Shown here: positions 1 through 64,000 of the stretch, one piece after another | Numbering within the stretch: the first letter of the stretch is position 1 | Layout of the letters: each line of letters starts with the position of its first letter | NCBI RefSeq assembly: GCF_036417845.1 | Contig: NC_089982.1 | Span: 61,455,684-61,519,683, forward strand | Origin: Apteryx mantelli | Taxonomy: Eukaryota > Chordata > Aves > Apterygiformes > Apterygidae | Length of the DNA stretch: 64,000 nucleotides | Direction of reading: 5' to 3' | The notes under the pieces: model-generated | What the model saw: only the letters and a program-made list of their open reading frames with translations | What the model was told of the DNA's origin: nothing | The model's database searches: none | Translations under genes and position numbers: made by a program

Positions 1-507
1 GATGTGTCCAAAGCTGTACTGCTTGGTTCAACTACATTATTTCTTTGTGTTAATTCTGGTTCTGCATGTATTTCACTGTATTGTTCAATTTCAGTTTTAA
101 CTTTGACAACATTGTTATCACTATGTTCTTCAGCTCTTTCAGAAAAAGGCATATACAAGCATACAGTCCCTTCAGAGCTTGTCACATCAACCTCACCCAT
201 TTCTGTTTCAGTAATTCCTTCTATTTTTTCTCCCTTTTCTTCTTTTTTCTCCAAAGGCAGTACTTTTCCTTCACAGTCTGACAAATAGATATCCAAGTCA
301 TCCTGAACAGTGTTGTTCTCAGAACTGTGTTCCACTGAGTTCTTTTCCAGTTCTTTGCCCTCTTTATGAAAACCTTCAGGAGCAGAGTTATTTTCTAATG
401 TTAAAGAAGTAGCAGACAAAGGTTTTTTATCTTCAGCTAATTCAAGAGGCTCCAGTTTAGAAGCAAAAGGTCTTTCTTCCTTTGCATCATAATGGGTCTC
501 TCTCTTT
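1..507 (-). CDS. N4BP2: N4BP2 large internal exon, partial (cut by the left edge)
   Basis: This is the 5' part of the large acidic middle exon of N4BP2, entered through a pyrimidine tract and CAG acceptor at 508-510. The first base completes an Arg codon begun in the exon ending at 1747. The frame then stays open for 168 codons to the window edge, about residues 637-805. The translation begins with KRETHYDAKEERPF and is rich in Glu, Lys, Ser and Asp (for example DDLDIYLSDCEGK). No folded domain is apparent, and this stretch of the family is a poorly conserved linker between the kinase region and the C-terminal Smr nuclease domain, which lies outside the window. Assignment rests on phase continuity with the recognisable exons to the right. 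Confidence 0.85.
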
Positions 508-1746
508 CTGAAAGACAAATTGGAATGAAAGATACACCCATTTGAAATGTTTTTAAGCACCTGTCCTTATTCACGTTTTTAATTCTGGCTTGGATATTTA
601 ACTTATTCAAGACACAGATCAAAAGCTGCCTGTTAGAACACATTGTAATCATCCAGATGGAGAATACATATGAAATCTTCACAGCCTCACATCCTGAAAT
701 CTTGTGAGAGAAAAAAACAAATTTAAGATGACTTAGCACAAACCTCAGTACTCCTTTATCTAAAAAAAACAAAAAAAAACAAAAAAAAACAAGTAAAGCA
801 GAACTTTACTTGCTAAGTATGCCTTTTTACTTAAGCAGGGGGCTAAGAATACTTTCTCAGTAGTCTGTCTTTCCCTTTTCCTAACATTTAGTTATATACA
901 GAAGCACTCTGCTGCCTTCCTCCTTTAGATAATCAAACCTGTTAACTATGCTTATTTAATGGATGTTACACAATTCTGATTGCTAGATTCTAAACAAGTC
1001 TAGAAATTAACTAGTAAGTGGCCTGCTATTTCTTGTCATAATGCCTTTCACAATCTGCTATACTCCATTAATTACCAGAGTCCACTTCATTTCAAATACA
1101 TTAAGTATGCAAAAATAAATGAGATGATCAACATACGAGATGGTCGGCATAACTACAGTAATATCTTTCCTGTGCATTTTTATAATGCATGTACAGCATT
1201 ATTCAGATCAGCCACTACAAAATAGTCCCGCATATACACCAACATAAATCTACACAATTCTACATTAAATATACTCCAGAAGAGCAAGTAGATGACTCAT
1301 TCCTATTGCACTAAGAATCCCTCTTTTTGACAAATGCATCATATTATACCAACACACAGACTCAGAAAGAGTAATCTACCTGCATATGGGACTAGATTAT
1401 TTCTGAAATCTTTTTATAGATTTTAAGTATCTTTAATTACAGTATAGATCCAACAGCACATTTCTAAGATAAGAGAAAACAAGTCAGTCCAGATTAGCTT
1501 GTTGAAAGGTAACACAGCAGTACCGAAAGATTTTCAAAAAGCAGTGGAAAGTTGACTATATCCCTTGATTGTTCCTTCCCAAATTCTTCAAATTCTTAAA
1601 ATTCAAGAAAAAATTGTGGTGCATTTTTTTTAAACTAATTTTTGGAATACATTCACAGTTCAATAGCATTAGCCAGGCTCCACTGCTACAAAGTTTGCAT
1701 TTTTACTCTTTTATTTGAGAATACAAAGCTAATAAAAAAGTCTAAC
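508..1746 (-). other. N4BP2: N4BP2 intron
   Basis: AT-rich intron between the exons at 1747-1902 and 1-507. It holds only short A runs near 764-793. I see no RNA gene, mobile element or coding signal. Confidence 0.7.
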
Positions 1747-1902
1747 CTAGAGCTTTCTTCCTGACAAGAATCTTCACTCCACCGAGCAGCTTCTGATTTG
1801 TCTGGGACTGAAGAATTCAAGATTGAACTAACAGAAAGGCAGCGTTCATACCGTTCCAACATTCTTTTGATCTTTTCTTTAGATATACCATGAATATTTC
1901 GC
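1747..1902 (-). CDS. N4BP2: N4BP2 coding exon (end of kinase domain)
   Basis: This 156-nt exon is flanked by a TAATCCAG acceptor and a GTTAGA donor. It enters with the last base of a split Arg codon and leaves with two bases of another, so it carries 51 whole codons, about residues 586-636. The translation starts RNIHGISKEKIKRMLERYE, which matches the end of the N4BP2 P-loop kinase region (the human protein has the closely similar RNIHGVSKEKITRMLEHY). The second half (SSVPDKSEAARWSEDSC) is a diverged linker. The GTTAGA donor is weaker than consensus. Identity is secure because both exon boundaries keep phase with their neighbours. Confidence 0.92.
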
Positions 1903-2951
1903 CTGGATTAAAAAAAAGAGAGAGAGAGAGAAAATTTTAAAAAAAATTTTCAGATTTGTATTTTAAAAGAGACTAAACAGAAGATAAAAAATTAAGTGTA
2001 CAGAAAGACTGACCAGAGAATTCAGGGGGCCACGGCAAAAGCTGAAACAGCTATTCTTTCTATATCAGTGCTCTAAGTCATTCAGAACAGGGAGTCTCAG
2101 ACAAACCGCTGCTCCACCTGCCTTCTCCACCCCATCTGGCGGTCCTCTTCTGCAAGAGGATGTTTTGCTTAATACTAAAAATCTAAAAATGGCATTAATA
2201 ACGCATCTTCTTCAAATAAGTATCAGAAGCACACCATATCAGATACTGGCTCTGATGCAGGGAGCCAAACTGGGTAGGGAAGATTTCTAATTCAGTCTTC
2301 CTTCTCTGGAAGGAAGCTAAGAGTTCCTAGGAAGCTAAGCTAAGAATTACTTGAGCCTTGAGGAAAATCTATTCACCTGTTATTCTGGACAATTTCCTTT
2401 GGCTAGGAATTTCTACTGATTTTGTTACATACCAACTAGCAATGTGGTCAGCAGCAGTTCAGCCTAGAACAAGAGAAACCTGCCTATGATGACAAAACAG
2501 GAATTGAAGGTACACAAGAAAGTTCCAATTGAGTTTGAGCCACAGAAGAAAGCAGGACTTTCTTTCCATCTTACCTAATTGCACTTTACCCCAAAATGAT
2601 TCTCACTTTTTACTTTCTGAAAACAAGGTCTGTGTTAGCAAGGAAGCGGTATGTACGTTGAAGGTTGCCCAAAATAACCAGTGGGTGGATTCTGAATAAT
2701 CCAAAGCTACTCTCAGCTCTCTGAAATATTTGAGAGGCCCATCTAGGCTTGACAGTGAGGAACTCCTGCTCTTTAAAGAGACAAGATATTGCCAGTCAAC
2801 GGGAAGCAGGTAGTCCTTGGCTCCTACTGGAGCCATGTTCTAGTAAGTTCTATTTTCAGAAAGAAAATAATCTACCATACCACCTTTGAAAGGTGGCCAG
2901 CTTTAAGATAAGCACAGAAATTCAGATGATGACACACAATGTGAGCTTACA

Positions 2952-3650
2952 ATAAAATCACAGAATAAGTTACACTGAAATGGACCTCTGGAGGTCACAT
3001 CATCCAACGTCCTACTCAGAGCAGGTCCAACTAGATCAGCCTGCACAGGGCCTTATCCTGTCAAGTTTTGAATATCCCCAGGACGAAGAGTCCACAAAGT
3101 TTCTGGGCAACCTCATAGTAAAAAAATTTTCTTCTTATATGTAATCGAAATTTCCCATGTTCCAACTTGTGTTCGTTTCCTCTTGTCCTTGTCCCTGCAT
3201 GCTTCTCAGAAGAGACCTTTTTAATCTTCTCTATAACCTCCCAATAGGTAGCTGAAGACAGCAATATAATCTTTCCTTAACTTTTTCTTCTTTATGCTGA
3301 ACAAACTACTCTGCTAAAAACTGTATCATCTGCGAATATGCTGAGAGTGCACTCCATCACATCATCCAAGTCAAAAAAAAAAAGACATTAAATAGTACTG
3401 GTCCCAGTATTCATCCCTGAGAGACACCAGTCTCCTCTTGGACTGTTATTATATGACTGATCACAACCCTCTGAACCTGGCATCCAGCCAATTTTCCAGC
3501 TACCTTGTCATCCATTTACATAGTTCATATCTCACCTATTTGGCTCTAAGTATACTATGGGAGACAGTGTAAAAGGTGCTGCTAAAGAAGAGGTAAACAA
3601 CAAAGCTGATCCACCCCCAAACAAGGGTTTGTTCCTCTCAGTCCATGAGG
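2952..3650 (-). mobile_element. Degenerate CR1 LINE fragment, minus strand
   Basis: Read on the minus strand, the segment carries remnants of the CR1 ORF2 reverse transcriptase at 3400-3640 (a decayed SKAF region, then the stretch corresponding to GVSQG). It continues into the C-terminal RTRGNEHKLEHGKFRLHIRRKFF region at 3080-3200, broken here only for length. It ends in the CR1 3' untranslated wording at 2960-3060 that mentions no more coding. The same C-terminal motif occurs in the intact copy at 19,050-19,130. Many indels and stops, and an apparent internal deletion between the two parts, show that it is old and inactive. It lies in the same orientation as N4BP2. Confidence 0.8.
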
Positions 3651-3910
3651 TACTGATTGCCCTACACTAAGTGGCAGCAGAAATGTTCCAAGTAAGGCAA
3701 CAGATCACCTGGATGCAAACACAGACACAACCTGACACCATTTTTGCAACTTCAGGATCCCAAAGGAGCAGTCACTGTACCTTAAATGCAAACAAAGTGC
3801 AGTCATGGAAGCATTACATAATCACTATTGATAATAATCAGTTTCTTTTGTATGCAATTAAAGTGACAGGAGAAAATTCTCATAATACTACATAAAATCC
3901 CACTAAAGTT

Positions 3911-3950
3911 AATACTGTATGCAAAAAAATAAATACTGTATGCAAAAAAA
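3911..3950. repeat. 20-bp direct tandem duplication
   Basis: AATACTGTATGCAAAAAAAT-type wording occurs twice in a row, followed by AATAAAATAAAAT. It is a simple slippage-type duplication within an N4BP2 intron. Confidence 0.85.
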
Positions 3951-4110
3951 TAAAATAAAATTAGAAAGCTACTTTTTAAATCACAAAAATCCTCATTGAT
4001 CTCTGACTACCTCATAAGCCACTGTACTAAGCAGTACATTTTTAAAAATACAAGTTTACAGAACAAGAAGGATGTACAATCTAATATGACATTTTCATTT
4101 ATATTCTTAC

Positions 4111-4187
4111 CTTTCAAGTTCTTTTGGTTTAAACTTCCACCAAGTGTCTGGCTCTCGGAAAATGACTTTGTATTTGAACTGCTGAGC
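4111..4187 (-). CDS. N4BP2: N4BP2 coding exon (kinase domain)
   Basis: This 77-nt exon has a TTTATTCAG acceptor and a GTAAGAAT donor. It reads AQQFKYKVIFREPDTWW then KFKPKELE, with two bases of a split Arg codon at the end, about residues 560-585. EPDTWWKFKP is a near exact match to the N4BP2 kinase-domain segment of other vertebrates and forms part of the substrate-side helix region of the P-loop kinase fold. It enters in phase 0 from the exon ending at 6592 and leaves in phase 2, which fits the next exon. Confidence 0.95.
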
Positions 4188-6591
4188 CTGAATAAAACAG
4201 ATATAAAACAAAACATAGACAAATCAGCCATTTCTTTATGAAAAAGCACACAGCATACAAAAAACCAGGTAGCTTTAACAAAGCAGACTTTGTATTTCTC
4301 AAAACAAATTAAATATTTGGAATAAGATATTTTTGTTCAGTGTTCATTTCTGATTATATAAATGGAGATTTTTCAAAGCACATATATGATCTATATACAT
4401 CTCTTATTGTAAGCTTAAATGTGTACCATGATCACAGTAAAGTATTAATCACATACAGGCAGATAGATACCAGATCTAAATAAGTAACTCAAGCTAACAT
4501 TCACCCCCGCTACACACACACACACAAAAAAAAGTGCTATTTATAGTGATTTTTAAAAATTTCTTTATATTATCCCTTTAAATGTTCAATCTCTTCCCAA
4601 GACAGAGTGCAGAGTATCTCCTCTTTCCAGGTATGCTACAGGCATGTCTACACAGTCTCTCATAGACAGAGACAAACTCACTGTTTCTATTCAGAGTTGA
4701 CCAGATGCAAGCCAATTCCAAAACAGCAGCAATTAGTTGCACTAATGCAGCTATAGTGGACAGCCTTCCTGAAGCGTGGGAAACTACAAGTAAAGACTAC
4801 AAGTAAAGCATATGGTCCTTACATGGTCTAGTTTCATCACAAGAGAAAGGCAGCCCAAAGTCTCATCAAGACAAACACTGCAAGTACTATGCCATTTCCT
4901 CCCATTCCTGTTTTCGCAAAAACTTCTTAGCACCCTACCCAAGCCCTGCATTTCCTGGAAGAACTTTTGTTATACCTTTATTTCACTATACAGCAAAATC
5001 AGAGGCTTTTTGTCTTTCTGAGAGACCTGTTAATTTGACAAATGTCAACAGAAGCAAATATAATAAAAATCAAAATTTTTATTAACAAAAATTATCTGCA
5101 TGCAAGTCTCACTGTTCACTAATCCTGCAGAACATGTAGAGCATCTGCTCAAAAGCTCTGGTGTGCTGCTGCATAGGCTCCTGCATGTGTGTAGGAGAAA
5201 TCCCAGAAGATCCACTTTAAAAAAGCAATCAGGGCTCTTCAGAGGCACAAACTTGCTGAATGAAATCCATTCATCAACAAAACTAGTACAGCATGAGCAG
5301 CAGAAGCAGAAGCTAGAGCACTATCCAAAAATATGTTTAAAGCCAGAGTATGAGAAAATCACAGGAGGGCAAGACGCTTACTGAAGTACTATCAGTTCTC
5401 ACCCCAGTTCATTCCTTTGCTAAATCCAATTGGAAACCTACCCATTGTTTTCAGCATAATGATTAGTGGATGTTTTGTCTATCCCTCCCTTGTTGCCAAC
5501 ACACTCATAGTACTTCTTTAAAACAAAACTTTATTGTCATAATGTTCTGGAAAGGTATAACATGTTATGTTAAAGGTATAACATTTCCTCTAATATCTTT
5601 TTTCTATTTATCAGAACCAAGTTAATTCAATAATGCAGTTCTGTAAACAGAAAAAAATATAAAAACCACCAACCAAAATGATGAGTGATCAACAGCAAAA
5701 TAAGAGCTAAACCCTAGAAGTGCTGATATGCATTTAGAGATGATTAAGTAAAAAGGAAAGGTTATCCAGAAACTGGAGTAGGAGAACCCTGCAACAGAGT
5801 TCGCTGAGTTATTTAAATCATTAAATGTAACTCTGAAAGTTAAATGGAGATTGCATATGCTTAGTACAAAATAAAAGCAGGCCACTTTTTGCTACACTAC
5901 TAATAAAATATTGCAGGTGCCTTAGTTTGGTTACATCACTTCAATAAAAATGATCAAGTATATCTGTATATTTTCAAGCAAGATAACGTCTGATAACTGC
6001 TTTTAAAAATTCTCATTGATAACAGTTCCCTGTAACACTGCAACTTTAAGGCACAAAATTTCTGATAGTAGGTTATATTTATTCTCAAATAAACACAATT
6101 TTGATCCTCAGACTAATCTTTAAGGAATGAAGTTCATCAAAAATATTAGCCTTCCCACTGTTTGGTTGATAATCTCATCCTATAATATTTGACACAGAGG
6201 CAAAAAAGACTGAGCTTTTGAGTTTCACAGAGCATCAAACATATAATCAGCACTAATTAATATGAGTAATAACAAAAACAAGCTTACAATTTTGCTGATA
6301 ATATACAAAGAGGAATAGAATTCTAGTTTCCTCTACAAAAGTTGTATTTGCTTCCAAGTACAAAGCACTTGGATTTGTCACTTGGAAACTAGGCCAGGTC
6401 AATACCCAGGCATGCACAGAGTATGACATGATGTAATATAATACCGTATGATACTTTTCTGACTCCAGGCTATATCCTCCCTTGTGGAAGAGAAACAAGA
6501 GCTGGACAGAGAACGATAACTGCATTTTAAAACATATGCTCTCATGCTGGTCAACAATCTCCTTTCACATTGCTCAAGTTATCATACTAAC
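4188..6591 (-). other. N4BP2: N4BP2 intron
   Basis: AT-rich intron of about 2.4 kb. Open stretches such as 5100-5384 (plus strand) show no family resemblance and look like chance ORFs. A direct AAGGTATAACAT repeat occurs near 5552 and 5573. I see no RNA gene or clear transposon. Confidence 0.65.
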
Positions 6592-6680
6592 CAAAGCAAC
6601 ATAAGGCTTCATCTCCCATGCTTGTATGTTTGTGTTGTCTATTATTATAGGAGACATTCTCTTTTCAAATGCTTCTTTGG
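6592..6680 (-). CDS. N4BP2: N4BP2 coding exon (kinase domain)
   Basis: This 89-nt exon has a TGTCTTTCAG acceptor and a GTTAGT donor. It completes a split Ala codon and then encodes 29 residues, [17 protein letters not shown] then [12 protein letters not shown], about residues 531-559. The IIIDNTN segment is the strand that follows the nucleotide-binding core of the polynucleotide-kinase-like P-loop domain and is almost invariant in N4BP2 proteins. It ends in phase 0. Confidence 0.96.
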
Positions 6681-7895
6681 CTGAAAGACATACATGTACA
6701 AAAGAATGTGATACAGTTAACTTCTTGGTAATAGAGTAGACACGTAACATTTTCAACTAATTCTCTAAATTTGTATTATTTTTTTTTCAAATAGATAATC
6801 TATAATGATTAACCACTGTGTAAAGAACTCTTGCCATAGCTTGATCTTTCTGTTCCAAGGGCTTTTTTATTTTAGAAATCCCCCACCCTCACATGGAAAA
6901 CTACTGAGATATGGCATTATACTTCTGAATTAACATATGTATGATAATCAAGGAATGAAAATGCAGATGTAAAATGCACCAAGATGACTAATCAGTAAAT
7001 TAAACTAAAAAAAACTACATGATCACCTTAAAGTGGACTTCTTTGTTGCATACAAAATTCTTGGCTTTTTAACAGTCTTAAGATTAGTCCACTCTGTAAA
7101 CTGTATAAAATATGAAAAAATCAAAAGAATTATTGTAATTTTTTTTAAATACACAGTAATAAAATGTTTAGAATCACTACCTTTGAGATACAGCATCGTG
7201 TTTCTGTAGCTATGTTACAATGTGTCTGAACAATCAAAGTTATCATTGAATCACACATTTCTTATTAACCCATTTTTCCCTCAGGTTAGAAATTTGACAG
7301 CAGGAAAGTTCAAATTTAGCAAAAAAAAGCTTGAAAATAGCTGTTTCGTGGAGAGTTGAGTGGAAACCAACATCAAAAAAATACACTGATTATGGTAAAA
7401 ACATCATTCATCATTTCTTCTGTCTTGTTCTTACAGTTTTTGTTTTAAATTTGCCAACAACTGCAATTCTCTTGCTGAAGAGAAAAAAAAACTTAAGAGC
7501 ACAAAAAATCTGTGTAGGTGTTATTTTTATCAACATCCTCATTACTTATTGCATATGCATATATAATTGTTCATCTTAATCCTAGAAGAAATAATCTTGG
7601 GAGATGGCAAAGATTAGCACTCCAGAAACAGGACACAACCCAAAATACATACCGTGACAGAATCTGAGAAGAAAAACAATCCTTTGACACAGACACGGGC
7701 ATTTGTAAGTGTAAAACACCCAATGGACAGGTCACTCCTGAGTTGGTGCTCATACTCTTTCCCACTTACTAAAAATAATTCTAAAATGGGATAAATGCTC
7801 ATCCTGTGACAAGCATTACAAGACAGGCAGTTTTTTAAACAGCACTCAGACACTGAACGGTAAACAAGCAAGCTAATCCCTGCTTCATTTCTCAC
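6681..7895 (-). other. N4BP2: N4BP2 intron
   Basis: AT-rich intron of 1.2 kb. It has A/T runs and no recognisable gene or repeat element. Confidence 0.65.
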
Positions 7896-8020
7896 CTCGT
7901 TTCCTGTTCCAGTCATGTGCTTCCCCTAAGCAACTGGCATCATAATGGTATTGTCCATGTTTATAAAAGTAATCATCAGTACTAAGAATGATTCCACCTG
8001 GATTATCCTCAAGCAAAGCC
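7896..8020 (-). CDS. N4BP2: N4BP2 coding exon (kinase domain)
   Basis: This 125-nt exon has a TCTTTCACAG acceptor and a GTGAGA donor. It completes a split Arg codon and encodes 41 residues, about 489-529. The translation runs ALLEDNPGGIILSTDDYF then YKHGQYHYDASCLGEAHDWN. The STDDYF motif (about 501-506) carries the paired Asp that acts as the catalytic/general-base position in polynucleotide-kinase-like P-loop enzymes, and GEAHDWN is a family signature. It leaves in phase 1 and joins the exon at 6680. Confidence 0.96.
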
Positions 8021-8884
8021 CTGTGAAAGATCGAGACGTAAATAGTTTTTTTCCCTTCACCTCCCCATCTGATATATTTGCTCCCATGTATGTATTTAGA
8101 CTCTTGCACAAAAATGGCATGGCTGATTACCAGGAACAGAAGGAGCAACTTCACATGAGGGAAGAGTCACCCTCAGGGCAAAGATGATCTATAATCATTT
8201 CCCTCGTTCTCCAAAGGTTGAAGATGTCTAGGGGAAACAGCTGCTAGAGGCTTCCTGAAAGTCTCATTTCAAGAAACCAGAAAGATTTTTCCATCTAAAT
8301 CTAGTGACATACTTTTGCACTGACAAACATGTATACAGCCTTAATTGCACCAAATGTTTCAGATGCCAGCCACAGAAGTCTAAATACAATCAAAGCTTTT
8401 GGGGAATTAGAGGGAAAAAAAAAGAAAAAAAAGGGGGTTGATCTGGCCAGTTCAACACATACTACTTGCACAAATTCTCTGAAAAGAATTCCCACCAGGG
8501 AAAGCAAATTTCTGCCTTTGCAGACTTTGGTACATCTCCATCCGTTTAACCGGAAGGAAACACCTGAAATGGATAGGGACTGGAAGAAAATGGTAGAGCT
8601 AAGTACTACTGCACTAATCCTCTGCTGGCATAAACTCCATTCCAGACCTTAGGCCAGTGACAGAAGTTAGAGCCAACACCTCTTATTTCAGTTTCCACTA
8701 GAGGTCAAGGAGCTGCAAGCAGCTCAGCAACTGTTATTACACATGATGTTGCATGTACCATGTGACTGCCAATCAGGGCTTATGCTAACTATTTACAAAT
8801 GTCAGAAAATTGTCTCTGCCTCCACTGAATCCCGTAAAACAATTAAGCAACTTCTTTTATAAGCTCACAATATAGATGTTCTAC
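8021..8884 (-). other. N4BP2: N4BP2 intron
   Basis: AT-rich intron of 864 bp with an A-rich run at about 8414-8431. I see nothing else in it. Confidence 0.65.
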
Positions 8885-10127
8885 CTTGCCAAAAATGTTT
8901 TTCCTGATCCTGGAACGCCTCTGAGAAGAACAAGTACTTGACCTATAAGGTGCATCTTTTTTCTCATCATGTGACAAACAGGTGGCTGCTGTGCTTGCGA
9001 GTGGTTCAATTTTGAGTTTCTATCTTGATTTCCCCATACCTTCAAAGAAGGATTGCTATCCCAGGCATTGGAAACTACTAGAGAGGAAAAACAAAGTCCT
9101 TTTGTTTCAAAAGTCTTATAGTCTGAAATAGGTCTCCACTGGCCCGGACTAACAGCCACAGGAGTTACAAAGCTATGACTTCCACTGGACGGATAAAACT
9201 GGGGAGCCATGAGATTCCAATGTTGCTGAGTTTGACATGATGGTGTAGAAAAAGTTAAGTTATACCCCTGCTGAGATTGCTGAAAATCTACAAGTTTTGG
9301 TGTTTTGAAACTGGATCTTTCAAGAGAGACATTCACCTCCGGGAGAAAAGCGCTCTGGTGGCTGTTACAGGCAGGCATTACCTCTTTGTGCTGTTCCAGG
9401 CACTTTGAATTAGGATTTTCAGGGACAGCTATTACAAATTCCACAGACCTCTGGGAAGACTGACCAGAAGCAGCAGTCACACTTTCATGGTCTGAAACAG
9501 TATTTTGCGTCTGATCAGAATTTCTGCATGACATGTCTCCATTTGATTGTTTATAGACTTCTGGAGCTAGATCACAAACACACATTTCTGACAAACCAGG
9601 AACTTGCAACGTCTGTGCAAAAGGGTCCAATTCAGCTGGTGAACTAACTTTTGTGTGGATGCTCAGCTCACTCATAGGCGGCTGAGAACAGCAGAAGTTT
9701 TCTAAATTCTCATTATTTGTCTCCATTTGCTGTGGAAATAGCAGGGCATTGCAACCTGAATCAGGTTTTTCCCACTCAGAAAATTCATTAAAGCCACTAG
9801 AACTGTCATGTTCCACAGAGTGTCTAAGTATGATTTGGTCATTTGCAGAATTAGGCAATTCATCACCCAAACTGTATCTCACAAAAGCATTCTCTATTAA
9901 GGAATCCAGTTCTTCAGTCAGCTGTGCATCATGTGATAGGACCTCTTCTGTTTCTTCACAATTATTTTCTTCTGCCGTACTTTCCCCCACTCTTTCATTT
10001 GTAAGAGACCTCTGCTGATTAACAAGAGCTACTGATGATAGTACTGAATCAAAACTTGAGATTTTTGAAGATGCTACTCCTTTTGCATGGGTGGACAGCT
10101 CTAGAAGGTAATCCATAGCATTTTCTA
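8885..10127 (-). CDS. N4BP2: N4BP2 large coding exon (end of CUE domain to Walker A)
   Basis: This 1243-nt exon completes a split Val codon and encodes 413 residues, about 75-487. It opens with ENAMDYLLELS, the last helix of the CUE ubiquitin-binding domain. About 380 residues of Ser/Glu/Gln-rich, probably disordered sequence follow, including LTEELDSLIENAF near the start. It ends with LVLLRGVPGSGKTFLA, the first strand and Walker A loop of the P-loop kinase domain (GVPGSGKT at about 477-484). N4BP2 (BCL-3-binding protein) binds NEDD4, BCL-3 and p300/CBP and has 5'-polynucleotide kinase and DNA-nicking activities. The acceptor is CAACAG at 10,128-10,133 and the donor is GTAGAA at 8879-8884. 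The linker is much less conserved than the ends. Confidence 0.95.
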
Positions 10128-12071
10128 CTGTTGAATAAGGTAAAGAGAACAAAGAATGGTCAACTGAAGCAACACAAGCTGATGTAAACACAATTTTTAC
10201 ATCAAGTACTTAAAACAACTAAGATGACTGTCAGACAGCTTACCAATTCACATTTTAACAAACCTTCCACAAACCACTTGACCTGTTTCTCATCAGAGAT
10301 AAAGACAGAACTGAATGCAGACATACTGCAAAATAGTAACCTAATAAGCATAAAAATGACTAAAGAAATATTAAGTTTAACTGGGGGGGGGGAACAAACC
10401 CAAAAAAACAGAACTGGATGTTTAAATGGATGCTTATTTATAACACATATCATATAGGAGAAATAATGTCAAATTAACTGAAAGACATTTCAGTTAAGAA
10501 AGGATTAAAGAGCTACAAGTATAAAAATTGCTTTCATTATGACTAGGCCCAACTGAAAGTGGCATAACTAACAGTCTCAAAAAAAACAGTATCTGCATTA
10601 ATACTTTGTAAAGCCACTAAACAAAGTATAGGTTGCCTCTGATCAGCCTGAACAAAATGAAAACCTAGGACATGCAGCATCTGAGACCTAAAATTAAGCT
10701 TCTGTTTTTCTGAAGGACAACGCAGCAAAAAGTGCAAGTTCTTTAAAGTACAACTCTCTTTGCACAGTGGGATCCATGTTCCTTTTATTTAAATCTTTCC
10801 ACCTTGTCTACTATACAAGACTAACTATTATTACTCATGTGAAGACAATGCTTATCTTTCAAATTTTCCCTGGTTTTAGAAGGACAACACAATAATGAAC
10901 TCGGACATGTTTCCACAAGCCAAAGTAAAAAACATGCATACTAAAGTTACAATAGGACATCCCTTGACAGGTAGACAGATATCCACTGAATTCTCCAATA
11001 GAGTTCTAGATAGAGCTATTATTTTGATAAAGGTAAATCTTATTAGACTTCAAGGCATGAATCAAAATTCATCAATTCCAATTCAAAAAAGGATTAAAAA
11101 AAAGCACAAAACAACATGAGAAAGGTGTTAAGTTTTAAACTCTGCACAATTTAAGTAAGCTAAAAACAGTAATAAAAGTAGCCCTTTTAATGGCTAAGTA
11201 GCTTTCATACGTAGGAGAAATTCCAATCTTTGACTTCTTTACAAACATCCTTAGAAAAATCTTAACTAATCACACCTGATCATATGGATACAGATTGATT
11301 AAAATGTTCCACATATGATTTATTCTCCGCCCCTTAATAACTCCTCAGATGTTGCTATCCAGCATATCACCCATTATTTTTATTATAAGTTAATGAACTC
11401 ATATATAAGATGATTTCAAAACCACAAAAGGATCAGAAGGACTGGGCACAGACACATAAACGAAGAGACCACCAGAAGTAGGTAAGTAATTTGGCAGACT
11501 GTAGGGGCAGAAACACAGTTCAAGCAAGGCTGCAGAGAACTGACATGACAAACAGAATTTATCCTGCAAAAACTAATCCTCAGTGGAAATCACAAGATGA
11601 TGGTGCAAAACAAAGTAAAACAAAAGAACAACTCAAACATTTAAGCAAAAGGAAAAGCTGCCAGGGCCATACACTGCGTACTGTTGCCTTAAGAAATTGT
11701 GATGCAGAATTTAATACACCCTTCCAGCATGTCTAACTGATATGGCACAGAAACTAACTGGAAAAACTGGATACTCTTCACAACTCTGCCTCTGCCTGCT
11801 CTGTGTCACAGAACAAGCCACCTAAACTGTGCCTACGTTTACAGAGCACACTGCTACTGCAACTCACCAGCCTCACAGAAATGTTGTCAAACTTGGGAGA
11901 ATCTTGCATGGGAAGAGGTATAAGATTTCAAAATATTATGACTCACCTGCTCTTTAAAAACTAAACTGACAAATATGCTTGCAACTCCCACATCAAGTTT
12001 TTTGGAGTTGCCCTATTTAAGAGCTATCTGCGTATGCAACAAAACTATAATGCCAACTGTATTTTATTTAC
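10128..12071 (-). other. N4BP2: N4BP2 intron
   Basis: Intron of 1.9 kb between the first and second coding exons. It contains a run of ten G at about 10,382-10,391. No element or RNA gene is recognised. Confidence 0.65.
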
Positions 12072-12291
12072 CTTTAAAATCACATTCAGACAAAACCATA
12101 TAAACCACACTAGGATCCAGATCAGAAAACATTTCTGACATGCTGTTGAAGAGCTCTTCCTTATTGACACTGTACATTGCTTGTGATACTGAAGGTCTTG
12201 GGTCCCCTTGAGGGGATACAGCAACAGCAGTTCTGTCAAAATTCCCATTTTTCCGAGAGGGACTCCCACCAGTTTTCCTCTTCCGTGGCAT
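12072..12291 (-). CDS. N4BP2: N4BP2 first coding exon (start codon, CUE domain)
   Basis: This exon encodes residues 1-73 plus the first base of Val74. It starts MPRKRKTGGSPSRK, which matches the basic N-terminus of vertebrate N4BP2 (human MPRRRKNLGGNPFRK), and this fixes the start at 12,291. The start context is AACAAAATGC, with A at -3. From about residue 46 it carries the CUE domain, a three-helix ubiquitin-binding fold: ELFNSMSEMFSDLDP then SVVYMVLSECDFK. The domain is completed by ENAMDYLLEL in the next exon. The donor is AAAG/GTAAATA at 12,072/12,071. A reading frame continues upstream without an ATG, so no better start is available. Confidence 0.96.
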
Positions 12292-12411
12292 TTTGTTTTC
12301 CAGAATTAGCTTGTTTTCGGTTTTTTTTGTCCACCTGAGTTTGACAGCACCAAGCTTAGAAATCACAAGACACCTGTCCTAACCAGGAAGGGCACATCAG
12401 AAATGGCAGAC
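12292..12411 (-). other. N4BP2: Probable N4BP2 5' UTR part of the first coding exon
   Basis: Upstream of the start codon the best acceptor on the minus strand is a long pyrimidine tract ending CCTTCTAG, with the exon starting at 12,411. A second possible acceptor, GGTTAGGACAG, lies at about 12,372. With the upstream acceptor the UTR contains a short uORF, with its ATG at 12,396-12,394 and a TAA at about 12,355 (13 codons). The boundary is inferred. Confidence 0.5.
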
Positions 12412-15002
12412 CTAGAAGGAAGAGAATGGAGAATTTTTTTACAAGATATACAGTCACATTTCCACGTCTCCTCTTAAGATAACAAAATGATCCCAAAAAA
12501 TCCATAGGTATCCAGAAAAGCATTTTTTAGGATGTTGCTTTCTTCTTTTGAATGGTTGGCAGCAGAATAGCAGCCTTATTTTCCACCTAACTTGATAATC
12601 AATCTATGTCTGGAAAGTAAAACAAATAAAACGGAGTTTTAAAAGTCCAGAAAAGTGAAGGAAGTGATACAAGGCAGACATTTCAAAATATTTCTGTTAA
12701 CACCTACTGATGATGAGTTAACATGACAAAAGACTTATATTCTGTTAAAAATTCAGAACCTTTGCTCCTTTTACAAAAGTATTGGAAAACATAACATCTC
12801 CTAATCATCCATAAGTCTTCCAAAACATGACTGTTTTTTCCATTTCTGATGTTTCTAAAAGTAAACAATTGAAATTGTTAAGTGTTCAAACACTGGCACA
12901 GATTGCCCAGAGGTTCTGGGGTCACTGCTGGAGACATTCAAAACCCGACTGGACACAGTTCTCTAGCTGACCCTACTTTGAGTAGCAGGTTGGACTAGGT
13001 GATCTCTAGAAGCACCTTCCAACCTCAACAATGCTGTGATCTGGGGGTTTAGTTGTTGAAAACATTTTAGAGGTTGAAGTGAGAATCATGAAGTGAGAAG
13101 AGGCTTCTGCCCTCCTCCCCCACTTTCTCCCTAAAACCTTTGAATAGTCTTAGTTAAAACATCATGGCATCTAGAATCACTGCAGTTATTACACTAATTC
13201 TGCATAGAAAAGCGAAGCAACTATTTATTGAAGTATAAGCAAACAGTATGTTTTCAGTTTTTTCTTCATATTAAATAAAGTCAGAGCTCTGCTGTGTTCT
13301 AGTGAAGCTCGTAAAACTAAAATCATTATTAAATTTTACAAAGAACTATTCAGTAGACTAACAAACCTTGGTAAGTGTGAGAATCTAAAGTCTGAATTAC
13401 AGTGAAGACTCACTGTCTGATGATAACAATTACTGAGTAGGACATAAAATGCCTGCTTCTATATAAAGCTTATTTTGCCTGTGATGAACAATTTAACACG
13501 TACAGATAAATCCATGGCAGCACTAAGCAGTCCTTGCCTCCCTGGGTCACTGGCACACAAATGGCAATGCCAGATCAGTGCCAGATTCTGACAGCACTTC
13601 TCCACTATTCTCTAGCAACCTCTTCCAGTACCTATGAGAAGTATCATTTACAAAGAAGTGGACTCTTACACTCCCAAGTCATAGATTTTTTTTTTATTTT
13701 TTTTTAATAAGAAAAACAGACAACTCCAGGATCCCAGGAGTTTCTACCATATGTATTTGGACCTTAGGTAGATAAGACAGATGTCAAACAACAAAGAGGT
13801 CAAGGAAGAATGAAATACATGAGAGAAGGAAAACAATGCACAGAAAAAGGAAGAGACAGACTTCCAAAAATAAAGGAGGGACAACAGTGGAAGATGCTAG
13901 CTAGCCAGACTGAGTTGGGACACCTGGAACTATGTTTTTTAATTATACTTTTTTTGGTTAATCTCTGATTAGCCACCCTTCAGTTATCTGAATGAAAGTC
14001 AGCATGTTTACTTTTAGAACACCAGTCTGGGAAACAAATGATACTATTCTTTACTGTCACAAAAAAATATTTAAGCAACACAAATTAAAAAAAAAAGAGA
14101 AAGTTACAGCAAGTCATGGATTTCAAACTCATATTCCTATTTGATTCATCCTCTAGCCCATAAAACAGGTTGAGACATAATTTCAAGTAAAACGTGTCAG
14201 AGCTTAAAAATGTGATTGTTCTTCACTATAACAACAGGTTCAGTGACAAAGGAAAGATCCTGCAAGGGAGAAGCTATTCACACACCTTGATGTTACTAAA
14301 CAGCAAGAGATTTTAACCAGAATATTTCAAGCGTTGCTAACATTTCAATCCAAGTCTCTTATAATAAATCAGTCCTGTAAGGAACTGCTGCTAAGAGACA
14401 TTCTCTTCAGCTAGGTCTTTTAATAACCGATTTTCTTACTTCACTAAAGTATTTTCCTTTCCCAGGTACTATGTACATTGGACTGTATATTCCATTACAT
14501 ATTAAGATAAATAATAAACTAACAAATCCACACACTTAAGTCTGCCTGAATCTAAATCAACAAATTACACTGCATTACTTCAGTACTATTGAGGCCTAAA
14601 CCATTTATTACAATTAATCACATACCACTGTCACTTTTCTCATCGTCATATGCCATTCCAATTCCACCAACACTTATTTTTCTTACAGTTAACATGCTAC
14701 AAAGAATATTGTGTTTTATAGGAAAAGATTCTACTTATACCAGCAATGGTCATAATTCTTGTTTCCAAGCTAAGATTCTGTTGAAGTGGTCCTGAGACCT
14801 AAAAATCTTGTAAATGCATTACTACAAATCTTTAATTACAGAGAAATAAGAAAAACACAACATAAAAATCATAGTAAAAAGGTAAAGGGTTTTAATTTAT
14901 TAGAAAAAAAAAATCTAATAAATGCAAATTTTAAGTGTTAGACTTCTTGCTGGTCCCAGATTTCTTAACCTTTTGTCCAATACATTATTGAGGAATAATA
15001 TT
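12412..15002 (-). other. N4BP2: N4BP2 5' intron, proximal part
   Basis: AT-rich intron sequence between the first coding exon and the CR1 insertion. It includes a CR1 3' fragment at 12,890-13,041 and a T run near 13,687-13,706. I see nothing else. Confidence 0.6.
12890..13041 (+). mobile_element. CR1 LINE 3'-end fragment, plus strand
   Basis: The wording 'ggttggactaggtgatctctagaagcacc' (split in two: ggttggactaggtgatct and ctagaagcacc) followed by 'ttccaacctcaacaatgctg' is the CR1 3' untranslated end. It is closely similar to 19,258-19,310. The upstream part matches the end of ORF2. It is a 150-bp 5'-truncated copy, the usual form of CR1. Confidence 0.85.
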
Positions 15003-15126
15003 AGGAGTGGCTGCTGCTAAGGAGCTCTCTTGGTTGCCCCTGGCCAGAGGGAGTTGGGGCCTTTGATCCCAGTGGCCCTTGATTAGGGCGGGTCAAGCAC
15101 CCTCTAGTCAGTGCTAGGGAGAGGCC

Positions 15127-15134
15127 TATATAAG
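15127..15134 (+). promoter_or_regulatory. TATA-like box in the CR1 5' leader
   Basis: TATATAAG occurs about 125 bp into the element and about 100 bp before the first ATG of ORF1. LINEs usually rely on internal TATA-less promoters, so function here is only a possibility. Confidence 0.3.
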
Positions 15135-15234
15135 AGCCAGGCCTAGAGTGCAGTGAACAGAGGCAGCAGTTTGTACAGAAGGGTGTGTGAAGGGACCTTT
15201 GTTTCTGTTCCCTGTGGTGTACACTTCCTCAAGT

Positions 15235-16297
15235 ATGGTCGTGACACGCCGCAGAGCACGTTCCCCAGTGGCTGTTGGAGTTGCTGTGTCAGAGGCTGGG
15301 ACCCAGACCAACCCTCTGACAGTAGATGCAGCTCTACAGGTCTCAGGCTGCAAGAGCGCTTGGGGCCTCTCCGGGAGGCCTGGGCTGGCAGCCAGCTCTC
15401 CTGCAGGAGGTGTGCTGCTGTTGGTGAGCTGTGTCGTCAGGTAAGGGAGTTACGGGAGGAGGTCAGTAGGCTGCGCAGCATCGAGAAGCGGAGCAAGAGA
15501 TAGACAGGGTATTCTCGGAGACTGTACAGCTCCAGGAGTCCCAGCCCCCCACAGCAGTGGAGTTGCCAGAGGGCTCTGTGCCGTGTGAAACGGTACATCA
15601 TGACACCGTAGAAGAAGGCTGGAAACTGGTCACTGCATGTGGGAGGAGAAAGGCTCCTACTCCTCCTGAAGACCTGAAGCTGAAGAACAGGTTTAGTGCC
15701 CTCCAGGATGAGGAGGAGATGGGCATGGCTGCCAGGGAAGTACCTGGGACAACAGACCCTGTGCCCTGCCGGAACGCCCGGAAGAAGCGGCGGGTGATTG
15801 TTGTGGGGGACTCCCTGCTGCAGGGGACGGAGGCACCTATCTGCCGACCTGACCTCTTGTCTAGAGAGGTTTGTGGCCTGCCGGGGGCTTGCGTGAGAGA
15901 TGTCATGCAAAGACTGCCTAGGCTCGTCCATTCTTCAGACTATTACCCACTGCTGCTCTTCCATGTGGGCGCCAATGACACCAAGGGCAAACTGGAGACC
16001 ATCAAGCAGGATTTCAGAGCTCTGGGGATGGTGGTCAAGGGTCTGGGAGCCCAGGTCATCTTCTCCTCAATCCTGCCAGTGAGGGGGATGGATGAGAGGA
16101 GGAGGAGGAGATGGACTTTCCAAGTTAATGACTGGCTGCGCCGCTGGTGTTGGCAACAGGGTTTTGGTTTCTACGACCATGGGACCCTGTTTGAAGATCG
16201 GCAACTGATGGCGAGAGATGGGATCCACCTCACGAGGCAGGGCACGCGGGTCTTTGCCAACAGGTTGGCCAACCTGGTAAGGAGGGCTTTAAACTAG
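15235..16297 (+). pseudogene. CR1 ORF1 (SGNH-esterase type), frameshifted
   Basis: The frame starts at ATG 15,235 (MVVTRRRARSPVAVGVAVSE) and shifts near 15,340. It continues in a second frame with CRRC and a short coiled coil (ELCRQVRELREEVSRLRSI) until a stop at 15,501-15,503. It resumes in a third frame from about 15,540 to the stop at 16,297. The last part holds the esterase-like domain of CR1 ORF1. The nucleophile motif VVGDSLLQG is at residues 82-90 counted from 15,557, GAND at 138-141 and DGIHLT at 221-226, so the Ser, Asn, Asp and His positions of SGNH hydrolases are all present. ORF1p binds RNA and is needed for retrotransposition. Two frame breaks make this copy defective. Confidence 0.85.
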
Positions 16298-16374
16298 GAA
16301 GGACGGGGGAAGGGGAGAGTTATAGTGCCAGGGTAGCTGGCAAAAGACTGCTCAAGTCGGGATGCCTCCAGCAG

Positions 16375-19242
16375 GTGAATGCAGCCAGGGAAGTGCGCAT
16401 GGGATGTGGCTATGGAGGACCCTCTTTTACCCCTCCTGGGAAACCTGCATGCTCGATCACCTCCCTGAAATGCCTGTACACCAGTGCACGCAGCATGGGG
16501 AACAAACAGGAAGAACTAGAGATCTGTGTGCGGTCGCAGGGCCATGATCTCATTGCCATTACAGAGACATGGTGGGATAGCTCGCATGACTGGAGTGCTG
16601 TCATGGGTGGCTACGTGCTTTTTAGGAAAGACAGGCCAGGAAAGCGAGGTGGTGGAGTTGCTCTTTATGTGAGAGAGCAACTGGAATGTATTGAGCTGTG
16701 CCTAGGGGTGGATGAAGAGTGAGTCGAGAGCTTATGGGGAAGGATCAAAGGGCAGGCTAGCATGGGTGACACAGTTGTGGGTGTTTACTACAGGCCACCT
16801 GATCAGGATGAGGAAGTCGATGAGGCCTTCTACAGACAGCTGGAAGTAGCCTCCTGATCCCAGGCCCTGGTTCTCATGGGGGACTTCAACCACCCCGATA
16901 TCTGCTGGAAAGACAACGCAGCTAGGCACAAACAGTCCTGGAGGTTCCTGCAGAGCACTGGTGACAGCTTCTTGACACAGGTGGTGGAGGAGCCAACAAG
17001 GAGAGGTGTGCTGCTGGACCTCGTACTAACAAACAAAGAAGGACTGGTGGAAGATGTGAAGGTCGGGGGCTGCCTTGGCTGCAGTGACCATGAGATGGTG
17101 GAGTTCAGGATCCTGCGAGGAGGCAGCAGGGCACTAAGTAGGATCGCAACCCTAGACTTCAGGAGAGCAAACTTTGGCCTCTTCAGGGACCTACTTGGAG
17201 GAATCCCATGGGTTAGGGACCTAGAAGGAAGGAGTGTTCAAGAGAGCTGGTTAATATTCAAACATCTCCTCCTCCAGGCTCAAGAGCGGTGCATCCCTAT
17301 GAGTAGGAAGTCAAGCAAAGGAGGTAGGAGACCTGCCTGGATGAGCAAGGAGCTCCTGGCAAAACTCAACCAGAAGAAGGAAGTCTACAGAAAGTGGAAA
17401 GGGGGACAGGCCACTTGGGAGGATTATAGAAACATTGTCAGAGTATGCAGGGATGTGACAAGGAAGGCTAAGGCCCGTTTGGAATTAAATCTGGCGAGAG
17501 ATGTCAAGGACAGCAAGAAGGGCTTCTTCAAATACATCAGTAGCAAGAGGAAGACTAGGGAAAATGTGGGGCCTTTGCTGAATGGGGTGGGTGCCCTGGT
17601 GACGAAGGATGCAGAGAAGGCAGAGTTACTGAATGCCGCCTTTGCTTCAGTCTTTACTGCTCAGGCCAGCCCTCAGGAACCCCAGACCCTGGAGGCAAGA
17701 GAGAAAGTCTGGAGAGAGGAAGACTTTCCCTTGGTGGAGGAGGAGTGGGTTAGAGATCATTTAAGCAAACCTGACACCCACAAATCCATGGGCCCTGATG
17801 GGATGCACCCACGAGTGCTGAGGGAGCTGGCGGATGTCATTGCTAAGCCACTCTCCATCATCTTTGAAAGGTCATGGAGAACGGGAGAGGTGCCTGAGGA
17901 CTGGAAGAAAGCCAATGTCACCCCAGTCTTCAAAAAGGGCAAGAAGGAGGACCCAGGGAACTACAGGCCAGTCAGCCTCACCTCCATCCCTGGAAAGGTG
18001 ATGGAGCAGCTCATCCTGGAGGCCATCTCCAAGCATGTGGAGGACAAGAAGGTGATCAGGAGTAGTCAGCATGGCTTCACCAAGGGGAAATCATGCCTAA
18101 CCAATCTGATAGCCTTCTATGATGGAATGACTGGCTGGGTAGATGAGGGGAGAGCAGTGGATGTTGTCTACCTTGACTTCAGCAAGGCTTTTGACGCTGT
18201 CTCCCATAACATCCTCATAGACAAGCTCAGGAAGTGTGGGCTGGATGAGTGGACAGTGAGGTGGATTGAGAACTGGCTGAATGGCAGAGCTCAGAGGGTT
18301 GTGATCAGCGGTGCAGAGTCTAGTTGGAGGCCTGTAGCTAGCGGTGTCCCCCAGGGGTCAGTCCTGGGTCCAGTCTTGTTCAACTTCTTCATCAATGACC
18401 TGGATGAAGGCACAGAGTGCACCCGCAGCAAGTTTGCTGCTGATGATATAAAACTGGGAGGAGTGGCCAATACACCAGAGGGCTGTGCTGCCATTCAGAG
18501 AGACTTGGACAGGCTGGAGAGGTGGGCGGAGAGGAACCTCATGAAGTTCAACAAAGGGAAGTGCAGGGTCCTGCACCTGGGGAGGAATAACCCCATGCAC
18601 CAGTACAGGCTGGGGGTTGACCTGCTGGAAAGCAGCTCTGCTGAGAAGGACCTGGGAGTGCTGGTGGACACCAAGTTAAGCATGAGGCAGCAATGTGCCC
18701 TTGTGGCCAAGAAGGCCAATGGTATGCTGGGGTGCATCAGGAAGAGTGTTGCCAGCAGGTCAAGGGAGGTGATTCTCCCCCTCTACTCAGCCCTGGTGAG
18801 GCCCCATCTGGAGTACTGCGTCCAGTTCTGGGCTCCCCAGTACAAGAGGGATGTGGCACTACTGGAGCAAGTCCAGCGAAGGGCTACAAAGATGATTAGG
18901 GGACTGGAGCATCTCTCTTATGAGGAAAGGCTGAGAGAGCTGGGCCTGTTTAGCCTGGAGAAGAGAAGGCTGAGAGGAGATCTTATCAATGTGTACAAGT
19001 ATCTGAAGGGAGGGTGTCGAGAGGATGGAGCCAGACTCTTTTCAGTGGTGCCCAGTGACAGGACGCGAGGCAACGGGCACAAACTGAAACACAGACGGTT
19101 CCATCTGAACATGAGGAAAAACTTTTTCACTGTGAGGGTGACAGCGCACTGGAACAGGTTGCCCCGAGAGGTTGTGGAATCTCCTTCTCTGGAGATATTC
19201 AAAAGCCATCTGGACAGGGTCTGCGCAACGTGCTGTAGGTGA
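16375..19242 (+). pseudogene. CR1 ORF2 (endonuclease plus reverse transcriptase), two in-frame stops
   Basis: One frame runs from about 16,375 to the stop at 19,240, interrupted only by TGA at 16,720 and TGA at 16,855. The N-terminal part is an APE-type endonuclease, with [24 protein letters not shown] and SDHEMVEF. The reverse transcriptase follows, with [19 protein letters not shown], the motif A region [16 protein letters not shown] (about 18,159-18,206), motif [11 protein letters not shown] and the catalytic box at 18,433-18,447. The C-terminal half ends [17 protein letters not shown] then [15 protein letters not shown]. The catalytic box reads FAADD instead of the usual FADD, an apparent one-codon Ala insertion. 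The 788 codons from 16,876 are uninterrupted. Confidence 0.92.
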
Positions 19243-19302
19243 CCCTGCTTGAGCAGGGGGGTTGGACTAGATGATCTCCAGAGGTCCCTTCCAACCTCAG
19301 CG

Positions 19303-19318
19303 ATTCTGTGATTCTGTG
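19303..19318 (+). repeat. CR1 3'-terminal octamer repeat (2 copies)
   Basis: Two direct copies of ATTCTGTG end the element, as expected for CR1, which uses this microsatellite instead of poly(A) for target-primed reverse transcription. Confidence 0.93.
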
Positions 19319-22300
19319 AAAAGGCTGAAATAAACATGGATATTTAGATCAAGTAAGTATTTAAGAAATAGATCCATATCTGTGTTTCCTCCCTGCTTTA
19401 CCTAAAATGTTACCTCTGGTTTTCCAAAATCAACTTTTCCTTCTGCGAATTAAGAATTCTTCAAAACGTATATTATGACCTTTCTTTTTAGTTCAGAAAA
19501 CAAAATATTCTTAAACTTGCAATTATTTTGTAATAGAACATATTTTGTTGCAAATTTACTGATCAGTTTAGAACTCTTCCTTTGTTTTCTTGGACAGCCA
19601 TTTCTGAACTGAAGTTTGCTTTGCTCCTAATAAAAGAACAGGTATTAAAATGAAAATGTGCTTTTTGTAATTTTGAAAAAGTAAGTTCTTTGACCCATTG
19701 CCTGGATAATTTTGAAAAACTCTTAGATTCTGAATAGAAATTTGTAGACTACAAAGCAGGCAGAAGTAAACAATTCAGTGAAGACTTAGTGGGCAGAAAA
19801 GACACTGGTCACCTCAGAATTTGCACATAGGTCAAAGCATTGTGACTTGCACTACATCCAGATATACTAGATCAAAGCACAGATCAACACTGTCACCTTG
19901 TTCAATCTTTAAAGTCTTAGCAAAATTCTATAAATTAAATCTATCAAAATGATAGATCAGCACTGCCCATGATTTCTTTTTAAATAAGGTATTTACTGTG
20001 GCCACTATTGCAGACATATTTTGACAGAAGCTCCTTTGTTTACCACCACATTGTCAGCATAATTCCTGGGCAGGTTCCTGGGCAATATCTCTGTAGATAT
20101 TACCAAGCACAATGAAAGTATAAAAAATATAGAAGCCTGTGATCATATAAAGCACACTGTACCGTTATTATATTCTCAATTTTTACTACATAAGAGAGAA
20201 TGCTAATATATTCAACTGAAAGGAAAAATTACTCACTTGCTTTTAAGAGCATGTCCTGAACTTTAAAGAGGACATTAACTAGGGGCTTCAGATATTCAAA
20301 TTTCTCTTTTGGAAAATTAGTTTACTAAGAAAACAGAAATAATTTTCAACAATCTAAGAGTCGAGGCTGCTTCAACAGTCAAACTTGCAGGTCAGCCACA
20401 TTTGCAGGTTCTGAATAATATAATATGAATCAGTCTGGAGTTAGCTACAAATGAGATTTTTTCCCAAGATTAAAAGGGAGTTGTAATACCATAATGATTT
20501 AGAAGAGCAGGGCTACGCTGCACTCACTGAAGTGGAATTGTAGACAATTAGTCAGAGGCTGCAATATACTCGGAGGTTCACTAGTCAATTCTGGGTACCA
20601 CCGTTCTACACGCATCCAATTAAAGCAAACAGCTGTTTCATTTCAGCACTGATGAAAAGCAATACTCCTGTAGCACTCTCAACTTCACCTTTAGAAAAAA
20701 AAAAAAAATTAATGGAGAAACCACAAGCATCTCCCCACTCTTCTTCAAAACTACACATCTCCTGATGTTAAGGATCTTCTCCCAATGTAGTTCTACTACC
20801 AGAAGTAAGCATACATACAAAAATCTACTTGCATGAAAATTACCCCTTACAATCTGAAGAAGAAAAGAGATATTAAGAGACTGGCATCCTCTATAAAATG
20901 ACTTTCAAGTTTTAACAACCTGGAAAAGAAAAAGCAGAAGACTTATCAGCTCAGGATGCTTTAACATCAGCAAACTTTCTAGGTGGCCAGAGTTTATTTT
21001 TATGTGTAGATTATGAGCTTAAGATATTGCCTGTTTCAGCACTGCTGTCCTTAAGGAGCTGCCTGGACAAAGCACAGACATTGTCAGGCATGGAAACAAG
21101 AGCCAGGGATCAGCAGCCATTACAGGCAAGCCAATCACTACCCAGACAGACAAGCACCAACCCCATCAACCCAACACAACACGTTTTTCTCTTCTGCTTC
21201 ACAGATAGAACAATAAAGCTTAGAGAAGCAGGCCTGCCTTGCACAGCAAGGGAATGGATGAAAAGCTCAAGTCTCTATCCCAGAATCTCACTAACCACAT
21301 TCAGCTTTCCTTTCCAGTGAAAAGAAAAACAATAGTTTCAAAAACTAGCTTTAAGGCTGTGTTTATAATTCCCTAGGAAAAAAAAAAAAAGACCAATGTT
21401 AATAATAATAAATTAATAAATACAAAGTGTCTGTCAATTACACAAAAGAGGAAAAATATCTAAGCTTTTTTTGCCCTCCCTCTCCATTTTTTGCACTCTG
21501 ATTCTAAAATCAATAAGCTAATTGACTGCCCATTATAGTCTGGGGAAAGTACATAAGAAAATTCTCCCATAAGGCAGGGATTGAATTTAAATCACTGTAA
21601 CGATTGCAAAGGAATTCCCTTGCAGACACATGTTCCAGAAGGATCCATTTTATTTTCATTAATACAGTTGTCCATAGAAGAAATTAATGGAAAGCAGCTG
21701 GAGTATAATAGCCATCCTGGTCAGACTTCTCATACAATAAAGAACCTAAACATGCTTGCGACATACTATTCTGCACTCTAGTGAGCATTAGAAGGGATCA
21801 ATTAAACAAATACATATATTAAAATAATACCATACCAGCCTTCCTGACAAAGCAAAGGAGAGTAAAGTTACTGTCTTAGTGAAAGACAATGACTATGAAA
21901 TGTTTTATGAAAAAAACTTAATCCTGGTCTAGAGGCCCACCACCTTCTGGTTTGCTATTGCAGAGAGCAGCAATTCAGGAGAGAAGGGAAGATGCTGACC
22001 ATTTTGCATGGAAATATTCTGCTCACAACATCAGGCCGAAGCCAATACTTAAAACCTTATAAAAACTGTTTGTAAAACAAAATGATCAGCAATTCAATTT
22101 AAACAAGTGTTGATACTTGTAGTATGCTTACAGGGTTCAGCCTGAACACATTTGAAGAAAAACATTAACTCTGGAGCATGACAACTTCATGCTATTACTT
22201 CAGCTATTAACAAACAAGGTTTGTACTGCTATACCAGAAAATAATATTTCTCTCCACCACCTGCACTAAAGATAGTTTCCAGCCAAAGGGCAATCACATC

Positions 22301-25300
22301 TGGGAATCACATTTAAACTGCTGAAGTCCTTTCCTTCAATGCAGGTGAGAGACACCTAGGTAAGGGCTGAGGAAATGGAAACAGTGTTTATAATAGGTAG
22401 TTTCTTCTTAGGTAGAGCAAACATTATAGGATGAAATCCATGCTCAAACACAGGCAAAGCTAATTGTAACTCTACTTAAACTTTACCTAAAGGTAATTGT
22501 AAGTTTTCCTTAAAAAAAGCTTGAAGTGGAATCTTTCTTTGACACATAAACCAAAGAATTAAAAACACTTAAAACCACCTAAAGAAAAGTCTAAGTAAAA
22601 AAATCCCCACAACCCTCCAAACACATATATGTCATTAGGAGAACTTATTATTGGAACAAACAGACCATAAACATACTCTGAGCACTCCTCAAGATTTACT
22701 AAAAGCATTCAGCAGCAAGGGAAGTTTCTCGTTTGACAAATAAGCCATCAAAATCCAACCTTGACCTAATGCAACTTTCAACCAATACAACCAAAGTTGC
22801 CTGATTTATATATTTTTTTTTAATTTCTCTGAGCAATTTACAGAAGATAACTGCACACATATAAAAGAGTATTTTTAACCAATTTTCGAATTTCAAACTA
22901 CATAAAATATTTATCATGTAATGTTTATTTACATCTTCTGGCTTTAGAAACACACCGACATTCTAGAGACTGAAAAAAATCTGTATTTGTATTTCAAATA
23001 AAATAATAATGGTATAGAACTTACAGTTTGAGCTTCACTGAGTTGCCCCACAGTGGGTCCCTTTTCATCTTTTCAAAACCAGCACTGATGGCACATTTAA
23101 TAAAGATTTTGCTGTTAAAAAATATAATGCACTCTTCTATCAGGAAACCATACTGTCGAACATATAAATTAGATGTCAATAGAAGTAGATGCTCCCTCCT
23201 GACAAAGAAATTAGCAGAATACAAATTAAAATTGATAGTTTGTTCATGGACCATGTAACTTTAGGCAAAGTTTTAACACTGAGCAACACATATACATTTT
23301 AAATAGATTAAGCATACTAACATTTTACCAACAAATTACCTAAACATGCCAAGTTGCATTCAGGTGTAAGTTTGGCTAAGGATATCTACTTGATTTCAGC
23401 TATGGATTTCTTATGTAAAAAAAGTTGACTTATATCAGGCAAAGAAACAACATAATGACAACAGAATGAACAGGTAATAAAAATAAGTTTCCTCACTTGT
23501 CCTTTCACTTTGTTCCTCATTGCAATTCTTAACCATCTTGAAAACGTTCTCATATCCATGCTGGTCACGAAAAGATTCATTCCATCATATGGGGAATTAG
23601 GCAAAGAAATCCTGGTACATTCAAATCAGAATATATTACTTACTGATAAATCATTAATTTTAATGCTCTAATTATGCTAGAAGACTGCACTTCTGTTCAT
23701 TAAAGCAGCTGAAAGTCTTAAACTACTGTGTCCACAGTGGAGATAAGTTAGATCCATTCAAAGCCTGACTTCATTCCAGTGTACATACATATTAACCTAG
23801 AGCTCAGTTTCCTAATAGCAGAGCGATGCTTTCAAACAAATCAATTAAAATCAATTAAAAAGAAAAAAATGATGAAAATACACACCTATACCAGAAACAG
23901 AAATTTAAACAAATATTCTGACATACTCCTAAATTGGCTGGTTGATGGCCCAGTTTCTTTAAAGCAATCTTCTCAAGAAACAGAGAAACCTGTCTCCAGC
24001 ATTGCACCTAATCACGGTCCATTTCTCCAAAGCATTAAAAATGGTGATCAAAACATACAGGGCATTTAATATAAGCAAGAACTTTACAAAGAGGATCTAA
24101 ATTTACAAAATGAAGGGCAGGCTGCAGGCAGAGAACACTGTTCACCCCACTCTCAAACACATGGCTTCACCAAAGCTGCACAAAACTGCCAAAACCACAG
24201 AAGGAGAGACTGAAGAGCCATTCAGCAATTTTACAGAGCGTTTTAACTCTGAAATATAAATTCAGTCCAGGACAGGAAGACAAGACTGAAGTGTAACTGA
24301 TAGCAGTGTAACACTACATTCTTTCCTCTACTTAAATTTCTGCTTTCTGAATTGGACTGTGTAACAAATGCATGAAAATACAAAGGTTATTTCCAGATAT
24401 GTTCCCGTGGGTTTTTTTGTTTTTGTTTTAAGTCTTACAAATGGAGCAAAACAAGCATGTATTTAAATAGAAGCACAGACACAACAGCAGCTAACAAAAC
24501 CAAACTGAAACCCAATCACAGTGTTCTCTAGTTCAATTCCTACAACAAGAAGGTTTGCATTTTGGTTCAAGTTCCCTCTCTAAAACCACAATGTAAAGAA
24601 AGGAAGAAGAAAAAGGAAATGCCTCTCAGCAGATTTTTCTAAATAAGAGTAGCAACAGAGACAGTTTGGGTCCCTTTTGCATTCTTCCATTTCTGTTCGC
24701 AGCTAGTAACAGAACAGGCTACTTACACAATTTGTTATTTAATGTGAAAATCTATACTCAACTAGAGACAAAGCACTTTTAAAAACACTTAAAGCATCTT
24801 CTCTGCTCTTTTCCTTCTCCCACTCTGTGTTATTTTCGCTGATTGGTCAGAGGGCTTTTTCTATTTCAACAGTTTTAACTAAGGTCCTGGTTTTTTAAAA
24901 AAATTATTTTAAAGTGCAAGACACTGACTCACTTATCTCGATACACTCGCTTTATGTAATCCGTTCTGCTTGGGGTTTTTCCCCCCACCCCACTTTTGTG
25001 ATCTTTAAGCCTTGTGCGTGGCCTGTAGCATAGATGGATTCTTTTGTCAGAAAAGAAAACTTGCTTTGAGTAAGAAACCAAAACTTCGTCCATCAAGTAC
25101 AAAGTTCAAGAGTGCAAAACCAGTGCAAACAGGTCCCAAGTAGATGATTGGGAAGTAAATACAACCTTCAGAAAGAGAAGAGCCCTGCTAGCTAGGAAAG
25201 GCTCAGAGACTCTCCTCCGCCTGTCGAGAGCAGTGGAAGTTAACCTGCAGTGGCAGTTGACTGCTGTTTGACAGGCGACAGAAACCATCAAACTCCACAT

Positions 25301-27893
25301 CATGTGATTTCCTTTTAAGCTGGGAAGTTGCTTTTCTTAGAGGCTCTCCCTACAGGTGAGCACAAGCTCCCAGAAAGGCTCGCTCTCCAAGACAGGCAGA
25401 TCTCCTGCCAGCTGCACATGATTAAAGCAAGGAGGTAGGACGAGGAAAGACAGAATATGCATAGCGACTAGTAAGTGCGTTCTCCAGCAGCAGGCTCTGC
25501 TTGCCAAGAACTACTGCTTTCGTGCTCCTCTTTCACTGTTCTTTCTCCCATTGCCGGATTTTTTTCAGATGCAGCTAGAACTATAGCTGAGCACTCTCAC
25601 CACTAGCTTTTCTGTAAGCCAGATAGGTTTTTTACGAGCTAGGTTTCTATGAGCTATCCCTATCCTTAAGGTATTCCCACCACGCATCCGTATTCCTCCC
25701 ATGATTCGCTAAATGCCTCCACAAGGACTCCAAACACCTTCCTTCTTGCTGTGTACAGAGGATCAGAGCTTGCGACATAGTAAACATGGGCGGCCTTGGG
25801 ATTCTGGAGGCTGCAGATATGCCACCTGATAGGCTAGAAAAGCAACAGGCAGCTATTTTCTTTGTTTAGGTGGAGAGGCTTGTTTTGTCAAAAAAAGACG
25901 ACAACAGTATCTGCAGTATTTCTTTGCAGCGTTAGGGGAGCCTAGAGACAGCAAGTCCTTTCACAGCTTCCCTCCTACACTCTTGGTACCCTCCCTACAG
26001 CTCAAAGTCCTGCACTAGTATTCTGTAGCAAGGGTTATGCACACTTTCAGACTCATTTTTAATGAGGGAACGTTTCCACGAGGCAGAGCTCTCCAAGTGC
26101 CCAGGTAGCCCCCTGGAGCCGATTCCACCTAGCTCTGCTGCTTTGCGGTGACACACGTCTAGTTCCCAGAGCAATGCAGAAAGCTGGAACTAATGAGATC
26201 AGACTATGGTTATGTTAGTATTTCTGTAGTTTAACACCTGCAGTTAGTACTACTGCTTAAAACTGTATTTCTGCCCCATGTTATAAACAGCAAGAGCAAA
26301 GTATTTGCAAAGAGAAAAGAGAATTCCTGCCCAATCAAGCTGTGGCTTGCTCACACTATGTTTCCAGAGACTCTATCCAAAGGTCAGGTTAAAAGGGAGT
26401 GAATAAAGGTAACACCTCTCTGTAAAATTAGAGCTCTGTCAGAGCAGTCGGCAAAACAGAAAGGCCTTTCGCATCTTCTCCAGATGTACATTTGTACCTC
26501 TGATCAGCCTTCTGACAGCAGTGCCTGTACCTGTAATTCAAGATTTGCTGTGTCTCTGAAGCATTGTTCATAGTTTGTAGTCTTTTACAAACTGCAACTC
26601 TGGCAAGATTTAGCAGAGAAGCTAAGAAATAGTTTAAAGCACAAAACATTCGAAGCTGATAAAAAAAGGAAAAAATGACAACATAAAGCTGAGCAAGATT
26701 TTCCTAATGAGGTTAATTTTAATACTGCTGTATTCTGCTATACGGGTGTTTCCTCTTTCTCATTAGGATATACTTTTTTTTTTTTAATTTTTCTGTGACT
26801 GGGACCTGGCTAATGGGTGAGCATTTATTTTAGTACCTGGAGGATGAGCAAGAGTGCAGCAGCAAGTACATGGCAGCAAGGGTGAGGAGTGGTTCCATCA
26901 GAATGGGATAATACTGGAAAAAGAGGAGTATTACTGGAGATCACAGGTGATGGTTACTACCACAGGCATAAAGAGGCAGGTGGCCTTATGGCCACCTTCA
27001 TCTAGCTGCTGCTGAAACTCTAAATGTGGCTGGGACTGAAGGGAGCTGGCTCTCAGCGACTCAGACTCCAGAGCATGAATCTCCAGGCCTAGGCAGACAC
27101 CTCGCAGGGCTTTTGCTGTGTGACCAGGTCCTGGTTCAGGCACTTCTACATATGAAGCCTTCTCTGCTCTACAGTCTCCTCTTGTGTCTACTACACAGAA
27201 CAATTCAAAGCTAGCACTGTCCAGCCAACTTTCTGCAGTATATTCTTTTCCTACCTGAAGGTCTGTTACAAGTCCTTCAGAAGTCTGTTATGCAAACAGG
27301 GCTGCGCTCTGGCGATCCCCAGCTGCCATATCTTTGGTGACAGGTCTCTCTCAATTCCCAGTTCTGGTAACTCCAAATGAAGGTTTGTTGCACACTAGGA
27401 TGAAGCTGAAGCCTGAGAAACCTTTGCACTTCAGCACAGGCCCAAATACAGAAACAGAAAGAAGATTCAGGTTTGCAGAAAGCATTTGCAAGAACAGGTC
27501 ACAGATGAGAAGAAAATGACTGCTGGAGCATCAGAGCACAATGTGTGCTGGAACATAAGCCAGGTTTTTCAACAAGGTGATATCTAGTTGCCAGCGACCT
27601 CAGAACAGCAGAGGACACATCAGAAAGCCAGGGATCCTGGTTGGAAAAGGACATAAAGCAGTTTGTAAACTGTGCTGGTGGTCCACGCACAACACCACTC
27701 GGAAGTAATTTCTCATACAAAGATACGTGAAACCTAATACACTTACCAACTTACATTGATTCAAGTTGCATCATACCAGTACAACTTTAAAAAAAAAAAA
27801 AAAGGGAAGCAGGAATCCAAACTACATTAGGGAAGCAAAACAGGAATGATCGCTTATTCATGCAGACAGATCCCAAAATAATCCTAAATATTT

Positions 27894-27907
27894 GGGGGGG
27901 GGGGGGG
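27894..27907 (+). repeat. Homopolymer G run
   Basis: About fourteen consecutive G in AT-rich intron. It is a low-complexity tract and its exact length may be unreliable in an assembly. Confidence 0.85.
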
Positions 27908-28225
27908 AGGAAATCCACTGGATCAGGTCCTAGGCTGGAAACTACATTATGCGAATCTATCAGTACAATTCTATCTACTTCATATGTTTAAATTCACTCC
28001 CATTTCTGAGGCCACTAGGCTAGCTGAACATAGCACATACACAGCTATTACATTAAAAAAAAAAATCTTCATGAAAACCACAGACAGATGACCTCATCCA
28101 GATCCAGGTATATCAATAAAAAAGGGTACTGCCTCCAATTTACTGTGAATACATACTTGATAAAGACTTAATCCTATCAAATTACCTCCAGAAAGCAATA
28201 CACATGAGTTTACCTCACATGGCTT

Positions 28226-28246
28226 TAAAAAAAAAAAAAAAAAAAA
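28226..28246 (+). repeat. Homopolymer A run
   Basis: About 21 consecutive A. It is low complexity, with no LINE or SINE body recognised next to it. Confidence 0.85.
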
Positions 28247-30174
28247 GTCAGCCAGGTCAACTTAAATAGCTGTAAATGGTGGTTTGAACTAACAGATTTT
28301 CTGAGATGGAACATGGATCAGTTATATAAACCATCCTGCTGGTAGATCAAAATTCCCAGTGGAGTCATGAGAAGAAGCAGCCGGAGAACTTAACCTCTTC
28401 CACAATCACAGCTGGATTCAAGAGAAAACATGGCCGTATTTAATTCTGAGAGGCAGTGTAACATAATGCATTAACGGCCCTCCTGACATTTTTTATAGTA
28501 GCAAAACCTACTTGTTTAGACAAAGGCAGCAACTTTCTAAAACTCAAGATTAATAATCTAGAACTTTTACCAGAGCTAAATACACACAAAAGTCCATTTA
28601 AAATAGAAATATGGCTGATTATTTCAGTCATTTAGTATAGACTCCAGATCAGCACACAGGTAGGAGTCAAAAACAACAGGCCATGACACGCCTCAGAACT
28701 ACAATCATCCTACATCCCTGTTTCAACATCTTCATACAGTAATCCAAGGCAACATAATTCTCTTTTGTAAATTGGACAAGGTCACAGCTAACGATCCACC
28801 TACACCACACAGTGAAACAGCTGTAAATACGCCATAGATGTTCCCTAAAACCATGCCCAGGCTAACATTTTTGTCACCTACTATTGCACTTTCATATTTG
28901 TAACACTCTAAGAATCTGGCTTCTCTCCCACATTAGTGCCTTGCTTAGGTGAAATGTACTGGTGTTAATACAATAGAGGGAGAGTTCTTAAAGAAATCGA
29001 GTGCAAACAAGAGCATGAAAAGCACAGGAAAATATCACACTAAAAAAAGAACACAAAAGGAGAAAGCCTATGAAGAAGGAATGAAAGCATTCTTAAGACA
29101 TGCTTTGATGCTGCTAGATTTCCTTTGTAGGCTCTACGCACAGGTATAACCTACAGCAAGACTACTGCAACTTAAAAGCATTACAAACACATGACCCAAG
29201 CTAGCCCTGCCCTAGTAATGGTGACTACACCCCAAGTAAACCAGGGACTAACACTGTCATGATTTCAAATACTTCAGATTTCTCTGCTACTCTTTAATTT
29301 GCATCTGGTTTATATGTTAAGCTTATGCTCTCCAATCATATCCCAAGTCATATTATATAAAGCTTTTACTTCAGTGGCCAGTCCTGAAGCTAGGATTTGC
29401 CACTCAGTAAGGTGAAATGGATGAAGAGCAATTTCATTATCATCTTTGTTCTTCTGCTTCACCTGAAACCTTCTCCAAACAGCTTGTGTAGGATTTGTGT
29501 TTAAGTTCTGTATGAATTAGTCATTTTTTAACCGCAAGGTCCCAGCAGAAGCCTCACAAGAGTTGAGCAGCATACTAAACTCTGAACTCTCATACTAGAC
29601 TCTAAAACATGCTGAGAGCCAGCATTCGAATTGTTCTTATTAGTTCAGAACAAGAGTTAAGGAATATACTGAAGAACAGCACTTCTTCCCTCTCCTTTTA
29701 GGTCGGGATCCTCTGAAGCCCCAACGACCTTACGGCGCTTCATTAGCAGAACTGCAGGATAAATCCCAAAGCGTATGTGAATACTTTGCTACACAGAACG
29801 TAACTTAAACAACCACTTTGTAAGCGTGTTTCTTTCGGCAGTTTTTGACTGTTCAAAATAAAGCCTTAAAGTACTAAATATCTTTTGATTTCGTTTTGAA
29901 TGAAATTCCATATACGGTCAGTTTAAGTTCCCGGGTTCCACTCTCTGAGAAACGTGCTTAATACTGACACAGCGCTCGGCACGGCCGCGCACGGCAAGCA
30001 GGTGTCGCGTTTCCCCGGGCGTCAGAGCGGCGGCTCCTTCCACAACAGGCTCCGGGGCTGCCGGTGCCGCCGGCCGGGAACCGGCTCCCCTCGGAGGCCG
30101 CCGGGGAGGGGGAACGACTCGGGGGGTTCCGGGAGAGAAGCCGGGCGCCGCGGCCCCGCCGAGCTCGCCTGCGC

Positions 30175-30214
30175 AGGCCCAGGCCCAGGCCCAGGCCCAG
30201 GCCCAGGCCCAGGC
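30175..30214 (-). repeat. GGGCCT hexanucleotide repeat (about 6.5 copies)
   Basis: AGGCCC on the plus strand, GGGCCT on the N4BP2-sense strand, is repeated without interruption. It lies about 650 bp downstream of the putative exon 1 donor, so it would be in the first intron transcript. Regular GGG tracts spaced by three bases could form a G-quadruplex. Confidence 0.9.
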
Positions 30215-30860
30215 GGGGAGGGCCGCGGCGAGGCGCCACTGGGGCAGGGGGGCAGTCTGGTCGCCGCACCCGGGGCGGCCCACAACACTTGGCCAGAACC
30301 GCGCGAAGCCGCGGCCCAGCGGCGCCAGGGCCGGGCCGGGGCCCCCGCGCAGGCAGGGCCGAGCGCCGGGGCGCCGCTGAGCGGCAGCGGCGCCCGCCAT
30401 TAGCGGCCTCCATCGCCGCGGCGGCGGCTCGCGGCTCCCGCCGGCCGCGCCGGGCGCCCCCGCGCCGAGCCCCTCGGCTGGCGGCAGCACCCGCCCCGCT
30501 CCCTCCCCTCCCGCGGCAACTCCCCTCCCGTGACGCCGCCACCGGCCTCCCGGCGCCACCCGGGCTCGCCGCGCTGCGGGGGGCGCGGCCGGGGGCCGCC
30601 GCCGCCCCGAAGACGCGAGCCCCGAAGACGCGGCCGCGGAGCCCCCAGCGCGCCCCTGCGGCGGAGGACGCCGCCGGCAGCCGCCGAGGGGCGCGGGCCG
30701 CCTCGCCGCCGCCGCGGCCATGGTGGAGGCCGCGCCGCCCGGCCCAGGCCTCGCCCGCCCCGCGCGGGCCGCCTCGCCCAGCCCCGCGCCCTGGAGGGGA
30801 AGGGGGACGAGGCTCCTCCGCGGCTCCTGCCGCCTCTCGCCAGGCCCGACCGGCCTTTAC

Positions 30861-30990
30861 CTCTCGTCGTGCCGCTGCCCTCGGCTCGCTCGCTTCCTGC
30901 GGCGGCGGCTGCGCTCGGGCGGGGCAGGGACCGCGGAGCTGCTCGGCGGCGGCGGCCGGGGAGAGGGGGAGGCTCCGCGGAGCGTGCGCC
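30861..30990 (-). other. N4BP2: Putative noncoding exon 1 of N4BP2
   Basis: A strong donor, GACGAGAG/GTAAAGGC, lies at 30,861/30,860 within the CpG island. A noncoding first exon is needed because the start codon is 18.5 kb away. The 5' limit is not visible and the upper coordinate is a guess. Confidence 0.4.
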
Positions 30991-31092
30991 GCGGGGACAC
31001 AGTGCCGCTCTCCGTCCGGCCGGGGAAGAGCAGCCCGGGAGGAGGCTCCGCGCCCGCTCCCTGCCCCCTCCCCGCCCTCCGCCCGCGGCCGC
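30938..31092 (-). repeat. 155-bp inverted repeat, N4BP2 copy
   Basis: The reverse complement of this block matches 48,714-48,868 at all but three positions by eye. It starts GCGGCCGCGGGCGGAGGGCG and ends CGAGCAGC, read on the minus strand. It ends 76 nt before the putative exon 1 donor. It contains the 12-bp palindrome GCTCCGCGGAGC at 30,972-30,983. Confidence 0.95.
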
Positions 31093-31400
31093 AGCGCCAC
31101 CCCGGCCGGCTCCCGCCCGGCGGCCGCGACTGACGCAGTGCGGGCCTGGCGCCGCGCTCCCCGGCCCCGGGCGGGCGAGCGAGCGAGGGGCCGCTGCCGG
31201 CCCGGCCCGGCCCACGGCAGCTGGGGTCCGGCCCGGCCCCCCGCGGCCTCCTCCGCCCTGCCCGGAGAAGCCCGGGGCCGCGGCCGGCCCTGAGGGAAGT
31301 CATTTCAGAAGGGAAACAGAAGCGGTTTCGGCAGGGGCGGAGGCGGGCGGGGATCAGGTTCTGCGGCATGGAGGCCCGCCGTGTTTAGTCTGCGCGCTGG

Positions 31401-33688
31401 CTAATTGCCTGCCACCCTTTCACGTGGCTGGTGATGAAGCTGGCTGCTGCCTTCACCTATTAATCTTTGGAAGGAGGAACTGTGTGCTTTGCTGCTATGG
31501 CAGAGGCTATATGAAATGATGGGCCTTGCCTGCAGAGGGCATATTGCTGACCACAGGATGTAGGTGGGTGTAACACGACTGGAGACGGAGGGTAGCAGGA
31601 TAGTTACATCTATCAGCCGTGTAGTGGCTGATAGGTTTTAAATTAGTAGTAAAAAGGAGGGTTGTTTAATTTCTAGTGCCGCTGTCCTGTTTTACTGGCA
31701 ATTTATAACGTGACAGCAGAAGAGTTTTGAGTATAGTCTAGAATGACCCAGTGGTTCTGCAGGCTGATTTTGGAGGAGAAATAAGTATGTAAGTGGCTGT
31801 CATGAGATCAAAAGTATTTGTGAAGGAGGAGAAGGGGAGTCTGGTGGAATCTGGCATCTGGGATGGAGTGGAGGGATGAGCGGCAACACAGGAGAAAAAG
31901 GGAGTAACTCGTTAGGGGAGGGTTTCATTACGCAGAAGTTCAGTTACACAACAAGCATTGAGCACTCGACAGAGATGGACGACGATGGGAAGAAAGGAGG
32001 AAAGACGTGCTTCTGACAGGCTGAGATGACGATAAACAGCTCTTAAATTGGAATTGCTGTGAAGCCGCTACGAAGAGAGCTAAGCACCTGAACAAGAATT
32101 TTGAATGCATCAACACAAGAAAATGGGCAAAACTCTTAGAAACTGTCAAAATTAGGGGCAGGTGTTGCTCTGAAGCAAACATAAATATTTATATAAATAT
32201 AAGTTTCCCAATAATCTGAATTTGGGGTAGGAGGAAGGGAAATGGAAAACAAATCTTGGAGCTCTAGTCCCCCGGGGGGAGGGGGGACGCTGGCCTCGCC
32301 TGGAAGCTCAGGTTCTATAAGGAAACTTTCCTGTGTTTTGATAGAAGTTCGCTGATCTGAGAAGTTTCAGGTTAACGAAGAGACATTTTATTTATTTATG
32401 TGTGTGTGTACTATATATATGCATAATATATAAAAAATGGAAAAATTCTGATCAAGTTTACCCATTACTGATTTCCAAGAACCGCACTCTAAATGTATAG
32501 CCATAGGCTTCCTTGTAAGCTCTGTCTCGTTGCCTGTGCCAGCAAGATAATAGGGCAGGGTCTCAACTTCTTATCTTCCTGCTTTTCACTTGGCTCCTGA
32601 ATGATGATAGGTTTTTCTCACATCCCTCCTTTGTGCCTCCCCCACACGCCATTGTCTTGAGAGACCTCCCCTTCCATCTGCATTCAAACTTCTCCCATCG
32701 GGGCACAATACCTCAGGAGGAAGTTAGCTGAAGATGTCACACTGTGATTTTCCTAGTGAACAGAAGTTTCTTCTCTTGTGAAAGAAGAGAATCATTTCTT
32801 CCCCAAAGGGAGTAATGTTGTCTCCCATCACGAACTTCACTTACATTGTGATTCATCCAATTCAGAGATCAAGGTGGTATCTCCCAGCCTAATTTCTCTT
32901 TCATTTTCCTTCAAAGAGGGAAACAAGAAGTGGCCTTTAACAGACTACTTACACTGAAGCACTACTTATTTAGCACCTAATCTTACATCCTTCGTCACAA
33001 GAAAGATCAAGAAAAATCACTGCCAGTTTTGTGCCACAGTCACTCCTACTCCCACAGCTGCTTCCTTTTGCAGCCTAGCTATTGTTTCACTCCTCCATCA
33101 GGGCTGACCTGTTTGCATTAGAGATACAACAATTTTAATGTGAATAAAGAACAAGAAAGTACAAAAATAATTAATAGTTTTAAGATGAACTAATTATGGG
33201 GTAGCTCACTGTAGCTGTCTTCTGAAACTGCAGAAGGGTGTTCAAAGTAATGTCTATAGCTTCTGGGGATCACAATCCCCAAGTGCCTTCTATCTGATAG
33301 CGGAGTAAGTGAAAAGCAAATCATTTTTGTGTGTAGGATTGCGTGTATTCTTGCAATACAAATAATGTTAACATTCTGAAAATGGTATTAAAAGCATTTA
33401 ATACGTTTGGGGAAAGAAATTGATTTAGGCATTGTTAATTTGCCTGTCACTTTGGTATTTCAGTGCTTATCTTGTAGTTATATGGTATGCAATATTTAAA
33501 TAAATAAGGCCAAACATTTACATTTCTAATACAATAGTTAAAGCATTCAGTCCACAGAATGTACTGGTAGGTTTAAAAAAAAAACGGACTCTGCTATGAC
33601 TCACTGAAGTAAAATAGGAAATTCTCCAATATACTAATATTGTAAATGTCCAAAAATATGGAGGAAAAACATTGATCAGTAGGGGTGG

Positions 33689-33728
<40 letters not shown>

Positions 33729-36700
33729 TGTCAAGTGGTGGTTTCATGCATGCACAAGGAACCGTTTGCTTAATTTTTCAGTGTCTGGACAAGTATCAGA
33801 AACAAAATCTTTTCTCTCTAAGGGTGTGATGCTGGTAATGTGTTAATCATACGTTTGGAAAAATAGGTCATGTAAATTCCAATCTAATGACTGTGTCTTT
33901 GTATTTTTAAGGTTGCCAAAAAAGAGGAAGAGAAAGGTTTTCAGCATGCTCGAATCTGATAGCCTCCATTAAACTGCATTGCTAGTGGGGTGTTGCTATT
34001 GGCACTTCATGCATGAAACTATGTTGTTCTTTGCCAGTTGTACACATTACAGTATTTGACACCATGAAAATGCCAGACTAATTTGGGTACTGGCAGATTT
34101 CTCACTACTACAGTTAACACTTTAAATAGGAGGGATATTGGCATCTAGATAGTTGAAAGAACCTCTAGTACAGTGATTATAATTATCTGTGTTCCTTTTT
34201 TTTTATTTTCACACAACTGTTTTTCAAACAACACAGTAATCACCTATTATCTGTTAATTTTTTTTCATTCCTTTGTCTCTCCTTATGTCTACAGTTGGCT
34301 TGTTTTTACTTGGAGTGGCTTGAACATACAGCATGTAATCTGTGCTGTTTGGCACGAGTGTTTAGTCTGGTCTTCAGCGAGTGCTTTCACGACAGATTTT
34401 CCATTTCAGTTTCTGCAATGCTGCCTCTTCAAAGTAAAAACACTTCACTATGTTCTTGCTTATGTTATAATTCCCATTAAAATATTATTACCAAAGATGG
34501 GCCATAAAAACAAGAAAATGACAATCACTTTTACTGTTTCTGATTATATACAGCCTACTAAGTCTATTCAGCAAATCTGTGCCTACTTTCTTTCTGTGCA
34601 AAAACAATTTGTAGCTTAAAGTTTGAGTAACATTATGATGTAGTAATATTGACATATTTAACTTTGTTAGGTTTAAAGACAATTTGATTTCTACTTGCAG
34701 TAACATATTGAGAATATACAATAATATATAGAGTAGGAAAACATCTGAGAAATTAGGGTGCATTAAAATATTAGTAATGCTACCTGACAAATTTGTCACA
34801 CCTGACAAATTCATACCTGCCTTCAGTAAATCTAAAATAAGTTATCTTTCAAAGAACTTGATGCATAATCTTCATCATTATTGAGAATTTCACTTTGGAC
34901 AACTAATCAGAGCTCCAAATTATAGTGATATTTTCCAGCCCTATAGATGAGAGAGGTGAAAAGTGCCCACATCTAGTTCCCACAAAAAACTTTGTAATAC
35001 AATGTTGATTCAGTCCCTCCATGCCATAACCCTTCCTCTTCTTATGGAGCCTTTCTTTCTGTCCCCAGCTTTAGCTTTTATTTACCATTGAGGGAACTGA
35101 TCCATTCTAGGGGGGGAAAAAAAGGGGGGTGGTAACCCTAATCCTTTTTTAAGATGTCTTACTTGGCTTATTGAAATCTCTGTATCTCCAGTCATCACTA
35201 TTTTGTCCAGGATATTGTACTTTGTGTTCCTACAAAAATAACTCTCCCCTCAGCCTGAATTAGATTCCTGAAGTAGAAATTTAATTTTTGAAATTTTTAG
35301 GTAAAAAAGTGAAAAGGGGAGGCAGAGAAGGAGGGACAGAAGGGAGGAGGGAGATATATATATGCATAAATATATATTCTTGGATTTTTGGAAAGGGGAT
35401 GGGGAGAGAGAAGAGATGATGACAACAAATGATGTAATCCAGGTGGTAAAGAATTATACTTAATTGTGTCTTCTCTGCAGGTAAGGAATGAGATCATGCT
35501 TATATGCCTGACAAAAGCCCTACTGCCACAAGGACTGAATTTGAAATAAGTTTGCACTTCAGTTTTGATTTGTGGTGAATCTCATTCATGTATTGGATGT
35601 TCTCTGCTATGCTGTTTTTATCAATCTGATATGTCAAATTTCATAGATATCAAAAATCCATCTTGCTCTGTTGAGTCTGAAAAAAGGAAAAACAAAATGT
35701 GCTTAACATTTCTGCCTTGCACTTGACAAAAAGCAATAAGCTGACCTTCATTGTAACTGCCGTATGTTTTTATCTGTTGAATATCAGTCTTTATTTTTAG
35801 AAAAGGCATTGAACCTATCCTATAGAATATTTGATATTAGAGATCTTAGACATCAATGTATTGAAGGGCATTATCTAAAAATTAAATCCAGGAGTAAAAT
35901 AGTGTATTTCTATATTTAAAAAATCAGATTTCATTTATATTACTGCAATAATTAGACCAAAGTTAACAGAAAAAAATGAGTAATGTTTGGCATTTCTATA
36001 ACTTGTACCATCCCCAAAGTGACTTATAAATTAATATACCAAGGGGATCCATTTCATGCATCAGTCGCTGAGGCCACCTCTTAAAGTGCAACAGCTGTTT
36101 AACTACACCGCACAGTACCAGAGGGTGGGTTAAGGTGAATATAATACCCAGTAGAAACCATAGGAACTCTCTAAGTAGAATGCTGTTATCTGAATTGGAA
36201 TTTGACCAGGATATGAAAGTTTACTTACTGTTTTTAGAAAACAATTCTGTTTTATGCTGACCAAGTAAGAGGACATTTCCAACAACACGACATTAATGGT
36301 AATCAGAGCTGTAGGAACAAAACTGCTCCAGGACAGAAAATCTTCGGGTCTCCAGTGTGCAAGGAACTGCCCTTAGGCAGCTGTGGCAAGATGACAGTCA
36401 CAGCTGCAGAAGACATTGCTCTGAACTGGGCTAAATTTTTCTAGGTTAAGACAGAACTAACATAATTCAAGAAGTTGCAATGTATAACTTAAGTATTCAT
36501 TTTCTTGGGCAGCTGAGCTTCTGGGATATCTTATTCACAGTCAGGTCCCTAATATGAGTGATCCTAATCGTCCTATCTTGGACCTTGTCTTCATTAAGGA
36601 GAAAATGGGGTGGAGGCAGAAAGGGAAAGAATCTTGTTGCTTTTAGTGGGAACAATGTAACATGATACATATTAGAGAGTTAAAGTAATCTTATGTTCCT

Positions 36701-39700
36701 ACCTGTTTACTTTTGCCCTGATAGCATGCAAAAAGTACAGACTGCTTTGCCAATATTAGGATATTATGGCATTTAGGTATTACACAGCACCTAAAATAAT
36801 TTTTTGCCTTAGAGCAAAACAGGTTCATTTCCTCAAATGTATTAACCCCCAAATTCACTTACTATGACCAGTCATGTAGAGATGCAGAACTAAACACCTG
36901 AAAAAAATCTATTTCTTGAAAATGTCAATTTAATTTTGACATTTTGCAGAAAAGCAAAAATAAGTTATAATTTCTTGCTTTCTTCTGAGTATGTAGTATT
37001 ATTTCAACTATAATTTTGAGTGGGTTTGGATTTTATATTTTCATATGTTATGGTTCTTAATATTTTGTGACATTAAACATTGTCTTATCAGTCCATTTCT
37101 CCATACTAAAATACTGAAAAAGAAATTTCATTATTAAAAACTTTCAGTGATTCCAAATTAAAAAAAAAAAAAAAGTATTTTCCTTCCACTGGAAGTTTTG
37201 CAATGCCTACATTTTGCTCTGATTCAGAGATTTTGAAATATTAAAATACTGGACCTTGCTTCAGAATGGAATTTGTGTCTGTAACTAATGTTACAAGTAT
37301 CACTCCGAATTTTAGGGAAGTTTCAATCACCTGTTAACCTCACTTGAATGAAAAAATGCTTTTACTTGTCAAGACAGACTTTGCTCCATTGTCTGTACAA
37401 TGCACTTACCAGAAGTTAATTGCTTGCCAATCACAAGTGATTTACAAATGTCCGCCTCTCAATGACTGACCTTCAATTAATCAGAGATTTTTAAAAAGTA
37501 TAAAAATCTAGTTCTTTCAGAAAGAATCCAACTCCAGACCTGATCCAGATCTGCTTAGTCTACAAAATGTGCCAAGACCACAACTCAATAGCTTCAAAAG
37601 TCTACAATACATAAGCATAGCTACCCTCGAGATACCCTGCTTAGCGTCAATTCTCCTCAGTCCCCAATTGTTACATGAAAACTGGCTATCTGTAGCAAAG
37701 CTTAACCTGTATCACAAACATCTAAGAAGTATTCCAACTGCTTATAAAAATAAATTAGGAAACTTGTTATGGTCTAAACCCACAAGCACTCATTTATGAA
37801 TTCAATTTTACTAACTAGTTTCTAAACTTGAATAACTCGTACGCTGTATTTCTTGCACTGAAACCAGAAGCCAAGCAGGAGATGGGGGAAGGGAGCAGGG
37901 AGTATTGTGCATTTCATAAAACAGCTGCATAAACTACATTTTTTCTTTTTTTTAAGGAAATCCTTTGTTCAGCATGTGATTTTTTGCAATGGTCACATGA
38001 CGGAACCTCGATTATTTAAGCAGGAACCTGACTCCATATTATTTGGTCACTGCTGAATGGGCACCTTGGCCGCCTTTGCTTTCCTGTAAATTCTGACTTC
38101 TTCTTCTCCACCCCCCCTTCCCCCCCCCCCTTAAAACCGCCCATCACTTCTACTTTTTAACAGTCCGCACCCTCCGTCCCTGGAAATGGGGCCACATTCT
38201 TTCCCAATGAATAACATGAGCAACAAAAGAAACACAAAGTTAGACCCCTGCAGGCAGCTAAAGACCACCTCGCGGCTGCAGAAACATGAAGGACAGTTAC
38301 TCATAGTAATAGGAAAATCTACAGCTTCCAATTTATTTGAGGACTAGGTAAAAATTAGTTAGCTGGAACATGCCAAATTCATGCCCGAATCCAAGTCACG
38401 AGGACAGAGGGAGTCAGATCTTAAGATAAGCTCTGCTCCACCCTGCCCTAGCTCATGATATTCAGATTTATATCTGTAACCAGATTTAGCTCACACACAC
38501 AATTCAGGATAGAGGAGAGGTGCTGTAATTTGGATCTGGGCCCATCTGTAATAGACAACTTACATAAAAAATAGTTTATACAACTGGCACGAAAATATGT
38601 TTAAACTTTCTTCAAGTAGTCGGTCAAACACTGAACTCTAATTGTTTTATTCCTCTGTTTAAATCCCCCCAAAACCTGGAAGAAAGAACACAGTAATTTA
38701 AAAGAAATGGATAATTAAAAACAGGAGTAGTTCAAATTTTATATGCAATTCTTCAATTGCTCAGTTATGATTTCTTCTACGCAGTGGTGATGGTTCGGAG
38801 TGAACATCCAGACATTGAAACATCCCTTGGTGTACTGAAGAGCAGAAGTGGAAAAAGGTTAAATATTCAGCAGAAAAACAAGCTGCAAGTTTTTCCTTCA
38901 TCCATACACACATTGATAATTACTTCCCTGAGTAGCATTATGCAGTTTGTGCCTCTGATGACTCTTAAAGGTGAATGTTTTTGGACTCTCATAATTATAG
39001 TGGTTGTACTTCTACTTTCCAAATTCAGAAGTGATCGAAGGCACATGCAAGTAAATCCCTATCTGGATTATGACTAAACCTATTATTAGAACTGGAATAT
39101 GTGAGAAACAGCACTTCCATATATTTAAGCTTGCTTAATGTATCTGTCACCACTCCGAATGGTCAGGTTCACCCTTTTGTGGATGGCAGATTGCATCACT
39201 CCCGGGTATGACTGTAGCCACCATCACATCTGTGTTGTTCCCCAGGCTCAGCAAGACCTTTACTAACCGTGGCGGTATTAAAACAGCAAACAAATATATG
39301 CATGCAGAAGCAAAAATTCCCAACATATTTTGAAGCTCCCCTTCATATGTCAATGGGGGGGGGGGCAAAAAATTTCACAACAATCGCCTTTCTAACTTTA
39401 GATTTTGATAGTATGTTCTGATATCTTTAAACCCTCTTGCAAGTTCTTTCAGTTAGTTTCAAAAAAGTTTTTTTTTTTTTTTTTTGGTAGCTTCCAAATA
39501 TGCAAAGCCAAAATTGAACTGGAGAGGAGCTTTGATATGAAATAAATATTCAATGTAGGTGTAACTAGTTTTAAGACATATAACAATATATTTAATCACA
39601 TTGTTTTCAGAAAGTGGCTTCCCCAGTTCAGCCTGAATTTGGCAAAATTATACCTATTGACCACAAATACTGTAATTAGAATATACTTGCAATTCACTTT

Positions 39701-41424
39701 GGACCATTTTCTTCACCTTCCATTTCTGCATTTTTCTTCACTATATATGAAGTTCACTGATGCTCAGCCAGCTCTAAATTCTCTACTACTTGTGTTCCTC
39801 TTAGATCCTCCCATTTCTCCTGCTCATTCACACCTTTTCCTGTGTGCCCACTTCCCAGATCTGGCAGCAGGCCAAGGGAAAAACCTGCTTTTAGAAAGGA
39901 CCACCGAGACAAACCCCAAAGTAAGGGTAGAATAGTAGTAACATTGTTCTGTTCTATTTTATTGTATGCAGAATCTGATAGGACTGTGAACTTATTTTTT
40001 CATTCAAATATTTTTTACTATCAAGCTGTGTGAGAGAATGTATAGCTGTAGTTTTTGATGCAAGGATACAAGTCTAAGAGCCTCAGGCAGTGTAAGAGCT
40101 AAATCATACTAAAAATGAATGAAGAAGAAACTGATTGACTCGAGCTTTCTTCTCCACCTGCTTGCTTACAGATGGCTGCTGAGCAGATTTTAAAGGAAGC
40201 TTAAAAAAATACTGATCAGATATATATCAGTGGCATTCCATAAGCAAAAACTGAGTAAATATAAAGTGGTGACTTAAATGTTCACATCCTGGCTAAAAGA
40301 CTTTTGTCTGCCTTTTTAATGGTCTAAGAGACAGACAAAGAAAGTCTATAATTTTAGAATGTTCTTAACTGAAAATATAAATGATTAGGTATGAACATAC
40401 AGAGTCTTGAAGACAAACAGAACAGTACAGAGATATATTTAAGAAAGCAAGTGATTATGTGCTTGATACAGTGTAGTTAGAGTATATTACAGAGTACACA
40501 TGAGCTGCCTTGCCAAATTCAGATAGGATATAAATAGTGGTATTAGATGTTAGTAAATTCGTAAGTGGATACATATCAGACTACTTTACAAACAGTAATC
40601 CCTCTGCTGGCATTGAATATCATCACCTTCAGTGATCACTGACATCATGGGCTCTTTTTTTTATTCAGTCATGGAGAGTTCTTGGTTAGAAATCTTGAGT
40701 ATCATGGACACAATTTCTGTATCTTTAAGCATTCATATTTCTTGAGTCTATGCCTTTCTTATTTCTGTATTTGCTCTTCCCTTGTCTAGTCTACTTCTGG
40801 ATTTGTCTAGTCAATACCTGATATTGTGTTCTCTTTAGATACCAAACCATTGATTGTCCGCTTTGTTAAATACCCATTCAAATGCTGGCTCAAATAACCT
40901 CAGTTACTCTCTCTGTTGACCAATGTTGTTGTTATTAAATACTATGCACTGCCAACTTCAAACACGAAAACTTTCTTTTTATTCCAAACATCACTTTCTT
41001 CTGCATTTTCCTCTTTCACCTACGACCATACCATTCTGGACAAAAGTTATATAGTTTTCATTGATTCTAGACTAGGGACCAGAGGGAACAGACATATAGA
41101 ACAGCATCCTACGTTTTAATTTTATGCTAAATGCATACAGCTAGTGGTTTGCCACATGTTCTGAATTTTGGAAAGTCTTCCTCCATTAACATTCAATTCA
41201 ATTCCATGCTGCTCTATCATTACATTGTCAATGTGCTCCTTTGTCATGCTGCCTGACAACCTGCATGTATGCAAACATCTAATACATTAACTGAAGTAGA
41301 ATCGTAAGGATGAAGTGACAGGAGTTGCAGACTTCAGGTAAGTTATTTTATTTTATAAATTCAAATTGTTCTTTACAAGGGTTTGAACTTCCAGCTTTCA
41401 TATTCAAGTTCCCAAATACTTACA
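31401..41424. other. N4BP2-PDS5A intergenic spacer, left part
   Basis: AT-rich spacer with a long GT microsatellite (33,691-33,727), T and C homopolymers (about 38,106-38,130 and 39,470-39,485) and no recognisable gene. A plus-strand open frame at 38,757-39,077 has no family resemblance. Confidence 0.6.
33691..33727 (+). repeat. (GT)n microsatellite
   Basis: Uninterrupted GT dinucleotide, about 18 copies, preceded by a G-rich stretch. It could form Z-DNA and is probably length-polymorphic. Confidence 0.97.
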
Positions 41425-41690
41425 CGGTGTAGTGTTTTAATGAATGTCCCCTCAAACAGTTCACAGAACTCATTGATTGAATCATCATTAGCTGCTTTCC
41501 TAGCAGCATAAACCTATATGATCAATATATTTTCTGACTTTGTTCAAAGGCAAATTATAATGATTCTATTGCTCACAGAGTCATACCCAAACACTTTGAA
41601 GCCTCCCTGAGTATGATAAATGCAACCCTTTTTTAAGATTCTGAATAGTACACCACACATTTATCCATCATCATGAAATGACCCCATCAT
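41425..41690 (-). mobile_element. RTE-like LINE relic, endonuclease part, minus strand
   Basis: Read on the minus strand, 41,690-41,425 resembles the APE endonuclease of RTE-clade LINEs. A VYYSES-stop-KRVAFII stretch corresponds to the family YYCGQE..RRNGVAFIV. It is followed, after a frame change, by FGYDSVSNRIIIICL (family LGY.P.SDRI....L), a degraded IIQVYAPT (LII-stop-VYAA) and NEFCELFEGTF. There are two or more stops and a frameshift. Similarity was judged from memory of RTE/BovB proteins, so the exact clade is uncertain. Confidence 0.6.
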
Positions 41691-42400
41691 TACACTACAG
41701 CTCTGAGATTTCACACCCATTCATCAAACATCTCTTTGACTATAATGCTAAATTCCCTCTCCTCACATTTCAAGTTCATATTCATTTATATAGTTTCATA
41801 TCACGCTTTTCTTTACTGCAAGCAGCAGGCATTAGATCAGTGAAAGAATTAGGAATAGCATTGCAAATACAATCAATACATTTCATGTCAGAAGCCTCTT
41901 AATGGGAATTTGTTAGTACCATGGATTGACATGTTCTCATTTTTGAATAGATCATAGGCCAGTTCTCATCTAATTGGGAGACGGGGGAGAGAGGGGCTGT
42001 GCTCAAATCGTCTTCCCTCCAGTAGGTAGCTGACATGGGCAAAATATATTATCAAACTTTCCCAGTTTTCTCAGTGGCGTTTCATCTACTAGCAGTCCCA
42101 TCCACTCAGAAGTTCCCCAAATATATCTTGTTTATGATTGCCTGGTATTATTCAAACAAGTGCCACACACTGCTCTTATAACTGCAGATTTCTATGCAGC
42201 CTGACTTGACTACACCAAAAAAAAAAAAAAATTCTGAGAAGGATTTTACAAAATTGAAAACTTGAATTTGAAATAGACTCCTTTTAAGTGATCTTAGGCT
42301 GATGACAAAGTGCTCTTTGTCATAACTGCTTATGCTGTGCAACAAATATTAAAGAGCTAATAAGATAATGAAAAATACAGGCTATCCTTGAATGCTCTAT

Positions 42401-42476
42401 AAACAAAATAACTTTACTTAATAAAAATAGAATGTAAAACAAAATAACTTTACTTAATTAATAAAAACAGAACATA
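42401..42476 (+). repeat. Imperfect tandem duplication, 36-bp period
   Basis: AAACAAAATAACTTTACTTA occurs at 42,401 and again at 42,437. Each copy is followed by a similar ATAAAAA(T/C)AGAA(T/C) stretch. It lies just upstream of the RTE reverse transcriptase relic. Confidence 0.85.
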
Positions 42477-42517
42477 AGCTAACTTCATACTTAACGGTCT
42501 AGCTACAGAGACTGGTC

Positions 42518-43063
42518 ATGAATTCAGTTACCTGGGATCAAATATATCTAATCAGAATCTGTCCAAAAGAAACTGGAAGAATTTGAAGAATAGTTGATTC
42601 AGTCATGATTTCCCTTATAAAAGCCTGAAAAAACATTTCACCCCAAAAAGTAGAAAGATTTGACTGGTGAAAGGCTTAATTTTTGCTGTACCAACCTATG
42701 AATGTGAATCCCAAGAAATTATTGATAGTGACAGGAAGAAAACTGAAGCTTTTGAGATGTGGTGCAAGCAAAGACTCTTGCATATCTCCTGGACAGAAGA
42801 AAAGATAAATGGTCATATTAAAGATATTATTGGAGAAAAGTAGACTTGGTTGTCGGAAATGAATAGGTATAAATGTATGTGCTTTGGACGCATCAGGAGC
42901 AGAGATGGAAATAGCCTTGAGAAAGTAATTATGGAATGAATGGTGACAAGTCAGCACAATAGAGAACAGCTAGAAAGGAGGTGGATAGATGATATGCAGT
43001 AGATTGCTCTGACTTCAGTTATTGAATGCTCAAAACTAGCAGTGGATCAAGGAGGCTTCTAAA
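42518..43063 (+). mobile_element. RTE-like LINE relic, reverse transcriptase C-terminus, plus strand
   Basis: A single frame with several stops reads EFSYLGSNIS near its start (the family FKYLGSTIS). It continues with TYECES, then KTEAFEMWCKQRLLHISWT (the family AFE.WCWRR.L.I.WT block), then FGRIRSRDGNSLEKVIME and LERRWIDDMQ. These blocks occur in this order at the C-terminus of RTE/BovB-type reverse transcriptases and not in CR1. Stops at the codons after IGEK, VIME and DDMQ show long decay. Together with the minus-strand endonuclease part 0.8 kb to the left, it looks like one inverted, internally deleted copy. Confidence 0.7.
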
Positions 43064-46000
43064 AATTTGGCTGTATCACCAATATACATGTACTAATAAA
43101 CTGATTTTATTTAACTTGCAAACAAAGGAAATATAACTGCAATTGTTCTGTCAATACAGTATTTTGTCAATTACAAGTGCATGCACAAATGCACACTTTC
43201 TTACATTTCCTTAACAATACTCATTTCTAAATGTGACTTGGTACCATAAAATCTAGTGGCAGGTATAACTGCACTATCTCCAAGTGTGACTGAAAATAAG
43301 GACATTTTCAGACGGCCCACACAAAACCCTCCTTACCAAAAAACAACGTAAAATAACACTTACATGGATTATGGCAAGGGATCAGTTTCTAAGGAGAAAA
43401 TTATCCATACAGTATTTGGACCTTCTCTTTATTCAGAACTGTTGGTACCCCATCTATGAGTCTTTGGAGTCTCTCTTTTCTTTTCCAAGGAAGCCCATTG
43501 GGTCTCCAGCTGATCGTTTTCGAGAGGTAGTGTACACACGTCTTCCTCTAACTTTCCATGGCTTTTTGCTTTGAACTAAGCAACTTGCTTCTAAAACCAT
43601 CTGTTGCATTTATCACATACAGGTGGGAGACTTTTCCTCCTAGCTTTGATTGCCAATCAATGTAGCTTGTGAGACATGTGCAAGTCCCTGTTTTCAAGCC
43701 AAAACATGCTTCCTGGTCTACTGCTCAATGAGAGTAATTTCACAACAAATACCCTCTGGAATGGGATATATTTTGGAGCTCTTTTACTATGGCAACCCAC
43801 ATTGTGATGAAACACACCTTTGACTCTGGACAGTGTAACCACTGTTCTCAATTTAGAACAAATGTAAAAAACATGAATTCTTTTATAAAAATAGGTAGTT
43901 AAAACTATTAGGTGCTGTTATCCAAGATAGTGGTACACTGCAAAGTTTCATTAGAAACCTCAGGAATTTCCCTGAAGAACAATACAGGAAACTTAGAGGC
44001 TATATTAACTGGAGCAGCTGTGTGAAACTACATATGTGAGAAAATCAACAGGTAGACAAAGATATGGAGTGTAGACTACTGGATCAGAGACTAATACCAA
44101 AGTCAAAAAGATGAAAGAAAAAGCTTCTGTGGAAAACTTAGGACAAAAAAAAGATTTTCTAGAGCTTAATTTATACTGAGTTCAAAGGAATTTGTGTACT
44201 GCAAGAAAAATTTATATTATTGAAATAAAATAGGATTTCAGAAAAAAAAAAAACTATTCATGATCAATTTCTCCTCATGCCAAAAAGCAACCTACTAGAT
44301 ATTGAAAACTGGCAAAATGTTAGAGCTGAAAACAAGTAATGATGATTTTCTTCATCTTGACCTATTTGACTGGTCCTTTAAAAAATACAATACCGAAGGA
44401 CCACACTCCCCTACCTTGTTCTACAAAGCAGGACCTTTCAAGAGCAGAGTTATTCTTAGGAAGTGCTTTGCCAACAAACCAGATAGAATTTCCAACTTGT
44501 TCACCCAGGTGACTGGCAGGTAAGACTTATTCTACAGTTCATGATACACTATGGTGTCTTGATATGAGTATTTAGTTCTTGATCATTATTAGTACTCATG
44601 CTTACTGTACTAACAAAGACCTGAGGACAATCATTACGCTGTTCCTGGAAACATGTGCACATAGCTCACCTTAATCAACATGAATTAAGGCATTCTCTGT
44701 GCTGAAAGTAAACACTCAATACTATCTTCTGTTCCACCTGAAAGTCATTTTGTTCTGAAAACCTTGTGCTGCATTATTTCCCTTACCAGTAATAATGCCA
44801 CATTCTTCTTTTCCTGTTAGTTTCCTACCTTCTCCTGACACGATATAGGGAAAGGAGGAAACAGAAATGGAACATACTTGCTCCAGAAGAGCGTTCAGCA
44901 CCCTTTGTTTTAGTCTGCTTATAAATTACACTTGCAATGGTAGTCTAAAATATATTAATACATGAAAAATCCCAAGGATTAGAGTAAATCCATTGATTTC
45001 AATGGAAATTTGTCCAGGCAGGGACTCAGTAAAATCTGGGTAAAGATGAAAGGATTGGGTCTTATTATTAGACAGAGTCATCCATTAAAACTCAAGGGAT
45101 CATGTGAATCTGGCTACAGCTGTAAAAAAAGCAAGAGTCCAAGTCAGAGCTCAGCTGCATGCTGAAATTAGAAGGGTGAAGGTCAAAAAAGAAAGGCAAC
45201 AAATCAGACACTAGCGGCTGCAAACATATCTGCAAACAGATTTCTGGACTATTCAGATTAAGAGTACCACAAGTCAGATTATTTGAAGCTTTTATGTTTG
45301 CACATTCTGGAAATTCCATGCATATATTCAAGTTAATTGGCAGTTAAGTGGTCATTCATGCCTCCCTTAATTGGGTCTGATATCAGAACCACATGCTTTG
45401 TTTTAGCCTTTTAGAATTTCAAATGGTGCAAAGTATGTATCCTGCTGCTTCTCTTCTGGGGAAAGATGGAGCACTGTCTAATCATCCCATGATTACAGAA
45501 TTTGCACCTACTCCTCTCCTAACAACTTGGCCTGATCATAACTTATCTGAGACTTCAGAACATCATATATATCTGACAGACAGCATCTGAATTAATGGCT
45601 ATCCTAAGAGCCCTCTGTCAGTTTTAAACTAGTATGCTGGCAAAGTACTCCTGCTGTGGAGCTACATATACCAGCAAGGTTGGACTTTGTAGTGATACCA
45701 CAAATTACTGTCAGAGGGCAAAGCAAAGTAATGGAGCAGTCTACCAGTAAAACTGCATCTATATTTAATGGCTAAGGACTCCAACAACATTGAGGCAGAG
45801 CAGCGGTCAAATCTTTCATGCTGCTGACTAACCATATCTGAGAGAGCAGAAATCTAATGTAAACCCAGTCTAGAATACTCAGCCTTCTGCTGAGGGGTTT
45901 CACGACTTTTCCTGTGGTCTACTCCAGATATGAAATCCTGAAAGTAAGGAATCTTCAAAAATTACTCCATAGTAATTGCTAACTTCACTATTTATCTGAA

Positions 46001-47489
46001 GTCTGCAGGAAGACACAAAGATCTTGGTCCACAACCAGGGGTATTTCAGTGTAGGGCTTCATGAACAACTTGCCCAAGATGAAATGAAGTTTTAGCTAAA
46101 TGAGCAGCCTTCAGCTGGCACTTTTGCCTTAAGTGAAATCTTTAATTGCAACATCTAACAACATGTTCGTTCCAGAGTACTTATTTCTTAGAATGAAAGA
46201 GTTTATCACATTCTTCAGCAGAAAGTAGAGGCCTCTAGAACCACACACTAGGGCTCTGCACTTTGTTCAGTCTCAGACTAGAAGCAAGTTGTAGGAGCCT
46301 AGCCCCGTTATCTTTTCATTCTTTTTCCCTACGTTATGACCTTTACTATCTATGTAAAGATGGTGTCAGTTCCTGTGGAAAACCTGTAACTACAAGATAA
46401 CAAGAAAATATTATGACGTTGTAGGTCATATTAATGATATACATGAAATGCCACTTTTTAAGAATACAATTTTACTTGAAAATAAACATTAGAAGACCAG
46501 GAAGTTCAGATTTCAGGTTAAATTTCTATAACACAACACCTAAGCTATTTCAGTTCTGCCCAAACTAGAAGTCCACCTAACATCTTTCTCGCTTTATATT
46601 TGGGTCATAAAAAGAGCGAAGGTCACTGCAACTCTATTTCTTGTATCCTTTTTGCTGACTTATATGCTCTCTTCTTTTAAATCACAGACAATTCATACAG
46701 GTTTTTTTTATATATATTTTTAGCAACAGAATCTATTTCTAGGATTTGTTTCTGATTTATTATGCTAATACAAGTGCATTAAAAATAATGAATCTACATC
46801 TAATGAACTGCTTATGTTAGTCATCTGATTCGGGAAGCTTACCTAATGTAAGAAGTGAAAGATAAAACCCCCAAATTCCTTAAAAATATAAGTTTTGACA
46901 GTATTTATTTTTGAATTTTACTGACAACAAATAAGAGTTGATAACTGTAGTCTTGAGTACACTTACTCCATTGCACCATGTCTAGCAACATCAGCTCTAA
47001 GGCAAATCTAATCTAAATGACCACTGTTTTTTTTTTTAATAGGAAAAAATATTAAATACTTGGTGTTGACATGTTGGGGTTTTTTTATCCGATGCCATAT
47101 CCCATTCTTATGGTCACCTGTCTGCTGTGAACATGTCAATCCTGTGACCCTCTGTGTTTCTAAGTCAGTTAAGCCTGGGATCCATTTTTTCTAACTCTGG
47201 ACTCGCAACCAGATTCAAACCTGTTGTCTGGCACCCTTCTAGATTTCCAAATCAGAGTTTGAGATCTCTTAAGCATTTCTTGCAATCCTCAGGTGTTTTC
47301 AGTATCATCCTTCTGAGTGGGTTTCACATAGGCTATGGACACCCATGGTTTTTAATTTCTCTCCCCCAGGCCAACACGGCAGGGACGCAAGGAACACAGA
47401 TTTAAGAGAGAAATTTCCTATCCATATGACGTTACTCCAGAAGCACCTGAGAAGTCCTCAATCTTTGCATGCTTCTCCTCTCACTCCTT
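43064..47489. other. N4BP2-PDS5A intergenic spacer, middle part
   Basis: AT-rich spacer. I see no gene. Open frames at 43,371-43,574 and 44,302-44,523 show no recognisable protein. A possible old interspersed repeat lies at 44,975-45,065. Confidence 0.55.
44975..45065 (+). repeat. Possible ancient interspersed repeat fragment
   Basis: The phrase 'taaatccattgatttcaatg' followed by 'aggattgggtctt' resembles wording that recurs in many sauropsid dispersed repeats. Recognition is from memory and the family is not identified. Confidence 0.25.
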
Positions 47490-47660
47490 GTCGACGTGGC
47501 GCTTGGCGGTAAGCAGCAGCACCCATCCCTTCGCACACCTTTCTGGCAGGCCCGGCCAGCTCCTCCCGCGCGCGGCAAGGCCTGGCCCCGCCACCAACGC
47601 CCGGCCAGCGAGGGGCCCCGTCCCCTCCTGGGCTCACCCCAGCCTCCTCGCTTTAGTGTC
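47490..47660. promoter_or_regulatory. Small isolated GC-rich/CpG patch
   Basis: This is about 170 bp of GC-rich sequence with several CpGs, 600 bp outside the main PDS5A island and separated from it by AT-rich DNA. It includes a plus-strand donor-like GGCG/GTAAGC near 47,508. It could be an alternative promoter or first exon, but nothing proves it. Confidence 0.35.
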
Positions 47661-48713
47661 CCCTACAGACAGCTCATTGGAGATTTTCAAAACTGGGAAT
47701 AACGGTACTTTTAGTTGGTGCCAGTAACCAAAAACCGATCAGTTGGAGACCTTAGATTAGTCTTGATCTGTTAAAAATGATCTTTCAGTTGTCATGCACC
47801 TTCTCAGAGGAGGGCAGGCATATGGAAAACACTTTATACATAAACATAGACACGCTTAGCATATAACACAGATTCAAAATGGATAGATATATCCTACTTC
47901 ACCACTGACTTTCCAGATATATTCCACCTCTTGGAAATATGAAAGAATATTAAATTACAAAACACTTTTTGCATAGAAGGCTCTTCTGAGTTTACTGGCA
48001 AGGACTCCTTCAATGTGCATATTCAAGCTTCTCCTGAAGATTTATAACTAAATTAATTTCTGAGCAACTCATCTGCTGACAATGAAGAAGAAAAATTTAG
48101 ATGCCAAAGTGTGGATGTGGCTCTTTCCCCAACCCATTTGAAGAAGGGCTATTCACTTCTACCTGCCACGGCACAGACTGCGCCACCACAAACTATTTTC
48201 CCCTATTTTGTTATTTATCGCGCCGATCAGGCCTCGCCACCGCCAACTAGAAAGTAGCAAGTCGATACGAAACGCGAGCTCAAAGCCACCTGGAAAGTGC
48301 CGGGCAGGGCCGGACCGCGGCGGAGGCCCGCGGGGAGGGCAGCGCCGGTGCCTGGCGGCCCCTCCCGGCGGCCCCGGCCCGGCCCGGCCTCGGCCGCCGC
48401 CGCCGCCAAGGGAGCGACCCGCCGGGCTCGGGGCCGGGCTCGGGCTCGGGGCCGGGCTCGGGCCCGGCTGCGGCAGGCGCGGCGCGGGGAGGCCGCGGCA
48501 GCCGCCAGGCCGCGGCCCGCCAGCGCCGGGCCCTGCCACCGGGGCCGCTCCGGGGCTTTTGGCGCCAAGCGGGAGGCAGCGCTGCGGCGGCCGCGCCCGG
48601 TACTGCCCGCCGCCGCCCTGCGCGAGGCTCGGCGCGGCCGGGACGCTCGCGGCGCGGCGCGGGAGCCGGGGCCGGGGGCGCCGGGTGGCGCGGCGCGGCC
48701 GGGCGCGGGCCCC

Positions 48714-48868
48714 GCGGCCGCGGGCGGAGGGCGGAGAGGGGGCAGGGAGCGGGCGCGGAGCCTCCTCCCGGGCTGCTCTTCCCCGGCCGGACGGAGAGCG
48801 GCACTGTGTCCCCGCGGCGCACGCTCCGCGGAGCCTCCCCTTCTCCCCGGCCGCCGCCACCGAGCAGC
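48714..48868 (+). repeat. 155-bp inverted repeat, PDS5A copy
   Basis: This block is 98% identical (3 mismatches by eye) to the reverse complement of 30,938-31,092. The palindrome GCTCCGCGGAGC is at 48,823-48,834. It ends 186 nt before the putative PDS5A exon 1 donor. Flanking sequence on both sides diverges abruptly apart from weak GC-rich similarity upstream. Confidence 0.95.
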
Positions 48869-48899
48869 CTGCCCCCCTCCCCCCAGCCCTCCGCGAGCA

Positions 48900-49054
48900 G
48901 GAGCCGGGGCGGGAGCGGGAGCCGCTGCCACCGCCGCACCGCGGAGCAGGCAGGCAGCGGGAGCCGCCGGGGCAGCGGGAGCCGCCGGGGCGGCGCGGCG
49001 AGCACCACCCGGCACGGAGGCTACTCAATGCTGCACCTTCCGGAGCTGCATGAG
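48900..49054 (+). other. PDS5A: Putative exon 1 of PDS5A
   Basis: The donor GCATGAG/GTAAAGGC at 49,054/49,055 closes a GC-rich leader exon. An ATG at 49,028 is in frame with the main start after splicing to 49,847, but it has a weak context (T at -3, C at +4). The true 5' end is unknown and the lower coordinate is arbitrary. Confidence 0.55.
48954..48989 (+). repeat. 18-bp tandem duplication in PDS5A exon 1 region
   Basis: GCAGCGGGAGCCGCCGGG occurs twice in direct succession, followed by a degenerate third start. Confidence 0.85.
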
Positions 49055-49846
49055 GTAAAGGCGGCTCCGGGTCCCGCTTCCCTCCCTCCCTCCCTCCCCG
49101 CCCGCGCCCCCGCCCCCGCCTGCCCGTCGCCCGCGGCCGGCGGGGGTGCGCGCCGAGCCGGGGGGCGCTTTGTGGGCCCCGCCGAGGGAGTTGGGTGAGG
49201 GGCGGCGGGGCGGCTCCGGGCGCGGGGCTGAGGGGCATGAAGTTGCGGGAACAAAATGGAAAGTGGCGAGTGGCCGGGCCCCCGGGCCGGGGGGGGCCCC
49301 GGCGGCGCGGGGGCGCCGGGCGGGGGCCGAGGGCCGGGCGGGGGCCGCGGGGGTTTTGTTTGCGGCCGGCGCCGCCGCCTCCCTGCCCCCTCTCCTGTTG
49401 GTTCCTCTGCCTCCCGATAGTTTTGCGGCCTAACTGTTTAGGCCTCGTCTCCCGGCGCCGGGGCTGCCGTGCCGGCTCCGGCGCCCCGCCGCCGCCGCCG
49501 CCCGCCCCGCCGCCGACCCCGCGGGCTGTGGCGGCCCCGCGGGCGCAGGGCATCCTTCGATCGAGCCTAAAATTTCATTGTAAAGCCGGCGGCTCCGAAG
49601 TGGTCGCGTCGGGCTGGAGCAGCCCGCGATGGAAGGAGGCGGCGCGGGGCCGGGGCGGCGGGCGGCGGCGCGGCGCGGCGGCCTCGCCGAGCGGCGCCCC
49701 GGGGGCGGGATGCGGCGGCCGCGGGGCCGGGGGCCGCCGCCGCCGCCGCAGTGAGCGGGGCCTTCGGCGAATTGAGGGTTAGAAATGGAAAAAGAGGGTT
49801 AGAAAGTCGTTGCTATTCTGCTGAACTTTTGTTTTCTGACCGATAG
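49055..49846 (+). other. PDS5A: Putative PDS5A intron 1 (within the CpG island)
   Basis: A 792-bp intron bounded by GTAAAG and a TTTTGTTTTCTGACCGATAG acceptor. Its first 700 bp are CpG-island sequence. Confidence 0.55.
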
Positions 49847-49897
49847 AGGCCGGTAGAGGACTGTGGAGAAGGAAAGTTTATAACCAGCAGCACCAGG
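49847..49897 (+). other. PDS5A: PDS5A 5' UTR segment before the start codon
   Basis: This is 51 nt between the acceptor and the start codon. It contains no stop in the frame of the main start, so it could be translated if an upstream in-frame start were used. Confidence 0.6.
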
Positions 49898-50017
49898 ATG
49901 GACTTCCCTGCTACCCAACCAAAACCTACTGCCGATGGTAAAATCATCTACTACCCTCCTGGAGTGAAGGAGATCACAGACAAAATCACCAACGATGAGG
50001 TGGTGAAACGGTTGAAG
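49898..50017 (+). CDS. PDS5A: PDS5A first coding exon (residues 1-40)
   Basis: The exon encodes [20 protein letters not shown] then [20 protein letters not shown] and ends in phase 0 at a GTGAGC donor. The [13 protein letters not shown] block identifies PDS5A (human [20 protein letters not shown]); its paralogue PDS5B has KEISDKIS and a different N-terminus. PDS5A is a nuclear HEAT-repeat protein that binds cohesin with WAPL and sororin and controls sister chromatid cohesion and loop size. The start context (A at -3, G at +4) is strong. Two Tyr precede PPG where other PDS5 proteins I recall have one, which suggests a TAC duplication or an error. The remaining exons lie beyond the window. Confidence 0.96.
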
Positions 50018-52869
50018 GTGAGCGTTCCTGCCCCTCATCTCCGTGCAACTTTTGCTCCTTAAAGTAAACGTTTCATTGCAGGAAAGGAGAGCCGCCGCAG
50101 TTCTCCTGTGGTAGCTGAAATGTCTCCTCCTTGCCTACAGACCTGCATGGGGATACTACTTTCTTGCCTCTCCTTGGAAGAGGAGGAGCCATTTTTTGTA
50201 GTTTGTGACTGTGCTGCCTTGTCTAGGCTTTTGTGTGTTCTCTCAGAGCAAGAGTTAAAACAGTAAACTGCTAATTTGTGTGTGAAATGCATCCAGATTG
50301 TTGGAGAGAGAGAGGTCTGAAGTGGAATTGTAATTGCAGGAAATATTACCAACAATTTTAGCTGGCAAACTAGAAGATTTCCATGGGTTCCAGCACTTTA
50401 AGCAAGCATGGTTGTCTGGGGGGAACAAGTAGATCTAGTTTAGGGTATTCTTGACTAAGAAGATAGCATTGTTTACAAGCAGAGAGATGAATTTCTGGAG
50501 TTCATAGGTTGAATCTTGAAATTGAAGCAGTTTTTGCATATGAAACAGACTTTGCTATTTGATATAATTCATGTGTGTTTTTTCTATTTAGTATAACTGC
50601 TGCTTGGTAAAGTTGCTAAATTTTCATAAGCAAAAGGAATTGCTATAAAAGCATCTTCTCTGTTTGTTTGACAATGTCTTGGGGGCCTGTGAGGCTTATC
50701 TCTGTTTCTTATCTTTTTAATCCCTTTTTTCATTGGAAATATGGAATATTAAGTCATTCAATTTGTGTGGCACAATAGTGTTATTTCTTAACTCTGTGCT
50801 GAAAATTGAGATTAAAGTTAAGCATTGATCCAATATTGGCAGAGCTCATTTGTTAACACTGTGGTCTTTGGACCAGAAGATTGTCGTAACCTAGGATTTG
50901 GTCCAGTGCCCAGGATGGAGATGTAGAAATAAGTTTTCTGAAATCAGAAATATTCTCACATCTGATTATATGGTTCCCATCACTACAGTGACTCCATAAA
51001 GATTGAAAAACATAAATTATGGTCTTGGCTAGTCAGTTAGTACACCTAAATATGTCTTTAACTATGAATGTGAAGAAAATGTAGGCTTCAAAGCAGCAAG
51101 GCACATGTCAGTTGTTTCTTTGAAAATGAGCCTCATAGTCCAATTGCAGTTTTGAAAACTCTCTGTTGAATGTACAGGTCTGAACTAGTATTTTCAAAAC
51201 TCCAGTGGAATATTACCAGCTACAGGAGAAGAACCTCGAGTTTTGACAAGAGACTTTGAATCAAAATTTATATTGAATGGGGAGGAGTGCAGTTTTGAGG
51301 TGTTTGTGCTAAATGGGTATTTTATTTTTTTCCCAGTTGGAGAACTTGGAATGGAGAGCAATACTATTCCTAGATAATAGGAATAATAGAATTTCGAAGT
51401 CATGCATGTGTATTTCACTGAATTCACATCTGTGTCTTGGGCATAATTTTCAGGCTAAGAGCAGATAATTTTTTTTTAACTGTCATTTTTTTATGAAGTA
51501 CTGTTAAGGAATTCAGAATGATCTCAAGACTGTAGACTAAATTAAAACGGGAATGAATACTTTGTTAGTGCTCCCACTGTTACAGAAGCAACAGAGAAGA
51601 TTTTCCTTCTCTTATTGGTACTGCTTAATCTGAGTTTGAAGGTCTTTTTGATCAAATATTGGCTTCACTGATGCATCAAGAAAATTTGGAAGTACTGTAT
51701 GTTTAACAACTAAACAGCAAATATTTTTTCTTTACTTTTTTGTATTTTTTCCACTCTATTATAGACATACATACATATAATCTATGCATATGAAACCTAT
51801 GCTTCTTTATAGCAACTTGATTTTTAAAAACAAATTCACTTTTGCATGTGGGATATTATTATGATGCAGCGCTTGGGATGGAAGTGCTTGAAAAAGTGTT
51901 GTTCAGTTAAGAGCTTTCCACGTCTTTAAATATGACTTGTAAGTTTTGCAAAAGTAGCCTTTATTGACAAGAACTGACCCTTGAAACTGTAGGTTTTTGC
52001 CTTTTTTCCTGACCATATATGACCTAAAGATGCTCTGTTGTCTCTTTTTCAAAAGATCCTTGTGTAACTTGTGTTTTGGCCACTAGTCTTTGGGTCAGTC
52101 AATGCAAATTTTTGTTCTCTTACTTATTAAAGTCCTGGTCAACTTAACTGGCTACAGATTTGTGTCCATATTAGCTATTTTTCTGTTATCACATCTGTAT
52201 TTTTGTGTCCAGACCTCTTCTCATAATGAAGGCTTTTCTTATTATTGGAACTTGAGATGTTCTGGGCACCTGTCCCAGAGTGCCTCAGCAGCAGCTTTTG
52301 TGCCAAGGACTTTTTAAAGATTTTTTTTTTTTTTAAATCCTTTCTCCCCTCTGCTTGGGGTTATGGGTAATAAAATGTAGGCCAGCTTCATTTACAGTGT
52401 TTTGATATGGTAACATTATATTATTGTATGATAACATTAGCACTGTCCTGGACATGGAAGTGCTTAGAATTTTAAAATCAACATGTACCTTCTGAATGAT
52501 ACGGAAAGGAATGGCCTTTGGATTGCATCTGTATAGAATGGAACACCAGGAGTTCAGGAATTTAACAGAGACAGAGGTGTTTTTGGTGTACTACATTACA
52601 TCCGTGGAGCAGGACAGTATGTTACGTCTAATTTTGACTGTTGAAGAAGTGGTTTTAATTATAGTGTGCTATGGCTGGGGACAAGTGTCTGTTCTACAGA
52701 TCCAATTAAGTTTAAGCCAAACTGGGCAGCTAGCAACTGGCAGAAAATTGAGGCTTACTGTGAAGTGCTTTGGCTACAAAATGATTTTTTAGGTGAATGT
52801 ACCTCTTCACAGTGCATCAGTTCAAGTTATATAGTGATTGGTTTCAGGGCTGTAAAGAAAATTCTTTCA

Positions 52870-52990
52870 ATTCACTTAGTAAGGTTTGTGGGGAGAGGTA
52901 ATATCTTTTATTAAACCAGTGGATATAGGTGGAAAACAACAAACGCAAGTCCTTCTTCAGGCCTAAAATTGAATCGGCAGCTAAATACAA
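52870..52990 (+). repeat. Possible ancient interspersed repeat fragment
   Basis: The wording 'ggtaatatcttttattaaac' followed by 'ccttcttcagg' resembles a dispersed amniote repeat seen in many turtle, crocodile and bird sequences. The family name is not certain. Confidence 0.35.
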
Positions 52991-55900
52991 GTTGAGAACA
53001 ATTGTACTATCAATATTATATTTTTTCCTTTAAGACAGCTGAAGGTTGAAGGAAGAAGTTTTAGAAATTCAGCTTCTGCTTTGCTGCAAAGCTTCTCTAC
53101 AATATCAAATACATTATTTTAATGACTATTAGATTTGGAAAATTTCAAATGTGTCTCATTGCCTTGTCAAACTCCAAATTTGTATATTGTCAGTAAAATA
53201 CTAAATCTCAGATATAATTTTCTTTGTTGATCACAAGAAACTCTTTTGATGTAGTTTATAAAACTTTGTCATTATTATGAGTTAAAATAACAGTGGTATA
53301 CTTAATTGTCAGATACACTTAAAATAGCCCTATCAGTTTCTCATAGGCTGACTTAAAAAGCCTTTATAGGCAAAGCCAGGACTGACGCTGAAAGAAGTGG
53401 TGCTCTCTGCTGCTTGTCTCTACCTCTATTCCATCCCCTCTCTGCAAGCATTTGTTTTGCCGCATGGTAAAACTGATGGGTGAACAGATCTGGGTTAAAA
53501 TTTAGGAAAAAATATTGTGTTAATTTTAGCCGGGATCATTTTCTTGCCTGGTTTGTTGTGAGAGCTCACAAATACTTGTGCTGGCATAGCGGAGAGAACA
53601 GCTTCTTTCCATGGCGGTCCTGCCTTAGAGTGTTGAAGGAATTTCAATGTCAATTTGAATGTGTAAGTTTGCAACTGTTATATTTTGAAATAGTTATGCA
53701 GAAACCACACAAAATTCCCTATCTGTATTATCTTTCCTGTTAAATTTTTTTCAATAAAAGAAATAATGCACAATGACCAGTTCAGATATAGATTAGTATG
53801 GTTAGCTATACAGTTTGGTAAACTATGACAAATCTGTAGGAAAAGAAAAGTTATAGTGCAGTGTTCACTTTTGCATAGAGTCCTGTCTTAGTATAAGCAA
53901 TGCTAATTCATAAAATCTGTCAAAAGCACGTTTTATCAGACACTAAAGATGCAAAAGTACAAAAAAGGAACTTTCTGAAATCTTTGAGAAGAGTGATAGA
54001 TTAGTTTCAGTGTATATATTTTAACAAAGCTTTAAGGCAGTGTAAGAAGTGTTTGTGAAATTAAGAGTTTTATAGATTACGATTTGTTGAAAGCTGTGCA
54101 ATTCTTTTTTATCATAGCTGAGATTAACATTCTGCATTTTGATTTTTGCAGGACAAAAGAGGGATGTTCTCTAGTTTTTTGATCAGTCCAGTAGTCTTGC
54201 TGCTTTTCCCATGGTGACACTTTGGCAAAGTATTTTCTGTGAAAGTTTTTTTTGATCCCTTCTCCCCCACCCACCTCCTTTCCAAGGCCTAGCTTGTGAT
54301 TGTCTGGATTAGTTAGCACTCCTAGTGTGCCTTGAAGTCTTCCTTACCTTGTCCTAAGGCATTTTTTTAATTACCTGATACGTATTTGTGCCAGTGTGAA
54401 ATGAGCACTGCCTATCCTTCTTCCCATTGTCTTTCTGTATGTTACTCTGGTTATTAGATGTTGACCTCTTTTTAGTTGGGCTTGTTGTGTTTCTGTCTTT
54501 GGAAGATTATCCTCAGATGTCACTAGAAATAGTTACTGCTAATAATTTATCGTATCATGTACAGATGTTTTCTGGGCATGTTATATGATCTTAAAATTAA
54601 GAAAGGTAGCTTTTTTGCAGGAGTATGCTGGAGGTGTGTGAGAGAAGAAAAGTTGCTCTTTACCCACCCTGATGTTTCTGCAAAAGTTAGGGGCCACTCT
54701 TTGAGATTGCGTACTGAGCTAGACAGACCTTTGTTCCAACCTGCTATGGCTATCCTTATATAGGTATCTTGAAGGGAACTAAAAATATAAAAATTAGAGT
54801 TTTATTTGGGAGAAGAAAAATCTGTGTTTCATATGCTGGGGTTCTTTTGGGTTTTTTTTGAGGGGAAAAATATGTATATGCTTAAATTTAAGAATTATAA
54901 ATAGTTTAGTGGAGGTTATATAGTCTGGTTACAGAAATGATCCACAGTTAATTATTCTAACGCTTTTAAAACCTCCATTAATTGTATTTAACTGCAGACT
55001 GCAGTTTGCAATGTTCTTGAACTATTGCTGGCCACATAAGCCTAAAGCCAAATTTCTAATTTGATTTTGTTCATAGTTTAATCTTTTTAATTAGTTTGAC
55101 TCTTGTAACAATCAAGTTTTTCATTAACTAGGACAGACCACTAGTCAGAATATTAGAAATCTTGTTCTGATTTTTTTTTTTTCCAATGGAGTATTAGCTG
55201 TTTTCTTTGTAAATGTCCCAATTTTATCAATCCTTGGAGAAATGTACCATGTAGGCTCACCCAGTTCCCCCAAATGTTACTTCATTTTCAAACTGATTGA
55301 TGATGAGACTTTGTTTTTGTTTCTGATACTTTTTTTTTGTTGTTGTTGTTATCAGTGCATCTGTAATTAATAGCAATTTCACATGTACAACATCATTCAA
55401 CATGTTTCCTGGCAACAAGAAAGTAAATATATCAGGAAAGAAGCCCCAACTAAAAAAAAAAAAGGGCCAGGGGGAGGGCAGAGATGTTGAATTCGGCATT
55501 ATAACTTATGATTGACCACAGAAATGGCCAGACTAGTTCAGAAGTCCTTATGGAGCCTCATTTATTGCATACTAATCATAATCTTGAAGAATTATTGATT
55601 TTTCTTTTTTTTTTTGTGGGATGAAGACATATTATTCTCAGCTTAAAAGATAGGGAACTGAAGAGCAACTGGGGAAAAAAAAAAGTAAGCTGGCTTCATA
55701 TGCCTGATTTGGCATGTATAAAATGTGACTTTTGAAGTGAATGTGCATTCTGTTTCATTTTGTATATTCAGACCACAAATTCCTGTGATTTTAGTTATAT
55801 TTCTGAGTGCCTACCCCTTCTGTAAACTGGACCCCATCACCTCCGCTTAGGAACCCAGAAAATGAAAAATGTTGTGTGTAAAGTTTGTTACAGGCCATTT

Positions 55901-56189
55901 AACAGTCATTGTATGGAAACTTCGTAATAGGTAAAAGGATAGCATACAAGTCTTCAGGCTTAACTGTTTTAACACATGGCATAAAATATTCCTTTCCTGC
56001 AATATTCTCCTTCAGTTATAGTCTTCCAGCTTCAATAAATGAAAGGTGTGCTTTGGGCAATAAGCTCCTCTACTTAATGCTTGTGATTAACTCCAGAGCA
56101 AGTCCTCTCTGTTAATTGAATGATACAATGGCTTCAAGGTTTTTTTTAAGTGTAATCACTTAGCAAATACCATAGTAACACTATGACTG

Positions 56190-56420
56190 AGGAGGCCAAA
56201 TAGAGGTTTGAAAAGTATGGGATTGTTTACCTTGGAAAAAAGGTGAATAAGAGGTATTATGGTAAAAGCATACAAAATAATGACAGAGATGAGGAATTAG
56301 GGATTTTTGGGTTTGCTGCCTTCTCACAAAGAAAGAGCATTCATTGAGATTGGAAGGTGAAACATAAAAGCTGTTAAATATTTCTCAGGGTCATAGTAGA
56401 AGTTTGTGGCAGTGCAGAGT
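56190..56420 (+). mobile_element. Old CR1/L2-like LINE fragment
   Basis: A decayed frame reads GLFTLEKR, stop, IRGIMVKAYKIM. This corresponds to the [20 protein letters not shown] block of CR1-superfamily reverse transcriptases (compare about 18,940-19,000). It is followed by a degenerate SSHKERAFIEIG region. It is much more diverged than the copy at 15,003, so it is an ancient insertion. Confidence 0.45.
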
Positions 56421-56919
56421 TGAACCAATGTTGTCTTTAGTATAATCATCATGCTTTAATCATATTAATCACTATTACTTTCTATGGGTGTGCCTGTCAG
56501 CATGTAATTTTTATGGTATAACATGGGAGACTTCTTATGTATTCAAATATTTTAATCAAAGTTTGGATATAAAATCCTTGACATATCGCTGCATTTCTAT
56601 GAGGAGTCAATATGCATAAGTTTGCAAAACAGCACAGTTTTAGCTTTGCTCAGAGTCTCATAAACAAAGTGTTAATCTCACAACAGCTCTATGAAGTGAA
56701 AGAAAAATTATCCCTTGGTTTGCAGACAGTAATATGAAGATGATTGATAAAAAGGGAGATGAAACAGTATCTGAGATTACTTTTCTTCCTTGTCTGCATA
56801 ATGCCTGTGTGCATCTTCTGTAACAAAAGTAAAAATCAAAATTTTAAGTTAATAATGGACAAAATATTTAGCAGATCATTAGTTCACAGAATGTATTAGA
56901 GCCATTTTTGTAGTTAAAG

Positions 56920-56952
56920 GACCCAGACTTTCGCCGAGACCCCCGATCTATG
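56920..56952 (+). other. Candidate 33-nt microexon in the PDS5A intron
   Basis: A CpG-containing island of 33 nt in AT-rich intron, preceded by TTTTTGTAGTTAAAG and followed by GTAAGC. In phase 0 it reads DPDFRRDPRSM, which keeps the PDS5A frame open. It is not part of the PDS5A protein I know. It is speculative. Confidence 0.25.
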
Positions 56953-59105
56953 GTAAGCATTCTTCATATATGAAATTCCTCCAGAATGCAATATCTTCTT
57001 AATTGCCATTGTTACCTAGAAATCTAAAACACATGCTTATTACTGGTGTCACTCGAAGCAATGTGTCTTTGCTGGCTCTGCAGCTGCAGTTAACTAATGA
57101 ACTGTATTCCCACTGCTATGCTGACATCAGTATTTGGCTGTTGCAAAGATGTCTAAGTATGATGAAGTACTGTTAAAGGTAAACAAAGATAGGATTTGTC
57201 CAAAGTATGCTCCAGCTCAGGCAAGGTTGAAAATTTTGTGATACCTAGATAGCATGGGATATCCTAAATGTATGTTTTATTTATGTGAGACAGATGACAT
57301 GTACTTACCTGGCAGAGATGTCAGAACTACAGTGTTGGGATCAGTTTTGCAGCCGTGGCAGGGGAGATCCATTCAAATTTACTGTGAAACTCGGTCAGCC
57401 TTTTTAATGTCTTAGTTATTCTCAAGTGAGTGCCCATTTGTTTCTCGTTGTTTGGTAATATTGCCTAACCTTAATTATATTCTGTTGTCTTGGATGAATA
57501 GAGCCTGTTGCCTTTTACTGAAACAGTGATTATTCAGTGTAGTCATCAGCAATTTTAGGCCTTATATTACATTGTTAGAGTTGTATTTTTATTACCTTAT
57601 CATAAAATTATGACATGTATCTCCAGGAGATTTATCAAACTTTATTGAACTGTTGAAGCAGAAAAAGGTTTTGTATTGGCAAAATATAGTCTTAAGCATT
57701 AAAGATAGATTTTATAAATACATAAAATCTATTTACAAATAATTTTGTGACTTGATAAGAACACTTAAGATGGAAGAGGAGGAGGAAAAAAATGAAAAGG
57801 ATTCTGGAGAAATCACGTATTTCTGGAGGAGGGGGGGTTGTTTTGTTTTAATTCTGTGCTGGCTACAGCTCCTGAAAAATGCATATGCTTAGAGAACAAA
57901 GTAGTTAAGCTAGTGGTTAGCAGTATTAACATTTGCTTGTGGTTATTAAAGAATTTCTTTTCCTCTGCGATTGTAGTCTCTCTTATCTTTCTTATGGCTT
58001 TCTATGAAAATAACCTGATTGACCATCAGGCTTTAGATTTGGAAATTTACAGTATCTTTTTTTTTTTTTTTTAATATTGTTTGACTTACTGATCTTTAAA
58101 CCATTTTACCACTGCAACTAACATTAGAGACCATCGAAAGACCAACTTTAAACTTACTATGAAAATATTACTACTGTTGTTGTAAGTGCCCAAGAACTAC
58201 CATCGCTCAAAAACTGAGAGAAAACATGTCTGCGTTTTTCAGTTTACTTCATGTATGTGGTAGTGCTTTGTCTGGACAAATGTTTTGAGCTTGCTCTCCC
58301 GAATGAAAGCAGGCCTTTATCTGATCGTCCAGTCTGCTTAATTTCTTTGTTACCAATCTTCCCTGAAGTTATGTTAGTTCAAAAGTTGTTGGCAATTGGG
58401 CAAAGGTTTCAAAGATACAAGATTCCTCTAATTGATGCTGAATAGACTAGAGACATCCAAATTCTGTCCATGCAATGGAAAATGGACCAGTACTGGAAAT
58501 GTCTCAAAAGACAGCAGCCCATGGGCCAGCTGGAATAAATGGATCAATCAACTAATTCAGGCATGGGTGTTTCAAATGCTCGGGGTATGTGCTGTGCCCT
58601 CGCTGCCCAGCTCCACAGGCAGCAGAGGAGGGCTGGAGCGGAGCATGCGAGAGGGAACTGGGAGCCCTCCTGCAGGAGAGGGTTGGGGAGCAGATCTGTA
58701 GGAAACCAGATGTCATTCATTCTGCTGCTCATGATAAAACTTATTTCAAACAGCTGCAGTAGGGGAGGTAAACACCTTAAAAGAACACAAAAAAGTACAA
58801 TAGAACTTTTTAATACCTTCTTATCCCACAGATTGGTAGAGAGCTGTGCATGGTGTTGGAAAATATTGCAAATTTTGTAATTCAAAATGATGTTTTCTAA
58901 CAACTAAAACTGATACCTATGTTGCTTGATTGTCATAATGAAAATTGCTTATGCAATGTGTTATCATAGAAAGGGTAAAATAAAACTGGAAAAAATGCCG
59001 GAGTAGCTAAAAATATCAAAATATGATCCCCAAGTTCTTCACTTAATGTTTACTATACTTTTTTCCTTCTATAATTTCATTGTTCTGTTTATTTTGGCTG
59101 CTCAG

Positions 59106-59150
59106 AATCCTGATGATGGTGCAGATGCTGAAGCAAAATGTGTGTGGTAG
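59106..59150 (+). other. Candidate alternative terminal exon in the PDS5A intron
   Basis: A long pyrimidine-rich tract ends GGCTGCTCAG at 59,105. In phase 0 the following codons read NPDDGADAEAKCVW and then TAG. An AATAAA lies about 150 nt downstream (59,298-59,303). The composition looks coding-like but the stretch is short, so chance is possible. Confidence 0.22.
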
Positions 59151-62100
59151 AAGTAAACAGTTTCACTTAGGAAATGTTTAATGTAAGAAATGTTTAATAT
59201 AAAGAAAAATTGCAAATTGAGCTTTGATTGGATTGTCTGATGCCCTAGTATGGATATGAAAACAAATTTTTTAAAATAGGTTGTCATCCTTTAAAAAAAT
59301 AAACTGGTTGACTTTCCTTGTGTTACTGTTTTACTGGAAGGAAAATGCTGTAGGATTTTTCACCATAAAATTTTTATTCTACCTTCAGATGGATTTATCA
59401 TTGAGTTGTCAAAGTAGGGTAAAGTCCTGTTACTTTAATATAATTTTGTGTTTTAACTGTGTTCTTCCTCTGTTACTCTTTTGAAAATCTGTGCACATAC
59501 TTAATTTAATTATCCAAAATGGGGTGATGGTCCTCCATAATAAGCTTGTTATTGAAATTTAATCAAACTGTAGTCATAATTTACTGGGGAATTATTTAAA
59601 CTTAAATTTTGAGAAATATAAAAGTTGTTCTTCTCTTGTGATTTGAAAAAGTAAAATCTTCACTTAACTCTCACTGAGTGCCGTGCCTTTCTATGGGCTT
59701 TAGTCCTAATGTTACATCGGTTAGGGTGTAACATTTACAAAAAAAAAAAAATTAGTTTACCTGAAACAGTGAGGAGAATTTTAGAAATGATGCTCCTTTG
59801 TTTGCTCAGTGGCACAACATATTATAGGATGGCTGAAGGGAAATATAATTCTTAAGCTGTTGTAGTAATAACGGTTAAATGAAGTAGATTTTTCTTACTT
59901 TTGATGGTAGAAACAGAATTTGGTATTCTTGGGGAGAGGGGGAAATGGATACCCCATTACCTTTGTTTTTTGCCAGGTAGTTCCTTCTCAGCACTGAATT
60001 GCTACAGGTTTAACATTCATTCACTTAAAAAACAAAACAAAAGGAAACCCAAGAAAACTTTAAAGTTTTTTTGCTGAAAATACATGTTTATTTAAATACC
60101 TTATTCAGTCATCTTTTGTAAATGTAGTTGGCATGTGTCACTATTTCCGCAAAATTTCTAATCCAACTGTTCTCTAAAGCCTCCACTTCTACTATAACTG
60201 GTGAAATTCCGGTAGCAAGAAAAGAAGCACTATTTTTGCTTGTGTGAAATCAGCAAATTAACGTCAAGGAGTTGCATTTGCGAGCTGTTAGTGACATTTT
60301 TTTCTTAGAATATGTATGTAAAATATGAAAGTAAGCATAACTTTGCAGCCTAAGGGAAATTGCAAAGTCTGGAAATTAGATTTCAGCTTTGTTCCAGTTG
60401 GAACTAGTAGTCTAAACTACTTCAAAATCATGAGAATTTTGCTTGTGGGAAGTAGGAGAGTTCACCAAGTACTAAAATTATATCTTTGTAGAATATATGC
60501 TCATTGGTACAACTGGAAGTAGGTCAGTTGAAAATCTAACAAGTTCTTTAAAAATCTCTTTGAACTGATTCTGAAAGCCAAGTTAAAGGCTATGTTTCTA
60601 AATCTCAGCTGGGAAAGTGGGGGTGGCATGTAATGTTTTTCAGAGTTATGCTCTTTCAGTCCTAGCTTTAGTTTCCCTTTAAAAGTTAAAATACCTTCAG
60701 TCACGTTACAAAGTAAAAAGGCTGCCATTAAACTTTTTTTCATTTTGACATCTTTACCTATTGTTCTTAGTTTAGGTTCTTGTGCAAAGTGGACCATTCT
60801 GGTCTGTGTTCCATTTGTTACTCAGATTAAAGCATATTCACCCTAGAATTGCAGCTCTGTGAGCCACTCCGTTTTTGATGCTAAAATTGGTTTCTGATAC
60901 TGATATATATCTCTGAGGATGAAGCCCTGTACTAACAGTTTACCTAGCAGTTAAGCTGGTTTAAGAAAATTCTTCAGGGACTCTCTTAAACTGTCCTTGT
61001 CTCCTGAGAAGTTGTAACATGGAACTATGCCCTAATTCACATTATCTTTAGATTCTTTAGTCATTCCTACTTCAGTCCACGTCAGCTGTGATGAGTTTAA
61101 AAGTTTGTGTACTATTTTATTTAATGCCTTTGCTGTATCAGAATATGTGGAAACGCAAACACCAAAGTCAGAGCTTTGAGCCAGAGAGGTAGCCTTGCTT
61201 GCTTGTGGGCCATCCTCTTCCCACATGCCAACCCAGGTGTGTCTGTGGCTTGTAGGATACTAGACTGTGAAATTGATCCTATTCAAAAACATTTCTTTCT
61301 GTTTTCCAGGTAAGTTTTCTTCTGGATCAGTATGACTTACTGCTCAGTTGCATACTACCCCCTCCTTGCGCTGGCAGAAGCAGTATGACAGTCTTAGGCA
61401 GCAGAACTGTTACTTTCAGTGACAGCTTAATTTAGAAAGCAATGTTCTTTGAGTGTGACCTTAGTAGATCAATTTAAGATACATTAAACTGCACCCTAAG
61501 ATTGGGTTGATGCAGTCCCACCCTCCACTGTGCATCCTGTCTTGTACTGACACTAGCACTTTTACAGCCGTCTAGTGAGCTGGGTCAGGAAGCTGATCTA
61601 TCTGAAGAGTAACCTGGCCAGAAAAAGTGATTATTTTTCAGTAGCCTCACTCACCGATCACATGAGTGCTGGCGTAGGGGAGGGACAGGTCTGACAGATT
61701 TAGATTGATCTTTGTTGCCTTGAAACTGCACCCTAAGAAATTTTGACACCTCCCCCCCTATTTTTTGAGGCAGTATCTATATGCAAATTGAAGCATGTCC
61801 CTTTTTTCAGAGGGCTACTAATTTAAGTGTAGTGAATGATAAACATCCTTTCCATGTCTGTAAAAGAAACTAAGATACGGAGCAAAATGTTTTCTGGCTA
61901 GAAACAGTTGAAATCAATGCCATGTTTATATGCAAATATGTGGTTCGTGCTAGTGCTGGTAATTTAGAGCTAACATGAATGTTGTGGGATCCACAATGAA
62001 TTTCCCAATGTTTTAACCAACGTGCTGCATTAATAGACCTTACCACTGATGCTAATATATGATTATTCCCAAAATAAATGGATTTTGTATTGGAATTCAA

Positions 62101-64000
62101 AATCGGTGTGGTCATATTTAGTGCGGGGTGCTTACACACACACCTCTCTCTAGGAATGTTTGCTTCCCTGTTTTTTACCCTTATTCTCTTTCAACATTTG
62201 TACAAAAGAAGTAGGCTTTAATATTTTTGTGCTTGAATATTTTCAGGCCTAAAGGGAAAGATTCAGCCTCCCTAAGCCTGATGGTTCACAGTTCTGTAGT
62301 AGTAGTATGATGGAGAGAGATGTGGTCTTTGATGTTTAGACTGGTCTTTTCCTGTTCTCCTGTCCAAGCTACTGAGTCTTGTGTGTGATTTGAACTAGAG
62401 TAGGCAGTACAGGCCAGTGCTTGTGAATAGATTTGTCTTCATGCCAGCTCTCTTTTTTTTTTTTTCTCCTTTTTTTCCTCAGTAAGGTCTGCTGTTGTTG
62501 GTTGTTATTTAAACAAAGACTTTTGCTAACTTAAAACATATCCATTTATATGGGAATATGTTTGTGCATAGATGCACATTTACAGAAACAAATCTTTTAT
62601 TTCCAGATAATCGCACATTCAGAAAAATTGTACTACCCAGCAGATAAGCACCATAAATTGCTTTTTTTCAAGAATGAACTGATAAAATACAAATAGTAGA
62701 ATCTCTTTTGTGTCATCCTAAAGCCAGCATTAGTAACAATCCACAGGGCTCATAGCAGGGATAGAACAAAGGAGTTTACTGTTGCACATTAAACTGTTGT
62801 TCTGTAATTATTCTTAGAAAGCAAAAACACTTGTTCTTTAAATGTTACTCATGTAGTTCATATTTTGTATGCTGTTTGGGGCCTGAGGGATATGCAAAAT
62901 ATATATATTGTTAAGGACCCCTTACTAGGTCAAAATCAGGCTGCTATTGAAAAATGTTTGAACATAGTTTTGTTTATTCTTTGAAGAGACTCTCTTAACA
63001 AAGAACTTAAACTTTTGTGGTGGTGTCTGTATTAAAATTCTGTAGTTGCCAAACCTTAGCCAAACTTAGAACTGAATTTTGTTCGTTGTTCCATTAGTAA
63101 TTGCTTGTATGTGAAAACTTTTGAGAAAATAGCTGTATGGGAATGTTGCCAGAAAGTGTTGGATTCCATCCAATTCCATCCAATTGTTGGATGTATGGAT
63201 AATTTTGATTATACAAATTCTAGCTGTGAAATAATTTGATTTCATCTCATGTTATTGAGCGGGTTTGTGGCTTGTTGTTTTTAGTTGATCCATTCCATAT
63301 TATTAAAGCACAATCTTCATTTGTAATCTTTGGTTCAGAAAACTTCAAAATAATGCATAAACATGAATGTGTGGATCTTCCTTGCATATATATTCATCAA
63401 TCAGTAGCCTGTTGGGATTCCTGACTTCACTCTGTTTGTTTGTGAAGAAGTTCTGAAGACCTTAAGTGAATCTTGATTCAAAATCTGTAACCAAGTTTCA
63501 TGTCTTTGGTATATGAAAAAATCGTGAGCAACTGATACCATTTATGACCAGTGGGTCAAATGTTCAGTGGCTTGACTGATGTGAAGGTACCCGTGATACA
63601 TTGGTTCTAGACAATAATCCCGTGTTGCAAGCTTCCTGTGTTCCCCTGTGAGAAAGTGTATAGGGAAGCTAGATGAAGGCTAATATCAATCTTTCTGTAA
63701 ACTGGCTTTGCTCTGCCTTAATTCAGACCAGAATGCATGTAGAACTGTCTTAGTGAAAATGACGGCAGATTTTTACCACAGATCAAGGGAAGATGTTTGT
63801 TCTGGTTTTCCTGGGCTTCTCTGAAGTTGCTGATGAGGTGATGCTGTCCTCTTGCCCAAGAGGAGTGATAAGCGTTCACTGATACTATTGGTAATGTTGT
63901 TCCTTGAAGGGTATATTCAGTGGTGCGAAAAACAGGTTTCTTCTACTTGACCTCTCAATTCCTGACTCACAAGAATCGGTTCTTTGTTGAAGTTCTCCTT

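Follow-up and report, generated by a model that had tools for sequence, protein, structure and literature searches.

The DNA analysed here, a 64,000-nt stretch of the Apteryx mantelli genome (the window), contains the 5' ends of two neighbouring genes, N4BP2 on the minus strand and PDS5A on the plus strand, each within its own CpG island (Table 1). PDS5A was identified by later PDS5-family exons at G000:C5:61537441-61571403. For N4BP2, identification was taken from an exon of the gene's Smr region, 10.5 kb beyond the left end of the window, which matches PDB chains named NEDD4-binding protein 2, because the N4BP2 coding pieces were uninformative in Pfam and PDB searches: the two pieces, as well as the PDS5A piece, matched no Pfam family, and the larger N4BP2 piece gave nothing informative in PDB. 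The first coding exon of PDS5A had 0 matches in PDB. A Smr family search of the genome also returned 0 matches despite the existing Smr exon, which was probably missed owing to its splitting by introns.

Table 1. Features of the N4BP2-PDS5A interval (positions in the window)
Feature	Positions	Strand	Basis
N4BP2 first coding exon, part (MPRKRKTGGSPSRKNG...)	12072..12291	-	sequence
CpG island, N4BP2 5' end	29901..31450	.	CpG-island scan
Predicted non-coding exon 1 of N4BP2, remainder (77 nt), to donor GAG/GTAAAGG	30861..30937	-	donor scan, sequence only
155-bp block, N4BP2-side copy, sense to N4BP2	30938..31092	-	152/155 identical to 48714-48868
GGCACT, BBCABW match, block position 87	31001..31006	-	motif scan; last match before predicted N4BP2 exon-1 donor
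Two GGGCGG boxes and start of G-quadruplex-type motif, block positions 9-21	31072..31084	-	motif scan
CpG island, PDS5A 5' end	48151..49850	.	CpG-island scan
155-bp block, PDS5A-side copy, sense to PDS5A	48714..48868	+	exact alignment, genome searches, repeat search
Two GGGCGG boxes and start of G-quadruplex-type motif, block positions 9-21	48722..48734	+	motif scan
GGCACT, BBCABW match	48800..48805	+	motif scan
Predicted exon 1 of PDS5A, remainder (186 nt), to donor GAG/GTAAAGG	48869..49054	+	donor scan, sequence only
PDS5A first coding exon, part, then GTGAGC	49898..50017	+	motif search and sequence

The two islands share a 155-bp block in inverted orientation. An earlier, sequence-only reading of this DNA had described the match as having three mismatches, and exact alignment bears this out: the reverse complement of the N4BP2-side copy and the PDS5A-side copy align over 155 columns with 152 identities and 0 gaps, so that the block pair is real. 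The mismatches, at block positions 22, 128 and 146 counted in transcription sense, are G/A, C/T and G/A (N4BP2/PDS5A copy); the third costs the PDS5A copy one CpG, leaving it with 23 as against 24 in the N4BP2 copy. The resulting divergence is 1.9%, which, with three differences, carries a 95% interval of 0.4-5.6%. A repeat search of 29800-50000 with a minimum length of 40 nt returned a single inverted pair (161 nt, 97%, 17,609 nt apart), whose arms lie at 30938-31098 and 48708-48868; no other repeat of that length, inverted or direct, was reported there. When 264 contiguous kb were compared with themselves (BLAST, dust on, E ≤1e-6), 7 pairs emerged, of which the block alone was inverted, 100 bp or longer and more than 90% identical.

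Each copy lies inside the CpG island of its own gene, upstream of the predicted exon-1 donor. The genes diverge and both copies are in sense, as the sequence-only reading had it. Its placement of the block in each first exon, or immediately upstream of it, likewise agrees with the predicted exon structure, in which consensus donors would follow the block end at the distances given in Table 1.

Two copies are all that the searches of the 1.504-Gb assembly found. A DNA search found the block and its partner (E 9.8e-70) and nothing further, and a 25-mer scan of the assembly allowing up to 3 mismatches gave one forward and one reverse match, with 0 and 0 for the reversed-pattern control. The remaining island matches, among those listed, were GC-rich background of at most 77.9 bits, compared with 267-280 bits for the block; the identity of GC-rich places to the islands was 67-95%, and matches at the low end of that range spanned as many as 385 query bases. 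The block search scored 2 of 2 candidates and the island background searches 20 of 20 and 40 of 117, very common words being skipped. For three of the five other CpG islands in the 264 kb, a near-identical partner was sought genome-wide and found for none (0/3). Exact block 25-mers had 0 matches in bacterial, archaeal and viral contig collections, a result that is uninformative for birds.

Similarity had been said to stop sharply on both sides of the block. This is so downstream; upstream the edge is placed to within roughly 40 bp, with mixed flank tests. Gapped BLAST extends the alignment upstream to 196 columns at 92%, by way of a few short co-linear matches. The 300-bp flanks of both copies have a GC content of 0.79-0.89. 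The local score of the downstream flank was reached by 194 of 500 shuffles; in 76 comparisons with other GC-rich loci over 300 bp, it was reached 65 times and the equivalent upstream score 33 times, a control that is biased to high scores because 16 of its loci were fetched for their resemblance to these islands (3 neighbouring islands make up the rest). The 300-bp upstream score was reached by 5 of 500 shuffles and the 100-bp upstream score by 111 of 500. Anchored upstream scores, under three scoring schemes, were reached by 105-123 of 150 shuffles and by 1-3 of 108 real-island offsets drawn from the other 5 CpG islands in the 264 kb, which were taken irrespective of similarity. These comparisons suggest no flank homology downstream and weak or mixed homology upstream; as the upstream flank is not clean, the original copy may have been longer or older.

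Neither copy carries marks of retrotransposition. No direct repeats of at least 7 nt bracket either copy, and the N4BP2 copy has no direct repeat of at least 5 nt within 5 bp of its edges. At the exact edges of the PDS5A copy there is none either; a single 5-nt repeat begins 2 bp beyond its right edge, and of 1000 random cut pairs 125 gave one too. Within 200 bp of either copy, AATAAA is missing from both strands and runs of A or T never exceed 4. A class 1 (LINE-mediated) insertion or processed copy was accordingly rejected: poly(A) and duplication beyond chance are missing, and the flanks are 79-89% GC, as against a T/A-rich target. Counts of 11-mers that the block shares with the rest of the PDS5A and N4BP2 islands (5 and 0 upstream, 16 and 8 downstream, both strands) are uninformative as to the donor, given that a control island shares 11.

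Within the block, matches to BBCABW, the Inr consensus, and GGGCGG, an Sp/KLF-type box, fall at corresponding places (Table 1). On the N4BP2 side the motif scan found two more BBCABW matches 41-49 bp upstream of the block; on the PDS5A side the match in the block is the only one from 543 bp before the block start to 700 bp past its end. Because each copy has a pair of GGGCGG boxes, a G-quadruplex motif and one Inr-like GGCACT, it is possible that they share a putative core promoter. If transcription started at the A of the Inr (block position 90), N4BP2 and PDS5A mRNAs would share their first 66 nt, with 2 mismatches. A bidirectional promoter, in which a single region of no more than about 1 kb serves both starts, was rejected for this locus, where there are two islands and the blocks lie 17.6 kb apart. 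For the PDS5A-side copy a structured RNA was also rejected, its fold having a z of 0.14, with 98 of 200 shuffles at least as stable. Rfam searched at gathering threshold over the whole window gave no family.

The sequence-only reading had offered several origins for the pair, of which a recent inverted duplication fits best, on the near-sharp edges, the low divergence and flanks that are not clearly related. We consider it probable that a single, short and recent event copied a patch of one CpG-island promoter into that of the divergent neighbour. The copied piece would measure some 155-161 bp, or perhaps as much as about 196 bp, with the donor copy retained. Active promoters are open and transcribed, tend to form G-quadruplexes and often come into spatial contact, and template switching and microhomology-mediated break-induced replication can give inverted copies. 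The route may have been break repair or a replication template switch at one promoter, with the other promoter serving as template. The patch would have landed in sense to the second gene and adjoining its predicted first exon, and so would now be part of both promoters or 5'UTRs. Either the PDS5A or the N4BP2 copy could be the donor, and the age rests on the three differences.

An old inverted duplication, in which gene conversion between the promoters, or else a strong constraint on both, preserved the near-identity, is the alternative to which we give most weight, although we consider it unlikely. Gene conversion can readily act between inverted repeats at a distance of 17.6 kb, the copies occupy equivalent places with the same sense relative to transcription, and upstream similarity is slightly raised in the 300-bp shuffle test and against the island offsets; all 3 differences run from G/C to A/T between the N4BP2 and the PDS5A copy, which alone is uninformative. 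However, if conversion had acted on the core of a larger and older duplication, decayed homology would be expected on either side of that core, and downstream there is none by either the shuffle or the locus comparison, while the 100-bp, GC-rich-locus and anchored shuffle tests are negative upstream as well. Conversion of an old pair, which the sequence-only reading had also raised, has at most weak support, from some of the upstream tests.

The other explanations fare worse. Assembly error, in which consensus building or gap closing put a piece of one GC-rich island into the other by mistake, seems improbable: sequencing and polishing perform worst at a GC content of about 80-90%, which both places have, but both copies lie within one 88.5-Mb contig, with no N in the 264 kb, and have unique flanks, inverted orientation and 3 fixed differences where an exact copy-paste error would yield identity. 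Sharp edges are typical of elements, and the two copies might be the survivors of a dispersed GC-rich repeat or transposable element; yet the block is not a dispersed repeat, since two copies were found genome-wide, not hundreds, and the other listed matches to the islands are GC-rich background. For this assembly that origin is refuted and on the whole very improbable: there is no target-site duplication beyond chance, poly(A) or Rfam family, the PDS5A-side copy folds no more stably than shuffles, and the CR1-type LINE of the window lies elsewhere, at 15.1-19.3 kb. Convergence or chance similarity of GC-rich promoter sequence could appeal to the identities at which GC-rich places match the islands, but the gap in bit score between the listed background and the block, together with the E value of the partner, refutes it, and its probability is negligible.

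A bolder form of the recent duplication would make the patch a putative complete core-promoter/5'UTR module that, copied to the divergent neighbour under the guidance of promoter-promoter contact, now fires both genes and brought them under common regulation in this lineage in one mutational step. We regard this as speculative and rather unlikely, although N4BP2 and PDS5A may now share part of their start signal. If true, germline transfer of a likely core promoter between unrelated genes, in the sense of both, would allow one-step promoter sharing to be studied as a natural experiment, and would bear on whether promoter contacts steer break repair. On the practical side, very short 5'-end reads or CRISPRi guides from the block may not separate N4BP2 from PDS5A, and the 17.6-kb spacer could become inverted by way of the repeat pair.

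Titles and abstract openings of the literature found on PDS5A and N4BP2 promoters report no shared promoter, and the partial records listed on templated insertion, gene conversion, promoter duplication and template switching leave such a case unreported. Our impression from the same kind of partial record is that work on short template-copied insertions has centred on cancer, polymorphism in humans and experiments on break repair. The closest known system appears to be the class 2 templated sequence insertions (TSI/TSIP) of Onozawa and Aplan, which in excerpts of that work have experimental lengths of 73-414 bp (median 191), an intact donor, no target-site duplication (≥5 bp), no poly(A) and templates that are enriched for transcribed sequence and come from distant regions, and which are polymorphic in people (PMC5110952). 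The block falls within that range of lengths and, like these insertions, is a copy of another place with the donor intact, each copy in a unique context, and is free of target-site duplication beyond chance, poly(A) tract and poly(A) signal. Unlike them, the pair is inverted, only 17.6 kb apart and situated in two CpG-island promoters, and is known from filled sites alone. Template-switch and microhomology-mediated break-induced replication, as far as the available parts of these papers go, may be kin to the block duplication (PMC2621351, PMC7954356), although the latter is titled as short-range switching, whereas the present step would span 17.6 kb and concern a promoter. Promoter evolution of mammalian gene duplicates, judging from the portion seen of that study, resembles the present case in that promoter sequence is common to genes (PMC10100218); it concerns gene duplicates, whereas N4BP2 and PDS5A are unrelated and have the promoter piece alone in common. 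Head-to-head CpG-island promoters, in a source likewise seen in part, offer the same combination of a divergent pair, CpG islands and potential co-regulation (PMC2777200), but with one shared promoter in place of two islands 17.6 kb apart. Set beside these systems, the kind of mutation proposed for the block is known and its place is unusual.

The 155-bp block is a real inverted duplication with two copies, one in the N4BP2 promoter and one in that of PDS5A, an unrelated gene transcribed divergently. Exact alignment of the reverse complement of 30938-31092 with 48714-48868 gave 152/155 identical positions and no gaps, bearing out the inverted match with three mismatches noticed in the sequence-only reading. 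All three differences are transitions, with G or C in the N4BP2-side copy and A or T in the PDS5A-side copy; the third is CpG to CpA. Seed-and-extend comparison found only this inverted pair in 29800-50000 (161 nt, 97%, arms 17,609 nt apart), with no further common stretch of at least 40 nt reported between the two islands, and under gapped BLAST the pair grew to ~196 columns at 92%.

Searching the assembly (1,504,198,195 bases, 408 contigs; window at G000:C5:61455684-61519683, assembly and contig handles) with the block returned two places only, self at 280 bits and partner at 267 bits, which disposes of the suggestion of a dispersed GC-rich element; the search ignores very common words, so that weak GC-rich copies may escape, but near-identical ones would include the non-repetitive core. 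Scanning the assembly for a 25-base word taken from mid-block, allowing 3 mismatches at most, gave one forward and one reverse match, and none for the reversed-pattern control. Querying with the sequence over each island (1.8 kb and 2.0 kb) again brought up the opposite copy, at 269 bits; the remaining rows were GC-rich background (18 of 20 at 53.6-67.1 bits for one query; 49 of 51 at 51.8-77.9 bits for the other, with 40 of 117 candidates scored). The 264 kb scanned hold five other CpG islands of 400 bp or longer; three of them, searched genome-wide the same way, had no near-identical partner: one had a top non-self match of 59 bits, and two found self alone.

PDS5A was identified by seven PDS5-family exon matches, in order and on the same strand, at C5:61537441-61571403; a second set of eight, on C1, is presumably PDS5B. 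For N4BP2, a minus-strand exon lying 10.5 kb beyond the window's left end matched PDB entries 2vkc, 2d9i and 3fau (best E 7.5e-24), all bearing the name NEDD4-binding protein 2. The genes diverge and each copy reads in sense with its own gene, as had been claimed.

Features around the two block copies (window coordinates; a slash marks the exon end)
Feature	Position	Strand	Remark
CpG island at N4BP2	29901-31450		contains block; CpG-island scan
CpG island at PDS5A	48151-49850		contains block; CpG-island scan
N4BP2 predicted exon-1 donor GAG/GTAAAGG	exon end 30861	-	77 nt past block
PDS5A predicted exon-1 donor GAG/GTAAAGG	exon end 49054	+	186 nt past block
N4BP2 first coding exon	12291-12072	-	
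PDS5A first coding exon (...GVKEITDKI)	49898-50017	+	
Near full-length LINE	15100-19300	+	antisense to N4BP2, in the intron that precedes its first coding exon
Perfect hexamer array (CAGGCC) x 6.8	30174-30214		in N4BP2 CpG island, intron side of predicted exon-1 donor
Degenerate 15-bp tandem array, 4.5 copies, 70% matches	48658-48726		reaches into upstream edge of PDS5A-side block

In a motif scan, the upstream end of the block showed a pair of GGGCGG boxes together with a G-quadruplex-type motif; the block's single match to BBCABW, which we take as the Inr consensus, was GGCACT at block position 87. In both genes this is the last BBCABW match ahead of the predicted donor. For PDS5A it is unique over the stretch that begins 543 bp ahead of the block and ends 700 bp beyond it; for N4BP2, another two matches occur 41-49 bp upstream of the block. 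The motif content makes it plausible that the block acts as a shared promoter module, a function open to testing. The block contains no ATG, nor does predicted N4BP2 exon 1 from the block start onwards. Predicted PDS5A exon 1 has one (49028-49054, +), in what looks like a weak Kozak context; if exon 2 begins at 49847 (49847-49897), it would share the reading frame of the main start and add 26 aa ahead of it. The two predicted donors, outside the block, read GAG/GTAAAGGC and are alike over 11 bases, which could be splice-site consensus alone. Within the block, as computed on the N4BP2-side copy, CGCGGAGCCTCC recurs directly at positions 41-52 and 114-125 (48754-48765, 48827-48838), 73 bp apart, and TCCCCGGCCG is present twice, 64 bp apart.

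Self-comparison of 264 contiguous kb gave seven similar pairs; apart from the block pair, none exceeded 92%, and no inverted pair of 100 bp or more exceeded 90%. Among the remaining six, three include 18.9-19.3 kb of the window, which belongs to the 3' part of the LINE (we take the element to be CR1-type), and a fourth links two relatives of that element. Inverted arms of ~520 bp at 74% identity (window -78283 to -74564; 1717-5436 of locus L037) flank another CpG island, at L037:2951-4200, and the last is an adjacent direct pair farther left. In the LINE, a GDSL-like lipase match falls in a 246-aa frame and reverse transcriptase in a 788-aa frame; the endonuclease region seems to be divided between the frames at 16375-16722 and 16876-19242, the latter with a partial, sub-threshold match.

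Block divergence is 3/155, or 1.9% (95% interval 0.4-5.6%). At a bird neutral rate of ~2e-9 per site per year, the duplication would be about 5 million years old (range roughly 1 to 14), and so looks recent; selection or conversion on the block would make its true age greater than apparent. A larger duplication with a well-kept core should leave decayed flanking homology. Downstream there is none: the 300-bp local score of 33 was reached by 194/500 dinucleotide shuffles and by 65/76 comparisons with other GC-rich loci, a control biased to high scores, and the anchored score by 32-34/150 shuffles and 6-14/108 island offsets under three scoring schemes. On the upstream side, just 5/500 shuffles reached the 300-bp score of 49, a result that counts against a recent copy and in favour of an old inverted duplication kept near-identical, an explanation we consider unlikely. 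That score was also reached by 33/76 loci, the 100-bp score by 111/500 shuffles, and the anchored extension by 105-123/150 shuffles but only 1-3/108 offsets (drawn from five islands chosen without regard to similarity). Because these tests disagree, the upstream edge is called sharp to ~40 bp and not to the base, so that the sharp end to similarity claimed for both sides stands downstream and only within that limit upstream. The 15-bp array could have blurred or moved the edge on the PDS5A side, and the original copy may have been longer or older.

A recent, short, template-copied inverted duplication is the best explanation and probably the correct one, judging from the sequence: part of one promoter would have been copied as a template-made patch, inverted, into its divergent neighbour's promoter. 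No direct repeats of at least 7 nt bracket either copy; the N4BP2-side copy lacks even a 5-nt one, the PDS5A-side copy has one 2 bp off its edge, as do 125/1000 random cut pairs, and neither AATAAA nor A or T runs >4 occur within 200 bp of the copies. These observations therefore lend no support to LINE-mediated insertion and agree better with a patch copied from a template. CpG islands make up only 6.7 kb of the 264 kb (seven islands), so a random local copy would rarely land in another gene's island, near its first exon and in sense; we put the chance, post hoc, below about 1%. It can be argued that such copying is biased by breakage of promoters and contact between them, or else that copies there are noticed or kept more often.

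The mutational kind is already known; its placement is unusual. Experimental templated insertions span 73-414 bp (PMC5110952), a range that includes the 155-161 bp of the block, and, like the class 2 templated sequence insertions described there, the block has neither target-site duplications nor poly(A).
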